From the NCBI RefSeq assembly GCF_016411865.1, contig NZ_JAEKJA010000032.1, forward strand, positions 1 through 43,589: a DNA stretch of 43,589 nt, read 5' to 3'. The first letter of the stretch is position 1. Each line of letters opens with the position of its first letter. Origin of the DNA: Acuticoccus mangrovi (lineage in GTDB: Bacteria; Pseudomonadota; Alphaproteobacteria; Rhizobiales; Amorphaceae). The notes under the pieces are model-generated. The model ran no database searches. It worked only from the letters and a program-made list of their open reading frames with translations, and was not told the DNA's origin. Of the stretch, positions 1 to 43,589 are shown one piece after another. A program made the position numbers and the translations under genes.

Positions 1-78
1 CAGGTTGAGTGGGACGTGCTCGCTCTCCAGATCTGGCGCGACTGCTCTGCGCTCCGGTTGATCCAACCTGAGCGGTAG
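1..78 (+). CDS. Possible 3' end of an upstream gene (partial)
   Basis: Frame 1 is open from the first base to a TAG at 76-78, giving 25 codons ending in the residues IQPER. Most third positions are G or C, as in the real genes here, so it could be the tail of a plus-strand gene that starts outside the window. It is too short to assign to a family. The sequence from 79 to 117 holds nothing recognisable. Confidence 0.25.
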   Translation, partial: QVEWDVLALQIWRDCSALRLIQPER

Positions 79-117
79 GCGCGCGAAGTCTCTGGAAGAT
101 CGTTCGCCCGCAGCGGG

Positions 118-1452
118 TTAGGCTGGGGTCGCGCGCCCCTCGTCCATGGCGGCGAGGGCGCTCGCTAGCGCCTCCTCAACCTCCGCCCGGGCCGCGCTTT
201 CGGCGAGCAGCTCGCCGGCGGAGGCGGCAAGCCGTGTCATCTCGTGGCGCACCGCGTCGGCCCGGCTCTCGCGCGAGGCCGCCTTGGCGATTTCGGCGAG
301 ACCGGCGAGCGCGTGCAGCGTGACGTTCCGATCGGCCGCGACGTACTGACGCATCTTCGAGTAGGCGTGGGAGAGCATCGCCTCGAACGTCACGCGGTCG
401 TAGAGAACGCGCGCGGTGCCGGCGAGTGGCGGGCTCGGCGGACGGGCGGCGAACGGCGTCAGGCCCGCCCGCAGCCAGTCGAGGCAGAGGATCGCCGTGT
501 GCGGGTCGTTCACGCCCGGCGACAGCGCCCGCCCCAGCACCTCCACGAGCTGATCGACCTCGAAGAACACGTCCTGGACCCCGGTGCGGTTGGCCCCGAG
601 GGTGTGGCAGCGCCCGAAGGCGGCAGTCCCGGCGGCGTCGAGCCGGGTCGCCGGGCGCACCCGCAGTAGCACCTCGCCCGCCACCACGAACCGGCCGGGC
701 GCGCAGATCACCACCACTTGCACGTCCTTCTCCTCGGCGAGGGCATGGAGTTGGGACAGGTCGTATTGCAGCACGTAGCCCGGCCGTTCGGCACGGATCG
801 CGGCCTCGTTGGGGCCCGGCGCGTCGCGGCGGAAGGGCACCAGATCGGCCCCGGCCTCCCGGTCGGCCACCGCCTCGGCGTCGAGCATCTGGTCGATCGT
901 GTCGCCCAGCTCCAGCCCGATGCGGGCGGCAAGGTTCATGATGTCGATCGATTCGGGGACGTGGTGGATGTAGGCGATCATCGCCACGATCGAGGCGAGG
1001 GTGAGGGCGAGCGCCACCACGACGGAGATCTGCGGCACGAAGGCGACCTCCTCCTCGCCCGCCCCGTGCACCGTGCTCAGCACCGTGATGCAGTAGACGA
1101 AGGTGGCGAGGAAGACGCCCAATACCACCTGATTCGTCCGGTCCCGCATGAAGTTGCCGATGAGGCGCGGCCCGTAATTGCCGCTCGCGAACGACACCGC
1201 CACGATGGTGATCGAGAAGGCGACGCCGGCAACGCCGAGCACCGCGCCCGCCACCGTGGTGAGGATCGCCCGCGCCCCCTCCACCTGAATGGGCTGCATC
1301 AGCCCGATCTCGGCGAGAACGCCGGAGCCGAGCCGCGCGTCGACCGCCGTCGAGGCCAGCCCGAGGAGAATGGCGAGAAGCGTCAGAAGCGAGGGAATGA
1401 ACCAGTAGTTCTGACGCAATTCGAGCAGACTGCGGACAATAAGCTGACGCAT
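118..1452 (-). CDS. DUF2254 family membrane protein
   Basis: A 444-residue membrane protein of the DUF2254 family, whose function is not established. The N-terminal third is hydrophobic with about four predicted membrane segments: near residues 15-35 (after the start MRQLIVRSLLELRQNYW), then about 60-85, 105-125 and 135-160. The rest is a soluble domain with the family-typical segment LSPGVNDPHTA, followed by a helical tail rich in Ala and Glu. The start at 1452 is chosen because GGAGG lies about 10 bases upstream and the hydrophobic family N-terminus begins there; the frame stays open another 88 codons upstream, but that part is Arg/Pro-rich and looks non-coding. It is transcribed divergently from the EAL gene across a 244-base gap with no convincing promoter motif. 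Confidence 0.85.
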   Translation of the reverse strand: MRQLIVRSLLELRQNYWFIPSLLTLLAILLGLASTAVDARLGSGVLAEIGLMQPIQVEGARAILTTVAGAVLGVAGVAFSITIVAVSFASGNYGPRLIGNFMRDRTNQVVLGVFLATFVYCITVLSTVHGAGEEEVAFVPQISVVVALALTLASIVAMIAYIHHVPESIDIMNLAARIGLELGDTIDQMLDAEAVADREAGADLVPFRRDAPGPNEAAIRAERPGYVLQYDLSQLHALAEEKDVQVVVICAPGRFVVAGEVLLRVRPATRLDAAGTAAFGRCHTLGANRTGVQDVFFEVDQLVEVLGRALSPGVNDPHTAILCLDWLRAGLTPFAARPPSPPLAGTARVLYDRVTFEAMLSHAYSKMRQYVAADRNVTLHALAGLAEIAKAASRESRADAVRHEMTRLAASAGELLAESAARAEVEEALASALAAMDEGRATPA

Positions 1453-1696
1453 GGTGGTGGGTACCCTCCGCGATGGGGCGTGGATGGTAGGTCCCTTGCC
1501 CTGCTGGACAAAGGCGCTCGGAAGGCTCACCGTTCGCTGACCATGCCGTTTATTCGTCATCTGCGCCGGGCGTGGGCGGACCCTCCGCTGCACCAGGGCA
1601 CGGGGGCATAGTGGTCCGAGCATAGACTTTGCATGGGAGAGCGATCGTGGCGATTGCGCCGTCGCTGCGGCACACGACTGTCGACCTGGGCGCCGC

Positions 1697-3298
1697 ATGA
1701 AGCGCCACCACATCATTCAGCTCACCGTCGTCCTGTCCATCGCCGGTGCCGTGATTCCGCTCGCCATCACCGCGCTGCTCGCCTGGAACCTCGCGGTGCG
1801 CCACAAGGAGGACGAGCTGGCGGTGCTCGCGGCTCGCGTCCTGGAGCGCGCCGAGATCGCCATGGCGCAGGCCGAGGGTGCCCTCAGCGCCATGGCGCAG
1901 CGAACCGCCGATCCGTGCTCGGCCGACAATATCGAGGAGATGCGGCGCCTCACCATCCGCTCGCGCGCCATCGAGGAGATCGGCTACATCGAGGAGGGCG
2001 TGCTCGCCTGCACCTCCTGGGGCAGCACGGGGAGCGAGTACGGCACCGTCGCGAGCGACTTCCGAATCAGCAACGACATGAGCGTCAGCATCCGCGTCGA
2101 GCCGAACGACGCGCTCGGCACGCCGATGATGGCGCTGCGCCTCCAGCGCTACTACGCGCTGATCGACCCCGGCCACTTCACCGACGTGCTGGCCGCGCCG
2201 ACGATCCGCGTGGCGCTCGCCCACAACGAGGGCGGCGTTCTCGCGACCAACAACGCCCCCGGCCCCGACCTGCTGGCGCTGCTGACGAGCGACCGCACGA
2301 CCGCCCCCCAGCCGCCCGACGTCTACGCGGTGCTGACGCGCGGCGCGTTCACCGCGCTCGCCGCCGCTCCGCGCAGCGACGTCTCCTCCACCCTGCGCCG
2401 CGAGTTCCTGCTGCTGCTGCCGCCGGCCGCCGTCATCGTCACGGTGATCATCCTGGCGGTGATCGCGACCTCGCGCCGCCGCCTGTCGCCGACCGGCGAG
2501 ATCGCGAGCGGCCTCCACCGCCGCGAGTTCTTCGTGCGCTATCAGCCCATCATCCGGCTGGAGGACGAGGTTTGCCTCGGCGCCGAGGCTCTGGTGCGGT
2601 GGCGCCGGCGCGACGGCACCGAGGTGCCAGCGGACCAGTTCGTGCCCATCGCGGAGCGAAGCGGCCAGATCCGCGAGCTCACCGACCAGGTGATCGACCG
2701 GGTGCTCGTCGACATGGCCGACACCCTGGCGAAGCGGCCCGACATCCACGTCGCCATCAACTTTTCCGCCGACGATATGGACAGCGGGCGGATCATCACC
2801 AAGCTCGAGAACGCGCTCAAGGGCACGGGCATCCAACCCCAGCAGATCTGGCTCGAGGCGACCGAGCGTAGCCTAATGCACGTGGACCGTGCCCGCGCCA
2901 CCATCATTGCCGCCCACGAGCGCGGCCATTCCGTCGCGATCGACGACTTCGGGACCGGCTATTCGAGCCTCCAGTATCTGCAGCAGCTGCCGGTCGACGC
3001 GATCAAGATCGACAAGACCTTCGTCGACACCATCGGCACGGACGCGGCGACGAGCATCGTCATCCCGCACATCATCGAGATGGCGAAAACGCTGAACCTC
3101 GTGATGGTCGCCGAGGGCATCGAGAACGCCGAGCAGCTCGCCTATCTGCGCGCGGCCGGCGTGCAGGGCGGCCAAGGCTATCTCTTCGCCCGGCCGCTCG
3201 ATCCGGGCGACTTCGTCGCCTATCTCAACCGGCCGCGCGGGGCCGTGGCACCCGAGGCGACCCAGCCGGAAACGTCCTTCCTGTCGATCGGACCATAG
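1697..3298 (+). CDS. CSS-motif / EAL-domain cyclic-di-GMP phosphodiesterase
   Basis: A 533-residue membrane-anchored phosphodiesterase that should hydrolyse cyclic-di-GMP to pGpG. A membrane segment spans about residues 8-32. The periplasmic CSS-motif sensor follows, with Cys74 in a CSA context and Cys105; in characterised relatives this Cys pair senses redox state or disulfide formation. A second membrane segment lies at about 237-257. The EAL domain runs from about 275 to 520. Its key features look intact: EAL at 297-299, an NFS segment, the Glu of the EATE motif, the DDFGTGYSS loop, the Lys of IKIDK and the Glu of AEGIE, so the enzyme is probably active. There is no GGDEF domain. The Shine-Dalgarno is weak. 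A PilZ receptor protein encoded at 15328-17022 is a possible downstream reader of the same messenger. Confidence 0.93.
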   Translation: MKRHHIIQLTVVLSIAGAVIPLAITALLAWNLAVRHKEDELAVLAARVLERAEIAMAQAEGALSAMAQRTADPCSADNIEEMRRLTIRSRAIEEIGYIEEGVLACTSWGSTGSEYGTVASDFRISNDMSVSIRVEPNDALGTPMMALRLQRYYALIDPGHFTDVLAAPTIRVALAHNEGGVLATNNAPGPDLLALLTSDRTTAPQPPDVYAVLTRGAFTALAAAPRSDVSSTLRREFLLLLPPAAVIVTVIILAVIATSRRRLSPTGEIASGLHRREFFVRYQPIIRLEDEVCLGAEALVRWRRRDGTEVPADQFVPIAERSGQIRELTDQVIDRVLVDMADTLAKRPDIHVAINFSADDMDSGRIITKLENALKGTGIQPQQIWLEATERSLMHVDRARATIIAAHERGHSVAIDDFGTGYSSLQYLQQLPVDAIKIDKTFVDTIGTDAATSIVIPHIIEMAKTLNLVMVAEGIENAEQLAYLRAAGVQGGQGYLFARPLDPGDFVAYLNRPRGAVAPEATQPETSFLSIGP

Positions 3299-3348
3299 TC
3301 TAGTCTTGATGCCGACGGCCGGGGAACACGGCCGCAAGGGAGGATCAG

Positions 3349-4260
3349 ATGGCAACACCCCGCCCAACAGAGCGAGAAGTGCTGAGCGCCGACGACGTCG
3401 CCTTCTACGACGACAACGGATATGTCGTCTTGGAGCGTCGCCTTCCGGCCGAGACGGTGGCCGCGCTGAAGGCCGAGCTCGCCCGCTTCCGCGAGATGGC
3501 CCGCGGCCTGCGCGAGAGCGACGAGCGCCTCGACCTCGAGGACAGCCACAGCCCCGACGACCCGCGCGTCCGCCGGGTGAAGCTGCCGCACACTCAGAGC
3601 GACATCGTCGCCGAGCTGATGCGCTCCGACCTCATCCTCGCCCCGGTGCGTGACCTCGTGGGTCCCGACGTTCGCCTCCACACAAGCAAGCTCAACGTGA
3701 AGTCCGCCCACTACGGCGCGCCGGTCGACTGGCACCAGGACTTCGCCTTCTACCCGCACACCAACGACGATCTCCTCGCTGTCGGCGTGATGCTCGACGA
3801 CGTCGACGAGGAGAACGGCCCGCTGATGGTGTTCCCCGGCAGCCACAAGGGGCCGATCTACGATCACCACGCGAGCGGCGTGTTCGCCGGCACCATGGAT
3901 CTCGAGGCCTCCGGCTTCGACATGAAGGACGCGGTGAAGCTGATGGCCCCGGCGGGGTCGATCTCGATCCACCACGGCCGTATCGTCCACGGCTCCGACA
4001 CCAACCGGTCCGCGCGCGACCGGGGCGTGATCTTCTATGAGATGATGGCGGCCGACGCCTTCCCCATCATGGGCTCGATGACGGGTGCCCTCTCGTTCGA
4101 GGAGTACGACACGCGCATGCTGTGCGGCTCGCCGACGAAGGCGCCGCGCCTCGAAGCGATCCCGGTACGGGTGCCGCAGCCGCAGCCCGTGAAGCGGGGT
4201 TCGATCTACGAAGTGCAGAAAGCCGCTGCCAAGCACGGCTTCCGCGCCGCCGCCGAATAG
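3349..4260 (+). CDS. Phytanoyl-CoA dioxygenase family protein
   Basis: A 303-residue non-heme Fe(II)/2-oxoglutarate-dependent oxygenase of the PhyH family. The metal triad is visible as His129 and Asp131 (WHQD) and His214 (VHGSD), with Arg220 in NRSARDR as the probable 2-oxoglutarate carboxylate ligand. The double-stranded beta-helix core spans about residues 105-230. The substrate cannot be read from sequence; relatives hydroxylate fatty acyl-CoAs, quaternary amines or small metabolites. The start at 3349 has a strong GGGAGGA Shine-Dalgarno at 3338-3344, 51 bases after the EAL gene. It is followed within 23 bases by two glutathione S-transferase genes, which suggests one operon that oxidises and then conjugates or cleaves an unknown compound. 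Confidence 0.9.
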   Translation: MATPRPTEREVLSADDVAFYDDNGYVVLERRLPAETVAALKAELARFREMARGLRESDERLDLEDSHSPDDPRVRRVKLPHTQSDIVAELMRSDLILAPVRDLVGPDVRLHTSKLNVKSAHYGAPVDWHQDFAFYPHTNDDLLAVGVMLDDVDEENGPLMVFPGSHKGPIYDHHASGVFAGTMDLEASGFDMKDAVKLMAPAGSISIHHGRIVHGSDTNRSARDRGVIFYEMMAADAFPIMGSMTGALSFEEYDTRMLCGSPTKAPRLEAIPVRVPQPQPVKRGSIYEVQKAAAKHGFRAAAE

Positions 4261-4283
4261 AGGGCGGCAGACAAGGAGAGACG

Positions 4284-4925
4284 ATGCTGACGATCTGGGG
4301 CCGGGCGACATCGGTCAACGTGCAGAAGGTGATGTGGGTGGTGGGCGAGCTCGGCCTTCCCCACACCCGCATCAACGCCGGCGGCCCCTTCGGCGGGCTC
4401 GACACGCCGGAGTTTCTCGCCATGAACCCGCACGGCCTCGTCCCCGTCATCAAGACCGACGACGGGCTCGTGATGTGGGAATCGAACGCCATCGTCCGCC
4501 ACCTCGCCATGGCCGATCCCGGCCGCCACCTGTGGCCCGCCGCTTCGCCGGCTGGCCCTACCGCCGACATGTGGGCCGAATGGGCCCAGACCGTCGTGCA
4601 GCGAACGCTGCTCGGCGTATTCGTGAACATCGTGCGCGTGCCGCCCTCCAAACAGCAGCCGGCGGTGATCGAGGGGCACCGGCGCGAGCTCGTAGCCGCC
4701 CTGCAGACGGCCGAGGCGCAGCTCGCGGACCGCTCCTTCCTCGCCGGCGAAAGCCTCACCATCGCCGATATCGTCTTCGGCTCCGCGCTCTACCGCTATC
4801 ACGAGCTCGACATCGCCCGCCCGGCACTGCCGGCGCTGTCCGCCTACTACGGCAAGCTCTGCTCGCGGCCGGCCTACGCCGAGCACGTGATGGTCGACAT
4901 CTCCGGGATGTACGTGAAGGACTGA
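4284..4925 (+). CDS. Glutathione S-transferase, copy 1 of a tandem pair
   Basis: A 213-residue cytosolic GST with the N-terminal thioredoxin-like domain at about residues 1-80 and the all-helical domain at about 88-205. The glutathione-site signature appears as GLVPVIKTDDG followed by MWESNAI, with Glu and Ser in the expected gamma-glutamyl-binding turn. The N-terminal segment WGRATSVNVQKVMW places Ser or Asn where many bacterial GSTs have the catalytic residue. The start at 4284 is preceded by AAGGAGAG; an in-frame ATG at 4122 lies inside the oxygenase gene and is rejected. The next gene encodes a clear paralogue of identical length 7 bases downstream. Confidence 0.92.
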   Translation: MLTIWGRATSVNVQKVMWVVGELGLPHTRINAGGPFGGLDTPEFLAMNPHGLVPVIKTDDGLVMWESNAIVRHLAMADPGRHLWPAASPAGPTADMWAEWAQTVVQRTLLGVFVNIVRVPPSKQQPAVIEGHRRELVAALQTAEAQLADRSFLAGESLTIADIVFGSALYRYHELDIARPALPALSAYYGKLCSRPAYAEHVMVDISGMYVKD

Positions 4926-4932
4926 CCCGGCC

Positions 4933-5574
4933 GTGCTGACGGTGTGGGGGCGGGCGACCTCCTCCAACGTGCAAAAGGTGATGTGGGCGGTGGGCGAGCT
5001 CGGTCTCCCCCATCGCCGCCACGACGTCGGCGGCGTCCACGGCGGCCTCGACGCGCCGGACTTCGCCGCCCGCACCCCGCACCGGCTCGTGCCGGTGGTC
5101 GAGTGGCCCGACGGCACGGTGATGTGGGAATCGAACGCCATCGTCCGCCGCCTCGCCCTCCTCGATCCCGACCGTCGCCTCTGGCCCGCCGACGCCGCCG
5201 CCGGTGCCGCCGCCGACATGTGGGCCGAGTGGGCGCACCACGCGCTCCAGCGGCCGCTCATCGCGCTGTTCTGGGCGTTCGTGCGCACCCGGCCGGCGGA
5301 GCGGGACGCGGCGCTTATCGCCGCGCTGCACCGAGAGACCGTCGCCGCCCTTCGCGCCGCCGAGCCGATCCTCGCGGCGCGCCCCTTCCTCGCCGGCGAT
5401 CGCTTCACCATTGCCGACATCAACTTCGGGCACCTCCTCTTTCGCTACCACACGATGGCCATCGAGCGGCCACCTCTGCCCGCACTCGCCCAATATTACG
5501 AAGGCCTTACCCGCCGGCCCGCCTATCGCGCCCACGTGATGGTCGACTATTCGAGCCTCGTTCCGACGCCCTGA
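4933..5574 (+). CDS. Glutathione S-transferase, copy 2 of a tandem pair
   Basis: A 213-residue GST beginning with GTG, 7 bases after the stop of copy 1. The two proteins align without gaps from the first residue (MLT-WGRATS-NVQKVMW-VGELGLPH) to the end (YAEHVMVDIS versus YRAHVMVDYS), so this is a local gene duplication that has diverged. Copy 2 has a different substrate-proximal segment (RRHDVGGVHGG versus TRINAGGPFGG) and lacks the MNPHG form of the loop. No good Shine-Dalgarno precedes the GTG, so translation is probably coupled to copy 1. Heterodimer formation is possible because GSTs are dimers, but that is inference. Confidence 0.9.
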   Translation: MLTVWGRATSSNVQKVMWAVGELGLPHRRHDVGGVHGGLDAPDFAARTPHRLVPVVEWPDGTVMWESNAIVRRLALLDPDRRLWPADAAAGAAADMWAEWAHHALQRPLIALFWAFVRTRPAERDAALIAALHRETVAALRAAEPILAARPFLAGDRFTIADINFGHLLFRYHTMAIERPPLPALAQYYEGLTRRPAYRAHVMVDYSSLVPTP

Positions 5575-5580
5575 CGGCCG

Positions 5581-5598
5581 CGACGCGGCGCCGCGTCG
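5581..5598 (+). terminator. Perfect 18-base palindrome after the GST pair, possible terminator
   Basis: CGACGCGGCGCCGCGTCG is a perfect inverted repeat starting 7 bases after the GST stop. It can fold as a 7-bp stem with a GCGC loop. The only T-run nearby (GGTTTTG, about 5607-5614) is about 10 bases further on, so it is a weak intrinsic terminator at best; it could instead bind a dimeric protein. Confidence 0.3.
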
Positions 5599-5610
5599 GC
5601 CGCATGGGTT

Positions 5611-5639
5611 TTGCGAATTCTCCCAATTCGTCTTATTCT
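5611..5639 (+). promoter_or_regulatory. Candidate sigma-70-type promoter of the sulfite dehydrogenase operon
   Basis: TTGCGA at 5611-5616 and TATTCT at 5634-5639 are separated by 17 bases, in the only AT-rich patch of the 103-base gap before the next gene. A short inverted repeat (GAATT, 5 bases, AATTC) overlaps the -35 at 5615-5629. The leader then has an AATAATCATAATAATAG stretch and a strong GAGGGAGGG Shine-Dalgarno. Confidence 0.4.
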
Positions 5640-5677
5640 CAGGAAATAATCATAATAATAGCCTGAGGGAGGGCACG

Positions 5678-6868
5678 ATGATCGGCCAACACCCCATCAA
5701 TCGCCGAAAATTTCTGCTGACGACCGGGGGCACCGCCGCCGGGGCGGCCGCCGTCGGACTGATGCCCGCGCGCGCCTTGGCGCAGGCCAAGCCGCTGCCG
5801 GCCTACGCCGACTGGAAGAAGCCGGACGCGATGATCGTCCACACCGCCCAGACGCTCGAGACCACCCGCGCCGGCATGGGCTCCCCCGCCATCACCCCGG
5901 CGGACATCCTCTACGTGCGCAACAACCTTCCCGCCCCCTCCGCCGACATCACCGCCGATCCCGATGCCTGGGAGATCGCCTTCGAGGGCGTCGGCGAACC
6001 CGGCACGATGTCGCTCGGCGACCTCAAGACCTACGGCGTGGAAAGCATCGCCTGCGTGCTACAGTGCTCCGGCAACGGGCGCGCCTTCTTCGACCACGAG
6101 ACGAGCGGCACCCAGTGGAGCGTCGGCGCCGCCGGCAACGTGTTCTGGACCGGGGTGCCGCTGCGCCGCGTGGTGGCGGCGATGGGCGGTCCGTCCGCCT
6201 CGGCCCGCTTCCTCACCGGCACCGGCGGCGAGACGCTGCCCGAAGGGCTCGACCCGACCACCATCATCGTCGAGCGCTCGGTGCCGACGTCGGCGCTCGA
6301 CGTCGCCCTCATCGCCTTCGAGCTCAACGGCGAGCCGCTTCCCGTCGCCCACGGCGGCCCCGCCCGCCTCGTCGTGCCGGGCTACTACGGCGTCAACAAC
6401 GTCAAGTATATCAAGAAGATCGCCTTTACCGAGGAGGAGAGCCCGGCGAAGATCCAGCAGAGCGGCTACCGCATGCGCCCGGTGGGCGAGAGCGGCGCCC
6501 CGGGCCAACCCTCGATGTACGAGATGAGCGTGAAGTCGTGGGTCACGGCGCCGCTGATGGATGTGTCGAGCGGCCGCGTGGTGATCCAGGGCGTCGCGAT
6601 GGGCGGCGTGTCGGCGGTCAGCGGGGTGGACGTCTCCCTCGACGGCGGCGGCAGCTGGAAGGCGGCCGAGTTCACCGGCCCCGATCTCGGCGCCTACGCG
6701 TGGCGTCCCTTCGAGCTCGTCACCGACCTTTCGGTCGGCACCCACGTGGTCGCGAGCCGCGCCACCAACGCCGCCGGCGACAGCCAACCCGAGAACTTCC
6801 CGCCCAACCACCGCGGCTACGGCAACAACGGCTGGAAGGCGCACGCGATCGAGCTCACCGTCTCGTGA
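5678..6868 (+). CDS. sorA: Molybdenum sulfite dehydrogenase, SorA/SorT-type
   Basis: A 396-residue periplasmic molybdoenzyme of the sulfite oxidase family, expected to oxidise sulfite to sulfate and pass electrons to a c-type cytochrome. The N-terminus carries a Tat-like signal (NRRKFLLTTGG, residues 8-18) and an ALAQA cleavage region near residue 36. The oxidoreductase molybdopterin domain spans about 60-270, with the molybdenum-ligand Cys130 in VLQCSGNGR. The C-terminal immunoglobulin-like dimerisation domain has the family-typical SLDGGGSWKAAEF segment at about 320-335. No heme b5 domain is present, as in bacterial Sor enzymes. The stop overlaps the GTG of the cytochrome gene by 4 bases. 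SoxC or another family member cannot be excluded, but no other sox genes are here. A TauE/SafE exporter gene lies 6 kb away. Confidence 0.85.
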   Translation: MIGQHPINRRKFLLTTGGTAAGAAAVGLMPARALAQAKPLPAYADWKKPDAMIVHTAQTLETTRAGMGSPAITPADILYVRNNLPAPSADITADPDAWEIAFEGVGEPGTMSLGDLKTYGVESIACVLQCSGNGRAFFDHETSGTQWSVGAAGNVFWTGVPLRRVVAAMGGPSASARFLTGTGGETLPEGLDPTTIIVERSVPTSALDVALIAFELNGEPLPVAHGGPARLVVPGYYGVNNVKYIKKIAFTEEESPAKIQQSGYRMRPVGESGAPGQPSMYEMSVKSWVTAPLMDVSSGRVVIQGVAMGGVSAVSGVDVSLDGGGSWKAAEFTGPDLGAYAWRPFELVTDLSVGTHVVASRATNAAGDSQPENFPPNHRGYGNNGWKAHAIELTVS

Positions 6869-7188
6869 AGCCTCGCATCCGTCTTGGTCTCGGCGCGGCG
6901 ATGCTCCTCGCCGTCGCCGGATCCGCCGCCGCGGACGACATCGCCCGCGGCAAGGCGCTCTTCACCGGCGAGGCCTCGCCGCCCTGCGGCCTCTGCCACA
7001 CCCTCGCCGATGCCGGCACGGAAGGCGCCATCGGCCCCGTGCTCGACGATCTGAAGCCCGACGCGGCGCGGGTGGCGGCCACCGTGACCCAGGGGGTCGG
7101 GGTGATGCCGGCCTACGCCGAGATCCTCCCGGCGAGCGACATCGCCGCCCTCGCCGCCTACGTCTCCAGCGCGACCGGCGCCCAATAG
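6865..7188 (+). CDS. sorB: Small c-type cytochrome, probable electron acceptor of the sulfite dehydrogenase
   Basis: A 107-residue protein with a signal peptide (VKPRIRLGLGAAMLLAVAGSAAA) and one heme-binding CGLCH motif at about residues 37-41. The likely axial Met is in GVMPAY, about 40 residues later. It is a short class I monoheme cytochrome, in line with the SorB/SorU partners of bacterial sulfite dehydrogenases. The GTG start at 6865 overlaps the preceding TGA in GTGA, so translation is coupled and 1:1 expression is likely. Confidence 0.85.
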   Translation: MKPRIRLGLGAAMLLAVAGSAAADDIARGKALFTGEASPPCGLCHTLADAGTEGAIGPVLDDLKPDAARVAATVTQGVGVMPAYAEILPASDIAALAAYVSSATGAQ

Positions 7189-7201
7189 CGCCCACCCGGC
7201 G

Positions 7202-7232
7202 GGGAGCGGCACCCGATCCGGGCGCCGCTCCC
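7202..7232 (+). terminator. Strong hairpin after the cytochrome gene
   Basis: Arms GGGAGCGGC (7202-7210) and GCCGCTCCC (7224-7232) enclose an inner CCCG-ATC-CGGG stem, giving 13 pairs with one A-C mismatch and a 3-base loop. There is no T-run after it. It lies 14 bases after the stop and probably ends or stabilises the sorAB transcript. Confidence 0.5.
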
Positions 7233-7305
7233 ACGCGTCGCCGCGCGATCGGCACCGATACTGTGATCTCAGTGATTGTGCGCCGCTGCAGTGTGTGCCA
7301 CCCAT

Positions 7306-7326
7306 GTCGGCAACAAGAATGCCGAC
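7306..7326. promoter_or_regulatory. Inverted repeat upstream of the sugar-acid operon
   Basis: GTCGGCA (7306-7312) and TGCCGAC (7320-7326) form a 7-base inverted repeat with a 7-base spacer. It ends 25 bases before the ATG at 7352. The position suits a repressor site for the four-gene operon. No regulator gene is adjacent. Confidence 0.3.
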
Positions 7327-7351
7327 CAACGGCAGCGCAGCGAGGGACGCC

Positions 7352-8245
7352 ATGACGAATAGACCCGCGATCGGCTTCGTCGGGCTCGGCTTGATGGGGT
7401 CGGCGATGGTCGAGCGCCTGCAGTCGCTCGGCTATCCGGTCACGGTGATCGCCAACCGTCGCCGCGACCGGGTGGAGGCGGCCCTCGCCCGCGGCGCCAC
7501 GGAGGCGACACGCACCGCCGACCTCGCCGCCGCCAGCGACATCGTCATGCTCTGCATGGACACCTCCGCCTCGGTGGAGAGCCGCATGCTCGGCCCCGAC
7601 GGGGTGATCGCGGGACTGAAACCCGGCACCCTCGTCATCGACTTCGGCACGTCGCTGCCGGGCTCCACCCTCGCCCTCGCTGCGCAGGTGGAGGCCGCGG
7701 GCGGCCGCTACATGGACGCCCCCCTCGGCCGCACCCCGGCGCACGCCGTCGACGGCAAGCTCAACATCATGGCCGCCGGCGCGGCGGAGGACTTCGCCCG
7801 CGTCGAGCCGGTGCTGAAGGATCTCGGCGAGAACGTCTTCCACGTCGGCCCGCTCGGCGCCGGACACACGCTGAAGCTGATCAACAATTTCTACGGCATG
7901 ACCACGGCCATCGCGATGGCGGAGGCCTTCGCGATGGCCGACCGCGCCGGCATCCCGCGCGACCAGCTCTACACCGTGATGTCGGCGGGCCCGCTGCGCT
8001 CCGGGATGATGGACTTCATCAAGGCCTACGCCGTCGACGGCCAGGCCGACGCCCTCGCCTTCTCCATCGCCAACGCGCGCAAGGACGTCGGCTACTACTC
8101 GGCGATGGCCGACGATCTGGGGGCGACCACACTCATGTCGACCGGCACCAAGCAGGCGCTGGGACTTGCCAAGGCGACCGGCCAGGGCGAGCGTATGGTC
8201 GCCGAAATGGTCGATTACTTCGCCAGTCTATTCAAGGAACGCTAA
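7352..8245 (+). CDS. 3-hydroxyisobutyrate dehydrogenase family NAD(P)-dependent oxidoreductase
   Basis: A 297-residue beta-hydroxyacid dehydrogenase. The Rossmann motif GFVGLGLMGSAM is at residues 8-19. The family substrate-binding segment is present in modified form as YMDAPLGRTPAHAVDGKL. The catalytic Lys lies in HTLKLINNFY. The all-helical C-terminal domain follows to the end. Relatives act on 3-hydroxyisobutyrate, tartronate semialdehyde, L-threonate (LtnD) or related acids; the neighbours (SDR, FAH hydrolase, nearby DenD-type gene) favour a sugar acid. The start at 7352 is chosen because the family N-terminus begins there; an in-frame ATG at 7295 adds 19 unlikely residues. The stop TAA overlaps the next ATG (TAATG). 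Confidence 0.9.
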   Translation: MTNRPAIGFVGLGLMGSAMVERLQSLGYPVTVIANRRRDRVEAALARGATEATRTADLAAASDIVMLCMDTSASVESRMLGPDGVIAGLKPGTLVIDFGTSLPGSTLALAAQVEAAGGRYMDAPLGRTPAHAVDGKLNIMAAGAAEDFARVEPVLKDLGENVFHVGPLGAGHTLKLINNFYGMTTAIAMAEAFAMADRAGIPRDQLYTVMSAGPLRSGMMDFIKAYAVDGQADALAFSIANARKDVGYYSAMADDLGATTLMSTGTKQALGLAKATGQGERMVAEMVDYFASLFKER

Positions 8246-8973
8246 TGCGGCTCAAGGGAAAGCGTGCGCTGCTCACGGCATGCGCACAGGGTATCGGACG
8301 CGCCACCGCCATCGCCTTCGCCCGCGAAGGGGCGACGGTGTTCGCGACCGATGTGAACGAGGCGGGCCTCGCCGGCCTGCCGGACGGCGTCGAGACGTTC
8401 GGCCTCGACGTGCTCGACGGCGGCGCGGTGGAAGCGGCGATCGACCGGGTCAAGCCCGACGTCCTCTTCAACTGCGCCGGCGTCGTCCACGCCGGCACCC
8501 TGCTCGACGCGTCGGACGAGGACTTCGACCTCGCCTTCACGCTCAACGTCAAATCCATGTTTCGGGCGACCCGGGCCGCGGTTCCGGGCATGATCGAGCG
8601 GGGCGGCGGCACCATCGTCAACATCGCCTCGGCGGCCTCCTCCATCATCGGCGTGCCAAACCGCTGCGTCTACTCCGCGTCCAAGGCGGCGATCATCGGC
8701 CTCACCAAGTCGATCGCGGTCGACTTCGTGAAGGAGAATATCCGCTGCAACGCGATCTGCCCGGGCACCGTCGATTCGCCTTCGCTCCACGAGCGGCTGC
8801 GCGCCACCGGCGACTACGACGCCGCCCTCACGGCGTTCATCGCCCGCCAGCCGATGGGCCGCATCGCCTCCCCCGACGAGATCGCGATGATGGCGGTCTA
8901 TCTCGCCTCCGACGAATCCGCCTTCGTGACCGGCCAGGCCTGCATCATCGATGGCGGGTGGAGCGTCGCCTAA
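8245..8973 (+). CDS. SDR family oxidoreductase, 2-keto-3-deoxy-sugar-acid dehydrogenase-like
   Basis: A 242-residue short-chain dehydrogenase. The cofactor loop TACAQGIG (residues 11-18) replaces the usual TGxxxGIG, and Asp36 after the second strand suggests NAD preference. NCAG is at 76-79, catalytic Tyr143 and Lys147 are in YSASK, and the C-terminal signature is FVTGQACIIDGG. The TACAQGIGRA variant and the short length resemble the BDH2/DHRS6 group, which includes 2-keto-3-deoxy-L-fuconate dehydrogenase. The next gene encodes an FAH-family hydrolase, the step that follows in that non-phosphorylated pathway, which supports the assignment. The substrate stereochemistry is not readable. It overlaps the previous gene by one base. 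Confidence 0.9.
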   Translation: MRLKGKRALLTACAQGIGRATAIAFAREGATVFATDVNEAGLAGLPDGVETFGLDVLDGGAVEAAIDRVKPDVLFNCAGVVHAGTLLDASDEDFDLAFTLNVKSMFRATRAAVPGMIERGGGTIVNIASAASSIIGVPNRCVYSASKAAIIGLTKSIAVDFVKENIRCNAICPGTVDSPSLHERLRATGDYDAALTAFIARQPMGRIASPDEIAMMAVYLASDESAFVTGQACIIDGGWSVA

Positions 8974-8992
8974 GAAACTCGATCAACGCTTT

Positions 8993-9007
8993 GGGAGAAC
9001 TCCGTTG
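8993..9007 (+). promoter_or_regulatory. Ribosome binding site deciding a TTG start
   Basis: GGGAGA at 8993-8998 lies 6 bases before a TTG at 9005-9007. The TTG begins LKLLRYG, which matches the usual MKLLRYG N-terminus of FAH-family hydrolases. The alternative in-frame ATG at 8951 lies inside the SDR gene and has no such site. Confidence 0.6.
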
Positions 9008-9847
9008 AAACTCTTGCGCTATGGCCCCGCGGGCCACGAGAAGCCCGGCTGCCTGCATGCCGACGGCACCGTTCGCGACCTCTCCGGTGTGGTCGCCGAC
9101 ATCTCGTCCGCCACGCTGTCGCCGCAGATGCTGAGCACGCTGACGGCGACCGACGTCGACGCGCTGCCGGTGGTGGCCGATCCCGGCCGCATCGGCCCCT
9201 GCGTCGGTGCGCCGGGCAAGGTCCTGTGCATCGGCCTCAACTACTCCGACCATGCCGCCGAGACCGGCGCCACCCCGCCCGGCCAGCCGATCATCTTCCA
9301 CAAGGCGACGACGGCGATCTGCGGTCCCTACGACGACGTGGAGCTGCCGCGCGGCTCCGAGGCGCTCGACTGGGAGGTCGAGCTCGCCATCGTGATCGGC
9401 AAGAAGGCGAAATATGTCGGCGAGGCCGAGGCGATGGACTACGTCGCCGGCTTCGCCCTCTTCAACGACGTGTCGGAGCGCAACTACCAGACCAAGATGG
9501 AAGGTCAGTGGACCAAGGGGAAGTCGCACGACACCTTCGGCCCGCTCGGCCCCTGGCTCGTCACCAAGGACGAGATGGGCGACCCGCACGACCTCGCCAT
9601 GTGGCTCGACGTCAACGGCGAGCGGCGCCAGACCGGCTCCACCTCCACGCTGATCTTCAACGTGCCGACCATCGTCTCCTACGTGTCGCGCTTCATGACG
9701 CTGATGCCGGGTGACGTGATCCCCACCGGCACTCCGCCGGGCGTCGGCATGGGTATGAAGCCGCCGGTCTATCTGAAGGTCGGCGACACCATGGCTCTCG
9801 GCATCGAGGGTCTCGGCGAGCAGAAGCAGACGGTCGTCGCCGCCTGA
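9005..9847 (+). CDS. Fumarylacetoacetate hydrolase family protein, 2,4-diketo-3-deoxy-sugar-acid hydrolase-like
   Basis: A 280-residue FAH-family enzyme. The N-terminal cap covers about residues 1-70. The core has KVLCIGLNYSDHAAE at about 72-86, the metal-binding acidic segment DWEVELAIVIG at about 121-131, NDVSERNYQ, the SHDTFGPLGPW lid segment and the C-terminal GDVIPTGTPPGVG loop. Members with this organisation hydrolyse 2,4-diketo-3-deoxy-L-fuconate (to pyruvate and L-lactate) or similar acylpyruvates, using Mg2+ or Mn2+. It follows the SDR gene by 31 bases, the order expected for a non-phosphorylated deoxy-sugar-acid pathway. No dehydratase or transporter is next to it, so the upstream steps must be encoded elsewhere. 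Confidence 0.9.
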   Translation: MKLLRYGPAGHEKPGCLHADGTVRDLSGVVADISSATLSPQMLSTLTATDVDALPVVADPGRIGPCVGAPGKVLCIGLNYSDHAAETGATPPGQPIIFHKATTAICGPYDDVELPRGSEALDWEVELAIVIGKKAKYVGEAEAMDYVAGFALFNDVSERNYQTKMEGQWTKGKSHDTFGPLGPWLVTKDEMGDPHDLAMWLDVNGERRQTGSTSTLIFNVPTIVSYVSRFMTLMPGDVIPTGTPPGVGMGMKPPVYLKVGDTMALGIEGLGEQKQTVVAA

Positions 9848-9876
9848 CGGCACGATAGCAAAGAGGAGAGCGCACG

Positions 9877-10812
9877 ATGGTCGATGTTCTGGTGACGAGA
9901 CCGCTTCTGAAGAGCGCGATGGAGCGGCTCGACAGGACCTTCACCGTCCACAAGCTCTACGAGGCGGACGACCAGGATGCGTTCCTCTCCGCGGTGGGCA
10001 CCAAGATTCGCGGTGTCGCCACCAACGGCAACATCGGCTGCCCGCCGGAGGTGCTCAACCGCACGCCGAACCTCGAGATCGTCTCGAGCTTCGGCGTCGG
10101 CTACGACGGGATCGACGTGGAGGCCTGCCGGTCGCGCGGCATCCGCGTCACCAACACCCCCGACGTGCTCAACGACGCGATGGCCGAGCTCACCCTCGGC
10201 CTGATGCTCGCGGTCTGCCGCGAGATCCCCCAGGCGCACAACTATGTGCTGCAGGGCAAGTGGCCGAGCGGCCCCTATCACCTCACCCGCGAGCTGACGG
10301 GCAAGACGCTCGGCATTCTCGGCCTCGGCCGCATCGGCAAGGAGGTCGCCCGGCGCGCCCAGGCCTTCAAGATGCAAGTGATCTACCACGGCCGCAACGA
10401 GCAGCCGCACGAGCCCTACACCTACTATGGCGACCTCGCCGACATGGCGGCGGCGTCGGACTGGCTCGTCTGCATCGTGCCGGGCGGGCCAGCGACCGAC
10501 GGCATGGTCAACACCGCGGTCCTCGACGCGCTGGGGCCGGAGGGCGTGTTCATCAATGTCGGCCGCGGCTCGACGGTGGACGAGGCCGCCTTGATCGCCG
10601 CCCTCAAGGAGGGCCGGCTCGGCGCCGCGGGGCTCGACGTCTTCGCCGACGAGCCCAACGTGCCGGAGGCGCTGAAGGCGATGCCCAACGTGGTCCTCTC
10701 CCCCCACCAGGGGTCGGCGACCCACAAGACGCGCTTCATGATGGGCGACCTCGTGGTCGAGAATCTCGTCGCCCACTTCGACGGACGGCCGGTGCTGACC
10801 CCCGTCGCCTGA
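9877..10812 (+). CDS. D-2-hydroxyacid dehydrogenase (hydroxypyruvate/glyoxylate reductase type)
   Basis: A 311-residue NAD(P)-dependent D-2-hydroxyacid dehydrogenase. The nucleotide motif GILGLGRIGKEVARR is at about residues 146-160. The catalytic Arg is in NVGRGS, the Glu in DVFADEP and the His in SPHQGSATHKT, so the triad is complete. The substrate loop VSSFGVGYDGID is present. The Tyr-His-Gly-Arg-Asn segment after the Rossmann strand suggests NADPH use, as in GHRB/HPR enzymes. It is last in the operon, 29 bases after the hydrolase gene with a GAGGAGAG Shine-Dalgarno. It may reduce a 2-oxoacid such as hydroxypyruvate or glyoxylate produced by the pathway. Confidence 0.92.
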   Translation: MVDVLVTRPLLKSAMERLDRTFTVHKLYEADDQDAFLSAVGTKIRGVATNGNIGCPPEVLNRTPNLEIVSSFGVGYDGIDVEACRSRGIRVTNTPDVLNDAMAELTLGLMLAVCREIPQAHNYVLQGKWPSGPYHLTRELTGKTLGILGLGRIGKEVARRAQAFKMQVIYHGRNEQPHEPYTYYGDLADMAAASDWLVCIVPGGPATDGMVNTAVLDALGPEGVFINVGRGSTVDEAALIAALKEGRLGAAGLDVFADEPNVPEALKAMPNVVLSPHQGSATHKTRFMMGDLVVENLVAHFDGRPVLTPVA

Positions 10813-10831
10813 GACACGTCGAACCCGCACA

Positions 10832-10871
10832 GCGAACGCGCCCCGGGCCACCGCGGCGCGTTTGCCATTTT
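10832..10871 (+). terminator. Rho-independent terminator of the sugar-acid operon
   Basis: Arms GCGAACGCGCC (10832-10842) and GGCGCGTTTGC (10855-10865) make 11 pairs, one of them G-T, around a 12-base loop. ATTTT follows at 10867-10871. It begins 20 bases after the D-2-hydroxyacid dehydrogenase stop. Confidence 0.7.
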
Positions 10872-11030
10872 AGCCGCCCGCCCGGCGGGAGCCGCCCCGC
10901 GGGACGGCTGCGAGCGGACGACGCCGCGCCACCGTCACGCGGCCGTCAGACTGACCCATCAAGGTCCCGCCCGAGGCTACCCATCGGCCGGCTCCCTCGA
11001 TCGCCGGCATTGGAAAACGGGACGACCACC

Positions 11031-11432
11031 ATGACCACGCTTCGAACGACCCTCCTCGTCGGCGCCCTGCTGGCGTCATCCGCCGCCCTCGCGGAGGACT
11101 GCAAGGCCCTCCGTGCCGCCCATGGCGACGACGCGGTGTACGAGTGCATCCTGTCCTACAACGACGGCAGCTCCGCCAAAGTCGCCAACGACTGCTTCCT
11201 CAGCCTCGACGAAGGCTTCGCCTGGATGGGCAAGCACAGCGCGTCGACCAAAGGCGTGATCCGGGCGGGCAACTGCCACAACCGAGAGGGCACGGTGCAC
11301 TACGTCGACTGGCTCCGCGATCGCGGCCTCGCGGTCAATCCGCCGCGCGAGGGCAAGAACCCCAAGAGCCTCGTGGAGGAGACCCGCGACATCACCGAGG
11401 AAGCGCCCGCCCCGGTCACGACGCCGCGCTGA
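11031..11432 (+). CDS. Small secreted four-cysteine protein, unknown function
   Basis: A 133-residue protein with a clear signal peptide: MTTLRTTLLVGALLASSAALA, cut probably after residue 21. The mature part has four Cys (24, 39, 55, 82), which could form two disulfides in the periplasm, and a charged, Pro-rich tail (residues 104-133). I do not recognise the family. The gene stands alone: a terminator lies upstream at 10832-10871 and it converges on denD. Its codon use is like that of its neighbours. No strong Shine-Dalgarno is visible before the ATG at 11031. Confidence 0.75.
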   Translation: MTTLRTTLLVGALLASSAALAEDCKALRAAHGDDAVYECILSYNDGSSAKVANDCFLSLDEGFAWMGKHSASTKGVIRAGNCHNREGTVHYVDWLRDRGLAVNPPREGKNPKSLVEETRDITEEAPAPVTTPR

Positions 11433-11465
11433 CGCGCCTCACGGCCGCGCGCCCACGAAACCTGC

Positions 11466-11489
11466 CGAGGGGGTCTCGACGCCCCCTCG
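11466..11489. terminator. Bidirectional hairpin between convergent genes
   Basis: CGAGGGGG (11466-11473) and CCCCCTCG (11482-11489) form an 8-bp stem with an 8-base loop in the 88-base gap between the secreted-protein gene and denD. No T-run follows on either strand. Confidence 0.5.
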
Positions 11490-11520
11490 CTGCCCCGGCC
11501 GCGGGCCCGCGCTCCCAACT

Positions 11521-12483
11521 CTAGCGGCGGATGTCGTCCTCGAGGAAGTAGCGCACGTTGTCCTCGAAGCTCGCGTCGGCGGCGAGACCGAGGGCGCGGG
11601 CCTTCACCGGGTTGATGTGGGGACGCCAGCCCGTGACGATGTCGAGGATGCGCTGATCCTTCTCCCAGCGGATGCGCGACACCGGCTCGTCGCCCGCCAC
11701 CTTGCGCATCGCCTCGATCATCTCGCCGATGGTGCCGACGCGGCCCGGCAGCGCGAAGCCGCGATTCTCGCCGAACGAGGCGGCCGGGATCTCGGCGCAG
11801 CGGATGAGGTTCGCCACCGTCACCCGCGGCGAGGCGTACCAGAGCGCGTAGTCGGGATCGACGGGGCACACCGCCTCCTCCCCCTGCAACGGCTCGCGGA
11901 AGATCGACGACATGAAGGATGATGCCGCCGCGTTCGCCTTGCCCGGGCGGATCGTCACCGTCGGCAGGCGCGGCGCGCGCCCGTCGAGAAATCCCTTGCG
12001 CGAATAGTCGGTGATGAGGAGCTCGGCCGCCGCCTTCTGGGCGCCGTAGGAGGTCTGCGGGTTGAGCTGGGTATAGTCCTCGATCTTCTCCGGGATCTCG
12101 CCGCCGTAGACGGCGCAGGAGGAGGTGAACACCACGACCGGATTGGTGCCGAGCGCCCGCGCCGCCTCGAACACGTGTATCGAGCCGAAGAGATTCACGT
12201 TCATGCCGAGGTCGAATTCGGCCTCCGCCTGGCCCGACACGATGGCGGCGAGGTGGAAGATCACGTCCGGCCGGGAGGAGAAGAGCGCCGAGACGGCGGT
12301 GGCGTCGGAGATGTCCACCGCGTGGCACGCCACCTCGAAGGGCGCGTCCATGGGCGGAGGCGCGGCGAGATCGGCAAGGTCCATCGCCGTGATGGGCTCG
12401 CCCCGCAAGGTGCCGCTCGCGGCGAGCGAACGGGCGATCTTCTGGCCCAGAAAGCCGCCGCCACCGATAATCAAGACCCGCAT
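11521..12483 (-). CDS. denD: D-erythronate dehydrogenase-type NAD-dependent epimerase/dehydratase family protein
   Basis: A 320-residue extended-SDR protein. The N-terminal motif is GGGGFLGQKIA at about residues 7-17. FTSSCAVYGG holds the catalytic Ser, and Tyr and Lys are in SYGAQKAAAE. The long segment TVTIRPGKANAAASSFMSS is characteristic of the DenD group, which oxidises D-erythronate to 2-oxo-tetronate with NAD+. The start at 12483 is taken at MRVLIIGG; an in-frame upstream start adds six residues. In known pathways DenD works with OtnK/OtnC/OtnI-type genes; none is present here. It may connect with the sugar-acid operon at 7352-10812. The TauE-type gene is 93 bases upstream on the same strand. 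Confidence 0.85.
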   Translation of the reverse strand: MRVLIIGGGGFLGQKIARSLAASGTLRGEPITAMDLADLAAPPPMDAPFEVACHAVDISDATAVSALFSSRPDVIFHLAAIVSGQAEAEFDLGMNVNLFGSIHVFEAARALGTNPVVVFTSSCAVYGGEIPEKIEDYTQLNPQTSYGAQKAAAELLITDYSRKGFLDGRAPRLPTVTIRPGKANAAASSFMSSIFREPLQGEEAVCPVDPDYALWYASPRVTVANLIRCAEIPAASFGENRGFALPGRVGTIGEMIEAMRKVAGDEPVSRIRWEKDQRILDIVTGWRPHINPVKARALGLAADASFEDNVRYFLEDDIRR

Positions 12484-12576
12484 GTGCGCTCCGCTCCTCA
12501 CGTTTCTATATCCGCCGACCTTAGCGCGGCTCGTCCGCCCGTGCAGGGATTTTCCGTGCGCCCCAAACGCGATGGC

Positions 12577-13314
12577 TCACCAGAGGGCGTCGGTGATCAG
12601 CTTGATGCCGACGCTCGCGAGGATCAGGTTGATGAGCGGGTAGAAGTGCGCCGGCGAGATCTTCATGACCACGCGGGAGCCGACCCACGTCATCAGCAGC
12701 GCGAAGGGGGCGGCGATCGCCGCGACGATCAGCCCCTCCCGCGTCATCTGGCCGAGCGCGATGAAGCCCGGCAGCTTGGCGAAGTTGACGATCGCGAAGA
12801 AGGCCGCCGTCGTGGCGGCGAAGACGTCGCGGGGCAGGCGCTGGGGAATGAGGTAGATCTGAAACGGTGGCCCGCCTTGGTGGAGGACGGTGGACGTGAA
12901 GCCGGAGAGAGTGCCGAGCACCCAGCCGACCGCGCGATGGGGAACGCGCGCCGGCGCCTGGCGCACCACCAGGCCGCGGATGGCGAAGCCGAGGGTGACC
13001 GTTCCGAGAACGCCGAGCATCGCGCGCTGCGGCATCACCACGAACAGCGCCATGCCGATCAGGACGCCTACCCCGGCGGCCGGCAGCAGGAGCTTCAAGT
13101 TGCCGACATCCCATCGGCCACGATAGATCCATATGCTGAAGGCGTCCTGCGTCATCAGGATCGGCAGCATCAGGCCGACCGCCGGTCCCGGCGGCAACAC
13201 GAGCAACATCAACGGCATGGCCATCATGCCCATGCCCGCCAGCCCTCCCTTGGACAGGCCGAGCAGGCTGACGGCGAGAAGGAAGACCACTATGGCGACG
13301 GGGTCGAGAGGCAT
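12577..13314 (-). CDS. TauE/SafE family membrane transporter (sulfite/organosulfonate exporter type)
   Basis: A 245-residue integral membrane protein of the TauE/SafE family with about seven to eight hydrophobic segments. The two family repeats are visible: GLSKGGLAGMGMMAMPLM near the N-terminus, and GTLSGFTSTVLHQGGPPFQIYL in the middle. Family members export sulfite, sulfoacetate or related anions, but many have unknown substrates. A sulfite dehydrogenase operon lies at 5678-7188, so sulfite export would be consistent, though distance and opposite orientation make this inference only. It is divergent from the SGNH-like gene. Confidence 0.88.
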   Translation of the reverse strand: MPLDPVAIVVFLLAVSLLGLSKGGLAGMGMMAMPLMLLVLPPGPAVGLMLPILMTQDAFSIWIYRGRWDVGNLKLLLPAAGVGVLIGMALFVVMPQRAMLGVLGTVTLGFAIRGLVVRQAPARVPHRAVGWVLGTLSGFTSTVLHQGGPPFQIYLIPQRLPRDVFAATTAAFFAIVNFAKLPGFIALGQMTREGLIVAAIAAPFALLMTWVGSRVVMKISPAHFYPLINLILASVGIKLITDALW

Positions 13315-13402
13315 TCGCTCAACGCCTCACGAGGAGCCGGCGGACGCAGACCCGGAACCCGACGCCGAGCCCCCGCGCGCCCCGCACCGGCTCTCCGCCG
13401 CG

Positions 13403-14245
13403 ATGCTGCCGTGGCCGGCGCGCTATCACCATCTGCCGAGGTTCGTGCTGCGCGGCCTCGTGCCGCCACGCAAGGTTCCGATCCTCATCGTCGGCATGAG
13501 CCACACCAACGCGGTGGCGCATGCCCTCGACCACACGCCCGACCGGCGCTTCGGCATCATCAACCTGCGCCAGGTCAAGGTCCCCGAAGACACCGCCGAG
13601 ATGACCGCGAAGGAGACCCGGGCCAGCCTCCGCATCCGTCGGCGGCCGATCCCGCTGTTCGCCCGCTTCGCGCCGACGGTCGTGGTCTCGATGGTCGGCG
13701 GCGCCAACCACCATATGCTCGGACTGTTCGAGCATGCGGAGCCTTTCGATTTCGAGATGCCGGGCGCGCCGGACGTCCTGCCGGGACGGCGTCGCTTGAC
13801 ATATGCGGAGGTGCGGGCGGTGTTCGAGTTCCACGTCCATAACTCGCTCGACACGATTGCACTATTGCGCCGGTACTACGGCAAGCCGGTCCTGCACATC
13901 TCGGCACCGCCGCCGACGAGCGACGAAGCGCACATCCGCCGGACCCTGGCGCCGACGCGCGGCGACGCCGTCGCCCGGCAGCCCCTCACCCCGGCGCCGA
14001 TCCGCATGAAGATGTACCTGCTGCAGAACCAGATCCTGCGCGAGCACTGCGCGGCCAACGACATCACCTTCGTCGAGCCGCCCGCCGAAGCGCTCGACGA
14101 CGACGGCTTCCTCGCCGAGCCCTATCGCAGCTTCGACCCGGTGCACGGCAACGTGACCTACGGCCAGCTCGTCATCCGGGATATCCTGAGGCATCCCGTC
14201 ACCGTCGCGGCGCTCGGGCCGAGCGCCAACGAGGCTACGCCATGA
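13403..14245 (+). CDS. SGNH-like protein of unknown function, paired with a GSCFA gene
   Basis: A 280-residue protein I cannot assign to a named family. The expected marks of the SGNH hydrolase fold can be seen in order: Ser33 in ILIVGMSHTN (block I), Gly100 and Asn102 in VSMVGGANHHM (block III) and Asp245/His248 in SFDPVHGN (block V). No signal peptide or membrane segment is visible. It could be a carbohydrate esterase or O-acyltransferase for a cell-surface sugar. The ATG at 13403 is a guess: it lacks a clear Shine-Dalgarno, and the open frame extends upstream through a Pro/Asp/Glu-rich stretch and past the TauE start. The stop overlaps the next ATG by 4 bases, so the pair is co-translated. 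Confidence 0.75.
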   Translation: MLPWPARYHHLPRFVLRGLVPPRKVPILIVGMSHTNAVAHALDHTPDRRFGIINLRQVKVPEDTAEMTAKETRASLRIRRRPIPLFARFAPTVVVSMVGGANHHMLGLFEHAEPFDFEMPGAPDVLPGRRRLTYAEVRAVFEFHVHNSLDTIALLRRYYGKPVLHISAPPPTSDEAHIRRTLAPTRGDAVARQPLTPAPIRMKMYLLQNQILREHCAANDITFVEPPAEALDDDGFLAEPYRSFDPVHGNVTYGQLVIRDILRHPVTVAALGPSANEATP

Positions 14246-15324
14246 GCCACCCCTACGCCGACATCCCCGACTATCGTCATTGGCGGCGGGCGCCGGGCGC
14301 GGCCGACCCCGGCAACCTCGACCCGGTGGTCGCGACCAAGTTCGCCATCACCCCGGAGGAGCCGGTGGCGAGCGCGGGGAGCTGCTTCGCCCAGCACGTC
14401 TCCGAGCACCTGCGCCGCTGCGGCCTCAACTCGCTCGTGACCGAGAAAGCGCCGGACTTCGTGTTTCCGCGCCTGCGCCAGCAACTCCAATACGGCGTGT
14501 TCACCACGCGCTCGGGCAACGTCTACACCGCGCGCCAGCTCCGCCAGCTGTTCGACCGCGCCTACGGCCGCTTCGAGCCCGAGGCCGTCGCCTGGGAGGC
14601 GGGCGACGAGCTCGTCGACCCGTTCCGCCCCAACGTGTCCCGCTACGTCTCCGAGAGCGAGCTCCTCGCCGACCGCGAGCGGCACTTCGCCGCCGTCCGC
14701 GCGATGGTGGAGACGCTCGACATCTTCGTCTTCACCCTGGGCCTCACCGAAACGTGGGCCGACCGCGACGGCGCCGTGTTTCCGCTCGCCCCGGGCGTCG
14801 CCGGCGGTGACTTCGACGCGACGCGCCACCACCTCCTCACCCTCGGCGTGGACGAGGTGGTGGACGACATGCGCGCCGCGATCGCCACCATTCGCACCCA
14901 CAATCCGGCGGCGAAGGTGATCCTCACCGTGTCGCCCGTGCCGCTGATGGCGACGGCGCTCGACCGGCACGTGCTGACCTCCACCACCCACTCCAAGGCC
15001 ATCCTGCGCGTCGCCGCCCAGACCCTCGCCGACGCCGATCCGCTGATCGACTATTTCCCGTCCTACGAGATCATCACCGCCCCTCACACCCGCGGCAGCT
15101 ACTATGCCGAGGACGCGCGCGAAGTGACCCCGCTCGGCGTCGCCCACGTGATGCGCGTGTTCCTGAAGCACTATGTGGGCGAGACGACCGCGGAGACGCT
15201 CGCCGCGAAGGTGGCGAAGGGCCATGCGCGCAAGAAAGGCGGCAAGCGCCCGGGGTCCGTCGAGAGCGCGAAGCACATCATCGACGCGATCTGCGACGAG
15301 GACGCCTTGCGCGACGTGCGCTGA
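14242..15324 (+). CDS. GSCFA domain-containing protein
   Basis: A 360-residue protein with the motif that names the family, GSCFA, at residues 46-50. The LGLTETW segment at about 170 and the DYFPSYEI segment at about 272 are also present. GSCFA proteins belong to the SGNH hydrolase superfamily and are often near polysaccharide or surface-glycan genes; no activity is established to my knowledge. The Lys/Arg-rich C-terminal tail (about 318-338) is probably cytoplasmic. It overlaps the SGNH-like gene by 4 bases (ATGA). Its stop is only 3 bases from the convergent stop of the PilZ-HlyD gene, so no terminator separates them. Confidence 0.9.
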   Translation: MSHPYADIPDYRHWRRAPGAADPGNLDPVVATKFAITPEEPVASAGSCFAQHVSEHLRRCGLNSLVTEKAPDFVFPRLRQQLQYGVFTTRSGNVYTARQLRQLFDRAYGRFEPEAVAWEAGDELVDPFRPNVSRYVSESELLADRERHFAAVRAMVETLDIFVFTLGLTETWADRDGAVFPLAPGVAGGDFDATRHHLLTLGVDEVVDDMRAAIATIRTHNPAAKVILTVSPVPLMATALDRHVLTSTTHSKAILRVAAQTLADADPLIDYFPSYEIITAPHTRGSYYAEDAREVTPLGVAHVMRVFLKHYVGETTAETLAAKVAKGHARKKGGKRPGSVESAKHIIDAICDEDALRDVR

Positions 15325-15327
15325 GCC

Positions 15328-17022
15328 TCACGCCTCCGGCCGCGGGACGGTGACGATGGCCGGATCGCCCGCGAGCGCCGCCGGCATCGCGGGCGTGGTG
15401 CGGATGCGGGCGAACACGGCGTTCTGGTCGTCGAGGATCGCCGGCGGCAGGCCGATATAGCCCTGCGGATCGTCGACCCGGCCGACGCTCTCCACCACGC
15501 CGGTGTAGCGGTCGCCCGAATAGGGCAGGTCCACGTTGACCTCGTCGCCGAGATTGGGGGCGTTGCCGGACGCGAACAGCGCCTGCACGTGCCCCTCGCT
15601 GCCCCTCGGATAGAGAAGCGCGACCTGGCCCCCTGCGGCGACCCGCTCGCCGGGATCGACGAGGATGCGGGCGAGATAGCAGTCGCACGGGCTGACGATC
15701 GCCTTGCGCGCGCCGTTGCGCGCGTCCTCCACGAGGGAGACGATGGGCTCGCCCTCCGCCACCAGCTCGCCCGGCGCCTTCGCCCATTCGAGAACGAGGC
15801 CGCCGTCGCCGGCGTCGACGGCTATGCGCTTCACCGCCACGGCGGCGTGCTCGGCCCGCACCGCCTGCGGGCCCTTGGGGGCGGCGTCGCTACCGCCCGG
15901 CACCCGGTCCGCCGCCTCGGTGAGGATCACCACGCTCGCCACGAGGCCGATGATCGCCGCGTTGAACGGCAGCGACATCAGCGCCGCGATGGGGCTGAAG
16001 CGACGCGGGCGCTTGGCCTTTTTCGGTGCGACGGCGCGCTCCGTGGCGGCCGCCTCCTCCTCCGTCGCCCCGGGTGGCATCGGCCGGGCCCGCGCCGCCC
16101 GCGGGGCGTTGAAGGGACGGCCGTGCAAGGCGGCATGAGTCAGGGCGCGCAGCACCTGCCGCTGCGTCTCCGACGGCGCCACGAAGCGCCAGCCGGTGCG
16201 GTCCGACGAGCGGTTCACCACCTCGCCGTCGATGTCGAGGTTCACCGCATAGTCGCCGAGGTCGATCTCGAGCTCGAGCTTGCGGGCGTCGCCGATACGG
16301 TAGAGCTGGCCCTCGGAGCGGATGGCGATGCCGCCGGTCGACCAGTCGATCAGCGAATAGAGCTGATCCTCGATCATCACGGTGCCGCCGCCGTCGATGC
16401 GCTGCGCCCGCCGGTTCTGCTGGCCGGGCTCGGTGGTGATCGTGGCGGCCGCCGCACCGGGGCGGGGCGTGCGTCCGCGCGGCCGCGGGACGGTGAGGGG
16501 CGGCACCTCCACGGGCTTGGCCGCCGGCCGACGGGTCGCGGCGATCACCGGCCCCTCGTCCTCCACCGGTGGGGCCTGCGGCGTCTCCGTCCGCGGTGCG
16601 ATGTCGAGACGGGACACGTCCTGCGGAGCGGCCTCGACGCCGAGATCGTCGAAGTCTTCGAGCGGCTCCGGCGTGCGCGAGCGGACGCGCAGGCGAGAGC
16701 GCAGACCGCCGCGGCCCTCGCGTCGCGCCGCGACTCGATCCTTCGCCGCGTCCACGGGAGCCACGACCTCGCTCGCGGCGACCTGCGGGGGTGCCGGCGC
16801 GACGCCATCGTCGCCGCCGGGGGCTGCGGCCTCCTTCGGCGCCGGTACCTCCCGGGCCGACGCCGGAGGCTCGGTGGGCAGCATGGCGAGGCTGTCGTAG
16901 GTCACGCTCCAGCCGCCATATCCGAAGGCGAACTCCGACGCGGCCTCGTCCGAGGGCCGAGGCCTCTGGCGCGTGTCCCCGCCTCCATTGGTCCCGGCCG
17001 CTGCGTCGTCGTCCGCCGTCAT
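15328..17022 (-). CDS. PilZ-HlyD membrane protein, Alg44-like cyclic-di-GMP receptor
   Basis: A 564-residue inner-membrane protein in four parts. Residues 1-200 are low in complexity, rich in Ala, Pro and charge, and probably disordered. Residues about 201-295 are a PilZ domain with RRAQR at 204-208 (RxxxR) and DWSTGG at 226-231 (DxSxxG), the two cyclic-di-GMP-binding motifs, both intact. A membrane segment lies at about 344-370. Residues about 385-564 are a periplasmic HlyD/membrane-fusion-type domain (CDCYLARILVDPGERVAAGG). This order matches Alg44, the cyclic-di-GMP-activated alginate polymerase partner of Pseudomonas, but the N-terminal extension is unusual. The start at 17022 has AAGGAA upstream; the frame continues to 17721 but overlaps the glycosyltransferase gene. 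It lies in an exopolysaccharide locus that it probably switches. Confidence 0.88.
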   Translation of the reverse strand: MTADDDAAAGTNGGGDTRQRPRPSDEAASEFAFGYGGWSVTYDSLAMLPTEPPASAREVPAPKEAAAPGGDDGVAPAPPQVAASEVVAPVDAAKDRVAARREGRGGLRSRLRVRSRTPEPLEDFDDLGVEAAPQDVSRLDIAPRTETPQAPPVEDEGPVIAATRRPAAKPVEVPPLTVPRPRGRTPRPGAAAATITTEPGQQNRRAQRIDGGGTVMIEDQLYSLIDWSTGGIAIRSEGQLYRIGDARKLELEIDLGDYAVNLDIDGEVVNRSSDRTGWRFVAPSETQRQVLRALTHAALHGRPFNAPRAARARPMPPGATEEEAAATERAVAPKKAKRPRRFSPIAALMSLPFNAAIIGLVASVVILTEAADRVPGGSDAAPKGPQAVRAEHAAVAVKRIAVDAGDGGLVLEWAKAPGELVAEGEPIVSLVEDARNGARKAIVSPCDCYLARILVDPGERVAAGGQVALLYPRGSEGHVQALFASGNAPNLGDEVNVDLPYSGDRYTGVVESVGRVDDPQGYIGLPPAILDDQNAVFARIRTTPAMPAALAGDPAIVTVPRPEA

Positions 17023-17090
17023 CGTGGTTCCTTGCTCAGACGAGCCGAATATGGCGCCCTTTGACGGCTTTGTCAGGGGAGAAGGCGCGC

Positions 17091-18017
17091 TCAGCGGTGG
17101 CCCTTGCCATAGAGTGCCGGACGATCCTTGCGCCACCACGTCAACTTGCCGAGGCCGCTCATCAGAAGACCGGTGGGACCGGCCGGCCAGCGCCCGCCGA
17201 GACGGCCGAGCAGAGCGAGCGGCCCGGCGACCAGCGTCGCCGCCGCCCCTTTCGCCATATGCATCAGCATCTCGCCCCGCTGAGGGGGGCGCACCATCAT
17301 CGGAATGAGGCAGCGGTGCTGGCCCGATAGGTAGCGCCGACGCATCACGAACCCCCGGTCGAGGCGCGAGAGGGGGATGTACTCCACCATCGCCGCCCGC
17401 GGTGACCACACGAAGCGCCGCCCGTCCATGACGAGCTGGCGGAAGAGGAGCACGTCCTCGCCGCCGATGTCGTCGAGGCGCTGGTCGAACGGCGTCGGGC
17501 CGACGAAGCAGCGCTCGCGTAGGAAGGCCGAGCCGGGCAGCGGCAGATAGGCGTCGCGGTCGCTGACGTCGGTGCCCTCCGGCACGGCGAGATCGCGCGA
17601 GTAGGTATCGGTGAACCACGCGGCGCCCTCGGGCTCCGGACCGTCGATCTTGGCGATGCGCGGGCCGAAGCTGCCGTCGGCGCCGGTCGCGAGGAGGGTG
17701 CCGACCTGGGCGGCGAGCCACTCGGTGGGGGCCTCGCAGTCGTCGTCGAGAAAGGCGACGACCTCGCCCTGCGCCTCGGCGAGGCCGCGGTTACGGGCCG
17801 TCGCCACCCCCGGCTCGCGCACGTGGATCCGGGTGATGGCGAAGGGCATCGGCACCCCCGCCACCACGTCCCGGGCGTTGCCGTCGTCGGAATTGTCGAC
17901 CACCACGACCTCGATCTCGTAGTCGTCGGGCACGCGCAGCTCCGAGACGCTGGCGAGGGCCCGCGCGAGAGGCCCGGGCCGATTGCGTGTCGGAATGAGG
18001 ATGGTGATCGTCGTCAT
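17091..18017 (-). CDS. Family 2 glycosyltransferase
   Basis: A 308-residue GT-A glycosyltransferase. The N-terminus TITILIPTRNRPGPL is the typical nucleotide-sugar-binding strand and loop; the metal-binding DDD triad is in AFLDDDCEAP at about residues 88-91; a GGED segment near residue 190 is the likely base-containing motif. The C-terminal segment (about 245-285) is amphipathic and may associate with the membrane. The start at 18017 fits the family N-terminus; an in-frame upstream start adds 15 residues. It lies between the PilZ-HlyD and Wza-type genes on the same strand and probably adds a sugar to the lipid-linked repeat unit. It is the only ordinary glycosyltransferase in the locus. Confidence 0.92.
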   Translation of the reverse strand: MTTITILIPTRNRPGPLARALASVSELRVPDDYEIEVVVVDNSDDGNARDVVAGVPMPFAITRIHVREPGVATARNRGLAEAQGEVVAFLDDDCEAPTEWLAAQVGTLLATGADGSFGPRIAKIDGPEPEGAAWFTDTYSRDLAVPEGTDVSDRDAYLPLPGSAFLRERCFVGPTPFDQRLDDIGGEDVLLFRQLVMDGRRFVWSPRAAMVEYIPLSRLDRGFVMRRRYLSGQHRCLIPMMVRPPQRGEMLMHMAKGAAATLVAGPLALLGRLGGRWPAGPTGLLMSGLGKLTWWRKDRPALYGKGHR

Positions 18018-18065
18018 GATCCGTTCGCCCGCCCCCCCTGCGGGCTCCGGCGGGCTCGTCACCCC

Positions 18066-18875
18066 TTAGTTCGTCTTTTCATAGAGTGTGTAGTTGAAGT
18101 TGTGGTTAAACGGAACCACGCCCTCGATGTATTGTTTGATGAAGAGATTTAGTTTGGCAATGCCGCTCTTCGGCACGAACACGATGTCGAACGGGCGCAG
18201 CAGCGTGTTCTCGGTGGGTGTGCCGCCGTTGGCGAACGACTTCAGGTCGAGGTAGCGCAGCATCGGCAGATCGTTCGGCCCGCGGCGGATCAGGACGACA
18301 TTCTCGGTGTTGGCCGTGGTGAGGAAGCCGCCGGCCTGGAACACCGCCTCCAGCACGCCGGTGGGGCCGGAGATCACATAGGCGCCCGGCTCCTTCACCT
18401 CGCCGCCGACGAACACCTGGCGGCTGCCGAAGCCCGTCGGCACCACGCCCACGTCGGGAAAGCGCAGATAGCGGCTGTAGCGCTTCTCGAGCTCCGCTTC
18501 GAGCGAAGCCGGGGTGCGCCCGACCGCCTGCACCTCGCCGATGAGGCCGATATAGATGTTGCCGTCGGGGGCGACCTTGGTCTCGACGTCCTCGTCCTCG
18601 TAGAAGGGAAGCTTCACCTGGAGCTCGTCGCCGACGACGAAGCGCAGCTCGTCCTGGAAGCCTTCCGCCCACGGCTGGAAGCCCGAGGGGAGCGGCGGCG
18701 CGATCGGCTCGCTCGGCGCCTGGCACGTGGGTGTGCAGGGCGCGAGCGCGTCCTCGGGCGCCTTGTAGACCGGGCAGCCCGAAACGCTCGTCGCCGACAC
18801 GCACGGGGCGTCGCCCCCCTGCGTGGCGCAGGCGGTCAGGGCGAGGAGGAGGATGAGGACAGCCAGCCGATGCAT
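18066..18875 (-). CDS. Polysaccharide export lipoprotein, Wza/ExoF type
   Basis: A 269-residue outer-membrane polysaccharide export protein. The signal peptide ends in lipobox LTAC with Cys16. The poly-export domain (about 70-150) starts with LRFVVGDELQVKLP and includes VAPDGNIYIGLIGEVQ. SLBB-type repeats follow (VFVGGEVKEPGAYVISGPTG at about 155-175). It is shorter than Escherichia coli Wza and lacks the long C-terminal barrel helix region. An unusual feature is a mature N-terminus with four more Cys in about 30 residues (CVSATSVSGCP, CTPTCQ). ATG 18875 is preferred over an upstream TTG in frame. A perfect inverted repeat lies just upstream at 18914-18936. Confidence 0.92.
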   Translation of the reverse strand: MHRLAVLILLLALTACATQGGDAPCVSATSVSGCPVYKAPEDALAPCTPTCQAPSEPIAPPLPSGFQPWAEGFQDELRFVVGDELQVKLPFYEDEDVETKVAPDGNIYIGLIGEVQAVGRTPASLEAELEKRYSRYLRFPDVGVVPTGFGSRQVFVGGEVKEPGAYVISGPTGVLEAVFQAGGFLTTANTENVVLIRRGPNDLPMLRYLDLKSFANGGTPTENTLLRPFDIVFVPKSGIAKLNLFIKQYIEGVVPFNHNFNYTLYEKTN

Positions 18876-18913
18876 CGGAATCCCCAAGGACGGATGTCCA
18901 TGAGCCTTGGGTC

Positions 18914-18936
18914 GTTAACCTTAGCAAAAGGTTAAC
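18914..18936. promoter_or_regulatory. Perfect inverted repeat upstream of the Wza-type gene
   Basis: GTTAACCTT (18914-18922), AGCAA, AAGGTTAAC (18928-18936) is a 9-bp perfect inverted repeat. A third GTTAAC occurs at 18960-18965. It is AT-rich in a GC-rich setting and sits 39 bases before the export gene's ATG (minus strand). No T-run supports a terminator, so an operator is more likely. The TTAA spacing (13 bases) does not fit the CtrA motif TTAA-N7-TTAA. Confidence 0.45.
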
Positions 18937-19015
18937 GCGGCCGGTTTCTGAAAGGAGTTGTTAACACCCGCGGTGCCCGTCTTGCGGCGCCCGACGGTGC
19001 CGCGGCGCGTCCCGA

Positions 19016-20632
19016 TCAATAGGCGTTGCGCGAGCGGAACAGCAGCGACAGCGGAGTGATGGCGAGGATGTAGAGGTCGAACCAGAAGGTCCAGTTCTCG
19101 ATATATTCGATGTCGTAGCGCACCCGCACGAGGAGCTTGCGGTTGGTGTCGGTCTCGCCGCGCCAGCCGTTCACCTGAGCCCAGCCGGTGATGCCCGGCT
19201 TGACGCGATAGCGGCGCATGTAGTCGGCCACCGCCTCCTCGAAGGGCTTGCCCTCCGCCTTTGTGCCGAGCGCGTGGGGGCGCGGGCCGACGAGGCTCAT
19301 ATCGCCGTTCAGCACGTTGAAGAGCTGCGGCAGCTCGTCGATCGACGTGCGGCGCAGGAAGCGGCCGACGCGCGTCACGCGCGGATCGTCCCGCGTGACC
19401 TGGGCGGCGCCGGCAAGGTCCGTCAGATCGGTCCGCATGGTGCGGAACTTGTAGATGGTGAAGATGCTGCCGTTCCAGCCTCGGCGCGGCTGGCGGAACA
19501 GCACCGGCCCCTTGCTGTCGAGTTTGATCGCCAAGGCGGTGAGCCCCAGGAGCGGGCTGAGCAGCACAACCAGAATGCCGGCGATGAGCCGATCCTCGAC
19601 GAACTTCGCCACGCCGGCCCATCCCTCGATGGGCGCGTCGAGAGCGCGCAGCATCGGCGCGCCGCCGATGGTCTCGAACGGCCGGTCGAAGAAGCGCCAC
19701 ATGGCAAGGTCGGGCGCGAAGAGCACCGTCACCGAGAAGCGCGACATGCGGTTCATGATGTGGGTCAGCCGCTCCACCGCGTTGAGCGGCAGCGCGATGA
19801 TGACCTCGTCGACCATGCCCTGGGCGACCGCCTCCTCGAGCTCGGCGAGGCCGCCGCGGCGCTCGTAGCCTTCGATCGCCTCGGGCACCCGCTGATAGCG
19901 GTCGTCGTAGAAGCCGACGAGGGCGTAGTGGGCGTCGTCGCTGGCGTTGAGATGCTCGATGACGGCGACGCCCTGCGCATCGCCGCCATAGATCGCGACG
20001 CGTCGGCGCAGATGGCCGCGCCGCATCGCGAAGCGCACCAGCAGCGCCACGATGACGCGGTAGACGAAGATCGTCGCCGTGGCGGCGACGAGCCAGGCGA
20101 GCAGCCATTCGCGCGTGTAGGGCTCGCCGAACTGCGCGCCGAAGGTGACGGCGGTGATGAGCGCGAAGGTGAACAGCAGCGACTGCACCAGTCGCCGGAT
20201 GAGCCGCAGCGTGATCTTGTGCGCCGGGGTCCGATAGACCTTGTTGCTCTCGAGGACGCGGGAGAACACGATGGTCGCGACGAGGGTCATCGCCGAATAG
20301 GTCAGCATGACGTCGATGCCGCCGATCATCACGCGCGATACCACGAAGCCGGCGCCGAAGAAGCTCAGGAGATCGCCGACGGTCAGCGCCCGGTCGATGC
20401 TGCGCAGGTCGAGATATTCGGGGCGGCCGAAAGCCTGCGGGACGCGGCGCATCCGGCTGACCTTGCGGTTGAGGTGCACGTCGGTCGGATCGGCGGCGAG
20501 GTCCGCGGCCGGCGCGCCAGGCTCGGCGGAATCGGCGCGCGCAGACGCGGGCGTGCGCGCCGGCGTCACCGTCGCCACGACCCCCTCACCGCTGGGGAGC
20601 GGTGCGTCCCGAAGATTGTCCCTGGCTGTCAT
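19016..20632 (-). CDS. Undecaprenyl-phosphate sugar phosphotransferase (WcaJ/ExoY type)
   Basis: A 538-residue membrane enzyme that transfers a sugar-1-phosphate, often glucose-1-phosphate, to undecaprenyl phosphate and so starts the lipid-linked repeat unit. A disordered N-terminus (about 1-60) is followed by four membrane segments at about 80-200, a Rossmann-like central domain ([17 protein letters not shown]), a re-entrant membrane helix ([16 protein letters not shown]) and the catalytic bacterial sugar transferase domain with [26 protein letters not shown] and [13 protein letters not shown]. All signature motifs are intact. ATG 20632 is taken; GTG 20644 in frame is an alternative four residues upstream, and neither has a strong Shine-Dalgarno. 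It is divergent from the flippase gene. Confidence 0.95.
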
Positions 20633-20728
20633 CCAGTCATTCACCGCACCTGTTCCAGAACCCTGACCCCATTCCCATCCCAGCGGGCGATGTTCTTGCG
20701 GCCATCGCGCGGTTCAGCGCAACCAACA

Positions 20729-20758
20729 TTGGCATCCCATGATTCTGCAAAGTTATAC
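20729..20758 (+). promoter_or_regulatory. Candidate promoter for the flippase-chain length-acylase-GH3 transcript
   Basis: TTGGCA at 20729-20734 is followed, after 18 bases, by TTATAC at 20753-20758. The match is moderate. If used, the leader before the GTG at 21023 would be about 255 bases, long enough for regulation. Confidence 0.35.
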
Positions 20759-20781
20759 AGCAGAGGTTTAACTTTTATACA
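20753..20781. promoter_or_regulatory. Direct repeat TTATACA, 22 bases apart
   Basis: TTATACA occurs at 20753-20759 and at 20775-20781. The centre-to-centre distance of 22 bases is close to two helical turns, as expected for two protein subunits binding one face of DNA. It overlaps the candidate -10 on the plus strand, and its minus-strand reading contains TATAAA. Confidence 0.3.
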
Positions 20782-21022
20782 CTTGGCAGCTCGATCCGTT
20801 CCGGCGCCCATGCGCCCCGCCTTCGGCTCGATGAATCAGCGTGTTAGACTATTGAGCAACGATGCTGACCCGACGCCGACTCCACCCTCCTGATCATCCC
20901 CACCGGATCGCCTTGACCTTTCGCGTCCTCACGCCACAATCTTACCATGTTTGCGCGCGGTCCGTCGCCGGCGGACTGGCCCGATCCGTCGCCACCGCCG
21001 TCGGTCGCGCGGGTGAGGTACA

Positions 21023-22267
21023 GTGAAGCGCTATATCCTCCCTCTCATCAACCAGGGCGTGGTTGCGGCGTTCAACCTCACCCTCCAGCTGCTCCTGATC
21101 CGCCTCGCCTCGTCGGAGGATTTCGGCACCTTCGTGCTGTGGCAGTCGATGGTGATGATCATGGTCGGCTTCCAGGACGCCATGATCGGCGTGCCCCTGT
21201 CGCTCCGCATCGCCTTCGATCCGACGAATGCGCGGCGATTCGTTCTGGAGAGGCAGGTGGCGGCGTTCGCGGCGATCTTCGTGGCGGGAGCCGCGGCGAT
21301 CCTGCTCGTCGCCCTCCTCGTCGTCGGCGACGGGCTGCGCTCGCCGCTCCTCGGCCCGGCCGTCGCGCTCTACGCCGCGAGCTTCCTCGCCTACTACGCG
21401 GTGCGCTTCCTCGCCCAGTCGCGGGCCCAGTTCGGCAAGGCGCTCGTCATCGACAGCGCCTACTCGCTGATGAGCCTCACCGCGGTCGGCCTCCTGGCGG
21501 TCACCTTCGGCACGCTTCCCCTCGTGCCGCTCTTCGCCGCGCTGTCGCTGCCGGCCGCGGCCGCGGCCGTCATCGGCTACGCGATCCTGGAGCGGCCGCC
21601 CGCGCCGCGCAGCCGCCGCATGTTGCAGCGCTACGCCACGATCTGGCGCGACACGCGTTGGACGGTGGCGGCCGTCGCGGCGTCCGAGCTGCAGAACCGC
21701 GCCTTCATCTTCGTCATCTCCGCCCTCTACGGATCGGCCGCGCTCGCCGGCGTGTTCGCCGGAACCATCGTGCTGCGGCACATCGTCCTCGTGATGGGCG
21801 CGTGGACGGCCTTCGCCCGACCCTTCCTGGTCGGCATGCGCGACCGCGGCGCCACCACCGCCATGTTGCAGTTCTCGCTGGGCTCCGCCGCGGTGCTCAT
21901 GGCGATGTTAGCTGTGAACCTCGTCATCCTCGCCGTGGCCTGGCCGCTGATTGACACGTACATCTATGGTGCAAAGTACTCGGACATGTGGTCGGTGGTT
22001 GTTCTGTGGACGATCGTCTACGCCCTACAGGCACCCGTGATGCCCCTCGCGATGGTGCTCGTCACGCTCGGCCGCTACCGGGAGGATTCCACGGCGGTCA
22101 TGATCGGCTCGACGGTCACCGTGACGCTGGTGACGGTGCTCGCGGCCACATTCGGGCCGCAGACCGCGGTCGTCGGCATGGGCGCCGGCTACGTGATCAC
22201 CTGCGCCATCATGGGATGGCGCATCGCCCAGGAGCTCGGCCGGCGCCGCGCGATGGTCGCCCCGTGA
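21023..22267 (+). CDS. Polysaccharide flippase, Wzx/oligosaccharide flippase family
   Basis: A 414-residue polytopic membrane protein with about 12 hydrophobic segments, matching the MOP-superfamily flippases that move undecaprenyl-linked repeat units across the inner membrane. The N-terminus (YILPLINQGVVAAFNLTLQLLLIRLASSEDFGTFVL) is typical of the family: an Asn/Gln-rich first helix and a loop ending in the DFGTF turn. The start is GTG at 21023, preceded by GGTGAGG. The Wzz-type gene follows after 13 bases. With the Wza-type and chain-length proteins it indicates a Wzx/Wzy-type export route, although no Wzy gene is seen. Confidence 0.88.
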   Translation: MKRYILPLINQGVVAAFNLTLQLLLIRLASSEDFGTFVLWQSMVMIMVGFQDAMIGVPLSLRIAFDPTNARRFVLERQVAAFAAIFVAGAAAILLVALLVVGDGLRSPLLGPAVALYAASFLAYYAVRFLAQSRAQFGKALVIDSAYSLMSLTAVGLLAVTFGTLPLVPLFAALSLPAAAAAVIGYAILERPPAPRSRRMLQRYATIWRDTRWTVAAVAASELQNRAFIFVISALYGSAALAGVFAGTIVLRHIVLVMGAWTAFARPFLVGMRDRGATTAMLQFSLGSAAVLMAMLAVNLVILAVAWPLIDTYIYGAKYSDMWSVVVLWTIVYALQAPVMPLAMVLVTLGRYREDSTAVMIGSTVTVTLVTVLAATFGPQTAVVGMGAGYVITCAIMGWRIAQELGRRRAMVAP

Positions 22268-22280
22268 GGCCGTCGCGACG

Positions 22281-24326
22281 ATGAGCGCGCCCGACGCCAC
22301 CCTCGCGGCGGTCGCCGAGCCGCGCGCGCCCAACCCGCTCAACCCGATCCTGTGGCTGATCGAGGCGCTGTGGCAGTACAAGTGGCTCATCGTCACCATC
22401 ATGGTCGCGGGCGTCGTCGCCGCGACGCTGCTCGCGAGCCGGCTGCCCAACAGCTATTCCGCGAGCGGCCTCCTCGAGATCGACCCGCAGTCCGAAGGCG
22501 TCTTGCGCGGGCAGCAGAGCTCCAGCGGCTACATCCCGCCCGAGACGATCACCGAGACCGAAGTGCAGGTGATCCAGTCGACCAACGTGCTGTCGCGCGT
22601 GGTGGACCAGCTCGACCTCGAATATTCGCAGGCGAACCCTGCGCTGCGCGCCTCCGCGAAAGACGGCCCCAAGAGCCGCGCCAGCGCCGAGAGCGCGATC
22701 ATCGATTCGCTCCAGCGCAACCTCACCGTCCGCCCCACCGGCCGCTCTTTCGTGGTGGAGGTGAGCTTCGAGGGCTCCGATCCATCCTACGTCGCCGACG
22801 TGGTGAACGCGGTGATGAACGCCTATCTCGGCGTCGAGGTCTCGCAGCAGCGCACATTCGCGCGCGACGCCATCACCCTCCTGTCCAACCGGCTCGACGA
22901 GCTGCGCACCGACCTCGATTCCCGCGAGCGGGCAGTGCAGGACTTCCGCGCCACGAGCCGCATCGCCGAGGAGGCCGGCACCAACATCCTGTCCGAGCAG
23001 CTCGCCCGGCTCAACGAGGAGCTCGTCCGCGCCCAGGCCTCGCTCGCCACCGCGACGGCCGCCTCGAGCCAGCGCGGCGCCGTCGCCGACAGCCTGCCGG
23101 AGGTGGTCAACTCGCCGCTCATCCAGCAGCTCCGCGCCCAGGCGGCGGTGCAGGAACGCACCGTCTCCGAGCTCGCCTCGCTCTACCGCCCGAGCCACCC
23201 GCGCCTCATCCAGGCGAAGAGCGCCCTCGCCGCGCTGCAGGACACCATCGACCAGGAGACGCAGAAGATCGTGTCGGCGATCGGCACCACCGAGACGGTC
23301 GAGGCCGACCGCGTCGCCGCCCTCCAGAAGGACGTCGACGCCCTGCGCGGCCGGCTCAACGAGCAGCGCAACGCCGAGATCGAGCTTCGCCGACTGGAGC
23401 GCGAGGTGGAGGCGAGCCGCAAGGTCTACGAGGCTTTCCTCGACCGCTTCAACGAGGTGCAGGGCACGTCGGGCCTGGAGCGGCCGGACGGGCGGATCAT
23501 CGCCTCGGCGGTGCCGCCCATCCAACCGTCCGGGCCCAAGCGCATGCTCATCGTGGCGGGCGGCGGCATCCTGTCGGGCGGCCTCGCCTTCGCGCTCGTC
23601 ATCGGCCTCGCCCTCATCGATTCGCGCATGCGCACCCGCGCCGACGTGACGCGCGCGACGGGCCTCACCCCCGTCGCCGTGATGCCGCCGGTGCCGGGGC
23701 GCGGCGGCCTGCTGCGCCGGTTGGGCGGGCGCCACCGCAACGCCGCCTTCGCCGAGGCGATCACCCACCTGCGCGCCGCGCTGGTGCTCGGCGCCGGCAC
23801 CCACGGCACCACCGTGCTCGCGATGACCGCCGTCGACACCGCCACCGGCCACGCCGCCCTCGCCGCCGCCCTCGGCCAGGCGTGCGCCGTGTCGGGCGAC
23901 CGTGCCGTGATCGTCGACGCCAACGTGGAGAACCCGACGCTCCACACCCTCCTCGGCGGCAGCAACGAGTACGGCCTCTCCGAGGTGGTCGCCGACCGCG
24001 GCGACCTCGACAGCACGCTGCAGATGGACGAGGCCTCCGAGCTGATGTTCATCGCCGCCGGCAACCGGTCCGACCCCTCGCTCTACCGCTCCGAGTGGAT
24101 GGGCCGCGTCCTCGACCTTCTCTACGAGCGCTTCAACGTCACGATCCTCTGCCTGCCGCCGCTGCCGGATCTGCCCGACGCCCAGGTCCTGGTGTCGGAG
24201 GCCGACGTCACCGCCATCGCCGTGCGTGCCGGCCTCACCGACCGATCAAGCCTCGCCGAGCTCGTCGCCATGCTCCGCTTCGCCGGGCAGAGCCGCCGCC
24301 TCGCCACCGTGCTGATGCGCGGCTGA
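22281..24326 (+). CDS. Wzz/GumC-type chain-length protein with a degenerate BY-kinase domain
   Basis: A 681-residue polysaccharide co-polymerase. The first membrane segment is at about residues 35-55, followed by the Wzz domain (about 60-150), long coiled coils (about 190-400), the PxxP-like segment SAVPPIQPSGPKR and a second membrane segment at about 420-445. The C-terminal domain (about 480-670) has the fold of a bacterial tyrosine autokinase, but the Walker A region reads MTAVDTATGHAALAAALG (about 513-530), with no GKS/T. Walker A' keeps an Asp (VIVDANVENPTLHTLLG). There is no Tyr-rich tail. It is therefore probably a catalytically dead kinase domain kept for structure or control. The gene is 13 bases after the flippase gene. 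Confidence 0.92.
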   Translation: MSAPDATLAAVAEPRAPNPLNPILWLIEALWQYKWLIVTIMVAGVVAATLLASRLPNSYSASGLLEIDPQSEGVLRGQQSSSGYIPPETITETEVQVIQSTNVLSRVVDQLDLEYSQANPALRASAKDGPKSRASAESAIIDSLQRNLTVRPTGRSFVVEVSFEGSDPSYVADVVNAVMNAYLGVEVSQQRTFARDAITLLSNRLDELRTDLDSRERAVQDFRATSRIAEEAGTNILSEQLARLNEELVRAQASLATATAASSQRGAVADSLPEVVNSPLIQQLRAQAAVQERTVSELASLYRPSHPRLIQAKSALAALQDTIDQETQKIVSAIGTTETVEADRVAALQKDVDALRGRLNEQRNAEIELRRLEREVEASRKVYEAFLDRFNEVQGTSGLERPDGRIIASAVPPIQPSGPKRMLIVAGGGILSGGLAFALVIGLALIDSRMRTRADVTRATGLTPVAVMPPVPGRGGLLRRLGGRHRNAAFAEAITHLRAALVLGAGTHGTTVLAMTAVDTATGHAALAAALGQACAVSGDRAVIVDANVENPTLHTLLGGSNEYGLSEVVADRGDLDSTLQMDEASELMFIAAGNRSDPSLYRSEWMGRVLDLLYERFNVTILCLPPLPDLPDAQVLVSEADVTAIAVRAGLTDRSSLAELVAMLRFAGQSRRLATVLMRG

Positions 24327-24381
24327 GGCGAGGAGCCGCGGTGTGGAACGGCTCCGCCGCCCCCCTCGTTGAGTGTTCGAC

Positions 24382-26628
24382 ATGTCGTTCACCTCGTTCT
24401 CCGGGCTGACGCGGCGCGGTCGCCAGGCCTTCTCCCTCGCCGGGCTCGCCGCGAGCGTGCTGCGCCGTTCCGTCGGCCGCCGCTTTCCTCCGCTGTCGCT
24501 TCAGGAGCGGCTCGCGATGCTGCCGGCCGCCGCGCCCGTCTCCGCGCCGCTCACGATCCGTTGGAGCGACCAGCACGTCCCCTTCGTCGAAGCCGCCTGC
24601 GAGCGCGACGCGGCCGTCGGCCTCGGCATCGTCCACGGCCACCTGCGCCTCGCCCAGATGGAGGTGATGCGCCGCGCCGCCTACGGCCGCATCGCCGAGG
24701 TGGCGGGCGAGGCCGCGCTCGCCGTCGACCGGCTGCTCCGCATCATCGACTTTCCGCGCGCGTGCGCGCCGTCGCTGGCGCTGATGCCGGCCGAGACGCG
24801 CGCATGGATCGACGGCTTCGCCGACGGCATCAACGCCGCAGCCACCGTGCGCCCCCTCCCCCCCGAGTTCGACATGCTGGGGCTCGAGCCGGAGCCGTGG
24901 ACGGCGGCGGACCTCTTCGCCGTCTCTCGCCTGTGCTCGGCCGACTATGCCTGGCGGGTGTGGCGCACGCTGAGCCCGCTGCGGCAGGAGGACGACTGGG
25001 CGCGCATGTGGGCCGACCTCATGGGCGTCGCCGCCATCGCCGACGAGGACATCCCGATCGGCGCCGACACGCTCGACAAGGCGCTGCCCAACGCGTTCGA
25101 CCACGCCGGCTCCAACGCCGTCGCCGTCTCCGGCAGCCGCACGCGCTCCGGCAAGCCCATCCTCGCCTCCGACCCCCATCACCTCATCACCACCCCCGGG
25201 CTGTGGCTGATCGCGGGCTTCAAGACGCCGGCCTCGATGGTGTGGGGCCTCATGATACCGGCGCTTCCGATCTTCGGCGTCGGACGCAACCGGCATGGCG
25301 CTTGGGGCGGCACCAACCTCCACGCGACGTCGTCGGAGCTCGTCGACGTCGCCGGCGAGCCGCTCACCAGCGAAGAGCACACGATCGGCCTGCGGGACGG
25401 GTCGCGCCACACGGTGCTCCTGCGCCAGTCCACCCTCGGCCCCATCGTCAGCGACGACGGCCCGTTCGCCCTCGACGGCGAGACCGTGGCCCTCCACTGG
25501 CTCGGCCACCGCCCGAGCGACGAGTTCACCCCGTTCCGCACCATGCTGCGCGCCCGCGACTACCGCGACTTCGCCGTCGCTCTCGACGGCTACGCCCTTC
25601 CCGGCCTCAACATGCTGTGGGCTGGAGAGGGCGGCGAGATCGGCAAGCTCATCGCCGCCCACATCCCGCGCCGCCCGCTCGCGATCCCGCCGGACATCGT
25701 GGTCGACCGCGCCGTCGCCCACGACCAGTGGCACACCCTCCTGTCCACCCGCGACCTGCCGCAGAGCGTCGACCCCACGGTGGGCTTCGTGGTCTCGGCC
25801 AACGAGCCGCCGGTGGATCCGCCGGTTACGATCAGCCTGTTCTTCGCCGCCCCCCACCGGGCCGAGCGCATCGCCGCCCTAGTCGGCGAGCGGCGCGACC
25901 TCACGGCCGCCGATCTCGCCGCCTTGCAGCGCGACGTGCACCTCGCCCCGGCGGCGAGCCTCGCGGCGCGCCTCGTCGCCGTCGCCCGCGCCCACGCGAT
26001 CGGCGGCCCCGTGGTGGACGCCCTCGCCGCATGGGACGGCGACTACGGCACCCATTCCGCCGGGGCGCTGGCGCTGGAGCTCGTCGCGCCGAGCCTCGTG
26101 GATCAGCTGGAGACCCGCTCGCCCAAGCGCTACGTGAGCCCCCATTGGCGGCCCTTCTCGCGCCTTTCCGGCCTCGTCGACGCGGCGGGCGAGGCCGACC
26201 TCGCCGACGCCCTCCGCACCGCCGTCGCCGCCGCCGAAGCCCCGTTCGCCCGACACGGGACGTGGGGTGCGCTGCACCACGTGCGCCTCGCCCATCCGCT
26301 GACCCGCCTTCCGCTCGTCGGCGCGCGCCTGCCCACCATCGACTTCCCCTCCGGCGGCTCCAACGACACGCTGATGAAGTCGATGCACCCGATGACGCAG
26401 AAGCCGCACGCCACCAACTTCGGCGCCAACGCCCGCTTCGTGGCCGATCTCGCCGACCCCGACGCCACCAGCGCCGTGCTTCTCGGCGGACAGGACGGCT
26501 GGCCCGGCTCGCGCACCATGTTCGACCAGGTCGGCGCGTGGCGCCGCGGCGAGGCGCTCCCCCTCCCCTTCACCGATGCGGCGCGGGCCGACGCGCTGCC
26601 CCACACCACCACGATCCTTCCGGCATGA
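24382..26628 (+). CDS. Penicillin acylase family Ntn hydrolase (amide hydrolase)
   Basis: A 748-residue member of the penicillin acylase family, which hydrolyses amide bonds in beta-lactams, acyl-homoserine lactones or N-acyl amino acids after self-cleavage. The predicted nucleophile is Ser244 in HAGSNAVAVSG, the start of the beta chain; the oxyanion-site Asn is in VVSANEPP. Other family segments are VHGHLRLAQMEVMRR (alpha chain), SGKPILASDPH and FPSGGSNDT. The alpha chain (about 240 residues) and beta chain are of normal size. The N-terminus has RRGR followed by only about 12 apolar residues, so export is uncertain; relatives are usually periplasmic. ATG 24382 is preferred over GTG 24373. 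The stop overlaps the GH3 ATG by 4 bases. Confidence 0.9.
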   Translation: MSFTSFSGLTRRGRQAFSLAGLAASVLRRSVGRRFPPLSLQERLAMLPAAAPVSAPLTIRWSDQHVPFVEAACERDAAVGLGIVHGHLRLAQMEVMRRAAYGRIAEVAGEAALAVDRLLRIIDFPRACAPSLALMPAETRAWIDGFADGINAAATVRPLPPEFDMLGLEPEPWTAADLFAVSRLCSADYAWRVWRTLSPLRQEDDWARMWADLMGVAAIADEDIPIGADTLDKALPNAFDHAGSNAVAVSGSRTRSGKPILASDPHHLITTPGLWLIAGFKTPASMVWGLMIPALPIFGVGRNRHGAWGGTNLHATSSELVDVAGEPLTSEEHTIGLRDGSRHTVLLRQSTLGPIVSDDGPFALDGETVALHWLGHRPSDEFTPFRTMLRARDYRDFAVALDGYALPGLNMLWAGEGGEIGKLIAAHIPRRPLAIPPDIVVDRAVAHDQWHTLLSTRDLPQSVDPTVGFVVSANEPPVDPPVTISLFFAAPHRAERIAALVGERRDLTAADLAALQRDVHLAPAASLAARLVAVARAHAIGGPVVDALAAWDGDYGTHSAGALALELVAPSLVDQLETRSPKRYVSPHWRPFSRLSGLVDAAGEADLADALRTAVAAAEAPFARHGTWGALHHVRLAHPLTRLPLVGARLPTIDFPSGGSNDTLMKSMHPMTQKPHATNFGANARFVADLADPDATSAVLLGGQDGWPGSRTMFDQVGAWRRGEALPLPFTDAARADALPHTTTILPA

Positions 26629-28151
26629 TCGACGCCACGCCGCTCCTGCGCGCCCACGCCCGGCTGCGGCGCCGCCACCTCGCGCGGCGCACCCCGGCGG
26701 CGCTGCAGGAGGCCGAGCTTCTGCGCCTCGTCCGCCGCGCCGCCGGCACCCGCTTCGGCCGCGACCACGACTTCGACGCGATCGCCAGCGTCGCCGACTT
26801 CCAGGCGCGCGTTCCGCTGCGCTCGTTCGAGGATTTCCGGCGCGACTATTTCGACGCCGCCTTCCCCGTGCTCACCGACCTGACGTGGCCCGGCACCATC
26901 CCCTATTTCGCCGTCTCCTCCGGCACCGCGAGCGGGCGCACCAAGCACATCCCGGTGTCGAAGGAGATGCTGCGCTCCAACGCCCGCGCCGGCACCGACA
27001 TGCTCGGCCACCACGCTCTCCTTCACCCCGAGAGCAAGGTGCTCGCCGGCAAGAGCTTCATGCTGGGCGGCTCCGTCGCGATGACGGACCTCGGCCACGG
27101 CATCCACTCCGGCGACCTTTCGGGCATCGCGCGGCTCGAGAACCCGCGCTGGTCGACGCCCTTCGTGTTCCCCTCCATCGAGGAGGCGCTGGAGGCGGAC
27201 TGGGAGAAGAAGATCGACCGCCTCGCCCGCCTCTCCCTCGACGAACCGATCCAGTGCATCGCCGGCACACCGAGCTGGCTGCTGCTCTTCTTCGAGCGGC
27301 TCGCCGCCCTCACCGGCCGCGGTCACGACGTGACCGCCTTCTACCCCGACCTCGACCTGATGGTGTACGGCGGCATGAGCTTCGCCCCCTATCGCGAGGT
27401 GTTCGCCCGGTGGTTTCCCTCCCGCGGGGTCGACTGGCGCGAGGTCTATTCCGCCAGCGAAGGGTTCGTCGCGAGCGCCGACCGCGGCGTCGGCGACGGC
27501 CTGCGCCTCAACCTCGACATCGGCCTCTTCTTCGAGTTCGTGCCCATCGCCGAGTGGGACGACGAGTCCCCCGCGCGCTACTGGATCGGCGACGCGCCGC
27601 CCGGCGAATACGGGCTGGTGCTGTCCACCTGCGCCGGCCTCTGGGCCTATCGGCTCGGCGACGTGGTGGAGCTGATCGAGGGGCATCCGCCGCGGGTGCG
27701 GGTGACGGGCCGCACCTCTTACTATCTCTCCGCCTTCGGCGAGCATCTGTCCGGCCGCGAGATCGAGACCGCCGTGCTCGCCGCCGCCCGCGCCGTCGGC
27801 CGCAGCGTGAGCGAATATGCCGTCACCCCGCTCTATCCGGAGGCGGGGCGGCACGCGGGCCGCCATCTCTTCGTGGTGGAGCTCGACGCGCCCGTCGACC
27901 CGGGCGCCGCGGCCCGCTTCGCCGAGACGCTCGACGCGACCCTCGCCGCCGGCAACGAGGACTACGAGGTGCACCGGCGCGGCGACTATCAGCTGCAGCC
28001 GCCGCGCGTGGTGCTCGCTCCGCCCGGCGACTTTACCGAATGGATGCGCGCCCGCGGCAAGCTCGGCGGCCAGAACAAGGTGCCCCGGGTGGTCTTGGCG
28101 GACGACGTGCGGCGCGATCTGATGCAACTCGCCGACGCCTCCGACGTTTGA
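26625..28151 (+). CDS. GH3 family acyl-amido synthetase (adenylate-forming)
   Basis: A 508-residue protein of the GH3 family. Plant members adenylate a carboxylic acid such as jasmonate, indole-acetate or benzoate and join it to an amino acid by an amide bond. Motifs seen are the P-loop-like SSGTASGRTKHIPVS (residues 98-112), YSASEGF at about 290 for adenine/acyl binding, and YRLGDVVEL at about 342. The C-terminal cap follows and includes EDYEVHRRGDYQLQPPRV. No membrane segment is seen. Bacterial GH3 proteins are known from genomes, but I know of no settled substrate. It overlaps the acylase gene by 4 bases (ATGA), so a synthetase and an amide hydrolase are made from one transcript. Confidence 0.9.
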   Translation: MIDATPLLRAHARLRRRHLARRTPAALQEAELLRLVRRAAGTRFGRDHDFDAIASVADFQARVPLRSFEDFRRDYFDAAFPVLTDLTWPGTIPYFAVSSGTASGRTKHIPVSKEMLRSNARAGTDMLGHHALLHPESKVLAGKSFMLGGSVAMTDLGHGIHSGDLSGIARLENPRWSTPFVFPSIEEALEADWEKKIDRLARLSLDEPIQCIAGTPSWLLLFFERLAALTGRGHDVTAFYPDLDLMVYGGMSFAPYREVFARWFPSRGVDWREVYSASEGFVASADRGVGDGLRLNLDIGLFFEFVPIAEWDDESPARYWIGDAPPGEYGLVLSTCAGLWAYRLGDVVELIEGHPPRVRVTGRTSYYLSAFGEHLSGREIETAVLAAARAVGRSVSEYAVTPLYPEAGRHAGRHLFVVELDAPVDPGAAARFAETLDATLAAGNEDYEVHRRGDYQLQPPRVVLAPPGDFTEWMRARGKLGGQNKVPRVVLADDVRRDLMQLADASDV

Positions 28152-28195
28152 CCGGAGACGGCGGAGACGTTCGACCACGGGGAATGGGCGCAGTC

Positions 28196-29152
28196 ATGAC
28201 CGACGTGCAGTTCGAGCCGGTGCGGCTCGCGACGCAAAATCCGTTCGTGCTGAGCGACTTCGGCAACGGCAACGGCGAGAGCAAGGCGTCGGCCGTCCTG
28301 CAGGCCGAGCTCTATCGCCCCGTGGGCGTCGCGCCGCCCTATCCCGCCGTCGTGGTGAGCGAGGGGCTCGGCGGCATCAAGACCGCGCGAGAGCGACGCT
28401 ACGGCCGCTTCCTCGCCGAGCACGGCTACATGGCACTGGTCATCGACAGCTTCGCGACACGCGGCTTCGCCAACTCCGCCCATCCGATCCGCGCCATCAA
28501 CGTCACCGAATCGATGATGCTCGCCGACGCCTTCGCCGCCCTCGGCTGGCTCGCCGCCCGCGACGACGTCGACCCGCGCCGCATCTGCCACATCGGCTTC
28601 TCCTACGGCGGGATGATCTCGCTGCTCACCGCCTACGAGCAGATCCGCCGCCACTTCGTGCCGGGTGACCTCGCCTTCGCCGCGCACGTCTCCTACTACG
28701 GCCCCACCGTGCCGCGCCTCGAGGACTACGCCACCACCCGCGCCCCCATCGCCATCCTGAACGGCGAGCTCGACGCCAACTTCGATCCGCGCCGCCTCGA
28801 CCTCATCGCCGGCGACCTGCGCGAGGGCGGCTCGGCGGTGGAGAACGTGGTGTTCCCCGACACCTACCATCAGTGGGATTCGGATGATCTCGTGCGCCGC
28901 TTCGACCGCTTCAACATCCGCGCTCTCGGCACCCGCATCGACCCGCTCTACGCGATCATCGACGAGCGCTCGGGCAGCGTGGTGCGCAACTTCGCGACGC
29001 GCCTCCTGATGATCGCCCGCTCGGTGAGCCTCAAAGGCTTCCACCTTCTGCGCGACCCTGACGTGATGCGCCGAAGCGACGAGATCCTGCTGCGCCACCT
29101 CGCCGCACCGGCGCGGAGCACCGACGCCGCGGCAGCTCAGCGCACCGGCTGA
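28196..29152 (+). CDS. Dienelactone hydrolase-family alpha/beta hydrolase
   Basis: A 318-residue alpha/beta hydrolase. The nucleophile elbow is GFSYGG at about residues 136-141, so the nucleophile is Ser, not the Cys of true dienelactone hydrolase. Asp in NGELDANF (near 182) and His in DTYHQW (near 219) complete the triad. The oxyanion segment is SEGLGGIKTARERRYGRFL. Residues 235-318 are a helical extension. Substrates of this subgroup are unknown; esters, thioesters or lactones are possible. It follows the GH3 gene by 44 bases on the same strand and converges on ubiA 7 bases later. ATG 28184 in frame, with GGGGA directly against it, is an alternative start four residues upstream. Confidence 0.87.
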   Translation: MTDVQFEPVRLATQNPFVLSDFGNGNGESKASAVLQAELYRPVGVAPPYPAVVVSEGLGGIKTARERRYGRFLAEHGYMALVIDSFATRGFANSAHPIRAINVTESMMLADAFAALGWLAARDDVDPRRICHIGFSYGGMISLLTAYEQIRRHFVPGDLAFAAHVSYYGPTVPRLEDYATTRAPIAILNGELDANFDPRRLDLIAGDLREGGSAVENVVFPDTYHQWDSDDLVRRFDRFNIRALGTRIDPLYAIIDERSGSVVRNFATRLLMIARSVSLKGFHLLRDPDVMRRSDEILLRHLAAPARSTDAAAAQRTG

Positions 29153-29159
29153 AGGCGCC

Positions 29160-30098
29160 TCAGAAGAGCGCTTCGGCGACGAGGCCGGCGAACAGCAGGA
29201 AGCCCGCGGTGCGGTTGGAGCGAAACGCGGCGAGGCAGGAGGCGGGATCCTCCGTCGTCACCTTCGTCACCTGCCGGGCGAGGTGGGCGGCGAAGAGGGC
29301 GAGGCCGAGAAAGCCCCACACTCCGGCACCCGCGAGCGCCAGGGCTACCGCGAAGGCCGTGACCGTCGCCGCGTAGCAGAGGCCGACGGCGAGCTTGGTG
29401 TTCTCGCCGAAGAGGCGCGCGGTGGAGCGCACGCCGATGATGGCGTCGTCCCGCCGGTCCTGATGGGCGTAGATGGTGTCGTAGCCGACGGTCCAGGCGA
29501 TCGAGCCCGCATAGAGGAAGAACGGGGCGACGGCGAGCGAGCCGAACGTCGCCGACCAGCCGAGAAAGGCGCCCCAGGAGAAGGCGAAGCCCAGCACGAT
29601 CTGCGGCCAGTCCGTCACCCGCTTCGCCAGCGGATAGAGCGCCACGATGGCGAGCGAGCCGAACGCCACCATCACCGTGAAGGCGTTGAACTGGAGCACC
29701 ACGGCGAGCCCGACGAAGGCCTCGGCGAGGAGGAAGAGGAAGGCCGCGTCCGTCGACACCTGGCCGGAAGGGATCGGGCGCGATCGGGTGCGCTCCACGT
29801 GAGCGTCGATGTTGCGGTCGAGAATGTCGTTGTAGGTGCAGCCGGCGCCGCGCATCGCCACGGCACCGACGAGGAAGAGGGCGAGATGCCAGACGTTGGG
29901 CACATGACCCGCCGCCACCGCCGCAAGCCCGACGCTCCACCAGCACGGCCACAAGAGGAGCCACCAGCCGATGGGCCGGTCGAGCCGGGCGAGGCGGGCA
30001 TAGGGCCGCGTCTTCGCCGGCAGCAGGCGGTCGACCCAGTTGTCGGCCGGGGCATCGGCGACGCGGCCGGAGAGGTCGAGTGTGTCAGCTCTCGTCAT
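29160..30098 (-). CDS. ubiA: 4-hydroxybenzoate polyprenyltransferase
   Basis: A 312-residue intramembrane prenyltransferase that joins the polyprenyl tail to 4-hydroxybenzoate in ubiquinone biosynthesis. Both Asp-rich motifs for Mg2+-diphosphate are intact: NDILDRNID at about residue 93-101 and YDTIYAHQD at about 218-226. About eight to nine membrane segments are visible and the length is normal for UbiA. The start at 30098 has GGAGA 7 bases upstream; an in-frame ATG at 30110 is less likely, and the frame's further upstream extension is not coding in style. It is divergent from purD across 222 bases in which no clear promoter was found. Confidence 0.95.
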   Translation of the reverse strand: MTRADTLDLSGRVADAPADNWVDRLLPAKTRPYARLARLDRPIGWWLLLWPCWWSVGLAAVAAGHVPNVWHLALFLVGAVAMRGAGCTYNDILDRNIDAHVERTRSRPIPSGQVSTDAAFLFLLAEAFVGLAVVLQFNAFTVMVAFGSLAIVALYPLAKRVTDWPQIVLGFAFSWGAFLGWSATFGSLAVAPFFLYAGSIAWTVGYDTIYAHQDRRDDAIIGVRSTARLFGENTKLAVGLCYAATVTAFAVALALAGAGVWGFLGLALFAAHLARQVTKVTTEDPASCLAAFRSNRTAGFLLFAGLVAEALF

Positions 30099-30320
30099 CG
30101 TGGTCTCCATCGGCCGCGGCACACGTTGTGAAACCCGCCGACGTGCGATGGCCATCCCCCGACGCTTTGGTCTATGAGCGTGCGGTGAATGGGGCGGGCG
30201 TCGCAGAGCCAAGCGGCGCCTGATCTACGTGCACGGCTTCGCGATGCGTTGCAACCGCACCGGCCGTCTCGGCGGCCGGGGCGCGGAGCGTGCTGACATG
30301 GGAAGGTGAGAGCGGCGGCA

Positions 30321-31580
30321 ATGGCGGCAACCTCGAACGACAGAGGGGGCGCCCGCGCCCTGGTGGTGGGATCGGGAGGGCGCGAGCACGCGCTCGCGGC
30401 GGCGCTGCACGCCTCGCCCTCGGTGGGGCACGTCGCCTTCGCCGGCGGTCCCAACGCGGGGATGACCCGCTTCTGCGAGGCGATCGACCCCGCCGCCGTC
30501 GGCACGGCCGAGGGGTTCGACCTCGTGGTGATCGGTCCCGAAGCGCCGCTCGCCGACGGGCTCGCCGACCGCCTGCGGGCGGCGGGGCGCACCGTGTTCG
30601 GCCCCGGCGCCGCGGCGGCGCGCCTCGAAGCCTCCAAGGCCTTCACCAAGGAGATCTGCGCCGAGGTGGGCGCTCCCACCGCCAAGGCCGCCATCTGCAG
30701 CTCCAAAGCGGAAGCGCTCGCCGCGCTGCACCGCATGGGCGCCCCGGTGGTCGTCAAGGCCGACGGTCTCGCCGCCGGCAAGGGCGTCGTCGTCGCCGAG
30801 ACGATGGACGCCGCCGAGCGCGCCGTCGCCGAGTGCTTCGAGGGCGCCTTCGGCGAGGCGGGCAGCCTCGTGGTGCTGGAAGAGCGGCTCGAGGGTCCCG
30901 AGGTGAGCCTCTTCGTGCTGAGCGACGGAGAGACCGTGCGCCCGCTCGCGAGCGCCCGCGACTACAAGCGCGCCTTCGACGGCAACGCGGGCCCCAACAC
31001 CGGCGGGATGGGTGCCGTGTCGCCCGCCCCCGGCTTCCGGCCCGACGAGGAGGCGGCGGCGATGGCGCAGATCGTGCGCCCGAGCCTTGCCGCCCTCACC
31101 CGCCGCGGCGCCCCGTTCGTGGGCGTGCTCTATGCCGGGCTGATGCTGACGCGCGAGGGACCCAAGCTCATCGAGTACAACGTCCGCTTCGGCGATCCGG
31201 AGTGTCAGGTGATCTTCCCCCGCCTCACCAGCGACGCCTATACGCTGCTCCACGCCACCGCCGCCGGCCGCCTCGCCGACGCCCCGCTCACGATGAGCGC
31301 GCAGACCGCCCTCGGCGTCGTGGTGGCCGCCGCCGGCTATCCGGGACCGGTCGAAAAGGGCGAGGTGATCGCGGGTCTCGACGCGGTGGAGGCCGCCGGC
31401 GCCCGCGTCTACCACGCCGGCACCCGACCCGACGGCGCCCGCGTGCTCTCCAACGGTGGTCGCGTGCTGACGGTGGTCGCGACGGGCGAGGACCCCGCCA
31501 CCGCCCGCGACAGCGTCTACGCCGCCCTCACCCATCTCGACTGGCCGGGCGGCCGCATGCGGCACGACATCGGCGCCTGA
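30321..31580 (+). CDS. purD: Phosphoribosylamine-glycine ligase
   Basis: A 419-residue ATP-grasp enzyme that joins phosphoribosylamine and glycine in purine synthesis. The N-terminal VVGSGGREHALA (residues about 12-23) and KAFTKEICAEVGAPTA segments are typical. NAGPNTGGMGAVSP (about 223-236) and EYNVRFGDPECQ (about 286-297) hold the catalytic and Mg2+-binding residues. The length is normal for the family. The start at 30321 has GGAAGGTGAG upstream; a GTG at 30306 lies inside that Shine-Dalgarno and is rejected. No other purine genes are adjacent. It converges on the sodium channel gene with a 36-base gap. Confidence 0.96.
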   Translation: MAATSNDRGGARALVVGSGGREHALAAALHASPSVGHVAFAGGPNAGMTRFCEAIDPAAVGTAEGFDLVVIGPEAPLADGLADRLRAAGRTVFGPGAAAARLEASKAFTKEICAEVGAPTAKAAICSSKAEALAALHRMGAPVVVKADGLAAGKGVVVAETMDAAERAVAECFEGAFGEAGSLVVLEERLEGPEVSLFVLSDGETVRPLASARDYKRAFDGNAGPNTGGMGAVSPAPGFRPDEEAAAMAQIVRPSLAALTRRGAPFVGVLYAGLMLTREGPKLIEYNVRFGDPECQVIFPRLTSDAYTLLHATAAGRLADAPLTMSAQTALGVVVAAAGYPGPVEKGEVIAGLDAVEAAGARVYHAGTRPDGARVLSNGGRVLTVVATGEDPATARDSVYAALTHLDWPGGRMRHDIGA

Positions 31581-31616
31581 GGCAGGGCGAGGCGCGGCGG
31601 GACGGGCGCACGCGGC

Positions 31617-32414
31617 TCAGGCCGCGCGCTGCCGCTCCACGGTACGGCGCAGCTCCTCGACCTCCACCTTCAGCTCGGCGAGCGCGGCGACGATCGCGTG
31701 GCTCTCCTCCGCGACGTCGGGCGCCTCGACCTCCTCGGCCACGGTCTCCTGCATCGCCGACACCACCACGCCGATGAAGAGGTTGAGCACCACGAAGGCG
31801 GTGAGGAGAATGAAGGGCACGAAGAACACGAAGGCGTAGGGCACCACCTCCATCACCGGCCGGGCGATGCCCATCGACCAGGATTCCAGCGTCATCACCT
31901 GGAACAGCGTATAGGCCGAGCGCCCGAGGGTGCCGAACCATTCGGGAAAGGCGGGCCCGAACAGCTCCGTCGCCATCACCGCCGAGATGTAGAAGACGAG
32001 GCCGAGCAGGGCGACGATCGACCCCATCCCCGGCAGCGCCGCGATGAGCCCCACCACCACGCGGCGCAGCGAGGGCACCATCGACACCAGCCGCAGCACG
32101 CGCAGGATGCGCAGCGCCCGCAGGACCTGGAACGGCCCGCTCGCCGGCACCAGAGCGATGGCCACGATGGCGAAATCGAAGAGGCTCCACGCATCGCGGA
32201 AGAAGCGCAGCCGGTGGACGTAGAGGCGCACGCCGATCTCGACCACGAACACCATGAGCACGATGCGGTCGAGAGCGAGGAGGAGCGGACCGACCCGCCC
32301 CATCACCGCCTCGCTCGTCTCGAGCCCCAGCGTGGCGGCGTTGAGCACGATGATCGCGGTGATCGCCGTCTCCCACCCGCGCGACGCGATCAACCCGGCG
32401 AGACGCTCACGCAT
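31617..32414 (-). CDS. Bacterial voltage-gated sodium channel (BacNav)
   Basis: A 265-residue ion channel subunit with six membrane segments, expected to form homotetramers. S4 (about residues 97-118) has Arg at every third position: R99, R102, R105 and R108, with RR at 117-118. The selectivity filter TLESWSM is at 175-181; the same filter occurs in the structurally known channel NavAb, and TLESW is diagnostic of sodium-selective BacNav channels. S6 ends in LNLFIGVVVSAM and leads to an acidic neck and a C-terminal coiled coil (about 238-263) that assembles the tetramer. The start at 32414 has GAGGGAGAG upstream. The 143 bases upstream of it hold no clear promoter. Confidence 0.93.
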   Translation of the reverse strand: MRERLAGLIASRGWETAITAIIVLNAATLGLETSEAVMGRVGPLLLALDRIVLMVFVVEIGVRLYVHRLRFFRDAWSLFDFAIVAIALVPASGPFQVLRALRILRVLRLVSMVPSLRRVVVGLIAALPGMGSIVALLGLVFYISAVMATELFGPAFPEWFGTLGRSAYTLFQVMTLESWSMGIARPVMEVVPYAFVFFVPFILLTAFVVLNLFIGVVVSAMQETVAEEVEAPDVAEESHAIVAALAELKVEVEELRRTVERQRAA

Positions 32415-32557
32415 CTTCTCTCCCTCTGGCAGGACGAACCGGAGGCCATATGGGTCCCAGTCGCCGGCGCGCAACGCGGCACGCCGACACCGTTGCGGGA
32501 TCCATTCCGGGAAAGCGCTGGCGGCTCTCCGCCCGCAATGCCCGCAAAGACGAGGAT

Positions 32558-33556
32558 CTAGGCGAGGTCCACCACCACGCGGCCGCGCACCTTGCCGGCG
32601 AGGATGTCCTTGCCGAGGGCGGGCAGATCCTCGAGGCTCGCGGGCACGATCATCGTCTCGAGGAGGTCGAGGGGCAGGTCGGTCGCCACCCGCTGCCATG
32701 CGGTGAGGCGCGCCTCGCGCGGCTGCATCACCGAATCGATGCCGAGGAGGTTCACCCCGCGCAGCAGGAAGGGCACCACGGTCGCTCCCTCCATCACCGC
32801 CCCGCCGGCGAGCCCGACGGCGGCCACCGAGCCGCCGTAGCCGATCAGCGTCAGGACGTGGGAGAGCATCGCTCCGCCCACCGCGTCGACGGCGCCGGCA
32901 TAGGTCTCGCGGCCGAGCGGGCGAGTCGGCGCGTCGGCGAGATCGGCGCGCGGCACGATGGCGGTGGCCCCGAGCGCCTTCAGATAGTCGGCCTGTTCCG
33001 GCCGGCCGGTGACCGCGGCGACCTCGTAGCCGAGCTTGCCGAGGATCGCGGTGGCGACCGAGCCGACGCCGCCCGAAGCGCCGGTGACGAGCACCGGCCG
33101 GCCGCCGGGGGCGAGGCCGTGCTTTTCGAGCGCGACCACCGCCAGCATGGCGGTGAGGCCGGCGGTGCCGACCGCCATCGCCTGCCGAGCGGTGAGGCCC
33201 TCGGGCAGCGGCACCAGCCACTCGCCCTTGACGCGCGCCCGCTCCGCATAGCCGCCCCACCAGACCTCGCCGACGCGCCAGCCGGTGAGCAGCACCGCAT
33301 CGCCCACCTCGTAGCGGGGATCGTCCGAGGCGGTGACGGTGCCGGCGAAGTCGATGCCCGGCACGTGCGGATAGGTGCGCACCAGCCCGCCACCGCCGGT
33401 GAGGCAGAGGCCGTCCTTGTAGTTCAGCGTGGTGTGCGAGACCGCGACCTCCACCATCTGGTCGCCCGGCTCGCCCTTCGGCAGGCGGTCGGGGTCGATC
33501 GTCTCGACGGCCGCGGTCACGCCCGCGTCGGTCTTGTCGACGACAAGTGCTTTCAT
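32558..33556 (-). CDS. acuI: AcuI-type acrylyl-CoA reductase / YhdH family quinone oxidoreductase
   Basis: A 332-residue MDR-superfamily reductase of the AcuI/YhdH group, which reduces acryloyl-CoA to propionyl-CoA with NADPH. Segments seen are the N-terminal catalytic domain with TLNYKDGLCLTG (about 42-53) and PGIDFAGTV, and the nucleotide motif VLVTGASGGVGSVA (about 148-161). The VTGRPEQADYLKALGA loop follows the Rossmann strand, as in NADPH-specific members, and there are no zinc ligands. In marine alphaproteobacteria acuI clears acrylate made from DMSP, but no ddd or dmd gene is present here, so a general role is as likely. It lies 70 bases downstream of the GbsR-type gene on the same strand. 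Confidence 0.9.
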   Translation of the reverse strand: MKALVVDKTDAGVTAAVETIDPDRLPKGEPGDQMVEVAVSHTTLNYKDGLCLTGGGGLVRTYPHVPGIDFAGTVTASDDPRYEVGDAVLLTGWRVGEVWWGGYAERARVKGEWLVPLPEGLTARQAMAVGTAGLTAMLAVVALEKHGLAPGGRPVLVTGASGGVGSVATAILGKLGYEVAAVTGRPEQADYLKALGATAIVPRADLADAPTRPLGRETYAGAVDAVGGAMLSHVLTLIGYGGSVAAVGLAGGAVMEGATVVPFLLRGVNLLGIDSVMQPREARLTAWQRVATDLPLDLLETMIVPASLEDLPALGKDILAGKVRGRVVVDLA

Positions 33557-33626
33557 GGTGGATCTCCCTCGTACCCGGTCACGGAGCGGCGTCGCCCCGG
33601 AGTGCGTTCGCCCCGTAGTGCGGATA

Positions 33627-34232
33627 TCAAATCTCGTCGCCCGCGTCGTCCTCCTCGTCCGCCGTCGCGCCGCCGCGCTTGCGCCGCCGCGACAGGGGCA
33701 GGATGTTGCCGGCCTTGCCGACGATCTCCTGCACCTTGGCGCCCAGCGACAGGAGCTGAACGAGACGCTCGGTCTCGAGCCGGGTCATGTCGTCGTACCA
33801 GCCGGTGAGGAGCTCGATGAGCTGGGTCAGCTCCTCGATGCGCTGACGCGCATAGGCGTCCTCCTCGCCGGTGGGACTCGTCATCTGCAATTCGCGCAGC
33901 TTCGACAGGGTCGGGTCGATCTCCCGCCGCTTACGCTCCTCCACCAGCGTACGCACGATGTCCCAGAGGTCGCCGGGCGTGGTGAAATATTCTCGCCGGT
34001 CCCCCGGGAAATGCTTGAGGCGGACGAGCTTCCACGCCTGCAGCTCCTTGAGCCCCATCGACACGTTGGAGCGGGAAAAGCCGAGGTGGTCGGTGATCTC
34101 CTCCGCATTGAGCGGACGTTCGGTGACGAACAGCAGCGCGTAGATCTGGCCGACGGTGCGGTTGATGCCCCAGCGCGAGCCCATCTCGCCGAAATGCAGA
34201 ACGAACTCTTCTTGGAGGGGGGGAAGGTTCAC
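33627..34232 (-). CDS. GbsR/MarR family transcriptional regulator
   Basis: A 201-residue winged-helix regulator of the GbsR group. The helix-turn-helix lies at about residues 40-75 (NAEEITDHLGFSRSNVSMGLKELQAWKLV), followed by a wing with FPGDRREYF. A long helical dimerisation region covers about 85-165, and the tail is acidic after a basic RRRKR patch. GbsR-type proteins repress osmoprotectant or choline genes in some bacteria; the ligand here is unknown. The start is GTG at 34232 with CGGGAG upstream. A direct repeat upstream (34285-34301) may be its own operator. AcuI is encoded downstream, so it could control that gene. Confidence 0.9.
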   Translation of the reverse strand: MNLPPLQEEFVLHFGEMGSRWGINRTVGQIYALLFVTERPLNAEEITDHLGFSRSNVSMGLKELQAWKLVRLKHFPGDRREYFTTPGDLWDIVRTLVEERKRREIDPTLSKLRELQMTSPTGEEDAYARQRIEELTQLIELLTGWYDDMTRLETERLVQLLSLGAKVQEIVGKAGNILPLSRRRKRGGATADEEDDAGDEI

Positions 34233-34284
34233 GCGCGCTCCCGAAAGTGGGGCGCCAGGCGCGGGAGGCCCGGCACGACTCCGT

Positions 34285-34301
34285 CATGCTAGCGCATGCT
34301 A
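34285..34301. promoter_or_regulatory. Direct repeat CATGCTA upstream of the regulator gene
   Basis: CATGCTA is at 34285-34291 and again at 34295-34301, a 10-base period close to one helical turn. It lies 52 bases before the GTG of the GbsR-type gene (minus strand), in a promoter-compatible position. Confidence 0.3.
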
Positions 34302-34404
34302 CGCGCAAATGTGCCCAAGAATTGGCGATGGGTGCCATGCGCGGCCGCACACCGGCGGGCCGGCCGCCCCGGGGGGCGGATCGGCCTGCCGAGCGCAGCG
34401 CGTC

Positions 34405-35415
34405 CTACTTGTAGCCGACCTCGTTGTAGATCTTCTGCGCGAGGTCCGTGCGGGTCGAGAACGCGTCGACGGGCAGCTCGTCGCGGCGGAAGTCACCGAG
34501 GCCGATCACCACCTCCGACGGCTCGACGCCCTCGACCACCGGAAACTCGTTGTTGCCGTTGGCGATCATCTGCTGCGCTTCCGGCGTCAGGAGATATTCG
34601 ATGAAGGCGCGCGCGTTGTCCGGGTTGGGCGAATACTTGGCGAGGCCGGCGGCGGAGATGTTGATGTGGGTGCCCGTCGTCTCCTGGTTGGGGAACACCA
34701 CGCCGATCGTCTCGATCCCGTCGGTCAGCCCCGACACCTCCGACTGGAGGCCGCGAGCGTAGTAGTAGTGGTTGGCGACGGCGATGTCGCACTCGCCGGA
34801 GATCAGGCCGCGGAGCTGGTCGGTGTCGCCGCCCTGCGGCTCACGGGCGAAGTTGTCCTTCACCCCGGCGACCCAGGCGCGGGCGGCCTCCTCGCCGTCG
34901 TGGGCGATGATCGAGCCGAGCAGCGACAGCATGTAGGGGTTGGAGCCGGAGCGGGTGCAGATCATGCCCTTGTACTTCGGGTCGGCGAGATCCTCGTAGG
35001 TTTGGGGCGGCTCGGTGACGTCGTTCTTGTCGAAGAAGATCAGGCGGGCGCGGGTGCTGATGCCGATCCAGTGGTCGTTGTCGGCATGGAGGTTGGCGGG
35101 CACCGTCGCGTCGACCTTGTCGGAGCCGATGGGCTGGAGGAGGTCGGCGGCATCGGCCCGGCCGATCCGGCTGGCATCGACGGTAATGAACACGTCCGCC
35201 GCGCCGAGCTCGCCTTCGGAGCGCATCCGCTCGATCAGAACGTCGGCGTTGTCCTCGATCCGGTTGACCGTGATGCCGGTGGCATCCTCGAAGTTCGAAT
35301 AGAGCGCATCGTCGGTGTCGTAGTGGCGGGACGAATAGATGTTGACCTCGCCCGCAGCGAACGCCGGTGTGGCCAGCGCCAGTAGAGCAACGGTGGAAAC
35401 CACGCTTCGGATCAT
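34405..35415 (-). CDS. Fe(3+) ABC transporter substrate-binding protein, FbpA type
   Basis: A 336-residue periplasmic binding protein. The signal peptide is MIRSVVSTVALLALATPAFA, cut after about residue 20. The mature protein starts with GEVNIYSSRHYDTDD, typical of FbpA/FutA/AfuA ferric-binding proteins, with the probable iron-binding His/Tyr residues in SSRHYDTDD and the NHYYYARG Tyr cluster at about 205-212. The length is normal. No permease or ATPase gene is next to it, so it must pair with a transporter encoded elsewhere. The 144-base upstream gap contains a 14-base palindrome and an AT-rich patch, but no clear Fur, RirA or Irr box. Confidence 0.92.
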   Translation of the reverse strand: MIRSVVSTVALLALATPAFAAGEVNIYSSRHYDTDDALYSNFEDATGITVNRIEDNADVLIERMRSEGELGAADVFITVDASRIGRADAADLLQPIGSDKVDATVPANLHADNDHWIGISTRARLIFFDKNDVTEPPQTYEDLADPKYKGMICTRSGSNPYMLSLLGSIIAHDGEEAARAWVAGVKDNFAREPQGGDTDQLRGLISGECDIAVANHYYYARGLQSEVSGLTDGIETIGVVFPNQETTGTHINISAAGLAKYSPNPDNARAFIEYLLTPEAQQMIANGNNEFPVVEGVEPSEVVIGLGDFRRDELPVDAFSTRTDLAQKIYNEVGYK

Positions 35416-35478
35416 CGGGTTTGCTCCCCCTCTATTATGGTTTCGGAGCCCCTACCGTCTCGATCCCCTCAGGGTCAA

Positions 35479-35492
35479 TCGCCGATCGGCGA
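35479..35492. promoter_or_regulatory. 14-base perfect palindrome upstream of the iron-binding protein gene
   Basis: TCGCCGATCGGCGA is self-complementary and lies 63 bases before the ATG of the substrate-binding protein gene (minus strand). It may be an operator; it matches no iron-regulator box that I know. Confidence 0.25.
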
Positions 35493-35559
35493 AAGAGAAA
35501 TGATGAATTGACGCAGGCGCTTTAGATAGAATTACAAAAACTCAAACGCCAGGTCCTGA

Positions 35560-38500
35560 TTAATACTCCCGCTCGTAGTAGAGCCCGACCGTCGTTTCGT
35601 TGGTCAACGCCGCACCGCGGAACTTCAGCCCGCGGGCGATATCGATGTTGAGGGTCACGCCGGAGGACTCCGCGCCGGCCTGCACGCCGAGATAGACGTT
35701 GTCGGCGATGTAGCGTCCGGCGGCCACCGACGTGCTGCCGTCCTCGCCGGTGATGATCTCGAGATTGTCGAGACCGGAGAACACACGGACCTGCTCCATG
35801 ATCGACGGTCCGCTGCCGCTGCCGGCGAGCTCGGCCACGGCGGCGGCGAGCTGGGCCACCTGGAACACCGACAGGTCTTCGATGCTGCGGCCGAACAGGA
35901 GCTGGGCCAGCACCTCGTCCTGCGGGAGCACGGGATCGGACTCGAAGGTGATGTCCGGATTGTTGGCCGATCCGTCCACGATCACGCGGACGGTCACCGA
36001 GTTGGCGGTGGTCTCGGCGACGAGGTGGATCGTCGGGTTGAGGTCGCCGAGCAGCGTCGCCGAACCCTCGGTGAAGGTGACACGCTGACCGAGGATCAGC
36101 AGCCGTCCGCGCACGAGGTCGAAGCGGCCCACCGGGCTGATGTCGGAGATCGGACCGGTCAGCGTCATCTCGCCGCCGAGCTCGGCGTCGATGCCGCGGC
36201 CACGCACGAAGACGCGCCGGGGGGCCGAGATCTTCACGTCGAGGGTGAGGCCGGAGAAGCTGGCGTCGTTCGAATCCCGATCCCGATAGGGGCCGGCCTT
36301 GGCGCGCCACAGCGTTTCGAGGACCTTCGGCGAGGGGTTCACATAATGAACGTCGATGAGCGCGGCGCTTCCCGACAGGCGGGTCGGCACGTTGATTTCG
36401 GCCCGGTCCACGTCGACCGTCCCGCGCACCAGGGGACCGGCGAGGAGCGGGCCGCTGACCGTGAGGTCGCCGCTGAGAGTGACGGCGAAGAGCTCGCCGT
36501 CGGCGTAGCGCGCATTGCGGATGCGCACCGCAAGGTCCGCCGGGAAGCCGTTCGACAGGCCGACCCCGCCGGTGATCGACACCGTCCCCTCCCCGAGCGT
36601 CGCGCTCAAGGTGCGGATGTTGACGTGATCGCCGTCGAGGCTGATCCGCACGGTGCCGTTGGAGAGGGTAAGGTTGCTTCCCGGGTCGCGGAAGCCCACC
36701 CCGTCGGCCTGCACCTCGCCGTTGACGAGCGGGTTAGCGAGCGACCCCGTGACCCGCGCGTTGACGACGACGTCGCCCGTCACGCGGCCGCCCCGCTCGC
36801 GCAGGAAGTGGTCGGCGAGCGACAGCGGGGCCCGCGCCCGCGCCGTCACGTTGATGCCGCCGCCGGAGAGCGGCACCACGCCGCTCGCCGCCACGTCGAG
36901 CCCGGCGCCGGTGACGGAGGCGGCCTCGAGCCGCACCGTGTTGTTGGCGAGCCGGCCCGACGCGTTCGCCCTGAGGCCGCTGATGCCGGCGTCCGACAGC
37001 GCGCTGGCGGAGAGGCCGGCAACGTCGAGCTCGAAGGTCGCCGCCGGGTTGTCGATCGATCCCTGGGCCGCCGCGCGCCCCGCCAGCGTGCCCGAGAGGC
37101 CGAGGCCGGGGCTGAAGCCGTTGGCGACGGCGAGGGGGAAGGAGGTGATGTCCACCGTCACCCGCATCCGCTGGCCGACCCGGCCGGCCGCACGCACCGA
37201 GCCGCCGCCGAGCCGCACCACGGCCTCGGTGAGATCGACGGTGCCGCGGTCGAAGGTGCCGGAGGCGGTGAGGGAGGCCGGCGCGAAGCCCGCGTCGCGG
37301 ATGGCGTTGGCCGACACCGCCGGCGCGTCGAGACGGAAGGTCACGCTGGGGCGGGCGAGCGGCCCGGTCGCCGTCACGTCGCCCGACAGCGTGCCCGTCA
37401 CGCCGAGATCGGGCACGAAGGCGTTGGCGACGGCGAGCGGCAGACGGTCGAGCCGGGCGCGCACGTCGAGGCGGCGGCCGACGGTGCCGGAGGCCGTCAC
37501 CGTGCCCTCGCCGATCACCACCTGAGCGGTCGCGATCGTCGCCTCCTCGTCGGCGTAGCGGCCGGAGACGTTGGCGCGCAGCGGGGCGATGTTCGCCTGC
37601 CGCAGCATCGCCGCGGTGGCGCCGTCGACATTGAGCGAGAAGTCGGCCGCGGGATCGTCGAACGAGCCGGTCACGGTGGCCCGGCCCGACGCCGCGCCGC
37701 CGAGGCCCAGCGAGGGGTCGGCGACGTTCGCGAGGGCGAGCGGCAGCCCGTCCACGGTGATGTTGACGTCGAGCGTCTCGCCGATGGTGCCCGCGGCGGT
37801 GATGCGGCCGCCGGAAAGGTTGGTTTCGAAGCGCTGCAGCGTGCCGGAGCCGTCCGCATACTGGCCGGCCGCGGTGAGGCTCAGGGGGCGGATGCCGCTC
37901 CTTGCGAGCATCGCCGCCGTCACGCCCTCGGCCGAGAGGCGGGCGTCCACCGCCGGCTCGTCCCGCGTGCCCGACAGGGTGAGGTCGGCCGACACGGTGC
38001 CGCCGAGGCCGAGGTCGGGCCGCACGAGGTTGGCGATCGAGAGCGGCAGACGGTCGATGGTGGCCTTGAGATCCAGCGAGTCGCCGACGCTGCCGGCGAC
38101 CTTCACCGTGCCGTCGGCGACGCGAAGGGTGGTGTCGCCGATCGTCACGCGCACGCCCTCCACCGCCACCGTGGTGGGCGCGGTGAGGCGGGCGGCGAAG
38201 CCGTCGCGGGCGAGGTTGAACGTGTCGAGGCGGGCGGTGAAGCCATTCTCGGCGCGGGCGAGGCTGCCGGCGGCATCGAGCGTGCCGCTGCCGAGATCGG
38301 CGCTGACGGTGAGATTGGTGGTGTCGTTGTCGCGCCGGGCGCGCAGGCTCGCGGTGCGCACGTCGAAGCCCGCCACCTTGAGCGTGCGCACGTCCGCCGT
38401 GCCGTCGAGGGCGGGGATGTTGAACACGTCGTCGACGGCCATCGCGATGTTGGCGTAGCCGAGCTCCAGCCCGGCGGCCGCCACCTGCCGCGCTTCGGCA

Positions 38501-40764
38501 TCGATGGTCGCGGTCTGGACGCTCACATCCTCGTCCACCTCGCGCACCCCGAGGGTGACCTTGCCGGAGAGGCTACCCGACGCCTCGGTGAGGGCGAGCG
38601 GGGCGAGACGGGCGAGCGAGGGCACGTCGAAGGCGAGATCGCCGACCATCAGCCCGGTGTCGCGCAGCTCCAGATCGCCGTTGAGCCGCGCCCCGGCGAT
38701 CTCCGCGGTGAGGGCGCGCAGCTCGCGCAGGCCGTCGCCGGTGTCGATGCGGGTGGAGAGGCGGATGGTCTCGCTCTCGAGCCGCCCGTCGACGCTGAGG
38801 GTGCCGTCGAGATCGAAGGGGATCTCGGTGTTCTGCGCCAGGGTGCCGTCGAAGGCGACGGTGAGGCCGGTGAGATTCTGCTTGTCGAGGCGGACGGCGT
38901 CGCTCGTGAGGCGGGCCGACAGGGTGGGCTTCGCCGGTTGACCGCTCACGCTGAGGCGGGCGGAGAGCGCACCGCCGAGCCGCTTGTCGACGGCGGCGAG
39001 GCTGTGGAGGTCGGCTTCGGCGAGAAGGTTCGCCTCGTCGGCGTCGACGGTGCCGTCGACCGCGACGGAGAGCTGCGGGTTGTCGATCTTGAAGGTGTCG
39101 AAGGTGACGCCCTCGGCGCTGCGCGCCGCACGGCCGGCGATGGTGGTCTCGCCATCGAGGAGGCCGTCGGCCGCCGGCACCCCGACCGCGAGGTTGTTGG
39201 ACGAGGCGTCCACGGTGAGGTCGAAGAGACCGTCGAAGCCGACGTGGCCGCGGGCGCCGAGATCGATCGAGCCGCCGAGCTCGCGCCCGGCGAGGGCGGA
39301 GAAGGCGGCGAGGCTGTCGGCCGACAGTCGATAGGTGCCGTCGAGAGCGTCGAGAATGGTGCCCTGGAACGAGGCGTTCAGCACGTCCGTCGCGAGCGAG
39401 GCGTTGGCGACGTTCACCGGCGAGCCCGCTTTCCAGTCGCCGGCGATGTCGAGGGCGAGGGCGGAGCCCACCGCATCGGCGACGCCGCCGTCGTCGGAGA
39501 CCACGCCGTCGGCCCGGCCGGTCACCGTGAAGTCGATGCTGCGGGTGGCGGCGTCGGCCAGATTGCGCGCGGTGCCCGCCGCCTTCAGCGAGGCGTTGGG
39601 GGAGCTGATGAAGGGGGTGTCGAGGTCCTTCATCACGATGTCGGCGGTGAAGCTGCCGTCGGCGGCGCTGCCGAGCGAGACGTCGATGGTCGCCGAGCCG
39701 ATAGTCGCGTCGCCACCGCCGCCCGGCAGCACCAGCGCCTCGCCGTCGGAGCGGCCGAGATCGCCGTTCACCGAGAGCCGCGTCGGCACGCCGTCGGCGG
39801 CCATCTCGCCGGCGATCTGCAGCCTCGCCGCGCCGCTCTCCATGTCCACCTTCTGCAAGAGGATGCTGCCGTCGGCGCGTCGCGTGGCATCGACGTCGAG
39901 ACGCGTGCCGCCGGCGACGAAGGGGTCGTAGAGGTCGGCCACCAGCGAGGTGAGGTTGCCGTCGAGATTGGCGAGGATGCGCATGCCGCCGTTGGCCTCG
40001 GCGAGGCGCGTGGTGCCGGAGAGGAGCGTGTCGCCGCTCGCGGTGAGGTCGAGATCGGCCTCGAAGTTGGCGAGCGGTCCCTCCCCCTTGATCGCGAAGC
40101 GGATCGGCGGCTTGCCGTCGATGTTGAGCGCGTTGGCGATCACGCCGTCTTCCGGCTCCTCAAGCACCACGTCGATGCCGAGCTGGCGGCTGGAGTTGGA
40201 GAAGTTGGCGGCGATGGTGAGCTGGCCGGGGCGGTCCTTGCGCTCGATGTCGAGCTTGGCGTCGAGCGTGCCGCCGTCGAGCGTGATCGAGCCGTCGACG
40301 CCGATCGAGGCGGCGGGGCCGATGACACCCTCCGCGATGGCGACTTCGGGCACCTTGAGGCTGTCGATGAGGATCGACACCGGCAGCTCGGGCACGGAGA
40401 ACTCGGCGCCCTCTTCGAGCGGCTCGTCGTTCTCGCCGGGCACCGGCGTGCGGTCGATGCGGATCGCCGAGGCCTCGAGCAGGTCGACGTCGAGCCGGCC
40501 GCGCAGCAGCGCCCAGCGCGACCACACGAGGTGGACGTCCTCGATGGTCAGCCACGTCCCCTCGCTGTCGGCGATGGAGATGGACGAGATGCGCACGTCC
40601 GACGACAGGGCGCCCTGGATGCGGCCGAGCCGGATCTGACGGTCGGGCGTCGAGATCTGCCGCTCGACGAAGCGGACGAAGCGGGAGCGCTCGTCGTCCT
40701 GCGCCACGGCGAAGGTGGCGGAGGCGACGATGGCGAGAACGAGGCCGATCAAGAGCTTGCGCAT
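35560..40764 (-). CDS. tamB: Translocation and assembly module subunit TamB
   Basis: A 1734-residue protein anchored in the inner membrane by its N-terminus (MRKLLIGLVLAIVASATFAVA) and otherwise a long periplasmic beta-rich taco/groove. Members span the periplasm and move lipids or help outer-membrane protein assembly. The C-terminal DUF490/TamB domain holds the conserved LFGRSIEDLSVFQVAQLA segment and the terminal NVYLGVQAG and VGLYYEREY strands, which bind TamA. Four repeats of exactly 101 residues lie in the middle (plus-strand positions 36883-38094). It is longer than the E. coli protein (about 1260 residues), as in many alphaproteobacteria. The start at 40764 has GGGGAGACG upstream; the frame extends 21 more codons into tamA. 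It follows tamA by 13 bases. Confidence 0.95.
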   Translation of the reverse strand: MRKLLIGLVLAIVASATFAVAQDDERSRFVRFVERQISTPDRQIRLGRIQGALSSDVRISSISIADSEGTWLTIEDVHLVWSRWALLRGRLDVDLLEASAIRIDRTPVPGENDEPLEEGAEFSVPELPVSILIDSLKVPEVAIAEGVIGPAASIGVDGSITLDGGTLDAKLDIERKDRPGQLTIAANFSNSSRQLGIDVVLEEPEDGVIANALNIDGKPPIRFAIKGEGPLANFEADLDLTASGDTLLSGTTRLAEANGGMRILANLDGNLTSLVADLYDPFVAGGTRLDVDATRRADGSILLQKVDMESGAARLQIAGEMAADGVPTRLSVNGDLGRSDGEALVLPGGGGDATIGSATIDVSLGSAADGSFTADIVMKDLDTPFISSPNASLKAAGTARNLADAATRSIDFTVTGRADGVVSDDGGVADAVGSALALDIAGDWKAGSPVNVANASLATDVLNASFQGTILDALDGTYRLSADSLAAFSALAGRELGGSIDLGARGHVGFDGLFDLTVDASSNNLAVGVPAADGLLDGETTIAGRAARSAEGVTFDTFKIDNPQLSVAVDGTVDADEANLLAEADLHSLAAVDKRLGGALSARLSVSGQPAKPTLSARLTSDAVRLDKQNLTGLTVAFDGTLAQNTEIPFDLDGTLSVDGRLESETIRLSTRIDTGDGLRELRALTAEIAGARLNGDLELRDTGLMVGDLAFDVPSLARLAPLALTEASGSLSGKVTLGVREVDEDVSVQTATIDAEARQVAAAGLELGYANIAMAVDDVFNIPALDGTADVRTLKVAGFDVRTASLRARRDNDTTNLTVSADLGSGTLDAAGSLARAENGFTARLDTFNLARDGFAARLTAPTTVAVEGVRVTIGDTTLRVADGTVKVAGSVGDSLDLKATIDRLPLSIANLVRPDLGLGGTVSADLTLSGTRDEPAVDARLSAEGVTAAMLARSGIRPLSLTAAGQYADGSGTLQRFETNLSGGRITAAGTIGETLDVNITVDGLPLALANVADPSLGLGGAASGRATVTGSFDDPAADFSLNVDGATAAMLRQANIAPLRANVSGRYADEEATIATAQVVIGEGTVTASGTVGRRLDVRARLDRLPLAVANAFVPDLGVTGTLSGDVTATGPLARPSVTFRLDAPAVSANAIRDAGFAPASLTASGTFDRGTVDLTEAVVRLGGGSVRAAGRVGQRMRVTVDITSFPLAVANGFSPGLGLSGTLAGRAAAQGSIDNPAATFELDVAGLSASALSDAGISGLRANASGRLANNTVRLEAASVTGAGLDVAASGVVPLSGGGINVTARARAPLSLADHFLRERGGRVTGDVVVNARVTGSLANPLVNGEVQADGVGFRDPGSNLTLSNGTVRISLDGDHVNIRTLSATLGEGTVSITGGVGLSNGFPADLAVRIRNARYADGELFAVTLSGDLTVSGPLLAGPLVRGTVDVDRAEINVPTRLSGSAALIDVHYVNPSPKVLETLWRAKAGPYRDRDSNDASFSGLTLDVKISAPRRVFVRGRGIDAELGGEMTLTGPISDISPVGRFDLVRGRLLILGQRVTFTEGSATLLGDLNPTIHLVAETTANSVTVRVIVDGSANNPDITFESDPVLPQDEVLAQLLFGRSIEDLSVFQVAQLAAAVAELAGSGSGPSIMEQVRVFSGLDNLEIITGEDGSTSVAAGRYIADNVYLGVQAGAESSGVTLNIDIARGLKFRGAALTNETTVGLYYEREY
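36883..38094 (-). repeat. Four tandem 303-base coding repeats inside tamB
   Basis: Units start (reading the minus strand) at 38094, 37791, 37488 and 37185, each exactly 303 bases apart. Each begins G-x-[VI]-G, then has PL(S/A)-x-AN, then P-x-LG, then a G-x-x-x-(D/R/N)-x-(P) turn and an A-x(2-4)-A(G)-(I/F) segment. A fifth, weak unit begins at 36882 in the same phase (GVVPLSGGG, then PLSLADHF). The copies are diverged but have no insertions or deletions. Confidence 0.75.
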
Positions 40765-40777
40765 CGAGCGTCTCCCC

Positions 40778-42694
40778 TCAGAAGGCCTGGCCGATGCCGA
40801 TATAGAAGGCGACGCTGGGGTCGCCATCGATCGGATCGAGCGGCACGGCGACGTCGAAGCGCAGCGGTCCGAGACCCGTGTTGTAGCGCAGCCCCGCGCC
40901 GACGGCGAAGCGCAGGCGCTCGGAGAAGTCCGGGAACTCGCTGCGGAAGGCGTTGCCGAAGTCCATGAAGGGCACGACGCCGATGGACTGGGTCACGTTG
41001 ACGCGCGCCTCGACGGAGCCGACGAAGTAGCTGCGGCCGCCGATGACGTCGCCCTTCTTGTTGATGGGGCCGACGCCCCGATAGGGATAGCCGCGGATCG
41101 AGCCGCCGCCGCCGGCGAAGAACAGCCGATTGGCCGGCACGTCGTCGAGGGGCGGGCCGTAGATGGAGCCGAGGGCGACGCGGCCGGCGAGCACTACGCG
41201 ATCGTTCCGCACGCCGCCGAAGCCGCGATAGACGGTGCCTTCCACCTCGCTGACGAAGCCGAAGTTGCCGTGCCCGGCCTCGTAGAAGGGCTGCTCCTGC
41301 CAGTTGACGCGGAAGCCGCGCGTCGGGTTGAGCGCGTTGTCGGACCCGTCATAGCGCACCGCCGCGGGCAGGCCGAACCACAGGAAGTCGCCGTCGCCCA
41401 CCGTCGTCTCGTCGATGGTCGAGGCCTCGATGAGGCCGTAGCCCTCGAGCGTCAGCCGCCGGCCGATGCGGTGGGATAAGCCCGCCTTGAGACCCACGGC
41501 GCGCGAGCGGTAGGTGTCGGGCCGCTCCTGCTCGGCGTAGAGGGTCGAGGCGAAGTCGGTATAGGGCGTGAATACGCCCGGCTTCAGGAAGTTGACCGCG
41601 AGGCGATAGTTGTACTGGTCCGGATCCTCCGCATCGATGCCGCCGACACGGGCCTCGACGCCGAGCTTCTCGGCCCGGCCGAACAGGTTGCGATGGCGCC
41701 AGTAGCCCTCGAGGCCGACGCCGTCGATGGTCGAATATTTGGCGCCGAAGCCGAACACTCGGCGCTTGCGCTCGGCGACGCTGATCTCGATGGGCAGCGA
41801 GCCGTCGGGCAGGATCTCCTCGCCCTCGATGATGCGCGAGGCCTGGAACACGTCGAGCCGGCGCAACTGGTCGCGGGCGCGCTCCAGATCGTCGGGATCG
41901 AACGGCTCGCCGGGAACGATGCCGGCGTACCAGGCGACGAAGCCCGGATCCATGCGGCTCGTGCCGGTGACCGTGGTGCCGCCAAACACCGCCGACCGTC
42001 CCGGCGCGACGACGATATCGACGCCCACCCGGTCGCGATCGTTGTAGGCCGTCACCGTGCGCTGCTCGATGGCGGCCTTCGGGTGGCCCTTCTCCCGCCA
42101 GCGCCCGACGAGGGAGGATTCGCTCGCGAGGATCACCCCGGAGAGCGCCGGCGCGCCGTCCACGAGGCCGAGCTCCTCCGGCGTCTGCGGCACCGTGTGG
42201 TCGTCGGGAATCGGGCCGGGCCGGTTCACGATGGTCACGTCGTCGAAATGATATTGCGGGCCGGACGCGACGGTGATCTTCACCTCGGCGCTGTCGCCGA
42301 GCTCCGCGTCGATGGGGGTGTTGGCAGCCTCGCGCCCGTCGACGGTGATCGAGATGGTGCCGCCATAGTGCCCGGTCGTGTAGAGGGCGGCGAGAAGGTG
42401 CTGATAGTCGGCCCGGGCGCGGGAGAGGAGAGCGGCGGAGCCGGGGCTCGGCTCGCCCTTCTCCTCCTCGAGGGTGGAGGCGTTCAGCAGCGTCTTGCGG
42501 ATCGAATCGTCGCCGATCACCTCGAGGTCGACACTATAGGTCACGGCATCGGGCGGCGGCGGGGTCTTGTCGCCTCCGCCGAACAGGTGAAATCCAAAGA
42601 TCTCGAAAGCGCTCGCCGAATCGAGCGGGACGAGCGCAGCGATCATCGCAGCGCTCACGACCGACAAGATTCGATTCGAACGACGCAAGAGCAT
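40778..42694 (-). CDS. tamA: Outer-membrane assembly protein TamA (BamA/Omp85 superfamily)
   Basis: A 638-residue outer-membrane barrel protein. A signal peptide runs to about residue 30 (IAALVPLDSASA). Two to three POTRA domains cover about 55-330, with VTIVNRPGPIPD and GTTVTGTSRMDPGFV segments typical of POTRA strands. The C-terminal 16-strand barrel follows, with the RGYPYRGVGP segment of the Omp85 L6 loop (VRGF/IRGY motif) at about 530 and a terminal beta-signal ending in Phe. It pairs with TamB, encoded 13 bases downstream. The start is uncertain: ATG 42694 is chosen; GTG 42709 in frame adds five residues. The promoter must lie in the 217 bases shared with the divergent hydroxylase gene. 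Confidence 0.94.
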   Translation of the reverse strand: MLLRRSNRILSVVSAAMIAALVPLDSASAFEIFGFHLFGGGDKTPPPPDAVTYSVDLEVIGDDSIRKTLLNASTLEEEKGEPSPGSAALLSRARADYQHLLAALYTTGHYGGTISITVDGREAANTPIDAELGDSAEVKITVASGPQYHFDDVTIVNRPGPIPDDHTVPQTPEELGLVDGAPALSGVILASESSLVGRWREKGHPKAAIEQRTVTAYNDRDRVGVDIVVAPGRSAVFGGTTVTGTSRMDPGFVAWYAGIVPGEPFDPDDLERARDQLRRLDVFQASRIIEGEEILPDGSLPIEISVAERKRRVFGFGAKYSTIDGVGLEGYWRHRNLFGRAEKLGVEARVGGIDAEDPDQYNYRLAVNFLKPGVFTPYTDFASTLYAEQERPDTYRSRAVGLKAGLSHRIGRRLTLEGYGLIEASTIDETTVGDGDFLWFGLPAAVRYDGSDNALNPTRGFRVNWQEQPFYEAGHGNFGFVSEVEGTVYRGFGGVRNDRVVLAGRVALGSIYGPPLDDVPANRLFFAGGGGSIRGYPYRGVGPINKKGDVIGGRSYFVGSVEARVNVTQSIGVVPFMDFGNAFRSEFPDFSERLRFAVGAGLRYNTGLGPLRFDVAVPLDPIDGDPSVAFYIGIGQAF

Positions 42695-42911
42695 ATTTTC
42701 GGAACTCACAACACTGTTCCCACTAGGCCCAGATACAGATCAATTCACAAGCCGGCAGAAAGCGTTATGGGCATTCGCGAAGCGGGTTGAGGCAATCGCG
42801 CAACAGTCGCCCCGGCGATGTCGTGACAACATGACCCATTCGGTCTAGTTTGCATGTTGCGTTGCGATATGAGATGGCTTGACCTCGAAAGCGGCTGACG
42901 GAGAGCGTCTC

Positions 42912-43589
42912 ATGAGTGTTGTGATCGGCCACATCCTAGGATTCCTCGGGGTCTTCGCGGCGACCTATGTGGCGGTGTTCGGGTCTTATCTCCTGTTCGG
43001 TTGGGGCTTCACCGCCTGGGCGTCCCGCTATCCGGAACGCAAGATCCAGCCGGGACGGGACGGCCAGAAGCGCCGCAACAAGGAAATCCGCGCCAGCGCG
43101 CGATCGCTGATCGCCACCTGCGGCTGCTTCGCCGGCGGCCTCTATCTGCAGCTCTGCGGGGTGACGCTGTTCGACCCGTTCGCGCTCACCTGGTGGTCCG
43201 CGCCGCTGATGTTCATCGTTTCGGTGTTCGGCTTCGACACCTGGTTCTACTGGGCCCACCGCCTCAACCATTCGGGCCCGTTCAAGAAGTGGCACGTGCT
43301 GCACCATCAGTCGGTGGCGCCCACGGTCTGGAGCAACTACTCCGACACGATGTTCGACGCCCTGTCGCAGCAGAGCTATTTCCTGGTGGCGCCGCTGATC
43401 CTGCCGTTCCCGCCGATGATCTTCATCGCCCACCGCATCTTCGACCACTTCAACGGCATGATCGGCCACTCGGGCTTCGAGTTCGCCGCCGGCAAGTCGT
43501 CCCGCTACCCCTCGCCGGTGGTGTGCGTGACCTTCCACGACATGCATCACTCCACCTACAACTACAATTACGCCAACCACTTCTCGTTC
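42912..43589 (+). CDS. Sterol desaturase / fatty acid hydroxylase family protein (cut by window end)
   Basis: The first 226 codons of an integral membrane di-iron enzyme; the frame is open to the last base. Three His motifs are present: HRLNH (HxxxH) at about residue 117-121, HVLHH (HxxHH) at about 130-134, and HDMHHSTYNYNYANHF near the end (HxxHH plus a later His). Membrane segments are at about 5-30, 62-85, 95-115 and 155-180. These enzymes hydroxylate or desaturate fatty acyl chains, carotenoids or sterols; the substrate is not determined here. The start at 42912 has GGAGAG 8 bases upstream. The gap before it contains TGTCGTGACA, a 10-base imperfect palindrome, near 42820. Confidence 0.9.
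   Translation, partial: MSVVIGHILGFLGVFAATYVAVFGSYLLFGWGFTAWASRYPERKIQPGRDGQKRRNKEIRASARSLIATCGCFAGGLYLQLCGVTLFDPFALTWWSAPLMFIVSVFGFDTWFYWAHRLNHSGPFKKWHVLHHQSVAPTVWSNYSDTMFDALSQQSYFLVAPLILPFPPMIFIAHRIFDHFNGMIGHSGFEFAAGKSSRYPSPVVCVTFHDMHHSTYNYNYANHFSF

Follow-up and report, generated by a model that had tools for sequence, protein, structure and literature searches.

A penicillin-amidase-family acylase gene upstream of a GH3 gene in Acuticoccus mangrovi and other Alphaproteobacteria suggests acyl recycling into amino-acid lipids

Bacterial GH3 enzymes and the Acuticoccus mangrovi locus

A bacterial GH3 pathway was described in 2025: OlsH ligates free fatty acids with ornithine in a reaction that depends on ATP and Mg, and forms an operon with OlsI in planctomycetes (PMC12493201). 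Scarce free fatty acid is given there as the reason why no OlsH product formed in living E. coli, and the substrates of homologues outside planctomycetes are left open (PMC12493201).

The window (the whole 43,589-nucleotide stretch of Acuticoccus mangrovi DNA analyzed) carries three genes in line on the + strand. The first (24382..26628) encodes a 748-aa acylase of the penicillin-amidase family (S45, Ntn; PF01804), the second (26625..28151) a 508-aa GH3-family acyl acid amido synthetase related to OlsH (PF03321/PF23571/PF23572), and the third (28196..29152) a 318-aa dienelactone hydrolase (DLH)-like alpha/beta hydrolase (PF01738). The acylase stop TGA (26626–26628) shares bases with the GH3 ATG at 26625, giving a 4-base overlap (ATGA, 26625..26628, + strand), and 44 bases separate the GH3 stop (28151) from the third-gene start (28196). 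A Wzc-like gene lies upstream of the acylase, with a gap of 55 bases. No terminator-like or promoter-like sites were detected between the three genes in a simple scan of positions 20600–29400. The gene order, overlap and gap reported in an earlier note were all read directly in the window, as were the motifs it had listed (HAGSNA in the acylase, SSGT and YRxGD, here YRLGD, in GH3, and a Ser-Asp-His triad in the third protein).

The window GH3 reached the Pfam gathering scores for the N, middle and C domains (PF03321, 89.5 bits, plus PF23571 and PF23572). All three nucleotide motifs are present (SSGT at 98, YSASE at 275 and YRLGD at 342), including the essential Ser of motif 1, and Ser99, Gly100 and Thr101 are invariant in 43 aligned rows. 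The predicted fold (pLDDT 90.3) is that of plant GH3 enzymes, its best matches, with a TM-score of 0.62 for the match with the lowest E-value and up to 0.77 for GH3.15. When compared with a planctomycete OlsH (L094), which scored 990.6 bits, above the cut-off of the OlsH equivalog model NF052613, the window GH3 was 47% identical over 483 columns. Its own score of 530.5 bits is below the curated cut-off of 620, so ornithine is not established as its substrate. The window GH3 probably makes fatty-acid amides. The kind of product proposed earlier, an N-acylated amino acid or amine, is supported by OlsH, a bacterial GH3 that joins fatty acids to ornithine (PMC12493201).

The acylase and its association with GH3

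The acylase scored 463 bits against PF01804 (E 2.9e-138). Its HAGSNA motif spans residues 241–246 with Ser244 as nucleophile, and Ser244, His266 and Asn474 are invariant in 33 aligned homologues; the latter two presumably play the roles known from the S45 family. The Pfam score, Ser nucleophile, conserved Asn and predicted Ntn fold place it in S45. In its AlphaFold model (pLDDT 88.6) the best fold match was D-succinylase (7eby); among solved folds it lies nearest to D-succinylase, glutaryl-cephalosporin acylase and MacQ, with kinship also to PvdQ. The three nearest act on short diacid amides or N-acyl-homoserine lactones (AHLs), and thus do not show that the substrate here has a long acyl chain.

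The window acylase falls in clade I of a subfamily that tends to be present where GH3 is. This subfamily was separated by score, near-full-length matches reaching at least 586 bits and the next class at most 327 (limits, as for the DLH subfamily below, chosen visually where the ranked scores showed a gap); a 370-bit fragment (G438), from a genome without GH3, was excluded. No lipobox or visible signal peptide was found in the window acylase; its N-terminal helix, considered as possibly amphipathic, has a hydrophobic moment of 0.32. By our own pattern rule, lipoprotein-type signals occur in 39 of 49 assessable clade II rows and in 2 of 18 clade I rows, both doubtful; these counts exclude six repeated loci and three truncated rows, and the rule was relaxed after inspection of the sequences, a stricter first rule having given 26 of 70 rows. 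With such signals, most clade II acylases would occupy a different compartment from GH3, and the freed acid would need uptake. The cycle that the earlier note had drawn therefore stands unproven.

The same signals would suit scavenging, in which the acylase would degrade foreign N-acyl compounds (AHLs, N-acyl amino acids) and GH3 would trap the acid as the cell's own amide or detoxify it. Fold kinship to the AHL acylases MacQ and PvdQ points the same way, as does the third protein, which weakly matches a model for AHL lactonases (34 bits vs. a cut-off of 400). However, the window acylase lacks a visible signal peptide and scores far below the cut-off of the PvdQ equivalog NF051460 (24.9 vs. 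950 bits), and we consider scavenging unlikely.

Related GH3 genes (82 in 80 loci) had the acylase directly upstream in 46 cases and not in 26, the other 10 being at a locus edge; the gene order thus recurs beyond what chance would give. Among 387 alphaproteobacterial genomes, scored from the best GH3 (up to three), acylase (up to two) and third-gene (up to five) candidates of each, 48 had GH3, 59 the acylase subfamily, 43 both and 31 both adjacent. The acylase accompanies GH3 in 23 family groups of Alphaproteobacteria and adjoins it in 20; the pair also occurs in Roseospira marina (L089), which figures in the published tree (PMC12493201). The pairing is thus not confined to one species; such confinement would have told against the earlier proposal. 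GH3 was found in only 3 of 102 genomes that have other penicillin acylases alone (median sizes matched, 3.9 vs. 4.0 Mb). A family-stratified test, which used the 86 of 387 genomes with a printed family code and a family judged informative, also showed the association (p 4.7e-10). Together with the presence of both genes in 43 of the 48 GH3 genomes, this upholds the proposed functional link between amide cutting and amide making.

The acylase occurred alone in 16 genomes and GH3 alone in five, in two of which (G066 and G084) GH3 lies close to a contig end. This imbalance suggests an asymmetric dependence, as if GH3 required the output of the acylase. Among the 13 of 16 acylase-only genomes examined, with crude gene calling, no neighbor that might replace GH3 was common beyond one family group. 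Alternatively, the two genes may merely belong to the same lifestyle and have been inherited together in an old operon, with no chemistry in common. Against this, both genes are present and non-adjacent in 12 genomes (two, G125 and G223, are undecidable, with GH3 at a contig end), and their presence co-varies within 15 families that contain genomes with both as well as with neither; we regard this explanation as improbable.

The exact 4-base overlap is common elsewhere (12 of 45 measurable pairs, with 1–8-base overlaps in 18 of 45, lengths being taken from whichever start codon lay closest to the aligned start), but not universal: among eight Acuticoccus genomes it occurs in the window alone, six others having 8 bases and the last a 1-base gap. 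It was rejected as a required signature of the pair.

Accessory genes, neighborhood and acyl recycling

The third protein matched PF01738 with 66.5 bits (gathering cut-off 21) and carries GFSYGG at 134–139 (Ser136), GELD (Asp193) and YHQW (His225). The classical DLH nucleophile is Cys, vs. Ser here. This nucleophile is missing in three of the eight Acuticoccus genomes, so that the triad is not conserved within the genus; the Acuticoccus kalidii copy (L016/L024) lacks it. The DLH subfamily was found in 28 of the 387 genomes, of which 19 also have GH3 (19/48 GH3 genomes vs. 9/339 others), and is linked in few lineages. The third protein is an accessory member of the unit: the trio postulated earlier is in line in the window, but the widespread core is the pair. 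As a candidate OlsI it was rejected (no NF052614 match at E 0.001, cut-off 385; BLASTP E 0.51 against L094 OlsI). A hot-dog thioesterase gene follows the third gene in six of the eight Acuticoccus genomes (Pfam identity checked on one).

Four of the eight Acuticoccus genomes, including the window, have a Wzc-like gene next to the unit (one weak); no exopolysaccharide (EPS) genes were seen in the stretch examined in three, and one further contig was too short. EPS function as a constant theme was discarded on these counts. An RND efflux pump gene is in line with the pair at two loci (L015 and L028).

The pump genes, as for an exported product, the polysaccharide export genes adjoining the unit in the window and three other Acuticoccus loci, and the tight coupling of the pair are consistent with biosynthesis plus editing: GH3 would synthesize an N-acyl amino acid that serves as surfactant, signal or membrane lipid, and the acylase would edit it or switch it off, removing wrong or surplus product. 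However, 16 of the 59 acylase genomes lack GH3, which argues that the acylase has work alone, most clade II acylases have lipoprotein-type signals, and EPS genes were not seen around the unit in three Acuticoccus genomes; this explanation is possible, although we doubt it. A further alternative is that the acylase acts as an acyltransferase, moving the acyl group of the GH3 product to another amine, e.g. a polysaccharide or lipid head group of the adjoining EPS pathway. Ntn acylases form acyl-enzymes and EPS genes adjoin the unit in the window, but they are not constant neighbors and no transferase feature was identified in the acylase, making this reading highly improbable.

An OlsB-family domain (PF13444, broader than OlsB alone) was found in all 59 acylase-subfamily genomes, 46 of the 48 GH3 genomes and 87 of the 102 control genomes (255 of 387 overall). 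An aminolipid pool is therefore likely where the pair occurs, and GH3 is no stand-in for OlsB; ornithine lipid synthesis by GH3 in place of an absent OlsB was rejected on this ground.

Our preferred reading, plausible although we stop short of calling it likely, is that the two enzymes form a module that recycles the acyl groups of N-acylated amino acids (aminolipids). Here the acylase would cleave the amide bond of an N-acyl amino acid, or of a related N-acyl amine, to release the acyl acid. The OlsH-like GH3 would convert a free acyl acid with ATP to an acyl-adenylate and couple it to an amino group; the product would again be an N-acyl amino acid, perhaps with a new chain or head group. The esterase-like third protein and the thioesterase of Acuticoccus may release more acids from esters and thioesters. 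We infer all substrates, the direction of flow and the supply of acid by acylase and helpers. Counted for recycling were co-occurrence, its asymmetry, OlsH kinship, helper enrichment and OlsB-family presence; counted against it were the missed OlsH cut-off, the clade II signals, the short-acyl folds, the 26 of 82 GH3 genes without an adjacent acylase, a shared niche as possible source of the co-occurrence, and the breadth of PF13444.

A narrower version is an amide counterpart of the Lands cycle, in which the Ntn acylase would strip the N-acyl chain from OlsB-made aminolipids and an OlsH-type GH3 would re-acylate the amino acid with free acid. It fits the OlsB-family gene in every acylase-subfamily genome, and we hold it conceivable rather than probable; if true, aminolipid chains or head groups would be remodeled without acyl-ACP.

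These data suggest that (i) an acylase gene upstream of GH3 across many families marks an undescribed recycling of fatty acids into amino-acid lipids, pointing to amide-bond turnover in bacterial lipids; and (ii) the acylase could explain the source of free fatty acid for GH3, and offers a specific, testable partner for this enzyme family.

Comparison with described systems

The acid substrates of plant GH3 enzymes (JAR1, GH3.5, GH3.15) are plant hormones and, to our knowledge, these enzymes have no acylase partner gene; the window GH3 shares their predicted fold and nucleotide motifs at 14–20% identity. With the S45 enzymes D-succinylase, glutaryl-7-ACA acylase, MacQ and PvdQ, the window acylase shares the Ntn fold, GSN at the processing site and His at beta position 23. 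It differs in belonging to its own subfamily (59 of 387 genomes), in its GH3 partner and in the lipoprotein-type signals of many clade II members.

The closest system is OlsH-OlsI of Singulisphaera acidiphila (NF052613, NF052614; PMC12493201). The window GH3 has the same three nucleotide motifs; it is nearly half identical to L094 OlsH, and an alpha/beta-hydrolase-fold gene is likewise nearby. In contrast, it falls under the OlsH cut-off, and the third protein has no sequence relationship with OlsI, so that the operon is not of the OlsH-OlsI type. No methyltransferase gene lies among or beside the three genes, and the genome does carry an OlsB-family gene. The partner is an Ntn acylase, and the words ‘penicillin’, ‘acylase’ and ‘amidase’ do not occur in the main text of PMC12493201. 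The earlier view that no bacterial system of this kind had been described thus holds for the acylase, for which no partnership with GH3 was found in the open-access literature, and not for GH3 with an alpha/beta hydrolase: that operon (OlsH-OlsI) is already published (PMC12493201).

The acylase-GH3-hydrolase trio in Acuticoccus

The window makes up the entire contig C26 of a 5.46-Mb genome. The acylase gene (24382-26628, Pfam penicillin amidase) runs into the GH3 gene (26625-28151, three Pfam GH3 domains), whose start lies in an ATGA overlap, and the third gene (28196-29152, Pfam dienelactone hydrolase) begins 44 bases after GH3, a layout that agrees in coordinates, overlap and gap with that described in the earlier note. 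Upstream of the trio (14242-24326) lies a polysaccharide synthesis and export cluster with GSCFA, PilZ/HlyD, GT2, Wza-like, bacterial sugar transferase and Wzc-like genes, and a membrane protein without Pfam match that appears flippase-like by eye. At 5678-7188 lie a molybdopterin protein of the sulfite-oxidase type and a reading frame resembling cytochrome c, with a TauE/SafE exporter beyond them (12577-13314). The genome also carries a second, distant GH3 (contig C17, locus L169, 8681-10615; 75 bits with PF03321 and 20 bits with the OlsH model), in line with three proteins without Pfam match.

GH3 homologues at 69-80% identity were present in seven same-genus genomes, and the nearest named records among the best 80 of 140 relatives in the GH3-alignment scan were Acuticoccus kalidii and A. 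yangtzensis. The order acylase, GH3, third gene was kept in all eight Acuticoccus genomes, the window included. A Wzc-like gene preceded the trio in four of the eight (one of them weak) and was not seen in the retrieved stretch around the trio in three; one further contig was too short. A thioesterase gene followed the trio in six of the eight (Pfam 4HBT for the single copy tested), and the nearest homologue in the window genome was on a separate contig, C13 (72% identity). The Ser nucleophile of the third protein was lost in three of the eight (GLADGG, GFAAGG and GFGEGG), with His also lost in two of these.

The acylase-GH3 pair beyond the genus

A GH3 alignment was used to scan 84,980 species genomes by a pattern-based method, which gave 140 relatives, of which the best 80 loci were retained; four repeat Acuticoccus genomes of the genus comparison, and paired loci L076 and L103 are near-copies. 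These 80 loci held 82 GH3 genes: 46 had a same-strand acylase directly upstream, 26 had no adjacent acylase, and 10 were undecidable near a locus edge. The earlier note had read the trio as an amide cycle, and the pairing is not confined to one species, since within the best 80 of 140 (names as in records) the pair occurred in Rhodospirillaceae, Azospirillaceae, Acetobacteraceae, Roseomonadaceae, Rhodovibrionaceae, Sneathiellaceae, Tepidamorphaceae, Geminicoccaceae, Rhodobiaceae and one Desulfofustis bin. Spacing was measurable in 45 of the 46 pairs: 18 had overlaps of 1-8 bases, exactly 4 in 12 of them, while 24 were spaced 0-43 bases and three 108-229 bases. The 4-base overlap recurs elsewhere without being universal. 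The exception, L041 of Defluviicoccus sp. SSA4 (7127-11542), has an internal stop near 9362 in its acylase frame, past which the frame remains open, in-frame, into GH3. Mapping the pair onto the GH3 tree takes 16 changes, where shuffled labels take 28 on average, so the pair is clustered, yet has been gained, lost or unlinked repeatedly.

Several loci carried further genes. An RND efflux pump gene is in line with the pair in L028 (3014-7659, Lutibaculum), accompanied there by a membrane-fusion protein (Pfam), and in L015 (20458-24839, Indioceanicola), as if for product export. In acylase-free loci L048 (8914-9948) and L091 (5050-6099) a 2OG-Fe oxygenase or fatty acid desaturase gene precedes GH3, as though the acyl chain were modified there. 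GH3 tandem duplicates were found in L050 (10001-13166), without adjacent acylase and preceded by a molybdopterin aldehyde-oxidase-like gene, and in L040 (73-3170), which lies too close to the end of its contig for acylase adjacency to be judged.

One even class sample of 387 alphaproteobacterial genomes was searched for both genes. Acylase scores were bimodal, with near-full-length copies at >=586 bits (one contig-edge copy at 490) and others at <=327, and two fragments in between. GH3 was present in 48 genomes and the acylase subfamily in 59; both were present in 43 (23 family groups) and adjacent in 31 (20 family groups). In the 12 genomes with both genes not adjacent, GH3 lay at a contig end in two; five genomes had GH3 only and 16 the acylase subfamily only. 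The association (Fisher p 5e-38, uncorrected for kinship) persisted when stratified by family (p 4.7e-10, 86 of the 387 genomes). The link of GH3 is specific to this acylase subfamily and does not extend to penicillin acylases generally, because only 3 of 102 control genomes, whose acylases are of other types only, hold GH3. PF13444, the family of OlsB, was found in 255 of the 387 genomes, in 46/48 with GH3, 59/59 with the acylase subfamily and 87/102 controls (p 0.001 for 59/59 vs. 87/102); because the family also includes acyltransferases other than OlsB, this co-occurrence is only suggestive of an aminolipid background.

Acylase clades and the third protein

Acylase residues Ser244, His266 and Asn474 were invariant in 33 aligned rows, and the modeled window acylase (pLDDT 88.6) is nearest in fold to D-succinylase, followed by glutaryl-cephalosporin acylase and MacQ. 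The acylase tree (70 rows) has two clades. Clade I, which includes the window, lacked a convincing lipobox: our own pattern rule picked out two of its 18 assessable rows, and both of these are doubtful. By the same rule 39 of 49 assessable clade II rows carried a lipoprotein-type signal, from which clade II acylases should face the periplasm.

The third-protein subfamily (>=287 bits) occurred in 28 of the 387 genomes; GH3 was present in 19 of these (p 5e-13, uncorrected) and the acylase in 20 (p 3e-12, uncorrected). The gene of the third protein was linked to either in few of them. It adjoins GH3 in Acuticoccus, Lutibaculum, Stella, L049 and genome G232, occupying the usual place of the acylase in L049 and Stella; in Azospirillum halopraeferens it is divergent from the acylase. 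Genomes G187 (contigs C12 and C77) and G430 (C1) have one acylase of each clade. In both, the homologue of the third gene lies beside the clade I acylase and GH3 is located elsewhere, next to the clade II acylase in G187 and next to neither copy in G430.

Proposed function and comparison with OlsH-OlsI

Given the coupling of the two genes, its asymmetry and known GH3 chemistry, the simplest and most likely reading, with predicted substrates, is that the acylase frees acyl acids that GH3 re-attaches. The acylase would release acyl acids from N-acyl amines, GH3 would join them back onto an amino group, and the esterase-like and thioesterase neighbours in Acuticoccus would supply the same acid pool. 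Such turnover may be a way for the cell to remodel its own aminolipids, a form of editing, or a means of capturing acyl amides of foreign origin. Searches of the open-access literature, at the level of listings, gave no description of the pair; a single Lactiplantibacillus paper contained all three words of one query.

According to the OlsH report, the enzyme joins free fatty acids to ornithine in an ATP- and Mg-dependent manner, its failure to give product in living E. coli is attributed by the authors to scarce free fatty acid, and homologues beyond planctomycetes may take other amino acids (PMC12493201). The third protein was rejected as OlsI by comparison with the OlsI sequence and model. 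An AlphaFold model of the window GH3 (pLDDT 90.3) had plant GH3 as best structural matches. In planctomycete locus L094, OlsI scored above its own cut-off and lies two genes from GH3, with a methyltransferase between. The L094 GH3, our positive control, scored 990.6 bits on the NCBIfam OlsH model; the window GH3, at 47% identity to it, scored 530.5 bits, under the cut-off of 620.
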